Shown: positions 1 to 64,000 of the stretch, one piece after another | Numbering within the stretch: position 1 is the stretch's first letter | How the letters are laid out: each line of letters starts with the position of its first letter | DNA from: Steinernema hermaphroditum | Taxonomy: Eukaryota; Nematoda; Chromadorea; Rhabditida; Steinernematidae | DNA: 64,000 nt | Direction of reading: 5' to 3' | NCBI GenBank assembly: GCA_030435675.1 | Contig: CM059621.1 | Coordinates: forward strand, 4,154,001-4,218,000 | Notes under the pieces: generated by a model | Database searches by the model: none | What the model saw: only the letters and a program-made list of their open reading frames with translations | Told to the model about the DNA's origin: nothing | Position numbers and translations under genes: made by a program

Positions 1-460
1 TTCCAGCGATAGGTCGGGTAGTCCACTTGCTCTCTCTCTGCGGCTGTCTGATTTCGCTCGGATGAGTTGAGTGAGCAGTCGTTCTCGATCATCGTTGATG
101 GCGCAATGATCGCCTCGTTCCAATAGGTCGGTGGCTGGTGTGGAATCACAGCCGAATCACATCTCGCCAAGAAGACCGTCTGCACCGCCCGATCACACGC
201 GCCGTCCACTCAAGCCGAAGAATCGCTCCAACTTCGAAGTCTGCTCCGCCAACCGCTCCGTCGATGGGTTTCCGTTTCGTCCGCCGAGCTCCACCTTCCG
301 CACTACTTCCGGATAGAGCTTTTTTGTTGCTTCGAAGCCCGCGCACACTGATGGACAGCCGCCTTGCCCGTGCACACTGAGGGACAGCCGCCTTGAACTC
401 GGATGTCGAAGAAAGAAGAGAAGCAGCGACTACGGAGATATACGGTTCTTCATTGTGCAT
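1..460 (-). repeat. Dispersed repeat, copy 1 (MITE-like family)
   Basis: This block has no credible gene. It shares stretches with copies near 5.2, 5.7-6.5, 12.4, 35-36.6, 37.1 and 40.7 kb, such as the reverse complement of a GATCATTGTGCCAACAACGA-type core and a CGAAGAAGAGAAG tail. Short open frames here are frame shadows of a GC-rich repeat. No ends or target-site duplication could be fixed because the copy runs off the window. Confidence 0.55.
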
Positions 461-725
461 TTTGAGATTTCTTGCATGGTGCATGCCATTGAGTCAAGAG
501 TAAATGTAAATGTAGTTGATACAATTGATCGTACAAGGATTTAAAGATTCCGCTTCATGCTTCACCACGATAACTTTAGCAAGTCGCATCGTTTTCTAAA
601 TTGTCTTCGTTTAATTCGCTTTACTGCCATGCGCCCTCAGCAACAAATAGATACGACATTCAGAAAGGAGGAGGTTTTTGCTATTGAGTAGAGAGGTAGC
701 TCTTTATGACGCCAGTCACGAACCT

Positions 726-824
726 GTATTTGTGGGGCGCTTGCAGACGTAGGGGAGCTGTCACTCGCATCGTATATTGTTCCAGCAGCCCACACGGAAC
801 TGGCTACCGCAAATGGAATAGTTG
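726..824 (-). pseudogene. Relic of a C-type lectin last exon
   Basis: Read on the minus strand, this piece matches the second exon of the lectin at 6,543-7,090: it opens with M-L-S-D-N, keeps the G-C-W-N-N motif and ends in the Y-V-C-K-R-P signature. It has an in-frame stop after the C-W-N-N block and has lost a Cys of the C-P-I-C motif. No first exon is visible upstream (824-1,300). It is a detached, decayed exon copy. Confidence 0.7.
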
Positions 825-1303
825 TCGCTGAGCATCGGAAGAAAAGTGAGGACGCGCTTCTCCTTCACGCGATTTTTGGAGCACAAAGGCTTCGAAGCTC
901 GCATCGACTAAGGAGAGACTGAATTTATATCTTTGCTGGCAGTGACATCTTGTTGTCAGCTGTGGTGGGACTACGGCTTCCGGGTGTCCTAATTCCCTCT
1001 GTAAGCCGAAACACTCACTACTGCCACAGTGTTTGCGTTCAAACCTACCAGACGCTCATAGAGCGCCCGAGTGAGTACTAAGGTTTCAATAAGCATAATC
1101 CTTTATCAAATACCGAAAAAATTACTTCTCTAATAGTGCAATAGTGCGGCATCTAAAACTGTTTGCTCCCATTACTTTACTACCTTTCTTCCTGATCAAA
1201 CAAAGTGTAAGCAGGAGACATCGTGAACTATTATCAGTGTTTCGTCAATTGAGAGACAGCGATAATCTCACCCTACCCATCAACTTCCAGACACGACTGC
1301 CCT

Positions 1304-1310
1304 TATAAAA
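1304..1310 (+). promoter_or_regulatory. TATA box of the mucin-like lectin gene
   Basis: A TATAAAA sits 38 nt upstream of the ATG at 1,348, the same spacing class as in the other lectin genes of this window. Confidence 0.6.
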
Positions 1311-1347
1311 TGTCCTCCACCGTCGAAACATCGTCAAAAAGTCCAGT

Positions 1348-2479
1348 ATGACACCCGTCCTTCTTCTGTTAGCTGTCGGCACCGGCTTAGCTGCGGCGCA
1401 GTGTCAGTTTGACTATCAAGTGCCGAGCGCCGACGGATCGATCTGCTACACCCTCTGCGCTCAGGCTCTGAGCTACCAAACGGCCATCAGAATGTGTCGC
1501 AATGTTGGAGGAACGATTTCTATGAGTCAGGCAGCTGCAGATGAAGCGAAATTGAAAGGTTAATGACAGAAACCGGTGCTAATGAATGTTTGTGTATTTA
1601 GGACTTATGGAGAAGAAGACGAAGTGCTCTCCATTTCCGCGGCCTGTTCTTGGTTACTGGCACGGCATTCAGAACGGACAATGTGGCATCACTGATTATT
1701 CCGGTAGCACTAGCTACTCGAATTGCCTCCAGTTCAATCCCAACCCTCCCAAAGCAGCGTTTATCTGCCAGAGTGCCGCTATTGCGCCTCCACCGACCAC
1801 TGCTGCTCCCAGTGAAACAACCACCGTCACTGCGGAACCCACCACGACTGCCACTGAGGAACCAACAACAACCACGACGACAGAAGAGTCGACAACCACC
1901 ACAGAGGAGACGACTACGACCACAGAGGAACCAACGACGACCACTGAAGAGCCGACTACGACCACAGAGGAGCCAACGACGACCACTGAGGAGCCGACTA
2001 CTACTACGGAGGACTCAACAACCACCACCGAAGAGCCGGCGACCACAACTACCTCTGGAGTGATTGAGGAGGAAGTTGGAAACTACCTGTTCGTGAGCAC
2101 ACCAATGGATTGGCCCGCCGCAAAGGCCTACTGTGAGGGCAAAGGCACCTATCAGCTAACCACATTCCACAAAGCAAAAGCTGACGTCCAAGTTGAGTCG
2201 ATCTTTAAAAACATCGACTCGGACATAGAAGGATGGTGGATGGGTCTACAGAAGCCAGAAGGAGCTGGTGCTGCTTACGCTTGGGTAGACGCATCAGTGG
2301 TGGATTACAAGAACTGGGGAACAGGACTACCTGATGATACAGAGACTGCCGAGCAGTGCGTTGTGGTAAGTGCAAGTGCTGAACAATCATACAACCTTTT
2401 GTTTCAGTACTGGGAAGGCTGGGTTCCAATGGACTGCAGCATTGAGAACCCATTCGTCTGCGAGAACACCTCACCGTAA
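1348..2479 (+). CDS. Secreted two-domain C-type lectin-like protein with Thr-rich mucin linker
   Basis: The exons are 1,348-1,558, 1,602-2,365 and 2,408-2,479, joined by introns of 43 and 42 nt with GT..AG ends; the spliced product is 348 aa. It has a hydrophobic signal peptide (about residues 1-17). A Cys module at about 18-125 begins Q-C-Q-F-D-Y-Q and is the same module that ends the astacin gene at 41,488. A Thr/Glu/Pro repeat follows (about 130-210, TTTTEEP units, probably O-glycosylated). A C-type lectin-like domain fills about 215-348, with the W-V-D, N-W and Y-W-E-G-W segments and final F-V-C. The canonical EPN/QPD sugar-binding triplet is absent, so Ca-dependent sugar binding is doubtful. 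The second intron is a multiple of three without a stop, so an unspliced reading frame exists. A polyadenylation-type AATAAA follows at about 2,530. Likely secreted by epithelium; ligand unknown. Confidence 0.88.
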
Positions 2480-2586
2480 CAATCTGTTCTGTTTGTTCCT
2501 GCAAAGTATCGTGAACAATGCAGTGACAACAAAATAAAGTAAATAAATTTTCGTGTCTTCACATGTCAGAGGGAGAATTTGTATAT

Positions 2587-2900
2587 TTATAGGTTTATTA
2601 ATAAAGCTGATGAGAGGCAGCTATCATAGTCAAGCACTTTTAGCGCAAAAAAATGAGCGGAAAGCAAAATATTGGGTTGGGGCAGTGAAGGTGGTAAGCA
2701 GCCTTTAATTTCGTCATGTTTACTAACTGAGTGGCGCGTTGTTGAGTACAGCCAACTCTCACCACACACTATGAATGGCAGCTTGTACATTGTATTCCTC
2801 TTGATTTTGGAGGTCTATTCTATCTTGACAGTCAGTTTTCTGGCCCCTCGAAATGTCAAAAAGGTGAAGTGATTTTTGGGCTGCCGTATTAATTATGCGA
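2587..2900 (+). mobile_element. Mariner-type fragment (non-coding 5' part)
   Basis: The segment from the TATTGGGTTGGGGCAGTGAA stretch through CCCCTCGAAATGTC resembles the reverse complement of 46,570-46,740 over about 150 nt and part of 49,255-49,350. Two other copies lie near mariner transposase relics, so this is probably the 5' end of a mariner-like element. No open transposase frame is present. Confidence 0.45.
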
Positions 2901-4989
2901 TTGACGGTGATGGCTTTCAAATACGTAAATCCTTTTGTCTAACCTACTCAACGTCAAACACCTGTTTATAACACGATAAGACGAAAGGACAAGAATGACC
3001 GCTAACTCATTTCACCTCAGAAAGGGTGAGTGGGCCACTCGACCGATCACATAATGTCACATATACAAATGAGAGACCCCTCCTATGCGCATTTTCCTTT
3101 TTGCTAGGATTTTTAGTGATCCTTCATCGACTTTGACTTCAGCCAAGGCACTTTGTGTCGTTTAATTTCGTACATTCTGTGGGTCCTCACCATGTATATT
3201 TTTACTCCTAATCACTCTGCAACCTGTTTTGTGTAAATGTGTTGCTGAATTGATGCATTCATGCTTTATTGCTGTGATCTTAGGGATACTCAAAGGTGGC
3301 ATGTCAGTGCCAAAAAGGCAATTTCTCAATAACGCCTCATTTCCTTTCAAATGGCCATTTCCGAAGGTGGCCATTTCGAATGTTCTTGATTGTAACTTGT
3401 TCAGAATTTCATGCTTTTTCGAATGGTATAAAAATGAATTGTTTTGTCTGTCGTGGGAAAAGTTGGCATTGTTTTTATGCGTGACACTATTTATGGATCA
3501 CACTGTAATCTACTGAATTACTGAATTCGACTCTCTATCTGAAAACAAGAGGATAATCAGCGATTACGAAGTGATTACAACTATGCATTTCGTGCTTGTG
3601 GGATTGCCTTCAACTCCGATGTCGTGCCCTGCGTCAAAGAAAGAAGAGAAGCGGCGAGTACAGTGATATACGGTTCGTCATTGTATTGGGTTGTTACACT
3701 GAAAATGGCGGCTTTTTCAGAGCATGTTTCTAAGCATTAAGAGGTATATTTCACTGGAGCTATATTTATATTTAATTACATTACAATACAATTACAATTA
3801 CGGTATTTAATTACACAGCCTCAGAGCTCTTCGCGACGCGACGCGACGACATTTAATTGTTAATGTTTCGGACACTATCGCACAAGTAGGTACCAGATAC
3901 AGCAGGGGAAGGCCTACGTGTTCAGAAAGTATCTAAGTCCCAGCTGGAGATGAGCAGCAGTTTTGAAGGCAATCTAAAGTATCAAAAATTGGGTACACGC
4001 CTTGGACCCGTTTAAACACCGAATCTGGTTCCCAGTCCCTGCCTTATTTTGAATAAGAAAACAGATTTTTCTAGATATTAGGCGCAAACTGTAGCTGAGA
4101 GGCTGCTCTATCCCACCAATACTTTTTATCCCCTTGCTTCTATAATATCGCATATAGCGTTGTAGCATATCACTTTTTCGACCTTATTATGACCGCAACT
4201 CAATGTTCGGCTTCCATATTCTTAAGTTGTCCATTGAATGACACAGCTAGAGCCTCCTTGACCTTAGCAGCCATGAAGATTTTCATTTTGAAATACAGAT
4301 AAAAACAGGGATCAATGAGTTGCGCTGGCGGATCAAAAGGTCGGAGATGTCATGAGAAATCGGAGCTTCCAATTTCCACTGTTAGCCTAAGGCTTTGGAG
4401 CATCAGTCACGGTGGCATTCAAGTACCTCAGCTGGCTGTCCATGTTGCCCGGACACTAGGTAAAGTCAGTTAAATCAGCAAGAAAGTTTAGTTACTTTGC
4501 AGACAACTCCTTTTTGACCAAATTCCCAGTGTGACATTCCAACAAGAAACCGGCATGTGCGTTGGAATGCTAAGCTCCTGCTGTAAGCGCAGCTTAGAAT
4601 ACTGTACGATACGCTTATCAAGTAAATAGTCCCTCGGAGAAGTGTTCGGTACTTCGGATCTCCAGGTGGCACTTCGCGGGCCGTGAACATAAAATGGTTT
4701 AAGGAAAGCGCAGCACATGCAGGAGAGGCACCAGAACGAACAGTCTGGGGACTGAATCTATCGCCCATACGAGCGCACTAACCCATCTTGTGCCTGGGTA
4801 ACACAGTGCGAAAATAGACGAAAAACAAAGAAGGCGCCATTTTCAATGTACCAATTCAATATATTGTATTTATCATGATTCGATTTTCATTTTTGTGTGC
4901 CCTGCCATTGAAATCAAACAGCTGTTCGATGCTAGATTACAATATATTTGTAAAACTCAACAGTAACTTTTTGTACTTCCGCGTATAGT
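2901..4989. other. Intergenic, no gene recognised
   Basis: I see no protein family match, splice-consistent exon set or RNA gene. Short open frames lack any recognisable motif. A TATTGGGTTGTTACACTGAA stretch at about 3,682 resembles the mariner-type terminal sequence seen at 6,014 and 12,960. The segment at 3,600-3,690 shares the repeat-family tail found at 390-460. Confidence 0.5.
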
Positions 4990-5165
4990 TCTTTTCAAAC
5001 TGTAAGTACATTGCCTTTCGGAGTGTTATCAGTCTCAGACTGCCTGAAAGCTACATTGACGTAGAAATGCACTATTGTTGATGTGATAAGGAAGCTGCGT
5101 CGTTTATTCCGCTCGTTTCAGGAACTGATGGAAGTGATGAGTACTCGCACTTTTTATGATCATGA
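4990..5165 (+). repeat. Inverted repeat partner of 10,285-10,445
   Basis: About 160 nt here match the reverse complement of 10,285-10,445, including GCCTTTCGGAGTGTTATCAG and the ATTGACGTAGAAATGCACTA block. This is a dispersed repeat in opposite orientation; its class is unknown. Confidence 0.65.
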
Positions 5166-5208
5166 TCTCTTAACACATTTTGTCGAGTGATTGTTCATAG
5201 AAATTGGT

Positions 5209-5700
5209 TTACGAGTTTATCTTCTCGTATCAAAAGCTTGAGCTTTGCGAAACGGTATCCGAGCGGCGACCAGCAGCCCCACCTGTAGGCATGCTAGGCA
5301 TCAGAAAGGCGAATTTAGTGACTTCCGTAGTGGACGGTAATAGACGGTGGATCACACCAGACGGACCGGGGTCCCATCTTCATTTTGGCTGGTGCCCGGA
5401 GCATCTTTGACGGCTTCCATGGGTGGTGATCCGTTAAAGCTGTTTCCGTTAAAGGCAGAACAGTATGGCACAACGGATGAAGTAGGGCCAGTTGTTCGAT
5501 CAGCTGGTGGCACGGACTACCGAGTAGAAACACTGTTTCGGCTTCCCGTGGCGGTGAGGGGGGGCGAGCGGAAGTGACGATCTGACTGGCTTCTTGGCAA
5601 GGCGGTGGAACTACGACTCCCTGGTGTTCCGGGCCTTCTGAGAATCAACGCAAGCATTGCGCCAACAGCACAGAGTGAGTGGGCGACCCGACCTATCTCC
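5209..5700 (+). repeat. Dispersed MITE-like family, copy 2
   Basis: It begins with the family terminal sequence TTCTCGTATCAAAAGCTTGA and contains the TTCTTGGCAAGGCGGTGGAA core shared with the copies at 12.4, 35.3, 36.5 and 41.0 kb. It is non-coding. Confidence 0.55.
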
Positions 5701-5716
5701 ACCAGCACAAACGAGG

Positions 5717-6469
5717 TTTATCTTCTCGCATCAAAGACTTGCGCCTTGCGAAATGTCTCATATATACACAAGAAACACAAAATGACACCGCTAACATTGA
5801 TCGTCTTCTGGCTTCGGCTGAAGATGACATCCGAAGGGGGCTGAACGGTTCCTCCAGTGTGCGCGGGCGTTGAAGCGGCGAAGAGGCTGAATCCTATCGT
5901 GGCGCGGCGTTGAGGTACAGCGGACGTAGGCTTCAGAGCTGTGGAGCACCTTTGGCAGCCTCAATGGACGCAATGACGGTGGAACAACGGTGTTCTAGGC
6001 CTTCATGAAGTCAATCTATTGGGTTGGTGCATTGAAAATGTCGCTTTTTTCACAGCAAGTTTCTTAACACCCCAGCGATCAGTTGGGTCATCCACTCGCA
6101 CTTTCTGAGGTCCTCCGAAGGAGATGAGTGCGCGGTCGTTCTTTCCGTCGTTGTTAGCGCGATGATCGCCCCCACTCCCAGACTGGGTCTTGCAGCGCTA
6201 TGACTGACCGCTTTTGTGGACTTCGGAAAATTAAAACCGCGGTTCGACAGTTCCAAAACATCGAAAATCAAGGAAATAGAACCGGGAAGTTCGGGTACCC
6301 GACCCAAAACTGAACCGACAACTCTGCTTCCAACGTCTTGCCAAGAAGACCGGTTCTGCCGACTGCACCTGCGCTGTCCCGAGAAGCCGAAAAAACGCTC
6401 AAACTTCGAAGTCTGCGCCTCTTGTGCTTATGTGATGTTTCACAAGGCGTAAGCCTTTGATACGAGAAA
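5717..6469. mobile_element. MITE-like element with terminal inverted repeats
   Basis: The left end (TTCTCGCATCAAAGACTTGC at about 5,720) and the right end (reverse complement TTCTCGTATCAAAGGCTTAC at about 6,460) form imperfect terminal inverted repeats of about 45 nt around about 750 bp of non-coding sequence. The interior shares the core of the family copies elsewhere. A further TATTGGGTTGGTGCATTGAA stretch at 6,013 suggests a nested insertion. No transposase is present, so it would be non-autonomous. Confidence 0.55.
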
Positions 6470-6542
6470 TAGGAAGTACGGTTTTTAATGATTGCATAAT
6501 GAGTATACATTAGGTTCACCGAAGCAGCTCGTGTAATGTGTT

Positions 6543-7090
6543 TTAATTTGTGGGGCGCTTGCAGACGTAAGGGAGCTGCGACTCGCATCCGATGTTGTTC
6601 CAGCAGCCCATTCTGAACTGGTTACCGCAAATGGGACAGTTGTCGCTAAGCATCTAAAACAAAATGCTTGTCAGAAGGCAAATGCGACTCAATTGGTTAC
6701 CTGGACACAGCGCTCCCAGTAGCCACTCGGGTTCATAGGGCACCAGTTGGTGTAGGTCATCGGCATGCCGTCTTCCCAGTGCCACTGGAGTTGGTCGTTG
6801 TTTGGGGTTCCAGGAGTGTCCGTGTAGGCTCCGATCCAGGGAAGCCATCCCCATCTCTGATCAGCTCCTTGAAAAGCGACCAGCCGGACGAAGGAGTTCT
6901 CAGCAGCGCTCTGAATGTCAGGAAGATAGCCGCCTTCCGCCTTGCAGGACGCCTTGGCGTCCTCGTAGTTTTTCCGTTCAGGGAAGAGACGGTAGCAATG
7001 ATCCGTGATTCTCAAGTAGGACCAACCCTCCGGACAAGAGCATCCGTAGCAGAGAGCAACGAGAGCGCTGACGACAACAAGAGTCCTCAT
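6543..7090 (-). CDS. Secreted single-domain C-type lectin
   Basis: Minus-strand exons are 7,090-6,701 and 6,653-6,543 with a 47-nt intron; the spliced product is 166 aa. A signal peptide occupies about residues 1-17. A single C-type lectin-like fold follows, with C-P-E-G-W-S opening, paired Cys, W-I-G-A-Y, N-W-C-P, and the second-exon block L-S-D-N-C-P-I-C ... G-C-W-N-N ... Y-V-C-K. The Ca-site triplet EPN/QPD is replaced by a G-M-P run, so classical sugar binding is uncertain. The exon structure and intron position are identical to the lectins at 8,764, 10,882, 37,791 and 45,153. Its first exon has a truncated inverted copy at 7,893 and its last exon a relic at 726. Likely a secreted immune or luminal effector (inference from family). 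Confidence 0.88.
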
Positions 7091-7892
7091 AGCGAACGCG
7101 TTGACGACAAACGAAGTTCACCTTTAAGTATCTATTCCTCAGTTGTCGACACTTTACGACACGCCTATATTTCCGAACGACCAAAAAAAGTGCAGAATCT
7201 TATCAGCGTAAGTAAGCGATCTCGTTGTGCCGCTCGTTGCTTGTACTTCTTGGTGTTCAATCGCAATCCAAACACAATTGTCTCGAACATGAGAATAGAA
7301 CACCAGAACATTCCAGACATAGTTCAACAGAATAACAGAAATGGAATGAATTTCTGTAAAAATTTCTGTAAATGGAATGAATTTCTGTAAAGATGTTCTA
7401 AAAACAAAGATCTTCGTAGCTATTAGTGCGCATTTTGCAACAGTGATCATTAAACTATTATGTGGATTATTGTTCGGCCGTGCGGTTGGTATGACGGTAA
7501 ACCTTGTGGCATCTATGAGTGTTCCGGTTTCAAGAGGGAATTGGGACACCCGAAAATGCAGCCCCATCACCGCTGACAGCAAGATTTCCGACGCCAGGAA
7601 CTCGGCTGCGTAAGAAGTCACACTGATTGGTTCTGCCTCTGCTTCTGGGTGTTCGACCCAAGTGCCTCGTGAAGCGCGCCGCCACAGGCCGGACAATGCC
7701 ACGACAAATCAATTCCAGGCCAGGAATGAACCTGGCTTTAACTGATATCCTTTACATGTCTGTAATTAGGTGCCTCAAGCTAGGCGAAATGTCTCTGATT
7801 CATAAAAGAAAGTCGTGCAAAAACGTCATACCAGTAACGCAGTAAAAGACTCCTCTTTATGGTACATATTGCATTGCTAGCTCAGTGTCTAT
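7091..7892. other. Intergenic, no gene recognised
   Basis: Open frames on both strands overlap one another here but none has a recognisable motif or splice partner. A 17-nt unit, AATGGAATGAATTTCTGTA, is repeated in tandem near 7,340-7,390. Confidence 0.4.
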
Positions 7893-7990
7893 GTTTAAAG
7901 GTGAACTTCGTTTGTCGTCAGCGCGTTCGCTATGAGGACTCTTGCTGTCGTCAGCGCTCTCGTTGCTCTCTGCTACGGATGCTCTTGTCT
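7893..7990 (+). pseudogene. Truncated 5' end of a C-type lectin gene
   Basis: This sequence duplicates, in inverted orientation, the 5' flank and signal-peptide codons of the lectin at 7,090. The ATG at 7,932 starts M-R-T-L and reaches Y-G-C-S-C, after which homology ends and the frame stops. Nothing of the lectin domain follows in 7,990-8,300, so it is a promoter-plus-start fragment and not a gene. Confidence 0.75.
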
Positions 7991-8706
7991 ATGTCTTAGT
8001 TTAAACTGATAAATCACTCGATGAGAAGGAGTGAGCAGCTCTGCGAATTAAGCTCTGCACGTGAATCGCAGCTCCAACTCCCATGCAAGCTCGCCTTATG
8101 TCCTATCCCACAACTCCAACGATGTCTCCGTCTAACATCTAAGTGTGGTAATATGTCTGTTCTTTCCATTTTCGCACAAGCAATCGCAGCGATCAGGAAG
8201 CCGCCGGTGCTTATCTTGTCTTTGAGTACAGTGCATGCGATCGTCGGCTCCCCATCCGTAAATCCTGTCTCCTTACCTTTAACAGCAAACACGACAGTTG
8301 AGGTGGATGAGCATTAAAATGTAACTCGAACAAATGTAATGCGTGATGGTATTAGAAACAGCATGAAGTGCACAGTCGCGAAGTGTTCAAATTGGCTATC
8401 TTTGTTTTCGTACCGAAGAGCAAAGCAGTAAATGAAAGGGAAATCGTAAAGGAAAAAAAGGACCCGACCCGAAGCGATGAGCAAGGTGCAGATTTTATCT
8501 TTAGGTGATGGCCAGCAATTTGTTTGTTTGGACTGCGATTGTGGCCTGCTTAAAATTATGGTGAGTAGACTTAACCGAAAACATTGCACGGCAACCGATC
8601 ACAGTGATCTCTTGTTCTCAGAGAATGATCACTAGCTGTTATCGAAGCCGTCGCGGACAGTGCATGTGGTATTTTGTTGTTTACATATTACCGCTCGTCT
8701 TGGGTT

Positions 8707-8722
8707 GATAAGCGCACATAAA
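8707..8722 (+). promoter_or_regulatory. GATA site plus TATA-like box of lectin at 8,764
   Basis: GATAAG at 8,707-8,712 is followed within 6 nt by ACATAAAAGG, about 45 nt before the ATG. GATAAG is the core of nematode intestinal GATA factors (ELT-2 type), so gut expression is inferred. Confidence 0.5.
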
Positions 8723-8763
8723 AGGAAGCTCCAGCTCGACGTGCCAACTGTTATCCCGGAGAA

Positions 8764-9307
8764 ATGAAGTCGCTCGTCATCTTCTGCACTCTGCTTGCTC
8801 TGGCTAGTGCCGCCTGTCCGGCAGGATGGTCCCTGTTTCCGAAGACAAACTCGTGCTACAAGCACTTTCCCGGAGGGAAGGACTATCAAGAGGCGAAGGC
8901 TGCTTGTGCTGCCCAAGGAGCAGTCCTTGCAAGTATTTCGTCGGTCCACGAAAACGAGTTTGTTCAAGTGATTGCCACTCTCGATGAGGACGTGCGATGG
9001 GGTGGCCAACCATGGATTGGAGCGTATACGGATTCGTCCGACGGCACTGCCATAGCAGGTCTCAAATGGAAATGGGTGGATGGTCAGCCATGGAGCTACT
9101 CTAACTGGTGTCCGCAGAACCCTGATAATTCGTGGGAGAAGTGCGTTCAGGTAAAAGGTTACAATTTTCGCTGCAATAAAACTGTCTATTTAGCTGCTTA
9201 GCGACAACTGCCCCATATGTCAATCACAGTTTCGACTAGGATGCTGGAACAACATAGGCTGTCAGTATAAACATCCGTACATTTGCAAAAAACCAAACCC
9301 ATCGTGA
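8764..9307 (+). CDS. Secreted single-domain C-type lectin
   Basis: Exons 8,764-9,150 and 9,194-9,307 (43-nt intron, GT..AG, phase 0) encode 166 aa. The protein has a signal peptide (about 1-17, ending L-A-S-A-A), then one C-type lectin-like domain: C-P-A-G-W-S, N-S-C-Y, W-I-G-A-Y-T-D, W-V-D-G-Q-P-W, N-W-C-P-Q-N-P-D, and in exon 2 L-L-S-D-N-C-P-I-C, G-C-W-N-N and Y-I-C-K-K. The QPD/EPN triplet is changed to Q-P-W. It is closest in plan to the lectins at 10,882 and 37,791. An unspliced reading runs to 9,201, but the conserved exon 2 makes the spliced form right. Probably secreted; ligand unknown. Confidence 0.9.
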
Positions 9308-10735
9308 ACACCTTTCTCTTTCGAAATTAATTAATCAATTTCTGTGTTGTCCTGACAAAGTTGCTTTTAATGGTTCTGATAAAAGTGGATGTTTACTGGC
9401 AACTGCCCTTTATATGGATCATATGCATTAACCGTATTCAACAGAAGAACACTGCTCCAAAAAGGTGCATTGGAAATGTCATCAACAACCCGGTCCCTCT
9501 GAAGTGCACCGCGAGTCTACCAAAGTCTCACACGTAAATCGAGTGTTTCTTAAAATTGAAAAATTAGACTGGCAATGCGCATAAATTCAAACATAAGTAC
9601 GTAAACCGTATGCGCAGTCCTAATAAAAATGCACAATAAAAGATATCGGAACGGTATGGACTGAATTGTGAGGCGGCAGAGCTTCATCATTGTACGCGGC
9701 GCAACTTTACGTTCATTCTATTCGGCTGGAAAGTTGCAAATGACGGTCTGCGACATATGTAAAGAATATGTAAGCGCGCTTAAAATACAGATGTCTAGAC
9801 GTGCATCAAAAAGTGATGATTTTGTCGGGTTGCCATCGAACGCATATATCTCTAGGTTGGTCATGCATCATAACATGAGCGACTCTCAAAAAGATCATCA
9901 CTTTCTGTTACCACCAACGTTTCCAAATGGCTAAGTACCTTGTGCTGTCCACGATCACTTTCCAACTTTACGGAAATAGAGGTTAAATGTAAGAAAATGT
10001 CCCTTCGTTTCCCAAAAACTACTACTAGCCGAGACCGTATCTTTCCAAGATGACCTTCACAAAGGCTCTTCACTTTAAGCTCAGACACTTTGAGCTTACA
10101 CCGAGTGAAATACTCGTCGTTATGGCAACAAAAGTTGCGTTTTGCCGTCCATTTTCAAGTGTTCAACCCAATAATTTACTCACTTTTTTGCGATATTACC
10201 ATTTTGCGTTATCACTGTGTGCACCGTCGTTACGCTCAATGAGAACAAGAAGGAAAAGCGACATAATACGTATAACGAAATATTGATCATAAAAAGTGCG
10301 AGTTCTGATCACTTCCAGTTCCTGAAACGAGGGGAACGAGCGACGCAGCTTCCTTATCACATCAACAATAGTGCATTTCTACGTCAATGTAGCTTTCAGG
10401 CAGTCTGAGACTGATAACACTCCGAAAGGCAATGTACTTACAATTTAATGGGATTTTAGGCGTTTGATCAACTACATGAACTAAAATAGAAAAATATTTT
10501 GTTAAAGGGACCACATCATAGAGGAGAAAAATTCCTAAACTTCTGAGAATTTGTGTGCCCCTGTTTTCTGGCTCATTTACAACGATGCTGAAATAGGTTT
10601 CTCGGACATCTGACCGCTTGATTGTCATGATATGTCCGTTTTGAGCCGATATGGGGTGCACGCATACGAAACATTTGTTAACTACAATTTCCCGGAGTAA
10701 AATCGACTTTTACTTCCCTATTTTCGCCCCTCTTG
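9308..10735. other. Intergenic, no gene recognised
   Basis: Apart from the inverted repeat at 10,285-10,445 I see no gene, RNA or transposon signature. Short frames are unsupported. Confidence 0.45.
10285..10445 (-). repeat. Inverted repeat partner of 4,990-5,165
   Basis: This is the reverse-complement match of the segment at 4,990-5,165, with the same block order and a few point differences. It is non-coding. Confidence 0.65.
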
Positions 10736-10768
10736 GTGACCGAAGAGCGTCGTCTGTCTTTTCCCGTT

Positions 10769-10850
10769 GATAAGGGTATCTATCAATCTGCACTATATGT
10801 TCACAAGGAGCTTCATATCTCAAACAAGCACAAAATCCTTTATAAGGCGG
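10769..10850 (+). promoter_or_regulatory. GATA sites and TATA box of lectin at 10,882
   Basis: TTGATAAG at 10,767-10,774 (with a reverse-oriented CTATC just after) and TTTATAAGG at about 10,840 precede the ATG. The same arrangement is kept in the copy at 37,676-37,760. Confidence 0.5.
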
Positions 10851-10881
10851 AGATGGTGATGTACTTCACAACTCCACTGAA

Positions 10882-11423
10882 ATGAAGTCCTTCTTCGTCT
10901 TCCCAGCGCTGGTTGCTGTTGCCAGTGCCGCTTGTCCCGACGGATGGGCCTTGTTTCCGAAAACCAATTCCTGCTACAGGCACTACTTCGAAAAGAAGAA
11001 CTACGAGGACGCCAAGGCGGCCTGTGTCGCTGAAGGAGCCGCCCTCGTTACCATCACGTCCGTGGATGAAAACGAGTTCGTCCAGGTCATCTCGACGATG
11101 GACGAGGATCAGAGATGGAATGGACAACCCTGGATCGGAGCGTACACGGACGCGCCCGATGGCCTTCCCACTTCAAGTTTTCAATGGAAATGGGTCGATG
11201 GCCAGCCATGGGGCTACACCAACTGGTGCCCCGAAAATCCTGATCACAATTGGGAGAAGTGCGTTCAGGTAGAGTCCATGTTGAGTCCGAAGTGACTTTT
11301 TTGGTTTAGCTGCTCAGCGACAACTGCCCGATCTGTAACCAACAATTTCGAATGGGATGCTGGAACAACAATGGCTGTCACTATGCTCATCCTTATGTCT
11401 GCAAACGTCCAAATCCTGCATGA
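10882..11423 (+). CDS. Secreted single-domain C-type lectin (copy A)
   Basis: Exons 10,882-11,268 and 11,310-11,423 (41-nt intron) give 166 aa with a signal peptide of about 17 residues. The domain reads C-P-D-G-W-A, N-S-C-Y, W-I-G-A-Y-T-D-A, W-V-D-G-Q-P-W, N-W-C-P-E-N-P-D, then L-L-S-D-N-C-P-I-C, G-C-W-N-N and Y-V-C-K-R. The stop overlaps an AATAAA signal at 11,423. The protein differs from copy B (37,791) at only two residues (Pro8/Ser8 in the signal peptide and a Glu/Asp), and even the introns agree. A secreted lectin-like effector; sugar-binding triplet not canonical. Confidence 0.92.
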
Positions 11424-11463
11424 ATAAAATCTTCCGAGGAAACTTTTTTAATGTAATCGCATT

Positions 11464-12329
11464 CGTCTGATATTACACTACCTACTCAATAAATTTTTAT
11501 TCGCTTTGAATGAGAAATAAAAACAAAACGATGCAGTGATTCAGTTCGTGGTCTGCGTAATCGAAGGGGCTTTCACAGGTTTGTTTACGTTCTTCGAAAA
11601 TGTGGAAACTGATAATATTTTGTAGAAAGATGTGGAGTCATGGTCCCTCTAGTTGAAGATCTGCAGAAGAAATACGTGAAATCCATATTTCTCCGTTGCA
11701 ACAACTTTGTTCCACACTACGCTTCCTCCACAGCTATGTTTAATGCATCTACTATGGCCAAAATACGTCTCATGTTTGTTGTTTCGCAGCCCGTGCTGTT
11801 TGTTGTTTATATAGGAGCACTCTCTTAGCTCTATCTTACAGTCATATGTGCTGATCCATATCACGGGGAAATTCGTTAGAATGAGGTATAATCTGAAGGC
11901 ATAAGTGGCAAGATTCACCTTTGAACACTTCAAAAACGACAATTGAGTGCTCCAGCAAGACTGGACCCTGGTGCATGGATTGAAATTATTGATGGAGGTT
12001 TTGAAACGGATCTGCCCCATGTTAGTGAGGCAAGGATATGTGACCCTCCACTAGCCCCGACCTGAACCCGCTGGACTATGTCATCTATGGATTCTTGGAG
12101 AGTGAACTGTCACGAATCTGGCACACTAGCTTGGAGAGTCTGGAGCAATCTCTAGAGCGAGCATGGGCAACGAACTGCTCGCGGCCACGATGAAGAAATT
12201 TAGGAAACTTCTAGAATCCTTTTTTTTCCACTAAAAGTGGTGATTTCAAAAAATTGCTCCGGGTTATTGTTCTACTCGTTCTATTTTATAGGTATACCAA
12301 TTTTTGCGCTTCCGTGAGTGGAACAGATG
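11464..12329. other. Intergenic with mariner relic
   Basis: Only a mariner transposase scrap (see 11,890-12,200) is recognisable. The first 200 nt are diverged homology to the 3' flank of lectin copy B. Confidence 0.45.
11890..12200 (+). pseudogene. Mariner-family transposase relic
   Basis: Plus-strand translation across frames shows a V-L-Q-Q-D segment followed by a histidine-bearing stretch, then a P-D-L-N-P-L-D-Y motif in another frame and a leucine-rich tail. These are the DD(34)D catalytic-region landmarks of mariner transposases. Stops and frame changes show it is dead, and no terminal repeats were defined. Confidence 0.7.
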
Positions 12330-12605
12330 TAGAGTTGATTGATGAAAAGTGGGACCATCCGCGGATCAGCTGGCGGAGCTTCGGATTTCGGAATTTCAAT
12401 TTCTTTTGGTCGGGCGCTTGTGACAGTTTTTTGGCGAGACGGTGGAACTACGACTACCTGGCGTTCCAGGAATTCTGGGAGAGGGGTGATCATTGTGTCA
12501 ACAACAACGGCCGAGAACGACCACTAAACACAGTCGGCTCTGACAGCCTCAGGGAGAGAGCGAGTGGACGATCGATCGCTGGGAACATAAATGAAAGACA
12601 AGTGT
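12330..12605 (+). repeat. Dispersed MITE-like family, copy 3
   Basis: It contains the TTTGGCGAGACGGTGGAACT core and the CATTGTGTCAACAACAACGG block shared with copies at 6.1, 35.3, 36.5 and 41.0 kb. No coding content. Confidence 0.55.
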
Positions 12606-13006
12606 GTTAATCCATGAAAAATGGCCGATGAATTAAGATGTCGTCAAAGCAAAAATGACGGTAAGATAAGGCTAGGATATTAGTATATGAACAGCAAACG
12701 GGAGTCTCTCAGCTCAAAGTGAAGAGTCATTGTGGAGGGCAACTTATAAAGATGGTTCCTCGGGCAATCATGTCGTGATCTTGTCATGCCCAGATAAGAG
12801 ATGCAATTATGCAGCCGCGCCGAACCTGTTTGCACGACATGACAGATGACGCTGTTGCCCTATGGTTCATCACTTGTGCAAGGAGCGCCGCCCGACAATC
12901 ATACTTTTTGAGAATCCAAGGGCTATTTTTTTAACATTTGACTTTTATTTTCGTAAAGTATTGGGTTGGTCCATTGAAAATGTCGGATGATTTAAGTGGC
13001 AGTTTC

Positions 13007-13549
13007 TTAATAAACGTCCTCCTCATCATTGTCACCCTCATCACCCGTATCATTATAAAGCTGTCGTTGTTGCTCGTTTGGCGTTGACAAATCCAGAGGT
13101 ATGCCTGTATGTGTAATAGAAAGAGGTGTTTGATTAACGTCTAGTGGTTGTTTTTGAGGGGTAAAAAACATTTCTTCTTCCTCATCGCGGTTTGCAATCA
13201 TTGATGGGAGAGTGGATACATTTATTTTCTCATCTTTTTTGAGATCTTGTGTTGGGACTATAATGGGGTTTTCATGATCTGGAAATGTAGATACAAACGG
13301 TTGCTTATCGGGTATTTCAAATGCAACAGGAACTGGTTTTTCGATCTCTTGTTTCTCTTTTTGTTTCCACGTTTGTAGTTTTTGCAAAAGAGAGCGATAT
13401 CTCTGCATTTTGACATCTGCAGGAGTCTTTGCATTTAGTACACTGAGCATATCGTGAATAATTTTATTTGCTTCATCCAAAAGAGAACACTTTTTACACG
13501 AAAAATCCATATCATATGGAATTAGACGCATCTTTTTTGCGTGCTTCAT
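13007..13549 (-). pseudogene. Truncated Polinton KKM-type protein (left-arm copy)
   Basis: The 180-aa frame equals the first about 178 residues of the 323-aa protein at 24,272-25,243, then ends two codons past the palindrome breakpoint at 13,013. It opens with the K-K-M-R-L-I-P motif typical of this Polinton family and has a Lys/Glu-rich middle. The C-terminal half is missing. Its start overlaps the previous stop by 4 nt (ATGA), as in the full copy. Confidence 0.85.
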
Positions 13550-13884
13550 GATTTAAGGAGACTAGCCGCCAGCGACAGTATAGGAATCAACAGTGAACCG
13601 ATAAATGCACCGTTACCGTTCTGAATAATTAGTTTCCTAGCGTTTTTGGGTGATCTTTCCTTGGCCAATTTACGAATACAATCTGCACATGGTTTGAGTT
13701 GCTTTTTATCTTTTGCTTTTAGGGGTACTTTATGATTTAGCAAATTGTAAGCGCATTCAATGAGACAAGCAATTTCTTCAGGTGACGCTTTCTTTAACAA
13801 GTTTAATCTTGCTGTATCCGTTTCACTTTTTGCAATTTTGAGCAAAAATTGCAAATGTTTCAAAAGACGTGTCATTACTAACAA
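13546..13884 (-). CDS. Small conserved Polinton protein (left-arm copy)
   Basis: A 112-aa protein identical to that at 23,937-24,275. It has an N-terminal helical segment, an E-I-A-C-L-I-E-C motif, a Lys-rich centre with C-x2-C, and a hydrophobic C-terminus (I-G-S-L-L-I-P-I-L-S). This matches the short Polinton ORF usually found beside the packaging ATPase and sometimes likened to adenovirus core or minor virion proteins. Exact role unknown. Confidence 0.7.
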   Translation of the reverse strand: MLVMTRLLKHLQFLLKIAKSETDTARLNLLKKASPEEIACLIECAYNLLNHKVPLKAKDKKQLKPCADCIRKLAKERSPKNARKLIIQNGNGAFIGSLLIPILSLAASLLKS

Positions 13885-14523
13885 TTATTTATTGGGAACA
13901 TAAACAGTAGGACCTTGCTCATCGGGAAAAATATTTGAAAGAACTCTCAAGTTTTCGTTTGTATTAAAAGGGGAGCAGTCAATGACCAGATAGCCAAACG
14001 GTCTTGAGACGGCGTCAGTGTACGCCTCGATTAGAAACTTTTTATTATGCGGAAAGAGTTGTCTCGCCAACGTTTTTATCATTAGACGATCCGCCAGGCT
14101 GCGCATCAGCACAATGTATGAGGTGTTAATTCGGGTTGTGCGATCTTTTGAGGCGAACAAGTTTTGCGTAATGTTTAAGATACACGTGTTCGTGTGATGT
14201 GCACCTTTTGTGAACAAGTCGTTAAGTGTTGGACTGTTTTTGAGTTCTCCCATCAGATCATCGATCACTATCAAATTCTTTTGGTGGCGATAGTCCTTGA
14301 GCGTTTCCATCGATGGCGGGCCTTGGATTAGTTTAATTTTTGGGTGTTGTGCCAGCTCGTTAAGATCATCGGTATAGATGCCGTATGCCCAAAAAATATT
14401 ATCAATCGGGGTGTCGACAACTTGATCAATGTATTTTATAAGCTTTTTGGTCCATTTTGTTTTACCGCTACATGTAGGGCCGCTAATTTGTAGAGTCCAC
14501 AGATTGCGAAATATGGGTTCCAT
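13885..14523 (-). CDS. A32/FtsK-like packaging ATPase (left-arm copy)
   Basis: 212 aa with Walker A G-P-T-C-S-G-K-T at residues 15-22 and Walker B L-I-V-I-D-D at about 84-89, the arrangement of A32-type genome-packaging ATPases of Polintons and related viruses. It differs from the right-arm copy (23,298) at residue 150 (Lys here, Glu there). The frame is intact. Whether it is expressed in this truncated arm is unknown. Confidence 0.85.
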   Translation of the reverse strand: MEPIFRNLWTLQISGPTCSGKTKWTKKLIKYIDQVVDTPIDNIFWAYGIYTDDLNELAQHPKIKLIQGPPSMETLKDYRHQKNLIVIDDLMGELKNSPTLNDLFTKGAHHTNTCILNITQNLFASKDRTTRINTSYIVLMRSLADRLMIKTLARQLFPHNKKFLIEAYTDAVSRPFGYLVIDCSPFNTNENLRVLSNIFPDEQGPTVYVPNK

Positions 14524-14737
14524 TTTTCAAACAGTATCTACAGATTACAAAGCTCTTGCTACGCTGACGATTTCTGTTCCTTATATCGCAGTTTTTACAC
14601 AGGTTAAAGGTATAGAGTTTCTGATGAAGATTTTTATAGTGGTTAGTAAATTCCTTCAGACCATTTATATAGGTATCACAAATATTACAATAGACGACGT
14701 CACACAGCTGCTCCGCAGCCATCGAGATATACAACAC
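14483..14737 (-). CDS. Small Zn-finger-like Polinton protein (left-arm copy)
   Basis: 84 aa with a C-x2-C...H-x4-H finger (C-N-I-C ... H-Y-K-N-L-H) at about residues 17-39 and two further C-x2-C pairs. It overlaps the ATPase start by about 40 nt and abuts the next gene upstream. It is the same as 23,084-23,338. Function unknown; nucleic-acid or zinc binding is plausible. Confidence 0.55.
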   Translation of the reverse strand: MLYISMAAEQLCDVVYCNICDTYINGLKEFTNHYKNLHQKLYTFNLCKNCDIRNRNRQRSKSFVICRYCLKNGTHISQSVDSTN

Positions 14738-15054
14738 TATTTGCTTGCGTTCAAAAGTGCACTATTTACAACTTTATCTTTGAGGAGGGTAAATTGCTCC
14801 AAATCAACAGTCGACGCATTTGATGAATCATTTTGATTTGAGGAAGCACGTTTGACAATCTTGTTTCGAATAGATAAGAAACATAGTACAATTGCAAGGA
14901 TCAAGACAATAATATCTGTAAGCCAGTTATTTGTCATTACAGGGTTAACCACAGCGTTTGCAAAATCCTTACAGGTAAAAGCATTTAACATGTCTTTGCA
15001 AATTCCGTTCGGACAGACAGGGGGTACTGATTCCATTGTAAGATTGGAAATCAT
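14737..15054 (-). CDS. Small single-pass membrane protein (left-arm copy)
   Basis: 105 aa with Cys-bearing N-terminal part (C-P-N-G-I-C, F-T-C), one strong membrane helix (about residues 45-63, W-L-T-D-I-I-V-L-I-L-A) and a Ser/Asn-rich tail. It is identical to 22,767-23,084. Family not recognised; a virion membrane or entry-related role cannot be told from sequence. Confidence 0.55.
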   Translation of the reverse strand: MISNLTMESVPPVCPNGICKDMLNAFTCKDFANAVVNPVMTNNWLTDIIVLILAIVLCFLSIRNKIVKRASSNQNDSSNASTVDLEQFTLLKDKVVNSALLNASK

Positions 15055-15321
15055 CAGAGATAATGTCAGAGAGTAGTAGAGATTGCGAATGATACAATTA
15101 CGAGCAATATACGTCCTTATTAGTATCCTGCTTGTATTGACGTGTAGAGGGTAGTAGAGATAGTGAATTCCTTCATTGCATGGTGGACATGTGTTGATAG
15201 ATTAGGCTTCCGGGAAGAAACGATGTTGGCTCTTACACTCACTAAAACTGTTCTTCATACGACTTTATGTTCCAGCCTGGCACTGCCGCTAGAGGTCATC
15301 AGAGTTTTAGCGTTTTAGAGT

Positions 15322-17725
15322 GTCCCGATCAGGGCTGTGCGAGTTTCGAGTTTCGAGTTTCGTAGTTTCGAGGCCTTTTTTGAGTTTCGAGTTTCGAGTT
15401 TTGGACGAAACTCAACTCGAAACTCGCCTTGGTCCTGTCACTATGATTTGGTGTACGGTGGATGATATTTACCCCTACATGCTCTGTGCGCTCTGAATCG
15501 AACGCCGCTTTATGCGAATTTCACCATGGGAAGCTCCATCTACGATGACTTCTTCGACACAGATGTCGTGAACGGAAAGGCAACTTGTAAAGAATGCAAG
15601 AAGATACTTTCAAGAAAGCAAGGAAGCACATCGAGCATCCTGAAGCACCTGGAACTTCACCACCAGAAACTGTATGAAAAATTTCAAGAGCGGAAAGTGG
15701 ATCCAGTTCGCAAGAAGCGGAAGCTTGATGCTCAAACTCCGTCTATTACCGCTGCGTTTGGTATGATCTTGCTTATTTCATACCGTACTATTCTTATTCA
15801 GAAGCATGGCGACCGGGAGGAACGAAGTCGGAATCTATCAACCGGGCACTATCACTTATGATTGCGGTTGATTCTCAGCCCCTTTCGATGGTCGATAGGC
15901 CGGGATTCCGAAATTTCATGAAGACTGTCGTACCAAACTACAGCATAAAGTGAGTCGAGTGGTGGTTTCACTTGACGATACGACTATGTTTAGATCACGA
16001 ACAGCAATTTATCGTACAGAAATTCCTGCCCTTTATGATGAATATGTAGAACGTGTCAAGAGAAGGATGGAATCTGTCAAATACTTCTCGTTCACCTCGG
16101 ATTCGTGGTCTTCGGAAGACAACAAACACTCACTTCTGTCTCTGACAGCACATTGGATGGCAGCTGGAAAGCTGGAATACCGTATCCTTGGTGTGCTGCC
16201 GATCCACGGAAGACATACAGGCGAGAATCTTTCCGCAATTCTCTCATCGTGCCTGGCAGATTTCATTGGAGAAGATGCTCGAAAAAGGACACATCTGATC
16301 GTTCGAGATGCAGCGACTGTCATGAAGAAGACTACGAGGCTATGTGGATTGACATCCGTAGATTGTTTCGCCCATAAGATTCAGCTGGTGAGTTGTGAAG
16401 CTCTCTATTATGCATCAGTGGTTGGTTTAGGCGGTGTACAGCGGAATAAAGACTGTTTTGAATGATTGCGAATACTTCGACGACGTCATCGAGCGCATCA
16501 AGAAGTTCATCCGCAAGGTGAGGAAGTCGGGGAACGACCGAGACGACTTTGCCGACCTCCAGAAGCTGGAAGAGGTTCACCCGCGCTGGCTGACGAAGGT
16601 AAACATTCCAGCATCATAGCGGTCTTCCATTACCGTACTCTAGGGAATCGACATCCGTTGGGTTCGCTTTACGACATGCACGACAGGTTCCTCGAAAACC
16701 GCTCGACTATCTCATCGTTCCTGATTGGCCGCAGCAAATATCCTCAGTTCACTTCTGGTGACTTCCTGTTGGTGGAGAAGATCCTGTCTGCCCTCAAGCC
16801 AATGAAACAGACTGTTATGCTCCAGGGTCGACAAGTGACCATTTCTGTAGTAGTCCCTACGATCTATGTTCTTCGACGTGCACTTGTCGGTGGAACTGAA
16901 CTCGGTCGCGGCATCCTTGATGACTTCGAAGACCGTATCCGTGGCATCGAGGACGACCCTTTATATGTTGTAGCAACGATGCTCGATGTCAGATTCAAGC
17001 GAGACTTTATCGAGGAGGAACGAAAGGAGAGTGCCGCTCGCATTCTTGAAGCTGAAGCTCACCAATTCCTCGCGAATATTGTGGTGCAAGAGAAGACAGC
17101 GGATCGCAGTCCATCACCTGAGGTCGCCATCAACAACAACACTCAGGCCATTTCGTTTTTCGAGCAGTACCGGTCCACGCAGAAGCCCGACGACCTTCCA
17201 TGCTCTCCCCCGATCGACGAGAAGCTTAAACTTGTCATCGTGAGTTAGACATTCTGCAGCGTGATATTGCTTGTGCTTCTTTTTAGGAGCTGCAACGATA
17301 TCTGGCTGAACCAGCCCAACCGTCTGCCGATCCAGTGCTGTACTGGTTTGCTACAGAAAATGTTATTAAGTTCCCTACGCTGTCACTACTGGCCCAGAAG
17401 TTTCTGTCGTCTCCCGCTACATCGGTTGAGAGCGAGCGTCTGTTCTCCACTGCTTCCCTGGCCCTGACGGAGCTCAGAAGATCTATGGCTGTCGAAAGTC
17501 TTCAGAAACTGCTATTCCTCAAACTGAATGTGCCGTTGGAAGATTTTTTCGCATGATTACTTGTAATGCATGCTTTCTACTTTATAAACCGGTGAAGTTT
17601 CGACTTTCGAGTTTTTGGAGGTAAGTTTCGAATAGTTTCGAGTTTCGTTTCGAGTTTTTTAAAAAAGTTTCGAGTTTCGAGTTTCGACTTCCGAGTTTCG
17701 AGTTTCGCACAGCCCTGGTCCCGAT
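15322..17725 (+). mobile_element. hAT transposon, complete copy with 8-bp target duplication
   Basis: The element spans 15,330-17,717 (2,388 bp) and begins CAGGGCTGTGCGAG, ending in the inverse CGCACAGCCCTG. It is flanked by the perfect 8-bp duplication GTCCCGAT at 15,322-15,329 and 17,718-17,725, diagnostic of hAT insertion. Subterminal regions are arrays of GTTTCGA units. It sits just downstream of the polymerase gene of the Maverick. Confidence 0.95.
15526..17556 (+). pseudogene. BED-finger hAT transposase with one frameshift (left copy)
   Basis: Six exons can be placed: 15,526-15,760, 15,802-15,949, 15,994-16,387, 16,431-16,598, 16,644-17,239 and 17,287-17,556, with consistent phases. 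The N-terminus is a BED zinc finger (C-K-E-C ... H-x4-H), the centre has the S-D-S-W-S-S and C-F-A-H-K motifs of the hAT catalytic core, and the C-terminus is the hAT dimerisation domain (S-V-E-S-E-R-L-F-S). Exon 5 is one nt short of a whole frame: the reading changes at about 16,660 in a run of G, so the protein is broken unless this is a sequencing error. The same lesion is present in the right copy. Confidence 0.85.
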
Positions 17726-17823
17726 GCGAGACAAATGGTGGTGATGTCCATCTGACTCACTAGGTGGCCTCACCCGTAATCCTACAAATCACCAAATAAC
17801 AAGAATAGAACAATAACACAAAT

Positions 17824-20173
17824 TTACATTTTATACCCGAACGGGAAAACTCTTTCATCTCCATTTAAACGTACACCTTTCTTATTTACAGGGAGGTATT
17901 TTTTTGAACGCATGACCGTTCTTATGAGTTGAAGATTTGTCCTTACCATGTATGGGTTGCTGGCGCTAATCGCCTCATAGCTATCACCTCTAATTTCTGC
18001 TTCAATTAAATTTTTAAACGTTTCAATGTTTATCGTATCGATGGTGTTTGAGTTTAGTGTTAACCCTCGAAGTTTTAATGTTTCTTTTCCATCTGCTGTT
18101 TTAAAATAATATTGTTTTGCGCCACCGGCGTAAAACTCTACAATATGTGAACCGCCAATTTCGTCTGTGTACATTCCTAGATAGTTACCCGTAACATCCG
18201 CTAGGGGATCCTGACTATTTTTATCTATTACATATATACAACTGTCTGTGTCTGTGTACATTACTTTATCGCCCAATTTCTCTACAGCATTGAGTAGGTG
18301 CAGACGTGCTGCGCTAGTAGTAAAAATGGCAATGGGCAGACTCCCGTTTTGGTAACATGTCTCATATATACCCGTTGGTTTGTATGATACCATACAGACA
18401 TCTCCAATCTCTCTAATACCGGATACTTCGTTTTTATCGTCCGCCAATATGGCCCACAATTCTTCACTAGTGGAAACAAATTGCGTTTTATTCAAAATTC
18501 CTCTTTGTCCAAATTTTCCCCAAAAACTGTTTAGCATAATTTTTGCAATGGCTTTAAGCCCTGGATTTTTAGAGACGTTTTCCAGTAAAATACCTTCTTC
18601 TCTAGCATAATCGTTAATATATGTTTGAATTTCAGCATCTGACATACCCTCCGACGGTAAGCCTGATGCCTCCTGCTTAATTTTTACAAAGTTGTTAATG
18701 TATCCACCAAATAGACCGTTTTGACCAATTTGGGACCATCTATTCCAGTGATATACTTGAAAAATTTGGAATATCGTGTAACCTCTGTTTAAAGCATGAT
18801 CCAATTCTAAATGAGTCCATGTACCACGAAGAGCTCTTTGTTTTTGGGAGTGTCTACATTTTGTTTTTGATTCGTTCTTACTGCATGTGAAACATAGCGA
18901 AAAGTGGAGAAACCCATTAACTTTTACAGGTAAAACAGGATGTAATAAATTTTGAGGAGTATTCACTTCACAATAAATTAAACCCTTATATCCACATTCC
19001 CATAGACCCGATACTAAATTTCTTTGTGGTGGTTTAAAGTCTTGACTGATAATACGTGGCGAACCGAGAGGATACGAACATGTTCGATTAATGAAAGGGT
19101 ATAAACTGGTGACATCCTTGTAAAGAGCAATTTTATCTGGATTTTCGCTTTGTACAAATCTCATAATGTTCACAATGGTTCTCCCACCGGCGAAAGCATC
19201 ACGGGGTATAAGATAACACATTGCGTGTGCATTATCTTTGAAAAACTGTCTCATTTTTGGATTATTCTTTAATTTCTCATCAATCTTACACGTCCAAATG
19301 GATTCCAGATTGTAGCCTGCTTTGATCAAATCTATTTCCCTAGTCATTGTTTTTTCATAGTTTGAGTTGTGGTTAATTTTACGGTGAGCAAAATCGCTGA
19401 CTTTAAAACAATGTCTACAACCATGATATATACATCCGTACACTTGTTTGACCTTTCTTGTTTGGGATTTTACATCTTAAACATTCCAAACCACATTTAT
19501 GTTGTATAATACTAAAGACAAAATGAAGACATTTTTTGCAAAATGCTCTATTACGAAGTCTATCCAAATCTGACACTGTGTGATAATGATTGCCAATTCT
19601 GGTGATATAAATTTGTTTTTCTGTTTCAAAGTTGTCCAAATGCCACACAATAGGCGAAAAGCACTTGTCGGAGTGTTCAATTTTTTTAGAGTCTACCACA
19701 AGAATTTTATAAGTCATACCATAGTAGTGTTGGATTTTCTCCAAGACGTCCAAACCGTACTCATCCAAGTCCAGAGGAACATTCACACTCGTCAAAAGCT
19801 CCCTAGCCTCCCTAGTTTGGGTATGTGAAGTTGTTTGCTTTATTCTCTGAACTTTTTTATCTACGTTCTTGTAAGAAGGGTCCTTGTATTTTAAACATTT
19901 TCGGTCGGCAATCGCCTTCCCCACGACTATAGCCCTAGCAAGGCACCATTTATCCTTGGGATTGTGTATTTGAATTATAAACTGATCATTGATTGAAATA
20001 CTATCGTTTTTTTCCACACCTGCCCCCGCAGGTTTTTCCATAATAAAACCGTATAGTTCCATTTTACCGTCTAGTGTTACATTTGATTGCATTACCTTTT
20101 CTATGGAGTTGGCCATGGTTTGACCTGAGATTTGGTCATGATTTTTTGAGAAATGAAATATAGGTTCTGTCAT
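17824..20173 (-). pseudogene. Protein-primed DNA polymerase B of the Maverick, broken
   Basis: Two minus-strand frames (20,173-19,415 and 19,443-17,824) make up this gene. The first holds the Polinton N-terminal region with C-x2-C clusters. The second starts near the G-C-x3-H-G-C motif and contains polymerase motif A (V-T-S-L-Y-P), the protein-priming type insertion (G-T-W-T-H-L-E), motif B (K-I-M-L-N-S-F-W-G-K-F) and motif C (Y-T-D-T-D-S). The frames change at about 19,460, and no 3'-5' exonuclease D-x-E motif is found between them. About 790 codons remain against roughly 1,000 or more for the family, so an internal deletion plus frameshift is inferred. The N-terminus lies 33 nt from the palindrome junction and may also be cut. 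Confidence 0.85.
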
Positions 20174-20205
20174 CCCTTGATGATTAAAGGTGAGGCGGCA
20201 TCTTT

Positions 20206-22499
20206 TCTCGAAAGTCGAAACTTCACCGGTTTATAAAGTAGAAAGCATGCATTACAAGTAATCATGCGAAAAAACCTTCCAACGGCACATTCAGTTTGAG
20301 GAATAGCAGTTTCTGAAGACTTTCGACAGCCATAGATCTTCTGAGCTCCGTCAGGGCCAGGGAAGCAGTGGAGAACAGACGCTCGCTCTCAACCGATGTA
20401 GCGGGAGACGACAGAAACTTCTGGGCCAGTAGTGACAGCGTAGGGAACTTAATAACATTTTCTGTAGCAAACCAGTACAGCACTGGATCGGCAGACGGTT
20501 GGGCTGGTTCAGCCAGATATCGTTGCAGCTCCTAAAAAGAAGCACAAGCAATATCACGCTGCAGAATGTCTAACTCACGATGACAAGTTTAAGCTTCTCG
20601 TCGATCGGGGGAGAGCATGGAAGGTCGTCGGGCTTCTGCGTGGACCGGTACTGCTCGAAAAACGAAATGGCCTGAGTGTTGTTGTTGATGGCGACCTCAG
20701 GTGATGGACTGCGATCCGCTGTCTTCTCTTGCACCACAATATTCGCGAGGAATTGGTGAGCTTCAGCTTCAAGAATGCGAGCGGCACTCTCCTTTCGTTC
20801 CTCCTCGATAAAGTCTCGCTTGAATCTGACATCGAGCATCGTTGCTACAACATATAAAGGGTCGTCCTCGATGCCACGGATACGGTCTTCGAAGTCATCA
20901 AGGATGCCGCGACCGAGTTCAGTTCCACCGACAAGTGCACGTCGAAGAACATAGATCGTAGGGACTACTACAGAAATGGTCACTTGTCGACCCTGGAGCA
21001 TAACAGTCGCCTGTTTCATTGGCTTGAGGGCAGACAGGATCTTCTCCACCAACAGGAAGTCACCAGAAGTGAACTGAGGATATTTGCTGCGGCCAATCAG
21101 GAACGATGAGATAGTCGAGCGGTTTTCGAGGAACCTGTCGTGCATGTCGTAAAGCGAACCCAACGGATGTCGATTCCCTAGAGTACGGTAATGGAAGACC
21201 GCTATGATGCTGGAATGTTTACCTTCGTCAGCCAGCGCGGGTGAACCTCTTCCAGCTTCTGGAGGTCGGCAAAGTCGTCTCGGTCGTTCCCCGACTTCCT
21301 CACCTTGCGGATGAACTTCTTGATGCGCTCGATGACGTCGTCGAAGTATTCGCAATCATTCAAAACAGTCTTTATTCCGCTGTACACCGCCTAAACCAAC
21401 CACTGATGCATAATAGAGAGCTTCACAACTCACCAGCTGAATCTTATGGGCGAAACAATCTACGGATGTCAATCCACATAGCCTCGTAGTCTTCTTCATG
21501 ACAGTCGCTGCATCTCGAACGATCAGATGTGTCCTTTTTCGAGCATCTTCTCCAATGAAATCTGCCAGGCACGATGAGAGAATTGCGGAAAGATTCTCGC
21601 CTGTATGTCTTCCGTGGATCGGCAGCACACCAAGGATACGGTATTCCAGCTTTCCAGCTGCCATCCAATGTGCTGTCAGAGACAGAAGTGAGTGTTTGTT
21701 GTCTTCCGAAGACCACGAATCCGAGGTGAACGAGAAGTATTTGACAGATTCCATCCTTCTCTTGACACGTTCTACATATTCATCATAAAGGGCAGGAATT
21801 TCTGTACGATAAATTGCTGTTCGTGATCTAAACATAGTCGTATCGTCAAGTGAAACCACCACTCGACTCACTTTATGCTGTAGTTTGGTACGACAGTCTT
21901 CATGAAATTTCGGAATCCCGGCCTATCGACCATCGAAAGGGGCTGAGAATCAACCGCAATCATAAGTGATAGTGCCCGGTTGATAGATTCCGACTTCGTT
22001 CCTCCCGGTCGCCATGCTTCTGAATAAGAATAGTACGGTATGAAATAAGCAAGATCATACCAAACGCAGCGGTAATAGACGGAGTTTGAGCATCAAGCTT
22101 CCGCTTCTTGCGAACTGGATCCACTTTCCGCTCTTGAAATTTTTCATACAGTTTCTGGTGGTGAAGTTCCAGGTGCTTCAGGATGCTCGATGTGCTTCCT
22201 TGCTTTCTTGAAAGTATCTTCTTGCATTCTTTACAAGTTGCCTTTCCGTTCACGACATCTGTGTCGAAGAAGTCATCGTAGATGGAGCTTCCCATGGTGA
22301 AATTCGCATAAAGCGGCGTTCGATTCAGAGCGCACAGAGCATGTAGGGGTAAATATCATCCACCGTACACCAAATCATAGTGACAGGACCAAGGCGAGTT
22401 TCGAGTTGAGTTTCGTCCAAAACTCGAAACTCGAAACTCAAAAAAGGCCTCGAAACTACGAAACTCGAAACTCGAAACTCGCACAGCCCTGATCGGGAC
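20206..22499 (-). mobile_element. hAT transposon, second copy, truncated at its 3' end
   Basis: This is the mirror of the left hAT. Its 5' terminus is intact (ends at 22,491) and is followed by the same target-site octamer in reverse (ATCGGGAC, 22,492-22,499). The 3' terminus, with about 105 nt of TTTCGAG-rich subterminal sequence, is missing: homology stops at about 20,206 next to the polymerase start. The identical target site shows that it was copied together with flanking Maverick DNA and did not insert independently. Confidence 0.93.
20262..22295 (-). pseudogene. hAT transposase with frameshift (right copy)
   Basis: Same six-exon plan as the left copy, on minus. It retains three nucleotides lost in the left copy (an extra Ala in the K-Q-A-T-V-M stretch) and has Gly for Asp near the C-terminus. 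It shares the one-nt frameshift in the exon 5 equivalent, so that lesion predates the inverted duplication. Confidence 0.85.
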
Positions 22500-22766
22500 A
22501 CTCTAAAACGCTAAAACTCTGATGACCTCTAGCGGCAGTGCCAGGCTGGAACATAAAGTCGTATGAAGAACAGTTTTAGTGAGTGTAAGAGCCAACATCG
22601 TTTCTTCCCGGAAGCCTAATCTATCAACACATGTCCACCATGCAATGAAGGAATTCACTATCTCTACTACCCTCTACACGTCAATACAAGCAGGATACTA
22701 ATAAGGACGTATATTGCTCGTAATTGTATCATTCGCAATCTCTACTACTCTCTGACATTATCTCTG

Positions 22767-23084
22767 ATGATTTCCAATCTTACAATGGAATCAGTACCCC
22801 CTGTCTGTCCGAACGGAATTTGCAAAGACATGTTAAATGCTTTTACCTGTAAGGATTTTGCAAACGCTGTGGTTAACCCTGTAATGACAAATAACTGGCT
22901 TACAGATATTATTGTCTTGATCCTTGCAATTGTACTATGTTTCTTATCTATTCGAAACAAGATTGTCAAACGTGCTTCCTCAAATCAAAATGATTCATCA
23001 AATGCGTCGACTGTTGATTTGGAGCAATTTACCCTCCTCAAAGATAAAGTTGTAAATAGTGCACTTTTGAACGCAAGCAAATAG
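22767..23084 (+). CDS. Small single-pass membrane protein of the Maverick
   Basis: 105 aa: short Cys-containing N-terminus, a membrane helix at about residues 45-63 and a polar tail. First gene of the plus-strand block, 1 nt overlap with the next start. Product unrecognised; see the mirrored copy at 14,737. Confidence 0.6.
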   Translation: MISNLTMESVPPVCPNGICKDMLNAFTCKDFANAVVNPVMTNNWLTDIIVLILAIVLCFLSIRNKIVKRASSNQNDSSNASTVDLEQFTLLKDKVVNSALLNASK

Positions 23085-23338
23085 TGTTGTATATCTCGAT
23101 GGCTGCGGAGCAGCTGTGTGACGTCGTCTATTGTAATATTTGTGATACCTATATAAATGGTCTGAAGGAATTTACTAACCACTATAAAAATCTTCATCAG
23201 AAACTCTATACCTTTAACCTGTGTAAAAACTGCGATATAAGGAACAGAAATCGTCAGCGTAGCAAGAGCTTTGTAATCTGTAGATACTGTTTGAAAAATG
23301 GAACCCATATTTCGCAATCTGTGGACTCTACAAATTAG
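23084..23338 (+). CDS. Small Zn-finger-like Maverick protein
   Basis: 84 aa with one C2H2-like finger and extra C-x2-C pairs (L-C-K-N-C, V-I-C-R-Y-C). Its 3' end overlaps the ATPase start by 41 nt, which argues for a compact virus-like transcription unit. Function not known. Confidence 0.55.
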   Translation: MLYISMAAEQLCDVVYCNICDTYINGLKEFTNHYKNLHQKLYTFNLCKNCDIRNRNRQRSKSFVICRYCLKNGTHISQSVDSTN

Positions 23339-23936
23339 CGGCCCTACATGTAGCGGTAAAACAAAATGGACCAAAAAGCTTATAAAATACATTGATCAAG
23401 TTGTCGACACCCCGATTGATAATATTTTTTGGGCATACGGCATCTATACCGATGATCTTAACGAGCTGGCACAACACCCAAAAATTAAACTAATCCAAGG
23501 CCCGCCATCGATGGAAACGCTCAAGGACTATCGCCACCAAAAGAATTTGATAGTGATCGATGATCTGATGGGAGAACTCAAAAACAGTCCAACACTTAAC
23601 GACTTGTTCACAAAAGGTGCACATCACACGAACACGTGTATCTTAAACATTACGCAAAACTTGTTCGCCTCAAAAGATCGCACAACCCGAATTAACACCT
23701 CATACATTGTGCTGATGCGCAGCCTGGCGGATCGTCTAATGATAGAAACGTTGGCGAGACAACTCTTTCCGCATAATAAAAAGTTTCTAATCGAGGCGTA
23801 CACTGACGCCGTCTCAAGACCGTTTGGCTATCTGGTCATTGACTGCTCCCCTTTTAATACAAACGAAAACTTGAGAGTTCTTTCAAATATTTTTCCCGAT
23901 GAGCAAGGTCCTACTGTTTATGTTCCCAATAAATAA
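23298..23936 (+). CDS. A32/FtsK-like packaging ATPase
   Basis: 212 aa. Walker A (G-P-T-C-S-G-K-T, residues 15-22), Walker B (L-I-V-I-D-D-L, 84-90) and a following T-x-x-L-N-I-T-Q-N sensor-like strand fit the Polinton/adintovirus packaging ATPase that drives genome entry into capsids. Length is near the family norm and the frame is intact. It lies directly before the small conserved ORF, the order usual for Polintons. Confidence 0.9.
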   Translation: MEPIFRNLWTLQISGPTCSGKTKWTKKLIKYIDQVVDTPIDNIFWAYGIYTDDLNELAQHPKIKLIQGPPSMETLKDYRHQKNLIVIDDLMGELKNSPTLNDLFTKGAHHTNTCILNITQNLFASKDRTTRINTSYIVLMRSLADRLMIETLARQLFPHNKKFLIEAYTDAVSRPFGYLVIDCSPFNTNENLRVLSNIFPDEQGPTVYVPNK

Positions 23937-24275
23937 TTGTTAGTAATGACACGTCTTTTGAAACATTTGCAATTTTTGCTCAAAATTGCAAAAAGTGAAA
24001 CGGATACAGCAAGATTAAACTTGTTAAAGAAAGCGTCACCTGAAGAAATTGCTTGTCTCATTGAATGCGCTTACAATTTGCTAAATCATAAAGTACCCCT
24101 AAAAGCAAAAGATAAAAAGCAACTCAAACCATGTGCAGATTGTATTCGTAAATTGGCCAAGGAAAGATCACCCAAAAACGCTAGGAAACTAATTATTCAG
24201 AACGGTAACGGTGCATTTATCGGTTCACTGTTGATTCCTATACTGTCGCTGGCGGCTAGTCTCCTTAAATCATGA
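23937..24275 (+). CDS. Small conserved Polinton protein
   Basis: 112 aa, helical and Lys-rich with a hydrophobic C-terminal patch. It starts immediately after the ATPase stop, and its stop overlaps the next ATG by 4 nt. It matches the short Polinton ORF of unclear virion role described for the left-arm copy. Confidence 0.7.
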   Translation: MLVMTRLLKHLQFLLKIAKSETDTARLNLLKKASPEEIACLIECAYNLLNHKVPLKAKDKKQLKPCADCIRKLAKERSPKNARKLIIQNGNGAFIGSLLIPILSLAASLLKS

Positions 24276-25243
24276 AGCACGCAAAAAAGATGCGTCTAAT
24301 TCCATATGATATGGATTTTTCGTGTAAAAAGTGTTCTCTTTTGGATGAAGCAAATAAAATTATTCACGATATGCTCAGTGTACTAAATGCAAAGACTCCT
24401 GCAGATGTCAAAATGCAGAGATATCGCTCTCTTTTGCAAAAACTACAAACGTGGAAACAAAAAGAGAAACAAGAGATCGAAAAACCAGTTCCTGTTGCAT
24501 TTGAAATACCCGATAAGCAACCGTTTGTATCTACATTTCCAGATCATGAAAACCCCATTATAGTCCCAACACAAGATCTCAAAAAAGATGAGAAAATAAA
24601 TGTATCCACTCTCCCATCAATGATTGCAAACCGCGATGAGGAAGAAGAAATGTTTTTTACCCCTCAAAAACAACCACTAGACGTTAATCAAACACCTCTT
24701 TCTATTACACATACAGGCATACCTCTGGATTTGTCAACGCCAAACGAGCAACAACGACAGCTTTATAATGATACGGGTGATGAGGGTGACAATGATGAGG
24801 AGGACGTTATTCCAGAAAAAGTGACCAAAAGGAAAAGACCAATAATTGTAGATACTGCATGGTCAAAGTCCAAAACTCCCAAATACAAACGTAAACCTGT
24901 CTCTAATAACTGGAAAACACCACATCCAAAGAGGGAGCGTGAGCAAATTGTTACTCCTTCATTAAAGGATGTGGATACGCCAACACGTACACCAATAGCA
25001 AAGAAGGCAAGACCTATAGAAAACTCAAATGTTAACGATTCCGATGAGCATAGTGAAGATCAAATAGTAAACAGTAAGCTGACTGGTAAGCGGCAAACGG
25101 AGTCTGGAATACCTAGAGCAAAGAATACACCTATACACAAAACAAAATCCACGCCCAGTTTACGTCTTGATTCTCGTCCACAGCGTACCAGAAAACGCAA
25201 TACAAATGTAAGAAATCGCGATATTAAAGTAAAACTTTGGTAA
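24272..25243 (+). CDS. Polinton KKM-type protein, full copy
   Basis: 323 aa. The N-terminus has K-K-M-R-L-I-P and a C-x2-C pair (C-K-K-C, residues 18-21), followed by a predicted coiled region (about 22-70) and a long Lys/Glu/Pro/Thr-rich, probably disordered C-terminal half. The K-K-M-x-L-(V/I)-P start is a hallmark of a common metazoan Polinton protein of unknown function. The palindrome's right arm ends inside this gene at about 24,808. The 23-nt stretch at 25,094-25,116 recurs at 32,105. Confidence 0.7.
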   Translation: MKHAKKMRLIPYDMDFSCKKCSLLDEANKIIHDMLSVLNAKTPADVKMQRYRSLLQKLQTWKQKEKQEIEKPVPVAFEIPDKQPFVSTFPDHENPIIVPTQDLKKDEKINVSTLPSMIANRDEEEEMFFTPQKQPLDVNQTPLSITHTGIPLDLSTPNEQQRQLYNDTGDEGDNDEEDVIPEKVTKRKRPIIVDTAWSKSKTPKYKRKPVSNNWKTPHPKREREQIVTPSLKDVDTPTRTPIAKKARPIENSNVNDSDEHSEDQIVNSKLTGKRQTESGIPRAKNTPIHKTKSTPSLRLDSRPQRTRKRNTNVRNRDIKVKLW

Positions 25244-25255
25244 ATTATCGTTTCA

Positions 25256-26335
25256 ATGTCTGTTAATAAACTATTAAAACAGCTTTATACCGATCCCAAA
25301 GCAGGATATACGGGAAAGGAACTTTTATATAAGCGTGCCAAAGCACAAAACCATAAAGTAACCAGGAGAAATGTACAAGATTTTCTTGTAACGCAGGATT
25401 CTTATACACTCCACACTCCTCTACGTAAAAAGTTTGTACGCAACAAGACAAGAGCAGATGGACTTTTTAGTCACTTACAAGTCGATTTGGCAGATATGCG
25501 GAATCTAAAAGCATACAACGACGACTATAGCATGATTTTTACGGCGGTGGACGTCTTTTCACGCAAGGCATTTGCTATACCCCTAAAATCGAAACGTCCC
25601 ACTGAAATCAAGAGAGCTTTTGAAACCATTACAGAAATGGAAGGTGGTTGGTCGTTGCAGAATGTAATTTCCAACCAGGGTACAGAATTTTACAATAGCG
25701 TCATTTCGGACTATTTTGAGCAAAATTTTGTGAAACACTATTCCGTGTTCAACAATTTAAAAAGTGCTCAAGTGGAAAGGTTAAACAGAACAATCAAAGA
25801 ACGCTTATATCGCTATATGACGGCCAAATCCACAAACAGATGGATAGATGGGTTAGACGACGTTCTTTATAATATTAATCATACGCCTAATAGAACAACA
25901 GGTGTTGTTCCTGCAGACGTTAACTTTGAAAATGCACACCAACTGTTGGGAAAACCTCAAAACGTCCAAAACAAAATCAAATTCAAATTCAACGTCGGAG
26001 ACGCTGTTCGTATCGCAAAATACAAGACCCTATTCAGTAAAGGTTACATTCCCAATTTTACGTATGAGATATTTTATATCAAAGAGCGACTACCGAGGAC
26101 ACCACCTGTCTATCGTATTACCGACTACTCAAAAGAGGAAACCATCAGAGGTGTCTACTACGAATCGGAACTTATCAAAGTGTATGCAGAGAGTAAAGCA
26201 TACCGAATTGAAAAGGTGCTAAAAACCAAAACAGTTCGAGGTCATAAAGAGTATTTTGTGAAATTTTTGGGCTATAGAGACGTCCACAATGCTTGGGTTA
26301 AAGAGTCAGATATAGTATCTGTGGTCGATACATAG
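25256..26335 (+). CDS. Maverick retroviral-type integrase with chromodomain, catalytic Asp changed
   Basis: 359 aa. The integrase core runs about residues 70-235, with the first acidic residue in H-L-Q-V-D-L (Asp77) and the last Glu in Q-V-E-R-L-N-R-T (Glu174). The second catalytic Asp, expected just before Q-G-T-E-F, is Asn140. A C-terminal chromodomain (about 313-355, Y-R-I-E-K-V-L ... V-K-F-L-G-Y) is typical of Polinton integrases. The enzyme would normally join element ends to host DNA. With Asn140 it is predicted inactive. The frame is otherwise whole, and it follows the KKM-type gene by 12 nt. Confidence 0.92.
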   Translation: MSVNKLLKQLYTDPKAGYTGKELLYKRAKAQNHKVTRRNVQDFLVTQDSYTLHTPLRKKFVRNKTRADGLFSHLQVDLADMRNLKAYNDDYSMIFTAVDVFSRKAFAIPLKSKRPTEIKRAFETITEMEGGWSLQNVISNQGTEFYNSVISDYFEQNFVKHYSVFNNLKSAQVERLNRTIKERLYRYMTAKSTNRWIDGLDDVLYNINHTPNRTTGVVPADVNFENAHQLLGKPQNVQNKIKFKFNVGDAVRIAKYKTLFSKGYIPNFTYEIFYIKERLPRTPPVYRITDYSKEETIRGVYYESELIKVYAESKAYRIEKVLKTKTVRGHKEYFVKFLGYRDVHNAWVKESDIVSVVDT

Positions 26336-26352
26336 TTTATTGTTATCCTTGT

Positions 26353-28016
26353 GTGTATAAAATCATGTTGTCTCATCATGATGACTATTATCTGGTACTT
26401 CCCTCCAATAGTATGGCTACAAATAAAGCATGTTCATTTACAACAAATTTACCGGATACGTTAAATTTTAATACAGGCCGGTGGGAAATTGGTCTTGCAT
26501 CTTTAATCTATCCAAAAAGTTTTGAAAATCTCAAAGGAGGAAAGGAATATATCATAATCAATACAAGAGGTGAAAAGTCTCTAAAAACGCATATACCCGG
26601 TGGTAATTATACGTCGCCCACCGAACTTATTACGCTTCTAAATGATCAAATTCGGCAAACCGAAAAACTGACAAATAGACTAAAACGTAGTATACCTACG
26701 TATGAGGATGTAGATGGAGACGACATTGTAGATGATGAGGAAGTGGATGAGAGTGCCCCACGACAGTCCTTTGATCCTTTCTCTGGTATTTCTATGGATG
26801 AAATTCCTGAAAAGAGAACAAAAAATCAAAATGGAGATACTGGTGAACATGTAAGCAAACAAGACGCCAAGAATACAGTAGATCCTTTTCAAGGTGGTGA
26901 ACACGAGAAACTCCATGAACCATTTAAAACACCTGACAAACAAGATTCACTAAAGGAGAAACTCCATGACCCTTTTGAAACACCTGACAAACAAGATCCA
27001 GTAGAAGAGAAACTCCATGAACCGTTTGAAACATATGATGAACAAGGTCCGCTAGAGGAGAAAGAGGAACTCGTCTCAAAAAGCGTACATGAACCTATAC
27101 AACAACATTTACAAGATCCATTTACCACAAGTGTACCTGAACAAGAAACACTGCAAGATCCGTTTGCCACAAGTGTACATGAGCAAGAAACAATGCAAGA
27201 ACCATTTGTAAAAGAAGTAGAAAAAGAAAAAGAAGAGAAAGAAAAAGAAGAGAAAGAAAAAAAGAGAAAGAAGTGTTGGAGGAAGAAGAGAAAGAAAAAG
27301 AAGAGAAAGAAAAAAAAGAGAAAAAAGTGTTGGAGGAAGAAAAAGAAGAAAAAGAGGAAAAAGAAACCCAAGGCACGCTTTTGCAAGATCCCTTTACAGA
27401 TCCACTAGCAACAAACGAAATACGTAAAGAAAGCGAGTCAAAAGTCACCTTGACAACACACGATCCCTTTGGATCTTTGCAATCAAATGATTTCTTTTCT
27501 GCTTATACGGACAATTCTTATTCAATTATCGATGCACAAAAACTTGAATATATCAGGAATCAGGAAAAGAATTTTACAGGGCTTGTCAAACCCACATATC
27601 ACAATCGTCTGAATAGATTTGTTTTTATTATCAATAGTAAGCGTGTCTCATCGATTGTCTTATCAAAAGGTTTGGCCTATATGCTTGGCTATCCTGTCCA
27701 AAAGTTGACACGTAGTTTACACGCTTCAACAGTCATTGATTTCACCGACGGGAACCATTCGCTTTTCATTTATTCCAATATTTGTGACCTTTCAATTGTT
27801 GGTAATACCCGATCCAATCTACTACGCATCGCAAAGATCTCAGGCCAATATGGCGACGTGATTAGTGAAGATTTTAACCCTATACACTACGTTCCGGTTT
27901 TGACAAAAAACGTGCAAACAGTGGACATTAAGATTTGTGATTCAACCGGTAGCCTAGTAGACTTTCAATATGGGAATGTAACTGTCGTTTTACATGTGCG
28001 TAAGAAAATGATATAA
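26353..28016 (+). pseudogene. Large Polinton structural-type protein with frameshift in Lys/Glu tract
   Basis: The N-terminal half (26,353-27,260) has L-P-S-N-S and G-R-W-E-I-G-L-A-S-L-I-Y-P, hallmarks of a widespread Polinton protein thought to be virion-associated. Then come repeats of a D/E-P-F unit and a Glu/Lys-rich low-complexity tract. The C-terminal half (27,273-28,016) is in another frame and ends in a strand-rich domain (V-T-V-V-L-H-V-R-K). The frame changes within the A/G-only tract at about 27,250-27,275, so a one-nt slip or assembly error is likely. The joined length would be about 554 codons. Whether it is a capsid, penton or tegument-like part cannot be decided from sequence. 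Confidence 0.65.
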
Positions 28017-28254
28017 TAAACGTTACCTTTTTGGAGCGATCGATTTTTGGTTGACTTTGCTGAGGTGTGTTGTTGTGTGCGTGCGCGCACGCATTGTTTC
28101 GCGCGCGCCGCAGCGCCGCTATGCTGAGGTCTGAGTGTTGTGCGAGTACACATTATGGAGAGCTTTGCGCGCGACTTTTGTCTACTCCTTATCGCTTTTA
28201 TTAGCACATTTATCATTCACTGTTTACACTCATTAGGAGAGGATAATGCACATA
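28017..28254. other. Convergent-gene junction, GC-rich
   Basis: Plus- and minus-strand Maverick gene blocks meet here. The stretch at 28,075-28,130 is unusually GC-rich with alternating GCGC (GCGTGCGCGCACGC). No gene seen; possibly a terminator or structural element. Confidence 0.4.
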
Positions 28255-28673
28255 TTACAAAGAATGGAGCTCGATTCCTGTATTTTGAGGAGGCACACGT
28301 TTGTTTGTACGTGTGCAGAACCATTCGAACAGACGAGTTAACAAGTAACAAAACAATGTAAGCAAGATCAAAATGATGATTAGCAGAATCATCCAGTAAT
28401 TTTCGTTGCGGAAACGCTCGGTTTCCTGACGATTCTCGACCATGTTTAGTGAGGTATCCTGTAGTAGAGATAGAATACGCTCTTGATCTGTCACAAGATC
28501 GGCACAGTAGATCTTCTTTTCAATGTTGCAAATTGTACCTAGAAACCCTATAAAATGGCGCTTGTATCGTTGTCTTTGCAGTAGCTGGACACACCTTCAG
28601 GGCACCGACAGTAGTACATTGAGTGGCGTTTACTGTAGAACATTGTCCCACCGTTCATGCAGGTTGTATTCAT
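28255..28673 (-). CDS. EGF-like/Cys-rich single-pass membrane protein 2 (Maverick cargo)
   Basis: Proposed minus-strand exons are 28,673-28,595 and 28,538-28,255, a 56-nt intron (GTGTGT..TTTCTAG) in phase 1, giving 120 aa. Exon 1 encodes N-T-T-C-M-N-G-G ... Y-Y-C-R-C-P-E-G, the pattern of an EGF-like module although the third Cys position is Met. Exon 2 adds two more Cys, a helical stalk, a membrane helix (about residues 75-95, M-I-L-L-I-I-I-L-I-L-L) and a basic tail. No signal peptide is visible. A TTTTAG acceptor lies 6 nt before the ATG and could be a trans-splice site. It resembles the neighbour at 29,005 in size and plan. Alternative: the unspliced 41-codon frame 28,673-28,548 alone. Confidence 0.5.
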
Positions 28674-28699
28674 GGCTTTCTAAAACGTATGAGTTATTA

Positions 28700-29004
28700 G
28701 GTTGAAGGAAGGGTCACAAAGTTAGGAGCTAGCGACACACACATACGCATATATGTACGATCAGACAGACTTTTGTGTCTGGCATAGCGAGGTTTTTGTT
28801 TATCTGTTAGAGCACGATAACCGATAAAGAAGAGGGCGCTAGCCGACAAAGAAGGATAAAACGATAACATCTGCCCTTGAGGGAGGACGGGGGAGTAAAC
28901 GAAAGTGTACACATTATGATAACAAAACAAAACGTGCATTTCCAACAGATGTACAACAACAATAAACTTTCAACAAGAACAACAAATTTAAAGGTTGCGG
29001 GGTT
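28700..29004. other. Gap between the two EGF-like genes
   Basis: No gene recognised; it presumably holds the promoter of the downstream EGF-like gene. Short frames lack motifs. Confidence 0.35.
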
Positions 29005-29424
29005 CTAAACACTGTAATCGAGAAGCAGATCTTTTGCCGTTGAGGCGGTCGAGACAGACGAGATCTCCTCTTCCTCTTCTTTATTCTCCAAGGGAAACCA
29101 TTCCCGCTTCTTTTCCTGGACGATGCTCTTGACACTCTTGAGTTTTTCTCCAATTTTTTCACGGTGGCGGTACCCGTAAAGGAAGAGAGGCAGAAGGATA
29201 GCTCCTAGGGTCAGGAGGATCAAAACGACCTTATACTTGTAATATGCGAGGTAAGGGTTCTCGATCTAAAGCATTCTTTTTGCGATTACAAAATGACATG
29301 TACACCTAACCTGACAGAGATATCCGATCCACTCCGAAGGACATGCACAGGCCTGAATATCTTCACGTCCAGCTAGGATACGGCACTGGCCGCCATGTCG
29401 GCATCTCAGAGAGCAGATAGCCAT
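29005..29424 (-). CDS. EGF-domain single-pass membrane protein 1 (Maverick cargo)
   Basis: Minus-strand exons 29,424-29,311 and 29,265-29,005 flank a 45-nt intron (phase 0, GTTAGG..TTTAG) and encode 124 aa. Residues 4-37 form a full six-Cys EGF pattern, C-x3-C-x5-C-x13-C-x-C-x8-C, with the usual G-G before the third Cys and W-x-G-Y before the last. A membrane helix follows (about 49-68, V-V-L-I-L-L-T-L-G), then a Lys-rich and Glu-rich cytoplasmic tail. No signal peptide precedes the EGF. A TTTCAG lies one nt before the ATG, fitting SL trans-splicing, or an undetected upstream exon. EGF modules are not part of the core Polinton set; receptor binding is inferred only. Confidence 0.62.
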
Positions 29425-29560
29425 TCTGAAATACGCCAAGTGGTACTAGAAGCTAGATCAAAAAGGTGTGGGAATATGTTCTCTAATGGGTAATTGTTCT
29501 GCTTCTTTGACCGACGAACGAGCATTGCTTTTTAAACTGTACCGTATACCTTTTAACATC

Positions 29561-29980
29561 TCATTTATTCAAGTGAAATTTGTGACGTTTGTTCATGTAT
29601 GACACAATGAAATCGTCGTCGTTATGTATAGATAAAAACTTGTCAAGGACGGATTTAAACGTCTTTTTACGACTCATCTCACAGATAAAGTAGACACAAA
29701 AACCACCACAGGTTACAGTTTGATCGCTTTGGTGTTGCACCTTGTTATAGTAGATTGTAGATTTTGCATATTGTTTAGTGAGAAATTGTGTAATCTCTGG
29801 GAGAGGTTTTCTTCCCAGACTGTCAAAATAGTAGCATTCGGCTATTGACCTGCGTCTTATTTTAACCATTATAGCAAGCCAGTGGATTCCTCCTATTCCT
29901 TGACTGTTTCCATATTGATCAGGAAGACAAGCGTCCGTATTTAGAACAAAAGAGTAACACTTTGTAGTGGGATCAATCAA
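29561..29980 (-). CDS. Adenain-like cysteine protease of the Maverick
   Basis: 139 aa from this ATG. The catalytic set of adenovirus-type proteases is visible: His33 in G-I-H-W-L-A, Asp53 in Y-Y-F-D-S-L-G, Gln84 and Cys91 in T-C-G-G-F-C, with the seven-residue Gln-to-Cys spacing seen in adenain. In Polintons this enzyme is thought to mature capsid proteins. The family is usually about 200 aa. The frame stays open about 16 codons upstream of the ATG into the 3' end of the capsid gene, ending at a stop, so the N-terminus is short or overlapping and may be truncated. Confidence 0.85.
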   Translation of the reverse strand: MIDPTTKCYSFVLNTDACLPDQYGNSQGIGGIHWLAIMVKIRRRSIAECYYFDSLGRKPLPEITQFLTKQYAKSTIYYNKVQHQSDQTVTCGGFCVYFICEMSRKKTFKSVLDKFLSIHNDDDFIVSYMNKRHKFHLNK

Positions 29981-29993
29981 ACGGAGCTGATCT

Positions 29994-31068
29994 CTACAAA
30001 ATGTTCCGATAAAGAAACGTTAAAGAAACGATATCTGTCGTGACTGTTCTGTTTGCGTCGATACTTAGGATTCCATGAAACTCTGAATCCACAATAGCTG
30101 TAATTCCACCGGTTGGGATAGGTTTTTGAAACTCCATTCGTAACGAGGTGGTTCCTGCCTGGATAAGGTCAAAGTTCTCACCGTCAGAATTGGGGCTAAT
30201 ATCAGAGACGAAGAGTGTGAAACCGTTTACATAGTTTTTTAGATTAATCCCAATAGATGTGTTACGATCGGCAATGTTTAGACCTTCATAGAGTTGTACA
30301 AAGCTTCGCACATAGCTATTATTTTCAAAGTCGAGATCGATACGGCTATCGGGAAAGTTTTTACCGTTGGCGTCTACACTAACATGTTTGAGTCCAAAAG
30401 GCATAAACCTCAAGCAGTCTTTATTGAGTTTCCCGTGAAACGCTTCTGTGGAGACAAGTCCAACAATGATACGTCTCGGTACTGTTGTATTGTGTATAAC
30501 TGTAGGTGCTAGTTGGTAGGAGCCTGCAGGAATGTGCAGTGTGCGCATTTGTACATTTTTTATGGGATATTTTAGTTGGTGACCTGATGCTAGTGTCTTT
30601 TCGAGAGCCAGTGAAACGCTATCCAGCAACTCCACTTCTCTAATGTACAGTTTCATTGCCTCAAACTCTATTCGAATGTCTTTTGGTTCTTGAGACATAT
30701 CCATTAAACACATCTCGTCGTTATTTCGGTAAATTATAATTTGTAAGTCCATAAACGATGGAAGTAAACGACCACTGGAGCAAATGTTCAAGTGCTTGGA
30801 TGGTGCTCACATTTGCCGAAGGCTCAATGTCTGTCCCATCTACATTTTTGACTTTGAATTTTACGTACAAATAGTTTCGACTGAGATCCAAAAAGTTTTT
30901 AGAGTGCATATAGCGAAAGATAAAAGGTCCCGCATTGTTTATTGGTGATTCCAGATGGATTTCACGAAATTTATGACCCGTAATAGATACTTCTGTTGGA
31001 GGAATAGAGAAGAAATCAATTTCTGAGGGAATAGAAGGTGTGGAATTTTTATCAATGAGTTTAGCCAT
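29994..31068 (-). pseudogene. Polinton capsid-type protein (F54H12.2 family), internally deleted
   Basis: Two overlapping minus-strand frames, 31,068-30,721 and 30,791-29,994, match consecutive but non-adjacent parts of the F54H12.2-like family, the probable double-jelly-roll major capsid protein of Polintons. The N-part has the F-x-I-P-P-T-x-T/V-S-I and N-A-G-P-F-x-F-R-Y motifs. The C-part has the F-E-N-N-S-Y-V-R-S-F-V-Q-L-Y-E-G and L-R-M-E-F motifs. About 95-110 residues that normally lie between are absent and the frame shifts at about 30,750, so no full capsid protein can be made. Family assignment is from memory of conserved motifs; MCP versus minor capsid is not certain. Confidence 0.75.
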
Positions 31069-31543
31069 GTCGGATGATTCCTAGAGCGTCGGAGAGTCTG
31101 ACTTTTGGCGACCTCTTATCGGGAGTAGTCTTTTTTGAACTGACTTGTTTTTGTTTTTTTTGTGTACTAGTGTTACTAGCTTTCCTCTTTCGTCCATTTC
31201 CTTTTGTAGCCTCGTATCCGGCACTAAATAGGTTATTCGCTGCTTTGATTCCTTGTTTCTTTAGAGATGTTCCCACTTTTTCACCTGCCAAAATATCGTT
31301 AGCCGCGCGTGCTCCAGAAGCCAAGAGTTCGTGTCCGACAGCTTTGCCTGTTCATGTCAGAAGGGGAAGTAGGAAACGATAGGCATTCTTAAAGATGGCT
31401 CCTAGTCCTGCTCCTCTTTGAGGGGCTAGACCTTTGTAGATTCTGATTCCCGATCCATTTTGGTTAGCCTGTTGGAAGAAATATTTTACCCATTCTACAT
31501 CTCTATTGGGGTCAAAGAGGACATGCATGACTGTACTGGACAC
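31061..31543 (-). pseudogene. Basic Polinton minor virion-type protein with in-frame stop
   Basis: One continuous minus-strand frame of 161 codons interrupted by a single TGA at 31,352-31,354. The first part has G-A-G-L-G-A-I-F-K-N-A-Y-R-F-L-L-P-L-L, the second E-L-L-A-S-G-A-R-A-A-N-D-I-L-A-G and a Lys/Arg-rich tail. This is the usual layout of a small Polinton protein compared with adenovirus pVI/pX-type proteins. The stop falls exactly where K/R-x-G-K-A is expected. Overlaps the capsid gene start by 8 nt. Confidence 0.7.
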
Positions 31544-31682
31544 TTACTTTTTCATGCAAATGATTTGTTGGCTTTTAATCTTTGATTTGCTTGTTTATTC
31601 GGCCCTTTTCTCTGTGGTAACCCCTTACACTTTGAAAACATGAAACATTTTTATTAAACATACAAGATAAAAAAATACAACA

Positions 31683-32085
31683 TTACATGAATCGTGTAGT
31701 ATACTCCACGACGATTTCGACGGGGGCTTCCCCCTTGTTGAACCGCGGGTTCGCGGTTTTGAGGATTGCTCCTCTTAGGAACAACATCTGAAATCATGCA
31801 TATGAGAGTATATTCATTCGAAGCTAACAACTTACGGTTCCTTTTTTTAACGCCTTTTTGAAGGCTCTGTACGCCTTCCGGGCATTCTTCTCATATGCCC
31901 TCTCGCCGTGGAGGACCCCGTCCTTCTCCACTAGACCGTGAAAGATTTTGACGAGGTAGCCTCGTCGATTAGCGATCTCCTTATACTCCAAAATAGCTAC
32001 AGGCATAGCGTAGCAATCACTATGATATGTGTTGCTTAATTTTTAAATTGTAAAAAAAAACTTACATTTTTCCTTGGTTGAACAT
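31683..32085 (-). CDS. Three-exon basic protein of unknown function (Maverick cargo)
   Basis: Minus-strand exons 32,085-32,066, 32,019-31,836 and 31,787-31,683 with introns of 46 and 48 nt give 102 aa. Donors are near-perfect nematode sites (GTAAGTTTTT and GTAAGTTGTT), one acceptor is ATTTCAG, and the phases (2 then 0) agree. The protein has an N-terminal Y-K-E-I-A-N-R-R-G segment, a Lys/Arg/Ala helix (about residues 45-68) and a C-terminal strand-like end. No family recognised. Two canonical introns make it more like a captured host gene than a Polinton core gene. Confidence 0.6.
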
Positions 32086-32447
32086 TATGATGAGATGGTA
32101 GTGACAAACGGAGTCTGGAATACCTAGGTGATAGAACTGATTGGGTTTGAGCTATGAGGGTGTGTCCTAATTATTTATTATTCCAACTCCTGCTGTTTTA
32201 TGATTGCTTTTTAGTCTTATATGGCGTCTTCAGTGGGTGCGGGTTAATAATCGTGATCTTTAGTGGTTCGTTCCATGTCTTAGTGGATCAATCTATCGGA
32301 GATGTACTTGACATGGAGGGGCATTTGTCCTGGAGGTGTCATTCGCTCACCACTACCGTAATCTTTATGGAGAAAGGAGAGGTTAAGATAATATTTTGCT
32401 TTTGTATATCGAGTGTGAGAGTTATTTAATAAAATCAGCTTTATTAT
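32086..32447. other. Intergenic inside the Maverick
   Basis: No gene seen. The 23 nt at 32,105-32,127 duplicate 25,094-25,116 in the KKM-type gene. AT-rich flanks may carry the promoter of the 31,683-32,085 gene. Confidence 0.45.
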
Positions 32448-32939
32448 TTACGTAAACAATACATTCTTGTGACAATTTTCAACGTATATAACCCCATTAT
32501 CAAAAACGGTGATGACAGACGTTACTTTGGGGTAACTAGGGTTTTGGGGCTCAAAAATTTCGGAATTGTTCGGCTGGATAGGTTGAGAGGGAGGAATTTG
32601 TTTAGAGTTTTGGGGCTGACCAAGTTCTGGATCAACGCATTGATTGAGAGATACCGTATTGGTCACGTTACTCTGTTCTTTTGCTTTCTGGTGTATGTTT
32701 TTCACATGCCGAGAAAGGCTGTCTTTTCGTGAAAATGATTTGGAACAGTAGCAACACTTAAATTCTGTTGTCACTCTGGTTTTCTCGTTGACCTGTACTG
32801 CTGAGAGAGCTTCGATTTGTGCCGCCATTTTGTAGGTCAAGTCAGGTTGTGAATGAATGTGTGAATCTGTACGGTTGTTCCTCAGAGGCGTGACATATCC
32901 TTTTATTATCATAATACATGAGACAAAGACATTAAACAT
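32448..32939 (-). CDS. C2H2 zinc-finger protein (Maverick cargo)
   Basis: Up to 163 aa; the likelier start is the ATG at 32,828 (M-A-A-Q-I-E), giving 126 aa. One classical finger, C-C-Y-C-S-K-S-F-S ... R-H-V-K-N-I-H, lies about 30 residues in and is followed by a Gln/Pro/Asn-rich region. It starts 8 nt after the stop of the F-box gene if the first ATG is used, suggesting joint transcription. DNA or RNA binding is inferred from the finger. Confidence 0.65.
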   Translation of the reverse strand: MFNVFVSCIMIIKGYVTPLRNNRTDSHIHSQPDLTYKMAAQIEALSAVQVNEKTRVTTEFKCCYCSKSFSRKDSLSRHVKNIHQKAKEQSNVTNTVSLNQCVDPELGQPQNSKQIPPSQPIQPNNSEIFEPQNPSYPKVTSVITVFDNGVIYVENCHKNVLFT

Positions 32940-32947
32940 GAGGATAC

Positions 32948-33904
32948 TTACAATGATGGTCGATAGCGTAGAGGATTTCTCCTTCGTTTACGACTGGATG
33001 TCGCAATAGGGTGATATAACAAGTAGGGATAAGCTTCTGGTGTAGAAACTACATTGATTAGGGGTACCCCTAGAAAAAGAACAGGAAAATCAATACAGAG
33101 TCTATTATAAATATGGAAAACCCTAATTAGTTTACCGCTACTGTAGTGTCTTATGTAGAATGTGGTGTGTGTTTTGTTTTTTATTCTGGGACATATGAAT
33201 TCTAATGAGTCTGATCTTTTAACTGTTAGGGAATAATAGAAATTTTTTAGGGTATCGTGCTGGACAATATGTTCTAGAAACTTTTTAATCATTAGTGTTG
33301 TAAAGGGGAGTTTCTCTCCCTCTATGCTACAGTACTCAATAGATAATGTTTCAATTGGGTTGATCATAATTTTCTGGAAGAATTTTTCTTTTGTTACACC
33401 GTAGAATGCACAACGGTAAAAATCTATGCGTTTCAAATTTGGATAACTTAACATTTTTTGAACAAAATCAAAATCTAAAAAAGTTGTTTGATCGGCTGTC
33501 ACTTGTTCAAATTCTGTCTCAAAATCCAAGTACGTAAACTGCGTTTGATTATTAATCCTAATGGTTCTGCATTTCATAAAGTGTGGGATTTCACAGGCTG
33601 TTGCTAAACTTATACCACAAGAAATAATGAACTCGTCAAGGTGTACTTTCATGTAGTCTGTCATTTCTGTGTATTCTATAATAAAGTTATCGGGCATTCT
33701 CTTAAACACGGTAAATTTGGGTTGGGTTGAACGAAGATAGTAGATACAAGTTGTGGGTGCATAGAGTTGAAGATATGAGATTACAAGGCCATCAAGTCTT
33801 TTTGTCATGAACCTACATTTGTAAATATCGTGTGGTCGCAGATAGTTAAATATATGAAAGATAACTTCACCAGGAAGGTTTACCACATTTGTTGATTGCT
33901 TCAT
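32948..33904 (-). CDS. F-box protein (Maverick cargo)
   Basis: 318 aa. The N-terminus is an F-box (about residues 9-45: L-P-G-E-V-I-F-H-I-F-N-Y-L, then C-R-F-M-T-K-R and L-Y). The rest is a long leucine-poor, aromatic-rich region similar in plan to nematode FBXA/FBXB proteins, whose C-terminal part recognises targets. F-box proteins bind Skp1 in SCF ubiquitin ligases. Its stop lies just inside a GTAAGTATCC donor-like sequence, but no phase-compatible downstream exon was found. The start overlaps the previous stop as ATGA. A capture from a host genome is the simplest explanation. Confidence 0.75.
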   Translation of the reverse strand: MKQSTNVVNLPGEVIFHIFNYLRPHDIYKCRFMTKRLDGLVISYLQLYAPTTCIYYLRSTQPKFTVFKRMPDNFIIEYTEMTDYMKVHLDEFIISCGISLATACEIPHFMKCRTIRINNQTQFTYLDFETEFEQVTADQTTFLDFDFVQKMLSYPNLKRIDFYRCAFYGVTKEKFFQKIMINPIETLSIEYCSIEGEKLPFTTLMIKKFLEHIVQHDTLKNFYYSLTVKRSDSLEFICPRIKNKTHTTFYIRHYSSGKLIRVFHIYNRLCIDFPVLFLGVPLINVVSTPEAYPYLLYHPIATSSRKRRRNPLRYRPSL

Positions 33905-34230
33905 GTTGACCTAAATAAAAGAGGTATAGATGAACTTGCGGTTTGTATGTGGCGATCCTTAGGTTGGTTATGATGTGAAGCAGACGGTACTGGCAAGATT
34001 GATTTGAATCGATGGTTGGGTAAAGTATCTGGCAATAGGGTGTTGATGAACTTGGAAATTGGTAGAGAGAGACAGTTGTACAGGCGCTGAGAGTGATCAG
34101 TTGTGGGTGTTTCCCCGCTAGAACCTTGGGCAATCTCGTTTTTAATTAACATGCTAATAAACCTCTTGTCCTTGACTTTGTTTTTCAATATTGTGTAATA
34201 TTGCCCTATTATTGTTGACAGCTTCCGCAC
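33901..34230 (-). CDS. Small ORF upstream of the F-box gene
   Basis: 109 aa, Ser/Pro/His-rich towards the C-terminus with no recognised domain. It is supported only by its 4-nt stop/start overlap with the F-box gene and its position at the end of the cluster. It could be the 5' leader. Confidence 0.3.
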   Translation of the reverse strand: MRKLSTIIGQYYTILKNKVKDKRFISMLIKNEIAQGSSGETPTTDHSQRLYNCLSLPISKFINTLLPDTLPNHRFKSILPVPSASHHNQPKDRHIQTASSSIPLLFRST

Positions 34231-34450
34231 GCTTTCCTATTGTAATCGAGAGTGGGTAATATGGTCAACGGCTCGCTGCGGCGCGCCTTAATAACGATAC
34301 CTCCCGTCGCGCGCTTTCCTATTGCTATGACGTAATCCGATAACATGGCGCGAATTTCACCTGTGCGCTCGTTTGCGGCCCACTTGAAACGATCACAGAG
34401 GACATGTTACAGTAATGAGCTACTTGCATTAAGAAACCATCAGTTAACTC
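34231..34450. other. Probable Maverick right-terminal region
   Basis: GC-rich block with two direct copies of a CGCTTTCCTATTG unit (about 34,229 and 34,311) and CGCGCC-type motifs, following the last Maverick gene. No partner terminal repeat exists on the left, so the exact end and target-site duplication cannot be fixed. Confidence 0.4.
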
Positions 34451-34476
34451 TGTAATTGGGAGCATCCGTTCTGAGA

Positions 34477-34490
34477 GGGGGGGGGGGGGG
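34477..34490 (+). repeat. Poly(G) tract, 14 nt
   Basis: A run of 14 G. Two more such tracts occur at 46,328-46,340 (13 G) and 49,240-49,251 (12 G). Confidence 0.95.
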
Positions 34491-35571
34491 TAAAGGATAC
34501 TTTTTGGAGGGGTGGGGGTTTATTGGGCCTTACTACTTACTTATACGTGTACAAGCCACAAAATCAATGAACAAGCTCTATTATCCAATATCTCTAATGA
34601 CCGCTATCAGATCAGAACATGTGCCAACATTTTGGGCTGGTACTTGTTCTTACGCTCTGTGTAAGTCTTAACATTTTCACATAATACAAATGAATCTCTT
34701 ATGAGTTAATTGATATTACTTACGGAAGCAAATATGTCCTGTATATGAACTGTACTTGCAGCACTGGGAAACGTCATTAAGTTAGTGTCAGCTGTTCAAC
34801 AGTGTTATGGGTTTTCGAGGGCTTCGTACATTGTTACAGCATTCTTCAGATTAACATGAACCTTTTGATAAGGCAGTTTTTTCGGCTTACTTATTCCATA
34901 CTTGAGACAGAAAGTACTATAGTGGAACGTGGATTTTAAGATCATTCGTGAGATCAGCCTTGTTTCACGTGTTTATTTCTGATATCAAAGGCTTACGCCT
35001 TGCGAGACGTCTTATATGCATAAGAACCATGTTATCACTCCGTAGTCGCCGATCTTCTTCTGTCATCGGCACAGGGCATGGCATCAGAGTAGAACGCAGT
35101 GATCCCATCAGTGGTCACGGGCATCAGAGAGGTGAAGAGGCCGAATCCGGAGACGGTGGAGCACCGCAAACCCTTCAGCTCGGGTGGCGGCGCAGACGTC
35201 GGAGTTGAGGAGGTTCTTCGGCGGCTTCTCCGGCAGCATGAGTGGAGTTGAGCGACAGTGACGGGCTTCTTGGCAAAACGTTGGAACTACGGCTCCATGG
35301 TGTTTCAGGCCTTTTGGGAACCGGGGCGATCATTGCACCAACAACGACGGCCGAGAACGATCGCTCACTTAACTCACAAGGGAACTACTCGAAGTGATAC
35401 GCGCCGATCGGGCTGCGGTGTGGTGGGACGGATAGAGGGTGGGCTGGGGAGTCGAACGCACATAAACTCCGCGGCCCTCAATTAAGGCATGTACACAAAA
35501 CATGGCCACGAAGTTACAAAAAAACACAGCAGTCGGTACTAGTACGACCGCTCTTAGATAAGAACGGCACT

Positions 35572-35645
35572 GCCTGTGTGGTCGAGTGGTAGTGCTGTCG
35601 GTTACCAATACATAAGGGAGTGGTGGTTCGAACCCCTGCGGGTCC
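35572..35645 (+). other. tRNA-like sequence with Pol III A and B boxes (left arm)
   Basis: A-box TGGTCGAGTGG (35,579-35,589) and B-box GGTTCGAACCC (35,625-35,635) sit at tRNA-like spacing. The acceptor, D and T stems do not pair well, so a functional tRNA is unlikely; a tRNA-derived promoter is the better reading. Confidence 0.6.
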
Positions 35646-35882
35646 AAAACTTTTTAATTTATCTTCAATCACATTTTCTCGTATGTTTTACGCGTTACTC
35701 TGATTTACTTTACCTTTACCACAACAGAATTAATGTCCATCGTTATGAATGAATATCGATAATTTCCGGTTCTAAAGGAAATGATCGTGTTTTCTTGTAT
35801 GTGGGAGGTAGACTGTGGGAAAATAACCAAAGTAACACGTAAAACATATGAGAAAAGTTGATTGAAGATAAATAAAAATTTT

Positions 35883-35956
35883 GGACCCGCAGGGGTTCGA
35901 ACCACCACTCCCTTATGTATTGGTAACCGACAGCACTACCACTCGACCACACAGGC
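35883..35956 (-). other. tRNA-like sequence with Pol III A and B boxes (right arm)
   Basis: Mirror copy of 35,572-35,645 on the minus strand with the same boxes. The two would transcribe towards each other and make complementary RNA. Confidence 0.6.
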
Positions 35957-37069
35957 AGTGTCTTTTACAGCCATTGCGGTCGTACTAGTACCGACTGCTG
36001 TGTTTTTTTGTAACTTCGTGGCCATGTTTTGTGTACATGCCTTAATTGAGGGCCGCGGAGTTTATGTGCGTTCGACTCCCCAGCCCACCCTCTATCCGTC
36101 CCACCACACCGCAGCCCGATCGGCGCGTATCACTTCGAGTAGTTCCCTTGTCAGTCGCACCAGCCCCAGAGAGAGCGAGAGGACAACTCTTCGCCTCTCT
36201 GCATCAGAGAGGCGAAGAGCTGATTCCGGAGACGATGGAGCACAATGTATTTGTCTTCAGCTCGGGTGGCGGCGCGGACGTCGGAGTTGAGGAGCTTCTT
36301 CGGCGGCTTCCGTGGGTGACACGGGCGAAGAGCGGAATCCGGGTGAAACGCATCGGTGGAGCACAACGGGTGAACCGGGAACCATCAGCACAGACTTCGG
36401 AGTTGCAGCGCTTCTTCGGCTTCTCTGGCGGCGCAGGTGGAGTCGGGCGGTCGTGACTGGCTTCTTGGCGAGACGTTGGAACTACAGCTCCCTGGTGTTC
36501 CCGGCCTTCTGGGAGCCGGGGCGATCATTGTGCCAACAACGACGGCCGAGAACAACCGCTCATTCGGCTCAGACACACTCAGAGAGAGAGGGAGTAGACG
36601 ACCCAACCTATCATTTCACAAATGAAAATGGGACACAAATGAAAGACCGGCAGATCAGTTTGTGCAAATAAATGTTCGTAACAATGCTATAAAACACTAG
36701 TTGTAATGGATTTCCTACGTTGTGCTGATTTTCCTACCTGAATGGGTAGCTGTTCCAACCATAAGCATGTGTCACAATTCAAGTAGCAGTTTGTGTCTAC
36801 ACAGTTTGTACATATATGTACTCAATTTTGTTGAGCCTTCACATACGAAATGCAGTGAACGTAAAGTGCAAAAAGCATCGCAGTTCCCATCTAATTCACT
36901 TTTCTATTGTATCGATAACAAAAGTGCAAAACACACGTTCAAACACCACAAGACCGTCTGCCGGTGATAGTTGTGGTTCAGTGAGCAAAGGGTAGGATGA
37001 ACGGTTTCATAACAAGCTCGCCAGGACATTGCTCTTGTACATCATCATTTCCTCTTGGTTCAATGGCTT

Positions 37070-37310
37070 TCACTATGCAATAAATCTCGTAATGCACAAA
37101 GAAGAAGCGTAGATCACCGTTCTCACTGCTTCTCTTCTTACTTCGGCGCAGGGCACGATGTCGGAGTTGAAGACGACTATCCCATCAGTGTGCGCGGGCC
37201 CCGCAGCAGCAAAGAGGCTCTATCCGGAAGTAGCGCGAACGGTGGAGATCGGCAGTCACGGCCGAGATCCAGCGTTGAAGAGACAGCCGTCTATTTCCAA
37301 AAAAAACGAT
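37070..37310 (+). repeat. Dispersed MITE-like family, fragment
   Basis: Shares the GGGCACGATGTCGGAGTTGA and CCCATCAGTGTGCGCGGGCC blocks with other copies of the family; non-coding. Confidence 0.5.
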
Positions 37311-37675
37311 TAAAGTGAGAATATTTAAGTCATTTGAAAGAGCAGGAAGCTCTGGACAAGATACAACATTTAATCACATTCGAAATGACTGCTTTCCGCG
37401 GCTTGTTAGGCTACATGACGTTTCTGAGAATTCGTTCTATTCGGTTTTATTTTATCCAAGAATTTTATGGCAAATAAGCTTGCTTCCTCAAAATCGGTGC
37501 ATAATTTATCCTTTTGCTGATAATTGTGTGTTCAGCTGTGTAATGAATGCTAGTTGCATAGTGTGCACTGAGACAATCCGAATCCAAACTGAGCTTAGAC
37601 TCGACATTGAAAGTGAATGTCGATGGGAAAAGTACTGAGTTTTAGTGACCGAGGAGCGTCGTCTGTCTTTTCCCG

Positions 37676-37760
37676 TTGATAAGGGTATTTATCAATCTGC
37701 ACTATATGTTCACAAGGAGCTTCATATCTCAAACAAGCACAGAATCCTTTATAAGACGGA
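37676..37760 (+). promoter_or_regulatory. GATA site and TATA box of lectin copy B
   Basis: TTGATAAG (37,676-37,683) and TTTATAAGACGG (about 37,749) precede the ATG at 37,791, as in copy A. Confidence 0.5.
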
Positions 37761-37790
37761 GATGGTGATGTACTTCACAACTCCACCGAA

Positions 37791-38332
37791 ATGAAGTCCT
37801 TCTTCGTCTTCTCAGCTCTCGTTGCTGTTGCCAGTGCCGCTTGTCCCGACGGATGGGCCTTGTTCCCAAAAACTAATTCCTGCTATAGGCACTACTTCGA
37901 AAAGAAGAACTACGATGACGCCAAAGCGGCCTGTGTCGCTGAAGGAGCCGCCCTCGTTACCATCACGTCCGTGGATGAAAACGAGTTCGTCCAGGTCATC
38001 TCGACGATGGACGAGGATCAGAGATGGAATGGACAACCCTGGATCGGAGCGTACACGGACGCGCCCGATGGCCTTCCCACTTCAAGTTTTCAATGGAAAT
38101 GGGTCGATGGCCAGCCATGGGGCTACACCAACTGGTGCCCCGAAAATCCTGATCACAATTGGGAGAAGTGCGTTCAGGTAGAGTCCATGTTGAGTCCGAA
38201 GTGACTTTTTTGGTTTAGCTGCTCAGCGACAACTGCCCGATCTGTAACCAACAATTTCGAATGGGATGCTGGAACAACAATGGCTGTCACTATGCTCATC
38301 CTTATGTCTGCAAACGTCCAAATCCTGCATGA
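37791..38332 (+). CDS. Secreted single-domain C-type lectin (copy B)
   Basis: Exons 37,791-38,177 and 38,219-38,332 with a 41-nt intron give 166 aa. The domain content is as in copy A (10,882), from which the protein differs at two positions, Ser8 in the signal peptide and Asp for Glu in the N-Y-D-D-A-K segment. AATAAA overlaps the stop. Both copies are intact and probably expressed from near-identical promoters. Confidence 0.92.
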
Positions 38333-38649
38333 ATAAAATCTTCCGAGGAAACTTTTTTAATGTAATCGCATTGACGTTTGAAAGGAGCCACGGCGTAGCT
38401 CGCTATTCAATAAATTCTAACCTGCTTTGATTGAAAAATAAAGACAACATAACGTTATTAATAAGTGAACGTTCGGTTCTTCTTCTGAGTAATTGAATGG
38501 TTGGCTCACTAGGTTGTTGGTTTTCTTCCAAGCTTCGAAACTGAAGAAATTTTGTTGAACAGGAAGAGATGTACAGGGTGCGACATAAATACTGTGACGC
38601 GATGAATCGTCTATATCTTTGGAATGAAAATGATTCTGTGAGCTATGGT

Positions 38650-39275
38650 CAAGCATTCAACTTGATGAAGAAGGACTGCCGATCAGGATCCACCGAGATG
38701 TCCGCCAGGGCGATACAATAAGCCGGAAACTCTTCACGGCGACGCTCAAAGAAGTTTTCAGAGAGCTGGACTGGGAAGAACGCGGGGTAAACATCAACGG
38801 CTGGGAGCTCTCGAATCTCCGATTCGCAGATGACATCTTTGTGATCTCCGACGTTAAAGAAGACCTGCAGCAGATGTTGCTCGAACTCGACGAAGCGTCC
38901 GGAAGAAGCGGCCCGAAAATTAGCAGGGAAAAGCCGATGATGCTGGCAACAGAGAAAGCGTCGATTCTCCTGAAGGGAGAAGAGGTCGAACAAGTCGAAG
39001 CCTTCATCTACATGGGACAAGAAGCCAGGCTAAGGCGGGACCACTCCAAGGAGATCACCACAAGATACTTCGGAACTTGGTCACTCACGAAGTCAGCGCG
39101 GAATAGCCTTGCGACCATTCAACGACCTAAATAGAGAGGCGAATGGCCGGAGTCCGTCTAATAGACAGGAAGACGAACGAATGGCTCCGACACGTAACCG
39201 AGCTAAATGACATCGACGAAGCCGCAAGAACAGGAAAGTGGAACTTCTCCTGGAAGATGGCGATTCGTGTCGTGG
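38650..39275 (+). pseudogene. RTE-like non-LTR retrotransposon reverse transcriptase fragment
   Basis: Translation shows R-Q-G-D-T-I-S, then about 50 residues later L-R-F-A-D-D-I, the catalytic F-x-D-D box of reverse transcriptase, followed by the thumb-side segment ending F-I-Y-M-G. A shifted frame near 39,140-39,260 gives R-L-I-D-R-K-T-N-E-W-L-R, like the RTE/CR1 C-terminal tail. The 5' part and endonuclease are absent and frames change, so it is dead. Confidence 0.75.
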
Positions 39276-39699
39276 TGGCGAGTCGTAAAGTTGTTCTCGA
39301 TCGTTGATAAAGATTTGATATTGATATAGATTGAATTCAACGTCCGACGCTGAAGACCACTACATGCGACGACGCAGATTCACCGTCGGTTTTGGAGGTT
39401 CGACGGTTCTCACATTCCCTGTGAAGCTTACCGAGAAACTCGTGAAAGTTGTCAGCATTAGAGGTCTAGGGACATGTCACACTCTGTAGAGAATTGTCCG
39501 TCGGAACAGAAAAGCATGATGAGGAGTCCACAACACACATTGTGGGAAATGTAGTTCTGTTCTTTGAGAGCAGAGCGTGCTTTAAGCGACCTTTTGCTGT
39601 GCATTTAAAATTTAAACCGAGCCGTTCGCCCAAATGATAAACACCATACTGCAGGGTCTATTTGGAGATGTTCGGATGATGAAAGATCGCCTTTTGCGT

Positions 39700-40310
39700 C
39701 ATAATAAAAAGGACAGATGATCTATTAGCCTTATCAGCGCGTCTCTGTCGTCTTCCTGCTAAAAAGCTGTTTATAGTCAAATCCAAAAAACTTGTGCCCC
39801 TTTCGTCGCCTGGTCCCGGCACGCCATTTTTGCACGTTCTGGGCGTGTGGTCGCGTCGTTCATAAAGCGAAATCGTGAACTTGCTGAGCTGTCTGTAATC
39901 TTCGTCATTTTTCTCCATGGTTTCGTGCGTTTCTCGGAAAACTTCAAGCATTGCCTTCTCCCTTAGTCAATTGCGTGTCCAATGAATGCGGAGATTCACG
40001 GAAATTGGAGCTTTCCTTCCAGAGCACTAGCATTTTTTCGAATCGCCTAGCAAGAACTTTCATCTTTTTGCCGTATTTTTGTGGGTTTTCACTTTTTTAT
40101 CGCGTCCTAATCCTATCGCGTGTCCTCTTTACCCTCATAACTTTCAAATCAAACAACATATCAACGAAAACAGGATAAAAATGGCAAAAACACGGAAGAT
40201 TCGGCAAGTAATTTCGCCTTATGAACGACGCGACCACATGTGCAAAAATAACGTCACAGGACCAGGCGACAAAAAGGGTACGAGTTTTTTGGATTTGACT
40301 ATATTGCTTA
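39700..40310. repeat. Inverted repeat pair around 39.8 and 40.2 kb
   Basis: The reverse complement of 39,760-39,930 matches 40,185-40,310 (TTATGAACGACGCGACCACA and GAGTTTTTTGGATTTGACTA blocks), with a spacer of about 260 nt. Possibly a degenerate TIR element; no coding content recognised. Confidence 0.5.
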
Positions 40311-40659
40311 CCAAGATATGCAACATGCACAACAATTCCTCTTGTAATCGGTTAGCTTGTATAACTTGCCTCCATCCACATAAACGGATGAAGACGTTAA
40401 TGACGCCAATAATACCAACCATACAAAAGGAAACACCAACAAAAATGCCGCTCCAAATATTTCAAAATGCTTAGTACCCATCAATTGTCGGATAGTTCCA
40501 AAATTTGGGGGTAGTGTTTTCGAAATCCCTTAGTACGCGCAATTAAAGCGTATGTACAAACCTTCAGCATACATCCAAATCGAATGAATTTACACTACCA
40601 TTTATTTTTCCTATGATTGTAACGTATCTTACAGCTTTTATAAGGTGTTATGTTATTTT

Positions 40660-41140
40660 ACGAATTTATTTCTCGTATCAAATGCTTACGCCTTGCGAGA
40701 CGTCTTATATGCATAAGAACCATGTTATCTCTCCGTAGTCGCCGATCTTCTTCTGTCATCGGCACAGGGCATGGCATCAGAGTAGAACGCAGTGATCCCA
40801 TCAGTGGTCACGGGCATCAGAGAGGTGAAGAGGCCGAATCCGGAGACGGTGGAGCACCGCAAACCCTTCAGCTCGGGTGGCGGCGCAGACGTCGGAGTTG
40901 AGGAGGTTCTTCGGCGGCTTCTCCGGCAGCATGAGTGGAGTTGAGCGACAGTGACGGGCTTCTTGGCAAAACGTTGGAACTACGGCTCCATGGTGTTTCA
41001 GGCCTTTTGGGAACCGGGGCGATCATTGCACCAACAACGACGGCCGAGAACGATCGCTCACTCAACTCAGTCGCACTAGCCCCAGAGAGAGCGAGAGGAC
41101 AACTCGACCGTTCACTCGACCGGAGCACAAATGAAAGACG
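40660..41140 (+). repeat. Dispersed MITE-like family, copy 6 (uninterrupted)
   Basis: Starts with the family terminus TTCTCGTATCAAATGCTTAC and is nearly identical to 34,966-35,376. It continues without the 774-bp insertion, serving as the empty-site reference. Confidence 0.7.
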
Positions 41141-41487
41141 ATATTATTTTACATGTAGTTAAATGCTGTATAATTTTGCAGCACAAAGGGAACCAACATG
41201 ATATGTTCTGGTTTCTAATTGGCACTATGGCCGATTAAACATTTTGTGATATTGGGCTTCCGCCGTAGGATTTCAGGCGTCCCGACACCGTTTTCTCGGT
41301 TAGTGCAAGAGAACACTGAACGTCAAAACATACACAGACTGCATAATCTAATACCAAAGACGGTGCAAAACAAAAGGTCAGTCTGATACGAGCTGTACGT
41401 CGGAGACGTTAGCGGATGATCTATAATGATCTAAGTGACTACAAATATGGGACGATGCAGGGAGCTCATATCAGTTTTCTTCACAAG

Positions 41488-44010
41488 ATGTGGATACTCG
41501 CCTTGTTTTTCATCGTGTCCACAGCGACTCTTCCACTGTCGACTGGTGCCGACGATGTGCTGCAGAATAAAGTCAATCTCATCGTGAGCTCTCTGCCGAA
41601 GGGACCCAACGGGAAGCCGTTAAAAGGAAAAGATTTGTTGAAAAAGGTATAAATGGTGCTTCGTAAAAAACGTGATTCTGTTATATTTCAGACGATAGCA
41701 AATTATACGGATTTTGATGAGCTGGCCAGGTTGATTGCCGATCAAAAACGTAGAGCTGAACGGCGCTTCAGGGAGCAAGAAGATGTGCTATATAACAAGA
41801 GTAAAGCGCTTATCAACAAAGTTATCGCTGAGGCCAAAGTAAGATGAATTTAAGACAGAAAGTATGTTCAACATTTAGTTGCTCAACCCGAAGCCACCAC
41901 CAGCAGAAGCTCCGCTCAATTTTGCAGAGATCAACTCAGCTGCCGGTCTGGATGAAGTTCTTGTTGAAGGCGATATGCTGATGACCTTGTAGGTTCTATT
42001 TTGCTGAGCAGACAGTTCATTATTTTGCCGTGCCTTCTTCCTCCGATTTGGCTTACTGAATCATTTCAGGGAGCAAGCCAAGAAATATTTCGGAATGGAA
42101 AACGACTCCATGACAAATGGAGTGCGGTCCAAACGTCAAGCACTTCGCGACCTCAGCACTCGCTGGCCTAAAGGAATTGTGTATTACGGATTTGACGACG
42201 CCTTTGGTGAGCTTCCCTATATTGCTTCCCTAAAACACATGATATTTTGTATACTCCAGCTGATACAGGCAAGGAAGCAGTACGCGCCGCGATAGGCTTT
42301 TGGGAAAGAAACACATGCATCCGTTTTAAATACTTGGAAAATCCTGGAACAATACCTCCAGGCTCAGAAGGCAACGTCATCTTTTACGAAGGCAATGGCT
42401 GTTTCAGCGAACTTGGCAAATCCGAGTGGTTAATTCAACATATATCACTCGCACCTTGGTGCCAAAGTGTAATCAATCAAAGAGTTGAAAATAAAAAGAA
42501 AACAAAAAATTTTAGGTTCGCGTCGCTACCCATGAAATCGCTCATACTCTCGGACTTTTCCACGAACAAAGTAGATATGATCGAGACACATACATATATG
42601 TTGACACAACAAATATTCAGGTAGACATTGATCTCTTTAAAGCTGTTAGCCGTATTTAATTTATTAATTAGGAAGACTATAAGGGGCAGTACGGCGCTGC
42701 ATCAGCCACAGACATGAACAACTATGGCAAACCGTACGACTATCGCGGAATCATGCATTACTGGGCAAAGTAAGTTATAAAAATATTTAACCTGGGTTGT
42801 CGTTACAGTGAAGCAAACAAATTCTATGTAGCTTCTTCTTTTTAGCCTCTGGGCGAAGGATACAAGTAAACCAATTATGTATGCCCTGAACCCAGCCTAT
42901 CAAATGTCTATTGGATATGCCCAAATTCCAACATATGGCGACTCATTCATACTCAACATGCATTACGAATGCTATGGTAGAGTTGAACGGTCGATATTTG
43001 TGATAACCAGCTTTCAGATAAATGTGCAAACTCAGAAACGGTTTGCCAAAACGACGGACGTCCACATCCCAACAATTGCGCCGTCTGCCACTGCCCTGAA
43101 GGATTTGGCGGTGCTAACTGCACCCAATGGGAACCGCCTTCTGTTGGTATGACTTGCGGCGAATCGCGGACAGCCACCGCCACGTGGCAGTCTATCACTG
43201 TCAACAATGTCATCGGCAATGGTCAAAAGGAGCCGGCCAACCTAACAGATCCAGCGAAGTGCACATGGCACGTCACAGCTCCGACAGGATCGAAAATACA
43301 GTACATGGTTACCTATATCGGGACCGATGGAAATGAGAATGCGTTGTGCCATCACGAATGTTTTTATGGAGGTGTGAGCATTAAAGGGCTGGAGCAGACA
43401 TGGATCCCTGAAGGAATGCGATTCTGTTGTCCAGCTCAGTTTAACAAACTTATGACCACTTTCGCCAATCAGCTTGTCGTACAACCATGGAACGCGCTAC
43501 GTTTTACAGATTTCAGTGTAAAGTATCGATTAGGTGAGTGGCTAAATTTCTCGTAACTTACGTCATTTCACATTCTTGGTGCTTGTGTGTGGGACTTCAC
43601 TATTTTCAGTGCCAACTGGTCGCCGTTCATGTCCTTTCGACTATCAGTTTCTCAGTGTTGATGGCACACTGTGTTACCACGCCGTTGCCCAACCGTTAAG
43701 TTACACCGTGGCCATCAGGCTCTGCAGGAATAATGGCGGTACAATATCTATGGCACAAGATCCTGTCGATGCTGCGATACTAAAAGGTTTGCCGTTGATA
43801 CAGGGCTGTACATGAAATGTTGCCAATCTAGACAAATTTCTCCAGAAGATTCAATGCGCAGATCCACGAAAAACCATTACTAGATACTGGAATGAGTTCA
43901 GCAACGGAAAGTGCGGAATATTTGACATAAACACCAGCACAAGTTCATATGAAGAATGTCTCACTTCTACCAGCAAAGCTGGCTTCGTGTGTGCAGCTCC
44001 ATCCAATTGA
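41488..44010 (+). CDS. Secreted astacin metalloprotease with EGF, CUB and a Cys module
   Basis: Eleven exons (41,488-41,646; 41,692-41,838; 41,879-41,988; 42,070-42,206; 42,260-42,468; 42,516-42,620; 42,672-42,769; 42,846-42,976; 43,018-43,533; 43,610-43,786; 43,832-44,010) keep phase and give 655 aa. Order: signal peptide (1-18), propeptide ending at R-S-K-R-Q, astacin domain with the zinc motif H-E-I-A-H-T-L-G-L-F-H (260-270) and Met-turn I-M-H-Y, EGF (about 366-405), CUB (about 415-535). The final module of about 115 aa starts C-P-F-D-Y-Q and equals the first module of the lectin at 1,348. The zymogen would be activated by propeptide removal. Unlike the array at 52-64 kb, it lacks the C-terminal lectin domain. 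Confidence 0.9.
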
Positions 44011-45152
44011 ATTTCGTTACATTCCTCAAGAGAGACTGCTGCGTTTTGTTCTTCTTCGACATTCTCTTCTTTATTATAAATAAGAATATTAATAAAATGC
44101 GTTTAAATCTACGGCATCCGTGGGATTTCTCATAAACTTGAACAACACTATCACGACCAATGCAGAAGAAAGCAAACGGATACATTTGAAGAGACCGGAT
44201 TTTTTCTTTATTTTCGATGTTTCGAATTTCTTTGCCCCCATTTCAGGTTTCCCGAACACAGTGGTGAAATCGAAACGTGAAACTTTGTAATTTTGAAGAA
44301 ATGGACAAGAAATGCTGGAATATGCATTTGTACATGTTCTCATGCGGCAAGATGCGCGAGTATTCATAACCTGTGCGTCACAGCTTGCAGTTTTGTTCTG
44401 CAAAACACACGCTTTAATTGGAAACATTGGATATAACTTTTGTCTTCCCAGTGAAACCATATCTGCTTTGATCAGCAAAGTGCATACAAAGAAATGCATG
44501 ATTCCGTCCTTTCACGCACGTCGTACAAAGGTCGGATAAACGAAGTTCTGGCAACTTCAAACATAGCAAACAGAACGGTTTCCGGAAAAATTGGTCCACT
44601 TCATCTATCGCCGCAGGAAATTTCATATGAATTCATTGACATTTCAAGCTGAACATGAGTTACTTTTACAATTGTTATCAACACTCGTTGTTGTATAGAA
44701 GACCGACGAGAAGAAGCACATTTGCAAACAATGTGCATCGACTACGGACCACATCTTTGACGATTTCGAAGGCAGCATACCCGAAATGGGTGCCAGAGCT
44801 ACAAGCCTCAATAGTCTACAAAGCAGCGCAAGCACCAGGTCTTCCGAACGTGCGCACTACAAACCACAATATTCCTGATGGCACTCTTTCTACACACGTC
44901 AAAAACAAAAAGTGTTGTCTCAGTTGGCGGGGATCAGTTGGCGCGGGGATGAGCAGGGTGGGACCCATCATGGGACTCAAACGCACAAGGAACCACCAGT
45001 GCAACCGATTGATCTCCGATAAGATTGTTGTTCTAGGTCGAATTCAGCATGTTTATTAAAATAAAGTGTGATGCTTGCTTAGGGACGATATATAAACATC
45101 ATTTGAAAAATGCGTCTTGGCGCTTAAATTCTGCCAGCCATCTTCTAATCGA
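44011..45152. other. Intergenic, no gene recognised
   Basis: Poly(A)-type AATAAA at about 44,092 ends the astacin gene. The remainder has no supported gene or transposon. Confidence 0.45.
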
Positions 45153-45698
45153 TTACGCAGGATTTGGCATCTTGCAAACGAATGGAAGTGGAAAACGGCA
45201 AGCATTGTTGTTCCAGCATCCAAGGACGAATTGGTCTTGACAGATCTGGCAGTTGTCAGACAAGATCTAAGAAAATTTACTTTTCATATACTAAAGCTGT
45301 TTTACCTGAACGCATTTCTCCCATGCGTTGTTAGGATTCTGAGGGCACCAGTTTTTGTAGCCCCACGGCTTTCCGTCCATCCATTGCCATTGTAAATCGG
45401 CAGTGGGAGTTCCGTCGTCTGAACTCGAATAGCCGCCGATCCACGGAAGTCCACCCCAAGTCTGGCTGCGACCGGTTGATGCAATGGCCACGACAAACGT
45501 ATTCTCGCTTGCCGACGAGATGGAAGCGAGCGCAGCATTTTTATTGGCGGCAACACAAGCCGCCTGCGCGGACGTAAAATTCAGGGCATTCGCGTTGTAG
45601 ATGAAGCAGGAGTTCGTAAGTGGGTAGTAGGACCATTTGTCGGGACATACGGCACTGGCCGCAATGAGCAGAGCGAAGAAAGTGACGATGCGTTCCAT
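45153..45698 (-). CDS. Secreted single-domain C-type lectin
   Basis: Minus-strand exons 45,698-45,306 and 45,266-45,153 (39-nt intron) encode 168 aa. The start is the ATG at 45,698 (M-E-R-I-V), giving a clean signal peptide; longer upstream frames run into the promoter. Domain: C-P-D-K-W-S, N-S-C-F, W-I-G-G-Y, W-M-D-G-K-P-W, N-W-C-P-Q-N-P, then L-S-D-N-C-Q-I-C, G-C-W-N-N and F-V-C-K-M. It is closest to the broken lectin at 47,815 (same C-K-M-P-N-P-A ending). Confidence 0.9.
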
Positions 45699-45746
45699 TT
45701 CACGTAGAAGACGGTGCCAGATGACTACATTACGACTGCACTCCCG

Positions 45747-45753
45747 TTTTATA
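45747..45753 (-). promoter_or_regulatory. TATA box of lectin at 45,698
   Basis: TATAAAACGG on the minus strand, about 49 nt upstream of the ATG. Confidence 0.6.
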
Positions 45754-46254
45754 GCCTTGCTACACGGTATTCCTACTGACAAGGGGAGGGGCAACATGTC
45801 CTTTTGCCTTATGGTAGTGAGACGGCACGAGAATCGCCTCTACGATCTTGATGGTTTGTTCCAATATCATGCACTTACAGAGATAAATAATGAAAAAATT
45901 TGAAAAAATACTGATAAGCCGAACAACACACGTCATGTGAATTTCAGTGATACAAAGGTTTTGTATCACAAGGATTACTGTAAATACTGTTGTTTGACAC
46001 CTGATGCAGTGGAAATGTCGCATTTTTGTAAAAAAGATTTTTGCGATATATGTATTATTCAACATTTTATGGAGAATATTGCGTGCAAGAGCCGGATTCT
46101 TCTCTGACAGAAAATGCGAGTTTCTGAGTCCAAAAATATTTTGTTACAACTTCCGACATCTTCACCTGATTCTGAGTCACTTTCTCGGATATCGTCATTT
46201 ATGGATTAGCACAGATGACAGTAATATAGAGCGTAGGGAGGTGCTATAAGAGAT

Positions 46255-46800
46255 GAAAATAGGAATCTTGAAACTCAAAGTGAAGAGCCATTCTGGAGGT
46301 CGACTTGCTGGTGTCACCAAGCCATTCGGGGGGGGGGGGGTCAACTTAAAAATGTGAGGTCTCAGACACCATTCCTGATTCCCATATCTGTAATGACACT
46401 TTTGGAAACGCTGGCAGAACGCTGTTAACAGAACATGGTGATCCGCAAGGGCCATTTTTTTGAGAGTTGCTCGTGTTGTAACAAATGACGAACATAACGA
46501 TAGGTACATTCTGCAGGCAAGACACCGAGATGTAGTACGTGGTTGAAGACACTCATCCCCACATGTCCATCACACAGGTAGCCTGTATATCACTTCACAT
46601 TTGTCCATCTCGAGGTACCAAAAAAGGACGATCAAGACAGAATGGACCTACAAAACAAAAAGGAGTGTACAAGTTGCCACTCATAGTGTTGGGTGAGAGG
46701 TGACCGCACTGAACAACGCGAAGATCCATTTCGCCGAGGACGTGAATATTGCGAAACTGTGAGATATTTATGCTGTGCGAAATTTTCACTGAATCCACCC
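46255..46800 (-). mobile_element. Mariner-type non-coding fragments with poly(G) tract
   Basis: The reverse complement of 46,570-46,740 matches 2,730-2,890. The stretch 46,270-46,310 matches 12,713-12,750. A 13-nt poly(G) lies at 46,328-46,340. No intact transposase. Confidence 0.45.
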
Positions 46801-46887
46801 AATACAACTGAATAGTCGTTATTCACAGCGTTCGAATCAACTCTCACTCGATGAAGAACCGATTGATTATCGCTTTGGTCTTTATCC

Positions 46888-47655
46888 GATTGGAATCCCA
46901 TCAAATGCAATGTCTTTAGAGTAAAGCTTTCAGGCAAAGCATACAAAACATTTGTGTCCAAGCACTCAAATGACGTGTGCTGTTCGTATTATCAGCTATG
47001 TTTTCAAAGGGCCATTATTTGTCAAGGCAAGTGCATGATATTGAACCAAAACACCAGATATCAACACAACACTCACACTCACTCCATTATTTTTCACTGA
47101 TATACAAAAGAAAACAATGGACGGCAATTTATGGGACGGTCGCTTCAGTAGTCGTTGTTGGTTCCTCTGTTGATATTTCATTTGAGTGCTTTGTGGGACG
47201 TATATATTGAAGCAGACTATTGTAAGCTTATAGCAGAATATCGATACTTTGCATCGAGGATTTCTTAAATTTAGTAGAAATGCTAGGAATGCAGAGAACA
47301 CAAAAAAAAACATATGCACACTGAAGACATATTAAACCATCATCGGCCAGCCGCTCCTGCTATACTTGTAGTAGCGCCGGCTTTTGTAGCTTTTGTACCC
47401 AAATCTAGCCACCGCTGCCTGGCTTCTTCTTGAAACGGATATAAGTGAAGACATCAGAGGAGACCGATCAAAACAGGACAAAAAAAGTCGAAAATTAGAA
47501 TCCCATCAAATTAAATGTTATTACAACAAAGCTTTCCATACAAAACATTTACGTCCAATCACTTAAATGACGTGTGCTGTTCGTATTATCAGCTATGTTT
47601 TTAAAGCGCCATTATTTGTCAAGGCAAGTGCAAGTCGTGGCATATTGAAACAAGA
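46888..47655 (+). repeat. Direct duplication of about 160 nt (46,888-47,055 and 47,499-47,650)
   Basis: Both copies hold ATGACGTGTGCTGTTCGTAT and ATTTGTCAAGGCAAGTGCA in the same order. The second lies about 160 nt upstream of the broken lectin, so a regulatory duplication is possible but unproven. Confidence 0.6.
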
Positions 47656-47814
47656 CACTAAACATCGAAGAAGCGATTCTCGTGCGTGTCTCTTTACCAT
47701 ACCACGATAGGACAGCTAGCCCCTCCTTTTTTTAGTCAGAATGCCATGAGTGGGAACATTATAAAACGGTACCGCCATCATAGAGTGGTGCTGTGGTAGC
47801 GTCGTCTATGTGAA

Positions 47815-48150
47815 ATGAAACGTATTATCACTTTCCTTGCTCTGCTCGTTGTGGCCAGCGCAGTCTGTCCCAACAAATGGTCCTGAGATCTGAAAAGATC
47901 TGTGGAAAGCAGTTCGTTTTTGGATGTTGGAATAGCAACGCTTGCCATTATTCACTTCCATACGTGTGCAAAATGCCAAATCCTGCTACAGAAGCAGGCG
48001 CTACAACAGCGGGCGCTACAACTGCAGGACCTACTACAACTGCAGGACCTACTACAACTGCAGGACCTACTACAACTGCAGGACCTACTACAACTGCAAG
48101 ACCTACTACAACTGCAAGACCTACTACAACTGCAGGTCTGGTGTCGTAGA
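47815..48150 (+). pseudogene. Broken C-type lectin with Thr-rich tail
   Basis: TATAAAA at 47,760-47,766 and an ATG at 47,815 start a signal peptide like that of the lectin at 45,698, reaching C-P-N-K-W-S, then a TGA. The sequence jumps straight to second-exon material (I-C-G-K-Q-F, G-C-W-N-S-N-A-C, Y-V-C-K-M), so about 100 codons of the lectin domain are missing. The tail, unlike its relatives, continues into about six 18-nt repeats coding G-P-T-T-T-A and ends at the mariner scrap. Confidence 0.8.
48020..48137 (+). repeat. 18-bp minisatellite
   Basis: About six to seven near-perfect units of ACTACAACTGCAGGACCT type (last units with A for G), coding Thr/Pro/Gly. Confidence 0.85.
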
Positions 48151-48320
48151 AGTCGTTAATCCAAGTTTGGAGTTCTTCGTCATCTTCAAATGATGATAGT
48201 CCGTTGGTGCTAAGTCTTGGGACCACGTTGGATGTGGAAGAACTTCGCGGTTCCGCTCTTTGAGCGCGGAATGGACGACTTTTATTGGGTTGATGCATAA
48301 AAAATGGCCGCAAAAATTTG
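48137..48320 (-). pseudogene. Mariner-family transposase C-terminal scrap
   Basis: Minus-strand frames show V-L-P-H-P-T-W-S-Q-D-L-A-P-T-D-Y, the third catalytic Asp region, then in another frame F-E-D-D-E-E-L-Q-T-W-I-N-D-F. Frameshifted and partial. Confidence 0.75.
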
Positions 48321-49239
48321 ATAATTTATGTACTGAGACAAAACACGAGATTTCAGTCAAGGTATTCATCATTCTTATGTACAACTTCAGCCCACTTTAT
48401 GGCCAACATCCGGATTCCTCGTTCGAACAGCAAATCGTTTACGTATTTTGAGTAATATTTAAGATAGATTTTGTTAACTGTCATTGTAAGGAGTGCGATG
48501 TCCCTGACTATGTCCTGGTGCCATGTCCCTGACGCCACAACCTATACGGTATTCCTGTTAGTGTTTGTCATTCTTGGCCGATTTTCCGCCTCTCTCAACC
48601 CAGCCGACTCCCTCCTCTTTCTCTTCTCTCTCAATATGCTTCCCTCTGTTTCTAATGCTATGCCCAATACACATTACTAAGATGTCACGGTGTACAGGGA
48701 ACTACATAGCACCGGAAGGGATATACGTGAACATGCCGTGTCGCGGACACGACAACGGTGCAAAAAATTAGCTTCCCATATGCCCTCATGTCGGTCAAAA
48801 CAAGATGCGGTGTCCTTTCTCATCGACGTCACATTCGTTTCTCGCCGGTGATTCCCAAGTGACAAAGTGTGTTATTGAACTCACAATTTTATTTTGTTGG
48901 CAAAGTGTTTACCCATATTACGTAGGGCAACGACCCGATAGATCACTATCCGACTATCAGATATGTCGCGACAAACGTGTCTGCGACCTTTCGTGTCCCT
49001 ATTTCTGTTGATTGTTCTATTAACTCCAAAATATTACAGTGCTAACAGCTTGCCTGATCCAGCTACAAGTCACGGGAAGACGCGAGAACATCGGAAGACT
49101 ACCAGATCCCGCCTTGGTCCCAACATGAAGCGTCTTTCTGTTGTAAATTCATTTCATTTCGTATCGTGTATAACGAGTTATAGACAGTTTTCCGAGAGCT
49201 TTTCGACTTACAGTATTTATGCTACACCCTGTATTGTGT

Positions 49240-49251
49240 GGGGGGGGGGGG
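49240..49251 (+). repeat. Poly(G) tract, 12 nt
   Basis: Twelve G next to a stretch resembling the mariner-type segment at 2,690. Confidence 0.9.
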
Positions 49252-49376
49252 TGAAAGTGGGCCACTTGGTAAACATCCTTTAATTTCGCCATGTTTACTG
49301 CTAGGGCATAATAGATGTATGTGCATGCGTTGTGGAGTACAGGGTGCGTAATAAATACTGTAAGTCGCAAAACTGC

Positions 49377-50110
49377 TTATAACTTTTCATTTTCGACATG
49401 ACAATAAAATAATTTTATGAACATATGGAAATTGCAGGAAATTCTGTACAAGCTGGAAAGAGCAGGAAAATCTGTACAAGCTGCTCCCATTCCGTTCGTA
49501 ATGCCGTCCTTAATGCTTAAATGGGGGCGTTCAGACGCTTCTGGAGATTCTTCAGATTCTTCTGGAGATTCTTCGGGTGTGATTTCTTTCCAAGCGGTCT
49601 TCAGAGCGGGCTTCAGGGGATCTGCACTAGCGTGGCTTGTAGCGCAGTCTTTTGGCTCTAGGATTGACCAAACAGCGGAGTCGAGAGGGTTGAAGTTCGG
49701 GGAGTGCGGCGGCCAAACATCCTTCCACCAGACGTGGATCTCTCCGTTTTGGAACCAACTCAATGTGTCGTTGGTTACATTGATGGGTGTTCCAGTCTTG
49801 CATGTACGTCAGTTCGATGTTGGGCAGAAGCATCTGTGCCCACGGCCTGTCTGCATCATCCACAACCATTTTTCGGTTGATCGGTATGTATCAGTTCACT
49901 ATCTTGCCATTTACTTCGAAGAAGACGGGCTCTGGGTTCCCAACACCAGGAATCCCGGCCCAAGCCATGATGGATTATGGAAAATGACTCTTTTCGACGG
50001 TTACGGTACGCAGAGAGCCCTTCTTCAGCATTTGGCGTCCATACCGATGGCTACAGAGCGTTTCCACCTCGAAAATCTTTTCGTCTGAGACGACAATGGT
50101 CTCAAAGCGG
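49377..50110 (-). pseudogene. Mariner-family transposase relic
   Basis: Across minus-strand frames one sees an S-I-M-A-W-A-G-I-like start, N-P-E-P-V-F-F-E-V-N-G-K-I-V-N, D-R-P-W-A-Q, Y-M-Q-D-W and finally W-P-P-H-S-P-N-F-N-P-L-D-S-A-V-W-S-I-L-E. This order is that of mariner transposases from the second catalytic region on. The usual D-L-N-P motif is N-F-N-P and several stops occur, so it is inactive. Confidence 0.8.
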
Positions 50111-50200
50111 CCTGCCGCGGCGCTATTGTAAATTTCTGAAAAATTTCCGGAATTGTTTGAACGCTTTCAATAAAGCCTCAAGGAGGACATTTCCAACAAA

Positions 50201-51108
50201 ATGGGTGCCTGGACAATTGCGCCACTGACATTTGCGCCACCGACATTTGCGCCACTGACATTTGCGCCACTTTTCTTGCGTCACCGACATTTGCGCCACT
50301 TTTCTGGTCTCACCACGAAAAGAATTTTTAGCTTAGACTCTTTAAATTTCAAACGGAGAGCATACAAACATGTTGTGTTCAGATTTCTAGGCGCATGTCA
50401 TCGAGGTTCCAGCAAGCGAAGCGAGTCTTATATGTAGTGCCTTTGCTTATATCCAAAACCAAGGCTTGACTTAAGAATATGCCTAGATATTTAAGGTTGC
50501 AGGCGATAGTCTAATGGTGTAACATCTTGTCTTGGCTTAGGCTCGTACCTATTAATTTTATGTGAGCCTAAATAGAGAGTCCTATTCTCTTGTTCCTGCA
50601 AAATGTGAGCGGCCCATAGGCACTCTAGGAATATTAAAAAGGCATATTATCCATTTCTCACCGGCGGTTCCCATGTATACTTGGACTTACTGTGTTATTT
50701 TCTTTTCAAAGTGTTCACGTGTGCTTCCTAGATTTCCTAGATCCTAGATACGCAATTACGAAATAGCATTAAATTCAAGGTTTTCAAGAATTTGATACGA
50801 CAAGATAAACTTAAACTCATAGATAGAAATCTAGAGGACAAAAATGGACCCATACATTTCTACGCTGCCTGAAAAATTTAAAGGGTTCAGGTTAAAAGGC
50901 TATTCATGGTGAGACCAGAAAAGTAGCGCAAGTGTCGGTGGCGCAAAAAAAGTGGCGCAAGTGTCGGTGGCGCAGAAAAAAGTGGCGCAAAAAAAGTGGC
51001 GCAAAAAAAAGTGGCGCAAGTGTCAGTGGCGCAAGTGTCGGTGGCGCAAGTGTCGGTGGCGCAAGTGTCGGTGGCGCAAGTGTCAGTGGCGCAAATGTCC
51101 CAGTACCC
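50201..51108. mobile_element. Foldback-like element with minisatellite terminal repeats
   Basis: The left end (50,201-50,330) and right end (50,915-51,108) are inverted repeats built from tandem units of about 14-15 nt with the core TTTGCGCCACTGACA. The inner edges also pair (TTTTCTGGTCTCACCA against its inverse). The outer edges pair as GGGTGCCTGGACA-like sequence. About 600 nt of unrelated DNA lies between. No transposase. Terminal arms made of subrepeats are the hallmark of Foldback-type elements. Confidence 0.7.
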
Positions 51109-51960
51109 ATCCCCACGACAACTCATCCCCGGACACTTCATCCCCTCCCTACTCATCTCCAGCAGATTTTCGCTGCGACCAATTCATAGGTTAAAATTTT
51201 TTACAGAAATTTTCCAAAATGCATAATATTATCCAAGGCGGAGTCACCGATGGTGCTAGGGAATGTACGAAGCAGTCAAGTCCACAGGGCTCGCCCTGCT
51301 GGCATGCTTTAAATCTATAGGCATAGTCCTAAGCCGGAGCCTAAGCCAAGTCGGGGTTTGCCTAAGCCAAACCTGGAAGTTAGGCCCGTTCCAAAAAATG
51401 AATGCAGAGGTCGCCTGCGGCTCGCCCGCAGCCTAAATCCTAACTTTCGTTTCCAAAAATTCTGACTAATATGATAGAAAGTGCAGCCTATCGTGCAGCT
51501 ACGCAGCAGAACCTTGCAGAAAAGCAGAACCGGGACGAGTTGTCGTGCATGAGCTGCGGTGACACCCTACATTACGATCTGCCACTCGTCCTGACATCAG
51601 ACGATCCATGTTAAAGGTTAAATCCTGGTCGTTAATTTTATCCTTCGCATACCATGTGGTTGACATTTCTTTTCAAACCAGGAAGTCTGGCCGACTTTCC
51701 TTGTACTTCTTATCAGTAAAATAACAACAGTTAACTGGTATGAACGACCGTTGATTGCTGAACATTAACTTTGAGTCGCCTATTTCGACGATCACGTTTG
51801 AGAAAAGAACAGAAGTGAAGTCAGTCCAATTTATGAACATTTTAAAGCGCAATGAACGATTCACGTATATCCTCAGATAGACAGATATACACTTCACCTT
51901 CACTGATCCTCTTCCCACTCAGCCGTGTCCTTGTTAGTCCCTAATCGAAAGTACCTCTAC
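51109..51960. other. Intergenic, no gene recognised
   Basis: A few short CCTAAGCC-type repeats at 51,330-51,430; otherwise no supported feature. Confidence 0.4.
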
Positions 51961-52104
51961 TGATAAGAATACTGACGCGAAAACAGTGCGACGGCCCGTT
52001 GATTTCGCGATCAAAAAGTGTCTTATAGAGCAAATTGATAAAAGTACAACGCAAATGACGATGATCAATGCGTCAATTACGACTATTCGATGTAAATAAA
52101 AGGG
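51961..52104 (+). promoter_or_regulatory. Promoter of astacin gene at 52,141
   Basis: TGATAAG at 51,961, TTGATAA at 52,035 and an AAATAAAAGGG TATA-like box at 52,094 precede the ATG. GATA sites suggest intestinal expression (inference). Confidence 0.45.
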
Positions 52105-52140
52105 TTCTCCGTCGGTTGGATGTCAGATCGTTGTCTTAAG

Positions 52141-54529
52141 ATGCGGACTGTCGCGATCCTCTTCGCTCTCTTCGCCTCTTCGTGCGCCCTCTCCTTCGTG
52201 GAGAGAAAAGAACTTCTGCAGCAGGTAAATACTAAACTGCCCATCTTGATCTAATGTAAAACTAATTTTAGAACTACCCCGAGTTCAAGGACATTGATGC
52301 CATTGCTGAGGTGATTGCTCAGCATAAAGCTAGAGTTGAGCCTAGACTCCAAGTGGAACAAAATGACAGGGAGCAGGATGGAAGGAAAAGGGCCGTGGAG
52401 GTAAGAAGCGACATGAATTTCGTTTCTCAATGTTTATCGTAGAATATGGAAAAGCACATGAGACCCCTTCCGGATGCCGAGGCTCTTAGCATCCCTGAAA
52501 TCAACGCTGAACTTGGTTTAGATGATATCATGGTTGAGGGCGATATCATGATGACACTGTGAGTTTCGAAAAAGACGTTGCCTTTTACCTGATAACTTTC
52601 AGGGATGAAATCAAGAAATACTACGGACAGGAAGGACATCGTTCTAAGCGACAAGCCTTCCAAGGCGAGGGCTATCCCGGCACCTTGTGGAACGGCACTA
52701 TTAACTATGGCTTCGATCCGCGATTTGGTAATTCATTTCTCAGCAAGAGCCATAAGGAGAATTATATTACAGAAGGAGGCGAAGAGGCGCAGGACTTGGT
52801 CGATCGTGGTGTCGCGTTCTGGCAGGAACACACCTGCGTGCGATTCCACAAAGTGGATAACATCATGAGACCGCCTAAAAGTGATAACCCTTTGCTGCTC
52901 TTCCATTCGAGGAGCGGGTGTGGCAGCAGAGTCGGACGCAACTCAGACGTTCATCTTCAGGCTATCTCCATCGGACCCAAATGTCACCAAGTAAGGCATC
53001 TGCAGTTTCCGCGTTTACGTGAATGTCGTTCAGATAAGTGCTGTCACCCATGAGATCGCGCACGCTCTTGGATTCATCCACGAACAGCAGCGCTGCGATC
53101 GTAATGACTACATCAAGGTGGACATTGACAACGTGATTGTATGTTTATTCTATGCTTATCCTGCTCACCAACATATCATGCTCAGGAAACTGAACGAAAG
53201 ATGAACTACGACCAGTATTCGAGGAACGATAACAATAACTACGGCAAACAATATGACTACCGCGGAATTATGCACTACTTCGATACGTAGGTTTCACGTA
53301 CTGACCTCTTGATCTACACCTTTCCGCTTCAGCGCTTTCACAAAGCAAAGGGGCGAGAAGACCATGTACGCCCTCAATCCCGACTATCAACCGTCCATTG
53401 GTGGTGAGGAACTGCCTGGATTTGGAGATATCTACGAGATGAACACACTTTACTCTTGCTACGGTATAGTATTACCTTAGATAAATGCTTAGAATAAGAG
53501 AAATTTAGACAAGTGCAAGAACTCCGGAACCGTGTGCCAAAACGAAGGGCGACCCAACCCCAACAACTGCGCCGTTTGCCAGTGCCCCAGTGGATTTGGA
53601 GGAAAAGACTGTTCCGAACGTCAAGCCCCATCTCAGGGTCTGACCTGCGGGGAGACCCTTGAAGCGAGCTACAAATGGCAAACACTGTCAGTCAACAAGG
53701 TGGTTGGAAATGGTCGCGCCACACTCGCCAACAAAACCGACCCTTATCAGTGCACTTGGCACGTGAAGGCTCCTGAAGGAAAGAAGGTTCAGTACATTGT
53801 CAGCTATGTTGGGCATGGAGACAACGATGACTCACTTTGCTATCCGAGATGCAGTTTGGGCGGTCTAAGCATCAAAGGAATTGAAAAGACCTGGCTTCCT
53901 GGAGGAATGCGCGTTTGCTGCACCACCCAATTCAATAAGACCGTGACCACCGCCTCCAATCTCCTCGTGATTCAGCCTTGGAACGTTGAAACTTATACCG
54001 ACTTCACCATTCAATACAAGATCGGTAATTTAAGGTTTTACAACCAAAGCGAAAACTTATGATTTTCAGAAGGAGAAGCGCCGGCCACACCAGCTCCCAC
54101 TAAAGCCCCCGTCAAGTCTTACCGTTACGGTCCGTACATCTTCGTCAGCACTGGCATGTCCTTCAACGACGCCAACGCCTTCTGTCAATCAGAGGGCTAT
54201 CATCTGCTCAGCATTCATTCGAAGGACCTTGAGGGACGCATGCAGCAGGTCTTCAAACTTCTCGACCCTCAAATCGACTCGGTCTTCTGGTTCGGCCTCC
54301 GAAAGCCGCAAGGCGTCAGCTCAAAGTTCTCTTGGACCGATGGCTCAAACGTTGACTACACCAACTGGACCAAGGGATTGCCCCGTGCGACGCAACAAGA
54401 AGAATGTGGAGCGGTAAGCAACTCTAGAATGTCAGTCCCTTTATACAATTTTTCTTTTAGTACTGGTCGCCAAGCTGGGTCGCTCTGCCATGCCACTATA
54501 AACAACCATTCGTCTGTGACAAAAGCTAA
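52141..54529 (+). CDS. Secreted astacin metalloprotease with EGF, CUB and C-type lectin domain (array gene 1)
   Basis: Eleven exons (52,141-52,224; 52,272-52,400; 52,443-52,558; 52,603-52,727; 52,773-52,990; 53,034-53,138; 53,186-53,286; 53,333-53,463; 53,509-54,024; 54,070-54,413; 54,461-54,529) give 645 aa. Signal peptide 1-18, propeptide to R-S-K-R-Q, astacin domain with H-E-I-A-H-A-L-G-F-I-H (230-240) and R-G-I-M-H-Y Met-turn, EGF with C-x-C-P-S-G-F-G-G, CUB in a 516-nt exon, then a Pro/Thr linker and a C-type lectin-like domain (about 520-645, W-x-D-G-S, N-W, Y-W, F-V-C). Intron 4 is 45 nt and in frame, so it is easily missed. No EPN/QPD triplet, so sugar binding is uncertain. Confidence 0.9.
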
Positions 54530-55869
54530 AATGATTTGTATTTGTCATGTCTTAATTATTCATAAATATTGAATTCTACTAAACCAACCCAACATGACTA
54601 TGACAAAAGTCTGAAATAGGTAATATCTTCCTCATTCGAGGATCACCATTGACGCTGATATTATTATGAGTACACAGACGGGTAGTGTTCAAAACAAAAG
54701 TGCATCCTGATAAAAGAGCGTAGACATCAAAAGAACGGACTAACCCGACGGTTCAGCTGTTTAATCAGTAGGCCATGCCGTCTTATTCTTTGGTAGAAGC
54801 AAAAAAAAAAAAAGAAATGGCCTTTGAAAAAACTCATTGAGTTGAGTAATACTTAAAACGAAGTATGGTCGAGCGTGGTTTCGAACAGTCAGCGTATTTG
54901 AAGTGTTTCCGTTTTCCTCCTCTGCTGAGGGGCCGATTGACATCCACCGCTGAACATGTGGTACTTCTGCTTCATATAAACACATTGCCGAATCCCACTA
55001 GAATCAAACAACTCCTACCAGAACACCTCCTTGTAGCATCATCCCGCTTTTAGGTATTAACCTCGGTAAATCTTCTCCTAAACATTACAGATCAGCATTA
55101 ACATTAAGAGTAGTTTTGTAGCGTTCAGACATGCCACATATGCTTTCAACCGCCCCTCTTCATATTTGAATCATCTGTGATTTCAACGGTCCCCTCCTGA
55201 AACAGTGTAGTTAGAAAACGACGTGTGGATTTGAAAGCGATGCACGATGCAAGAGATGGAGGTGGAGGTAGCCCGGTTCATTTATCATTTAGACCGACTT
55301 GTTCTTCCCGTTCATCTTTTAACGGACAGTTTCCATCAGACTAATCGAGTGAATCGTACGCGTCAACTCGTACGCTCTCACTCTGGCATCGGTAACCCGA
55401 CTATGACAACAGCACCTGTTCGTCCAAGTGCTAGGCCATCGACTGAACGGTTGAACCGGCTTTATGCCAAATTCAGTAATTAATTAGGGTTTAACCCTTA
55501 TTCTCAGCACATCAATAAAACATTTTAGCATAAACCTGTCCACGTCAGTACATTAGTTAATGAGATCCCACAGGAAAACATTGATCATTCAGGACAAATC
55601 GAAAAAGAGCACCTAATTCGTCTAGTATCTTTGTGTGCATAACGGCTTTAAAGTATATTGAAACACCCAAATACATCTCATCAAAACACCCGTCTTCCGC
55701 ACTCGTGTCTGTCGGCTGTTCCTGAATCAATGAGTTCAAGAACAAAAGTGCGAGCGCCAAAAATGACGTGCATAAGAAAAGCGAAGTGAAAACAGAAAGA
55801 CAGAGATAAAAGGGCGTGTTATCAGGGCTAGACCGCTTCAAAATCTAAATCCGAGAACGTCGTATGCTA
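54530..55869. other. Intergenic, no gene recognised
   Basis: Contains an A-rich tract at about 54,800. Open frames are short and unsupported. Confidence 0.4.
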
Positions 55870-55877
55870 CATAAAAG
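55870..55877 (+). promoter_or_regulatory. TATA-like box of astacin gene at 55,915
   Basis: CATAAAAG, 38 nt before the ATG; the same motif and spacing occur before the next two genes. Confidence 0.5.
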
Positions 55878-55914
55878 CAATCACGACTGAGCCATCGCCA
55901 GATCACCTGTAGAG

Positions 55915-58329
55915 ATGAGGATTCTCCCGATTCTTTTCGTGCTCTTCGCAGCAGCCAGCCCGTTCTCCCTCGTCCTGGAGCAGGCTAAGCCGCTTCGGGG
56001 TAAGGAATTCCTGAAGAGAGTAGGTTTCTGGAGACCTGCTCCATTCTGATAACGTTTTGTGTTGGAGGTTCTTCCTGGGTATGCGGATATCGACGAAGTC
56101 GCCGAGCTAATCGCTACGCATAAGTTAAAAAAGAAGCAGCAATTTTCCTTCCAGCAGCATAAGGAACTTTCAAAGGCCGCTCGGGAAGTTATGGTACGAA
56201 GTCATAAGCATGATGTGTTCCAAAGTGTCACTTTAGAAACTTAACGCTAAGCCCCTACCGGCCGACGCTCCAAAGACAATTGCCGAAATAAACACTGCAC
56301 TGGGCCTGGAAGAGGTCCTCATTGGAGCTGATATTATGATGACAGCGTTAGTGGCCAGATGGGGAACCAACCGCATTAAACCAAATCCTTTTCAGCGAAC
56401 AGGCCAGGAGCTATTTGCAAATTTCGGAACGCAAAGGACGGTCCAAGCGCCAAGCATATCAACCCGAATACTTTTTCCCCAAGTCGCTCTGGACAAACCC
56501 AATTCCGTACTACCACGACCCGTATCTCAGTACGTTTTCTATTCCAAGACGAATCATTATTTCTGAATATAGGCGATAATGCACGAGAAAAAGTTGAATG
56601 GGCTATCAATTTCTGGGAGCAGAACACATGCGTTCGCTTCCAAAGGATCAACGATCCAAACCGCTCACCTTCCTATCCGTACTTAAAGTTCTTTAACGGC
56701 GGAGGATGCTACAGTCAGATTGGGCGCATTGAAAGCTGGCAGGAACAGCCTATTTCCATTGGAAGCGGTGGATGCGAATTTGTAAGTTCAAATAGGTACA
56801 GAATGAGCGATAAGCTAACGCTTACAGTTTGGAACAACCTGCCACGAAATCGCTCATGCGCTTGGCTTCATGCATGAACAGATGCGCTGGGATCGCGATC
56901 AGTATATCTACGTTGATCTGAATGCCGTTGAAGTCAACAAAACCAAAAACTACGACCCGTTCCCCGAGAGCGAAAATGACAACTATGGGAAACAATATGA
57001 CTTTCGAAGCATCATGCACTACGATGACAAGTAGGCTCCCGAGCCCTCTAGCGAATAACATCAATGTGATTTCAGTGCGTTCGCCAAGGACGACGAAACA
57101 ACTGTGATGTACGCACGCAATCCGGCCTACCAGATGACTATCGGTCGCGACCCGGTCCCCCACTATGGTGACATTTTCGAAATGAACATGCTATACAAAT
57201 GCTACGGTAGCTCAAGACAACACTCCATCTGTCACTCCCAAAACAATATTTTAGATAAATGTGCCAACTCAAGAACTGTGTGCCAAAACGAAGGACGCCC
57301 GAATCCAAACAATTGCGCTGTCTGCCAGTGTCCCGGTGGATTTGCTGGACGTGACTGTTCCGAACGCGAAGCTCCTTCGGCTGGACTGAACTGCGGCGAG
57401 ACTCTTCAGGCTTCTGATAGCTGGAAGCCGCTGACCAGCAAGGGTGTCGTGGGTCGCGGTTCATATAACTCAGAAAATACATCCGATCCTGCTCACTGCA
57501 CCTGGCACATCAAGGCCCCGGCCGGAAAGAGAATCCAGTACTATGTCACCGAAGTCCGAATCGCTGAGGAGGAGGACTTCCTATGCACCAAAAAGTGCTA
57601 CTTTGGAGGATTAAGCATCAAGGGATTCGAGCCAACTTTGATTCCTGAGGGAATGCGCTTCTGCTGTTCGGCTCAACTCAATAAGGTCTTTGCGACCGCT
57701 TCAAATATTCTCATTGTGCAGCCCTACAGCAACATTCGTTACACTGACTTCACGGTTATGTACAGAATTGGTAAGATCATATCAACTGTTTCTTACTGGA
57801 TACATGTTGTTGTTATAGCCGATGGTTCCGTTCCACCACTCGCCACAACCAAGTCAACTGTTAAGCCTTCAACAAAGGCAACCACCCCACAAACTCCGGC
57901 CACTTCACCCACCTATAAGATCTACGGCTATAAAAATTTCCTCATCGCCACCTTACCTGTACCATTCCACGAAGCGGAACAATATTGCGAGCAGTTCAAC
58001 GCCAGACTGATTTCCTTCCATGACAAAGCTACCGAAAACGACCTGATCGATATGTTCGGTCGCTTGCTTCCAAATTTGCAAAAGATCTTTTGGGTCGGCC
58101 TGAATAAGCCTCAAGGAGTCAGGTCGACTTACTCGTGGATCGACGGCTCACGCATGGACTACAGCAACTGGTTCAGTGGATTTCCGAAGGCTACTGTCAG
58201 CGAGGAGTGCGGACTGGTAAGCACATTTAGTGCACCGCATATGTTATAGAAATGTTTCAGTTCTCGTCAAGTAAATGGGCTGGTTCCGACTGCAAAATTA
58301 AGCATCCTTTCGTATGCCGAAAGAACTAG
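55915..58329 (+). CDS. Secreted astacin metalloprotease with EGF, CUB and C-type lectin domain (array gene 2)
   Basis: Ten exons (55,915-56,019; 56,068-56,193; 56,237-56,346; 56,396-56,529; 56,573-56,781; 56,828-57,030; 57,076-57,206; 57,255-57,770; 57,819-58,216; 58,261-58,329) give 666 aa. The 203-nt sixth exon equals two exons (105 + 98 nt) of its relatives, so one intron is lost here. The zinc motif H-E-I-A-H-A-L-G-F-M-H lies at 234-244, preceded by Cys where the others have Thr; the Met-turn reads S-I-M-H-Y. EGF and CUB follow, then a Thr/Pro linker and a C-type lectin-like domain (about 545-666). One acceptor (TTGGAG before 56,068) is atypical. Zymogen cleavage site R-S-K-R-Q is present. 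Confidence 0.9.
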
Positions 58330-58832
58330 TGTTCGGCTTTCCAGACAGATACACACTGTATGATATAATGTAAATTGGAGAATAAACTTTTCATGTGCAG
58401 TTCGACTACAGCTCGACATACAATGCCTTAACAGTCAAAGATGCTACTTTGTCATTTTATCAGTGCTACACGCTACAATGAGCGTTATGAGTACGTAACG
58501 TTTTTTTGTGAGCTCACATCTTTTCGATGATATGCGAACTGTTTCCCAAAATTGATTCTCTATAGCGAACCAACGTCTTAGAGGGGTGCGCCTATTTTTC
58601 AGTGAACACTGACCGCACTGAACAGCTAGACTTCAATGTCAAAGGCAAATAATGAACTCTGATCAGCAGTGCACTGAACCTAATAGCACCCATGAAATGA
58701 TCTTCGCTGATAACGATCACATGCGTTCCACAAAGACCATAAAGTTCGCCATTTTCTATCCGTAATTGACTTGCTGGCTATCTATTCACGAGTTCCTGCT
58801 ATCGTCCAGGAATGTTAAAGCCATAAAGGCAG

Positions 58833-58839
58833 TATAAAA
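58833..58839 (+). promoter_or_regulatory. TATA box of astacin gene at 58,878
   Basis: TATAAAA, 38 nt before the ATG. Confidence 0.6.
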
Positions 58840-58877
58840 GAAGCAACTTACACAGCATTTCCATACAGCTTTTAGAG

Positions 58878-61648
58878 ATGAAGGTTCTTCTGGTTCTCTT
58901 CGTGCTCGTCCTTTCGAATGAGGCCCTTGCCTTTCAGCATGGACCTGTTCTTCGAGGGAAAGAATTATTGAGAAAGGTAGTACTGTTAAGTGCTAAGATT
59001 ATAAATCTGCGTAACTAAAGGTACTTCCCGAATTCAAAGATATCGACGAAGTAGCTGAACTGATTGCTGCCCACAAGTGGAAGAAGGAAGAGCGCATTGC
59101 TCGGGAACATGATGCTGCCTACGACGAAGAGATGGCGCAGACCATCGATGAAGCCAAGGTATAATAGTCTAGATATAATAAAATCAAAACAGGCATTTAG
59201 AAGTTGAACCCAAAGCCACTTCCCGACAGCGCCCGGAAGACTATTACTGAAATCAATTCTGCCCTCGGTTTGGATGAAGTTCTCGTTGAAGGCGACATTT
59301 TGATGACAGCGTGAGTTACTTCCTAATAGTTGTATATTTTGGCATAGTTCGCTTACATCAGATAGGTGGCCTAAACCAAGGAATTTTTTAGTTGATGACA
59401 TGGCCAGAGATGGGCAGCAACGGACACGGATCAGTTGAATCGGTGGCCAACTAGTTAACCGGTTGATACGGATATATGGCTCAACCGTTTCCCATCTCTG
59501 GACATCGTCCACCATAATACCCCTTATTTGTGATCAAAATATCCTTTTAAAGAGAGGAAGCCAGGAGATATTTCGAAGTTCAAGAACGTCGTTCCAAGCG
59601 CCAAGCTTATCAACGCTGGGACTTTCCGAAATCCCTGTGGTCGGACGGCGTTTACTACACCTACGACCCTGCCCTGAGTGAGTCCATTTCAGATAACCTA
59701 ACAAAGAACGTCTGTTTTCAGATCAGCAAGGTATCAACGCTGTCGAAGAAGCAATCGCTTTCTGGCAGAAGCACACATGTATTCGTTTCCACAGGGTGCA
59801 GAACGGTGCTTCTATGCCCGTTGATCCTTTGCTGATCTTCTATCCCGGCTGGGGATGTTTCAGCGCCATTGGTCGCAACCATGACGCTAAACAACAACGA
59901 GTGTCCATTGGTCCCGGATGTGAATATGTGAGTGTCCGCTCAACCTGGGCTAAAACAAATGTGCGCCTTTAGGTCAGTGTCACCACCCATGAAATCGCGC
60001 ATGCCCTCGGATTCATGCATGAACAGAGCCGTTGGGATCGCGACAATTACCTTTGGGTCGACCTCAATAACGTTATGGTAAATATCAATCTGCATTGGCA
60101 ACACACTGCTTCCCTTTTAGTCCGGCAAGGCCCATAACTACGACAAATATGCCGAAAAGCAGAATAACAACTACGGCAAGCAATATGACTTCAGTGGAAT
60201 AATGCACTACGAAGACAAGTAGGTGGACGTTTGGGCTAATCAGCTTCAGAAATTTAATATTATTCCTCGATAAATTTAAAAATTCGATCATCAGATCACA
60301 TTTAAGATCGTTGGTGTAAGAATTTCAATGTGTTGGTAATCGTTATTTATTTGTCACACAGGACGCTAGATCAAGTAACAAACAATATCATTTCAGCTCG
60401 TTTGCTATTAACTACAGTGTTCCGGTTATGTACGCGCGCAATTCTGCTTATCAGATGTCGATGGGAGGTGCTCATATACCAGCCCACGGAGATATATACG
60501 AGATGAACATGTTGTATTCGTGCTACGGTAAACACCGCCTTATCTTTGTTATGAATATATACCTTTTAGATAAATGTGCCAACTTAAGAACTGTTTGCCA
60601 AAACGAAGGGCGTCCAGATCCGAACAACTGTGCCGTTTGCCAGTGCCCAAGTGGATTTGGAGGACGCGACTGCTCTGAACGGGAAGCTCCTTCGGCCGGA
60701 CTGACCTGCGGCGAAACTCTCCAAGCGTCTGACTCCTGGCAACAACTGAGTAGTAAAGGTGTCGTTGGTCGCGGGGGATATCAGTCAGGAAATGTATCCG
60801 ATCCTGTTCACTGCACCTGGCACATCAAGGCTCCGGCTGGAAAAAGAATTCAGTACTATGTCACGGAAGTACGAGTGGATTACGCTGACGACGTACTGTG
60901 CACTCGGCTTTGTTACTTCGGAGGGCTGAGCATCAAGGGTCTCGAGAAGACGTGGATTCCCCAAGGAATGCGGTTCTGCTGTAATGACCAGTTCAACCGG
61001 GTCATGATAACTGCTTCCAACCTTCTTGTTGTGCAGCCGTGGAACAACTACCGATACACCGACTTCTCAATTATGTACAAAATTGGTACGATCTCGATTT
61101 GAGCTCTTTGCCTACCGTACTCATGTTGCAGATGGCGCTGTTCAGCCACCAACAGAAACGACAACCACTAAAAAGTCTACTCCTAAGGTCGACGTTACCA
61201 CCGAGGTTCCTCCTACATCAACTGAAGCTGCAGGAACGATTTTCGGCTATAAAGACTACCTCTTTTCCACTTTCAAGAAAACATTCCAAGATGCCGAAGA
61301 CTTCTGCAAAACCTATAATGGACATCTCATTTCTGTGCACGACAAAGCCACGGAGGAACTGATCGAAGAACTCTTTAACCGTGTTGAAAAGAACAAGTAT
61401 CAGATCTATTGGATTGGTCTTCACAAGCCACAAGGAATTGACTCACGATTTTCGTGGATCGACGGAACGGCACTGGACTACACCAACTGGATGAAAGGAT
61501 ATCCAAGAGTTACCGCGAGTGAAGAGTGTGGTGCTGTAAGTAACAGTCCACTTCTACAGCAATGCAACATTATTTATAGCATTGGTACACTGAGTGGGTC
61601 GGACTAAGCTGCAAACTGCAGTATCCTTTCGTCTGCAGAAGAAAGTGA
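58878..61648 (+). CDS. Secreted astacin metalloprotease with EGF, CUB and C-type lectin domain (array gene 3)
   Basis: Eleven exons (58,878-58,976; 59,021-59,158; 59,201-59,310; 59,553-59,677; 59,722-59,927; 59,973-60,077; 60,121-60,218; 60,397-60,527; 60,570-61,085; 61,132-61,535; 61,580-61,648) give 666 aa. Domains in order: signal peptide, propeptide, R-S-K-R-Q, astacin with H-E-I-A-H-A-L-G-F-M-H (232-242) and S-G-I-M-H-Y, EGF, CUB (516-nt exon), Thr-rich linker, C-type lectin-like domain. Intron 3 (242 nt) is enlarged by a small MITE and intron 7 (178 nt) is also long. It is nearly identical in many exons to the next gene, a recent tandem duplicate. Confidence 0.92.
59404..59501. mobile_element. 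98-bp MITE inside an astacin intron
   Basis: Perfect 11-bp inverted ends CCAGAGATGGG and CCCATCTCTGG; near-matching 6-nt flanks (ACATGG and ACATCG). The same intron of the next gene (63,036-63,178) lacks it. Confidence 0.65.
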
Positions 61649-62493
61649 TTAAGTAATAGGAGACGTCATAGCCTGACGTATGGAATGAAACTCACATAAA
61701 TCTTGCTAAATAGACGAATAAAGTAGAAATTACATGTAGCCAGCTGCTTCATTGATGGCTAGAGATTAATCCTTTGCTCTTTACATTATTGCACTGTATG
61801 GAAACACTTCCTATGTACTCAATATGAGAGAAAACACAACTGGTAATCACAGTAATTTAGTCGACATGCCAGTAGATACGAACATTGCTGAAAGTCATTG
61901 AAGACGTTCGTACGCGCAGATGAGAAAGTTCGTTTAATGTAGTTGAGGCAGAACCTGAAACCAAAAGTTCCATGGTACCGTTGACGGAATTTGTTGTAAG
62001 ACCGTTAAACCACATATGTTTGACTTTTCGATACAATGGAATACTTGATGACCTTTGATGCTCCGACAAATCGATCGTCTCACATTGTCTAAAACGGCTC
62101 TTTTTTGTAATTTCGTTAAAGCAAATGTCTGTCTGTAGACAACTGAATTATTATGATGTTCTTTGTTTGATAACATGATACCTAAAAGCGGAAGATGTGT
62201 GTATAGTCACCAGACAATGACAAAAGTGCAGTTTTGATAAGACTGTTGATCACTCATGCTAGACTTCACCAAGAACTGATATACAAGTGAAGCAATTAAA
62301 CCCAGAAACATAATTTTATACTTATAAAACAAAAATACAAATGAGGTGACTTCGATGTTAGAGAAACAGCATATAAGCTGTGCTCCTCTTGCTCATTCTT
62401 TTTGAACCGTCTGTATGTCCGGTATAGATAAGGATAATGAACACGGTGCACCAGAAACCACTTCTGGTAAAAAAAGACCACAAAGGGCAGTAT
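61649..62493. other. Intergenic, no gene recognised
   Basis: No supported gene; short AT-rich sequence between two array genes. Confidence 0.4.
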
Positions 62494-62570
62494 TGATAAA
62501 AAGGACAAGTGATCTGGGATAGACAAACACGTGATTGCAAAATCTGTGATCCTCTGCAACTGCATAAAAG
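62494..62570 (+). promoter_or_regulatory. GATA site and TATA-like box of astacin gene at 62,608
   Basis: TGATAA at 62,494-62,499 and CATAAAA at 62,564-62,570, 37 nt before the ATG. Confidence 0.45.
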
Positions 62571-62607
62571 GGACAGCCGGTGCAGCGTTCATACACTGCT
62601 CTTAGAG

Positions 62608-64000
62608 ATGAGGATCCTTCTCTTCGTGCTTCTCGTCTCGACTCAAGCGTTTGCTCTCCAGGATGGCCCTTCTCTGCGAGGAAGAGATCTGTTAAAGGAG
62701 GTACTATTCTGATGTGCTTCTGAGCTGTATCAGTGAGCATTAAAGGTGCTTCCGGAATTCCAAGATGTCGACGAAGTAGCTGAACTGATTGCTGCCCACA
62801 AGTGGAAGAAGGAAGAGCGCATTGCTCGGGAACATGATGCTGTTTACGACGAAGAGATAGCGAAGACCATCGATGAAGTCAAGGTATAGTCGTCTAGATA
62901 TAACAAAGTACAAACCAACGTTTAGAAGTTGAACCCGAAGCCTCTTCCCGACAGTGCTCGGAAGAGTATTGTGGAAATCAATTCTGCCCTCGGTTTGGAT
63001 GAAGTTCTCGTTGAAGGCGATATTTTGATGACAGCGTAAGTTACTTCCTAATAGTTACATACTTTTGCATAGTTTGCTTACATCAGATAGGTGACCTAAA
63101 CCAAAGGAATTTGTAGTTGGTCATATGACATGACTCCACATAAGACCCCACGTTTGTGACCAAAATATGTCATTATAGGGAGGAAGCCAAGAGATATTTC
63201 GAAGTTCAAGAGCGTCGTTCCAAGCGCCAGGCCTATCAACGCTGGGACTTTCCGAAATCCCTGTGGTCGGACGGCGTTTACTACACCTACGACCCTGCCC
63301 TGAGTGAGTCCATTTCAGATAACCTAACAAAGAACGTCTGTTTTCAGATCAGAAAGGTATTGACGCTGTCGAAGATGCCATCGCCTTCTGGCAGAAGCAC
63401 ACATGTGTTCGTTTCCACAGGGTGCAGAACGGTGCTTCTGTGCCCTTTGACCCTCTTCTCATCTTTTATCCCAGCTGGGGTTGCTTCAGCGGCATTGGCA
63501 GAAACCATTACGCAAAAGAACAGAGAGTGTCCATTGGTCCCGGTTGTGAATATGTGAGTGTCCGCTCAACCTGGGCTAAAACAAATATGCGCCTTTAGGT
63601 CAGTGTCGCCACCCATGAAATCGCCCATGCCCTCGGATTCATGCATGAACAGAGCCGTTGGGATCGCGACAATTACCTTTGGGTCGACCTCAACAATGTG
63701 ATAGTACGCACTTACTTTTAGGGGCACTACCGCTATAGAATGGTTTTGCTTTAGCCCAACAAAACACACAACTACAACAAATACGACGAAAAGGAGAACG
63801 ACAACTACGGAAAACAGTACGATTTCAGTGGAATTATGCACTACGAAGACAAGTAGGTGAAACTTCAGGCGAACTACTCTTTTAAATCAAAAAAGCTCCT
63901 GCATGAGTTTTTTAATTTTGTGTTTCAATACTTAAGTTTTGTTGCTAAATTATTAAAATTGGTCATCAGACTTCCGCAACAATAACATTTCAGCTCATTC
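62608..64000 (+). CDS. Astacin metalloprotease, partial at window end (array gene 4)
   Basis: Eight exons are visible (62,608-62,700; 62,746-62,883; 62,926-63,035; 63,179-63,303; 63,348-63,553; 63,599-63,703; 63,755-63,852; 63,994 onward). They encode the signal peptide, propeptide, R-S-K-R-Q site and the astacin core with H-E-I-A-H-A-L-G-F-M-H at 230-240 and S-G-I-M-H-Y. EGF, CUB and a C-type lectin-like domain are expected beyond the window by analogy with its neighbour, not seen. Exon lengths from exon 2 on are identical to those of array gene 3. Confidence 0.88.

Follow-up and report, generated by a model that had tools for sequence, protein, structure and literature searches.

Two small genes that lie side by side on the minus strand of a Maverick element of the nematode Steinernema hermaphroditum look like an accessory module of one Maverick subfamily. 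The reading that we prefer makes gene A and gene B a pair coding for type III membrane proteins with EGF-like heads, which would be made together with the capsid genes and would likely serve in adhesion; we give it a probability of about one half. Mavericks reportedly carry genes from one nematode species to another, and how they get out of one cell and into the next is at issue. Were this reading true, a compact EGF-like pair tied to the capsid block would be a concrete and testable cell-binding candidate for one lineage. The analysis bore on a stretch of 64,000 nucleotides (C1:4154001-4218000), the window in what follows, with positions counted from its first letter. A preliminary description had proposed two adjacent minus-strand genes, each with an EGF-type head, a small intron, a membrane helix and a charged tail, and had placed them in a Maverick. 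The layout is present as stated, and the core genes of the element, found by Pfam, confirm its carrier.

This element was taken as positions 13003 to 34300 of the window (21.3 kb). A Pfam profile search makes it a Maverick by its core gene set, with a polymerase B, an integrase, a DJR capsid protein, an A32-type ATPase and an adenain-like protease. The genes discussed below are as follows.

17827..20230, minus strand: two overlapping frames of a DNA polymerase B of the protein-primed type (PF03175, E 2.7e-26)
22785..23084, plus strand: gene C, 99 aa, with a short CPNGIC head, a membrane helix and a charged tail, and no EGF pattern
25244..26332, plus strand: integrase with chromodomain (PF00385 above cut-off; rve E 2.5e-5, below cut-off at 24.9 against 32.6 bits)
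26302-28016, plus strand: gene that we take to be PY-like, in a block with the integrase and facing genes A and B
29561..30019, minus strand: adenain-like cysteine protease, directly upstream of gene A (Pfam C5 and C48 below cut-off; PF00770 17.8 against 21.3 bits)
29994..31068, minus strand: two overlapping frames that encode the DJR major capsid protein (PF21738, E 8e-7, 29.0 bits against a cut-off of 27)

The A32-type ATPase (PF04665, 22.7 bits against a cut-off of 22.8) is present in two copies, one in each of two inverted arms. It was accepted, as was the protease, despite a score below the cut-off because the neighbours of both are other core genes; homologues of the protease are found in other Maverick remnants of the same genome. 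For the capsid protein, a set of 5.8 billion proteins gave two matches at E <= 0.001, both from Steinernema glaseri with 63% identity, and IMG/VR scans with the capsid protein, the integrase and the polymerase gave no relative, a weak negative. The arms (13003-17611 and 20207-24818) are 4.6 kb long and 99.8% identical, and they hold the ATPase, gene C and a hAT-like transposase. Between them sits the polymerase gene, the flanking sequence of which is presumably hAT-like. These internal arms are the only inverted repeats seen and, since the left one stops inside a gene, the duplication looks like a rearrangement rather than a terminal repeat. The second copy of gene C is at 14737-15036 on the minus strand; the two arms are its sole places in the genome. 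Several frames of the element are broken or overlap, so that this Maverick may be inactive at present. The PY-like gene shifts frame within a Lys/Glu-rich, partly tandem-repeated stretch; its first frame found no family match in the search and its second found weak ones. An F-box-like protein gene also lies inside the Maverick (32951-33910; PF12937, E 3.4e-4, below cut-off), and it is possibly a ubiquitin-pathway gene of host origin.

The two genes of the pair are laid out as follows.

29005..29424, minus strand: gene A, 124 aa, EGF-like single-pass membrane protein in two exons (predicted gene structure)
29311..29424, minus strand: gene A exon 1, the N-terminus and the six-Cys EGF head (Cys4 to Cys37, 29415-29314)
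29266..29310, minus strand: 45-nt intron of gene A (GT...TAG); without splicing, its final codon is an in-frame stop
29005..29265, minus strand: gene A exon 2, the membrane helix, then a basic and then an acidic tail
29173..29229, minus strand: predicted membrane helix of gene A, residues 51-69 (Kyte-Doolittle peak of 2.53 over a 19-mer)
28255..28673, minus strand: gene B, 123 aa, EGF-like single-pass membrane protein in two exons (PDB sequence matches)
28595..28673, minus strand: gene B exon 1, the bulk of a four-Cys EGF-like head
28548..28594, minus strand: 47-nt intron of gene B, or 56 nt with an alternative in-frame acceptor that lies nine bases further on
28255..28547, minus strand: gene B exon 2, the end of the head, a 45-residue stalk, the membrane helix (28392-28336) and a basic tail

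The head of gene A reads C4-x3-C8-x5-C14-x11-C26-x-C28-x8-C37, which is the full six-cysteine spacing of EGF; gene A is the one that bears out the earlier claim of a complete pattern in one of the two genes. Its intron follows C6, in phase 0. In the window copy, exon 2 lacks an in-frame ATG, and the unspliced frame stops at the last codon of the intron; combined with the selection on exon 2 reported below, these features lend indirect support to splicing. In a sister copy, also described below, exon 2 has one ATG, placed inside the helix (L56M). An extra 5' exon could exist for gene A from about 29556, adding six residues and no hydrophobic stretch.

In gene B, splicing out 47 nt rebuilds CRCPEGFLGTIC, an EGF C-terminal signature (EGF_1 and EGF_2) that is absent from the unspliced sequence, whereas the 56-nt variant loses three residues of the signature. 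The intron is for this reason probably 47 nt long: of the two lengths advanced in the preliminary description, the 45 nt of gene A stands and the 56 nt of gene B should probably be given up. The head of gene B keeps four of the six EGF cysteines (C2, C4, C5 and C6), with a methionine at C3 and no residue for C1. As EGF disulfide bonds join C1 to C3, C2 to C4 and C5 to C6, the two missing cysteines are exactly mutual partners, and the other two bonds would still be possible. The stalk contains an additional cysteine (Cys41), and others lie beside the helix, which covers residues 79-97 with a Kyte-Doolittle peak of 3.02 over a 19-mer. The heads of A and B are 33% identical over 33 aligned residues. 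The intron of gene B falls between C5 and C6, in phase 1; with introns placed differently in the two genes, A and B are not the product of a simple tandem duplication of recent date. Three frames upstream of gene B were considered as signal-peptide exons and set aside. Those beginning MPDTKV and MCTLSF lose their ATG in the sister copy; that beginning MLSFYP keeps it, but its best donor joins the acceptor out of frame and a 4-nt indel lies further on, and it was dismissed by inspection.

How firmly can these heads be called EGF-like? The EGF_1 C-terminal signature of PROSITE is present in both genes, in gene B only once spliced. As a chance control, 150 Markov-1 sequences of the length of the element (21.3 kb) were read in six frames. 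In the element itself, the six-Cys pattern with EGF_1 at its end is found a single time over the six frames, and none of the 150 simulated sequences has it; per simulation, the six-Cys pattern alone averages 0.007 occurrences, and EGF_1 alone 0.047. EGF modules are also the best matches of both heads in PDB sequence searches, in which the lower rows include unrelated proteins. For the head of gene B the EGF module of t-PA comes at E 1.9e-4, with u-PA and neuregulin also among the closest; for that of gene A the matches are weak, with an EGF module of Notch1 at E 0.008 and TGF-alpha at E 0.019. Pfam EGF models score both genes below the curated cut-offs (14.5 against 21.5 bits for B, 12.8 against 22.1 for A), and a fold model of the gene A head, made with no alignment, has low confidence (pLDDT 63.9, pTM 0.30). 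The EGF label accordingly stands on the pattern and on the similarity to PDB sequences. Judged by its sequence, gene B is related to EGF, yet it has no canonical EGF domain. Ordinary EGF repeats of the host match weakly (gene B against C5:13804214 with 33% identity at E 9e-4; the search with gene A at E 0.014). In the 5.8-billion protein set, no homologue of A or B was found at E <= 10 (20 and 15 candidates examined, respectively), a weak negative, as the same set gave two matches even for the capsid protein. Over the whole 64-kb window, EGF_1 matches unspliced sequence five times; four of these matches are outside the element and probably belong to host EGF genes.

A search of the genome (90.6 Mb in 60 contigs) with the DNA of the pair recovered one sister copy, at C3:11245209-11246076 (region L054), 93% identical over 866 of 1170 bases. 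The neighbours are the same in both copies, with the integrase and the start of the PY-like gene on one side and the protease on the other. Deletions have removed from the C3 copy about 2 kb, from the PY-like gene into the gene B intron, taking away exon 2 of gene B, as well as most of the protease. There, gene A is open over all of its 124 codons, and the GT and TAG of its intron are kept. Between the two copies gene A differs by 34 substitutions, 21 of them at third positions, with 12 amino-acid changes against 22.3 expected; none of 5000 simulations had 12 changes or fewer, and the NG86 estimates are dN 0.050 and dS 0.294. In exon 1 the four substitutions are all synonymous and none of the 38 residues of the head is changed. 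Exon 2 alone has 12 amino-acid changes for 30 substitutions (P 0.0013; 0.0005 jointly with the lack of a stop). The frame of gene A has been kept under selection in both exons, as seen in this one pair of copies. The proposal of EGF-like, single-pass membrane proteins that are accessory to the Maverick core is supported. For comparison, 12 of the 106 codons in the shared piece of the integrase are changed, 9 of these silently. Exon 1 of gene B has a single substitution in 79 nt, too few for a test of selection. The divergence of gene A exon 2 (30/261, 11.5%) is higher than that of the surrounding non-coding sequence (25/499, 5.0%; Fisher P 0.0017, in a comparison picked after the data were seen). 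Over half of the changed codons in this exon are silent, and its divergence might be explained by a tract that recombination brought in from some more distant relative.

The same copy is the sole relative found among the Mavericks of the genome. Eleven Maverick regions (L054-L064) were compared by blastn and by tblastn with A and B, and among the matches listed the sequence of A or B is present in L054 only. Genome-wide searches with A, with B and with the DNA of the pair produced specific matches in no other place than the window and C3, apart from those to ordinary EGF repeats. Two regions are informative on absence: L058 and L059 have a piece of the protease with a readable stretch of other sequence behind it, and the pair is absent there among the matches listed. 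L059 is the next nearest element, with capsid pieces that are 67% and 78% identical and a protease that is 54% identical. In L055 and L056 a retroelement-like frame starts about 170 nt behind the protease, and no clean absence can be read. The protease pieces of L060, L061 and L063 break off into other sequence, and L057, L062 and L064 are remnants; these six are uninformative on absence. The conservation in related Mavericks that had been envisaged thus holds for one sister copy and fails for L058 and L059. A pair that is present in the sister copy yet absent from these two regions is best read as the accessory of one subfamily. EGF-like C-x-C frames in L055 (2610-2855) and in L059 (about 7092) were judged to be due to chance, with no full pattern and no helix. 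Seen by eye, the retroelement-like frame of L055 and L056 is long and gag-pol-like, and the capsid-protease piece is present twice.

The placement of the two proteins in a membrane can be predicted from hydropathy and charge, used here without a topology predictor. Each has a single hydrophobic region, the helix, and no signal peptide. In the 15-residue flanks of the helix, A has six K+R on the C-terminal side against two on the N-terminal side, and B has a net charge of +3 against -1. With the helix as the sole hydrophobic segment and positive charge behind it, a type III protein is predicted, which suggests that the N-terminus of A and of B, with its head, would be outside. Signals that may bear on expression are the following.

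29426..29431, minus strand: TTTCAG acceptor-like site, 1 nt before the ATG of gene A
28680..28685, minus strand: TTTTAG acceptor-like site, 6 nt before the ATG of gene B
28197..28202, minus strand: AATAAA, the sole AATAAA/ATTAAA in the 155 nt from the stop of gene B on

The 331-nt interval that separates A from B contains no AATAAA or ATTAAA. TTTCAG would be a trans-splice acceptor, or the cis acceptor of an unseen 5' exon. Of 11 gene starts compared, those of A, B and the F-box gene have a clear acceptor-like site, that of a 112-aa frame has a weaker one, and seven have none, that of the capsid gene included. Acceptor-like sites followed by a single AATAAA after B fit a trans-spliced transcript unit and, given the position behind the capsid and protease genes, we infer late expression and a role in binding or attachment. 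In this scheme A and B would be N-out, C-in proteins, their EGF-like heads exposed outside the cell or on a membrane used by the virus and their charged tails held inside. They lie directly behind the genes for the capsid protein and the protease, in the same orientation, and share a poly(A)-like signal; they would probably belong to the same late programme, their transcript being perhaps matured by splice-leader trans-splicing. The head may bind a partner, either a surface protein of the host or the head of the other gene, adhesion being its most likely job, and a particle or an infected cell could in this way attach to a neighbouring nematode cell. Splicing, topology, co-expression and binding are all putative here, read from the DNA.

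Proximity to the capsid protein and protease might also mean that the pair has a part in assembly, as inner-membrane proteins that recruit membrane to the capsid shell or link the capsid to it. We consider this unlikely. Disulfide-based EGF heads form in an oxidising lumen or outside the cell, not on the cytoplasmic side where capsids are, and L058 and L059 carry capsid genes without the pair, among the matches listed. To be sure, a precedent exists in SGIV, a DJR virus with membrane-linked minor capsid proteins (PMC10090177); its VP38 and VP88 are, as A and B would be, virus-encoded membrane proteins tied to a DJR capsid, and an EGF head is not mentioned for them in the excerpt of that source.

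If A and B are instead adhesive, as we prefer, a link to the entry of the element is possible. The bolder proposal, distinctly unlikely as it stands, is that A and B, perhaps with gene C, constitute the attachment and entry apparatus of a Maverick lineage devoid of a large fusogen. Such a surface module would be EGF-like and dependent on splicing, and made up of two proteins with fewer than 125 residues each. Nematode Mavericks with a putative fusogen and with wosp/krma cargo have been reported (work by Widen, as given in a meeting report, PMC10680173). The present element has in common with them a Maverick backbone with extra membrane-related and cargo genes; it differs in that its membrane genes encode two very small EGF-like proteins, and among its frames no large fusogen was recognised. 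In the literature searched by title and start of abstract, a scope outside which the main nematode Maverick papers lie, no EGF-like surface module linked to Mavericks or Polintons was found, and within that literature the pair is modestly novel.

A small size, a single helix, the lack of a signal peptide, a basic stretch after the helix and, in B, cysteines beside it would also suit fusogens of the FAST kind, which are small N-out/C-in proteins with cell-fusing activity and would here replace a large fusogen. No long frame of the element was recognised as a glycoprotein, which favours such a replacement, with the proviso that one could still be encoded by spliced exons or by the frame of 324 aa at 24269-25240 (no Pfam match). 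We hold this reading to be quite improbable. EGF heads are not known to act as fusion peptides. A and B start with MA and MN rather than with the MG of N-terminal myristoylation, and the amphipathicity of their tails is ordinary, equalled by 661 of 2000 shuffles for A and by 1536 of 2000 for B. FAST proteins of reoviruses and rotaviruses, as described in the excerpt of PMC12724187, share with A and B this general plan, including the basic juxtamembrane tail; A and B differ from them by an EGF-like head and by the lack of a myristoylation start and of a clear amphipathic tail.

The preliminary description had also thought of EGF ligands of the poxvirus type. A and/or B would then act as virokines: in imitation of an ErbB ligand of the LIN-3 type, they would stimulate host growth signalling, as poxvirus growth factors do. 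One EGF module near a membrane helix is indeed what they have in common with poxvirus growth factors and with EGF, TGF-alpha and LIN-3, closely so in A, the head of which ends 13 residues before the helix, and less closely in B, where the distance is 45 residues; TGF-alpha and neuregulin, as noted, are among the PDB matches. By contrast, the details that define such ligands are missing. ErbB ligands and poxvirus growth factors start with C1-x7-C2, where A has a spacing of x3 and B lacks C1. In front of the sixth cysteine A has leucine (GYLC) and B isoleucine (GTIC), where TGF-alpha has arginine in the alignment (GARC), and the splice site comes after C6 in A or between C5 and C6 in B instead of between C4 and C5. 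Neither protein has the signal peptide of such ligands. This arginine and the C4/C5 splice site are given as marks of ErbB ligands in the excerpt of PMC1618406, according to which the splice site is a mark of cellular ligands and some ligands lack the site or the arginine. The proposal fails on the arginine, on the C-x7-C start and on the splice site, and is highly improbable. The EGF modules of t-PA, u-PA and neuregulin, close as they are to the head of B in sequence, are likewise different from it: B is without C1 and C3, and its head is N-terminal in a single-pass membrane protein.

The pair might consist of EGF genes taken from the host and carried along as neutral cargo, or of functionless chance frames. 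This reading is very unlikely in view of the selection on both exons of gene A, of EGF signatures far above chance and of the same place in two copies, even though no homologue was found, host EGF repeats match weakly (E 9e-4 and E 0.014) and nematode Mavericks do carry host cargo (excerpt of PMC10680173).

An adhesive pair confined to one subfamily would, if true, suggest that these elements swap membrane genes between subfamilies and retain their capsid genes. Other small membrane proteins, different in sequence from A and B, are encoded elsewhere: L055, L057 and L058 have a frame of 102-104 residues between the integrase and the PY-like gene, and in L058 a frame with a single helix lies beside the ATPase.
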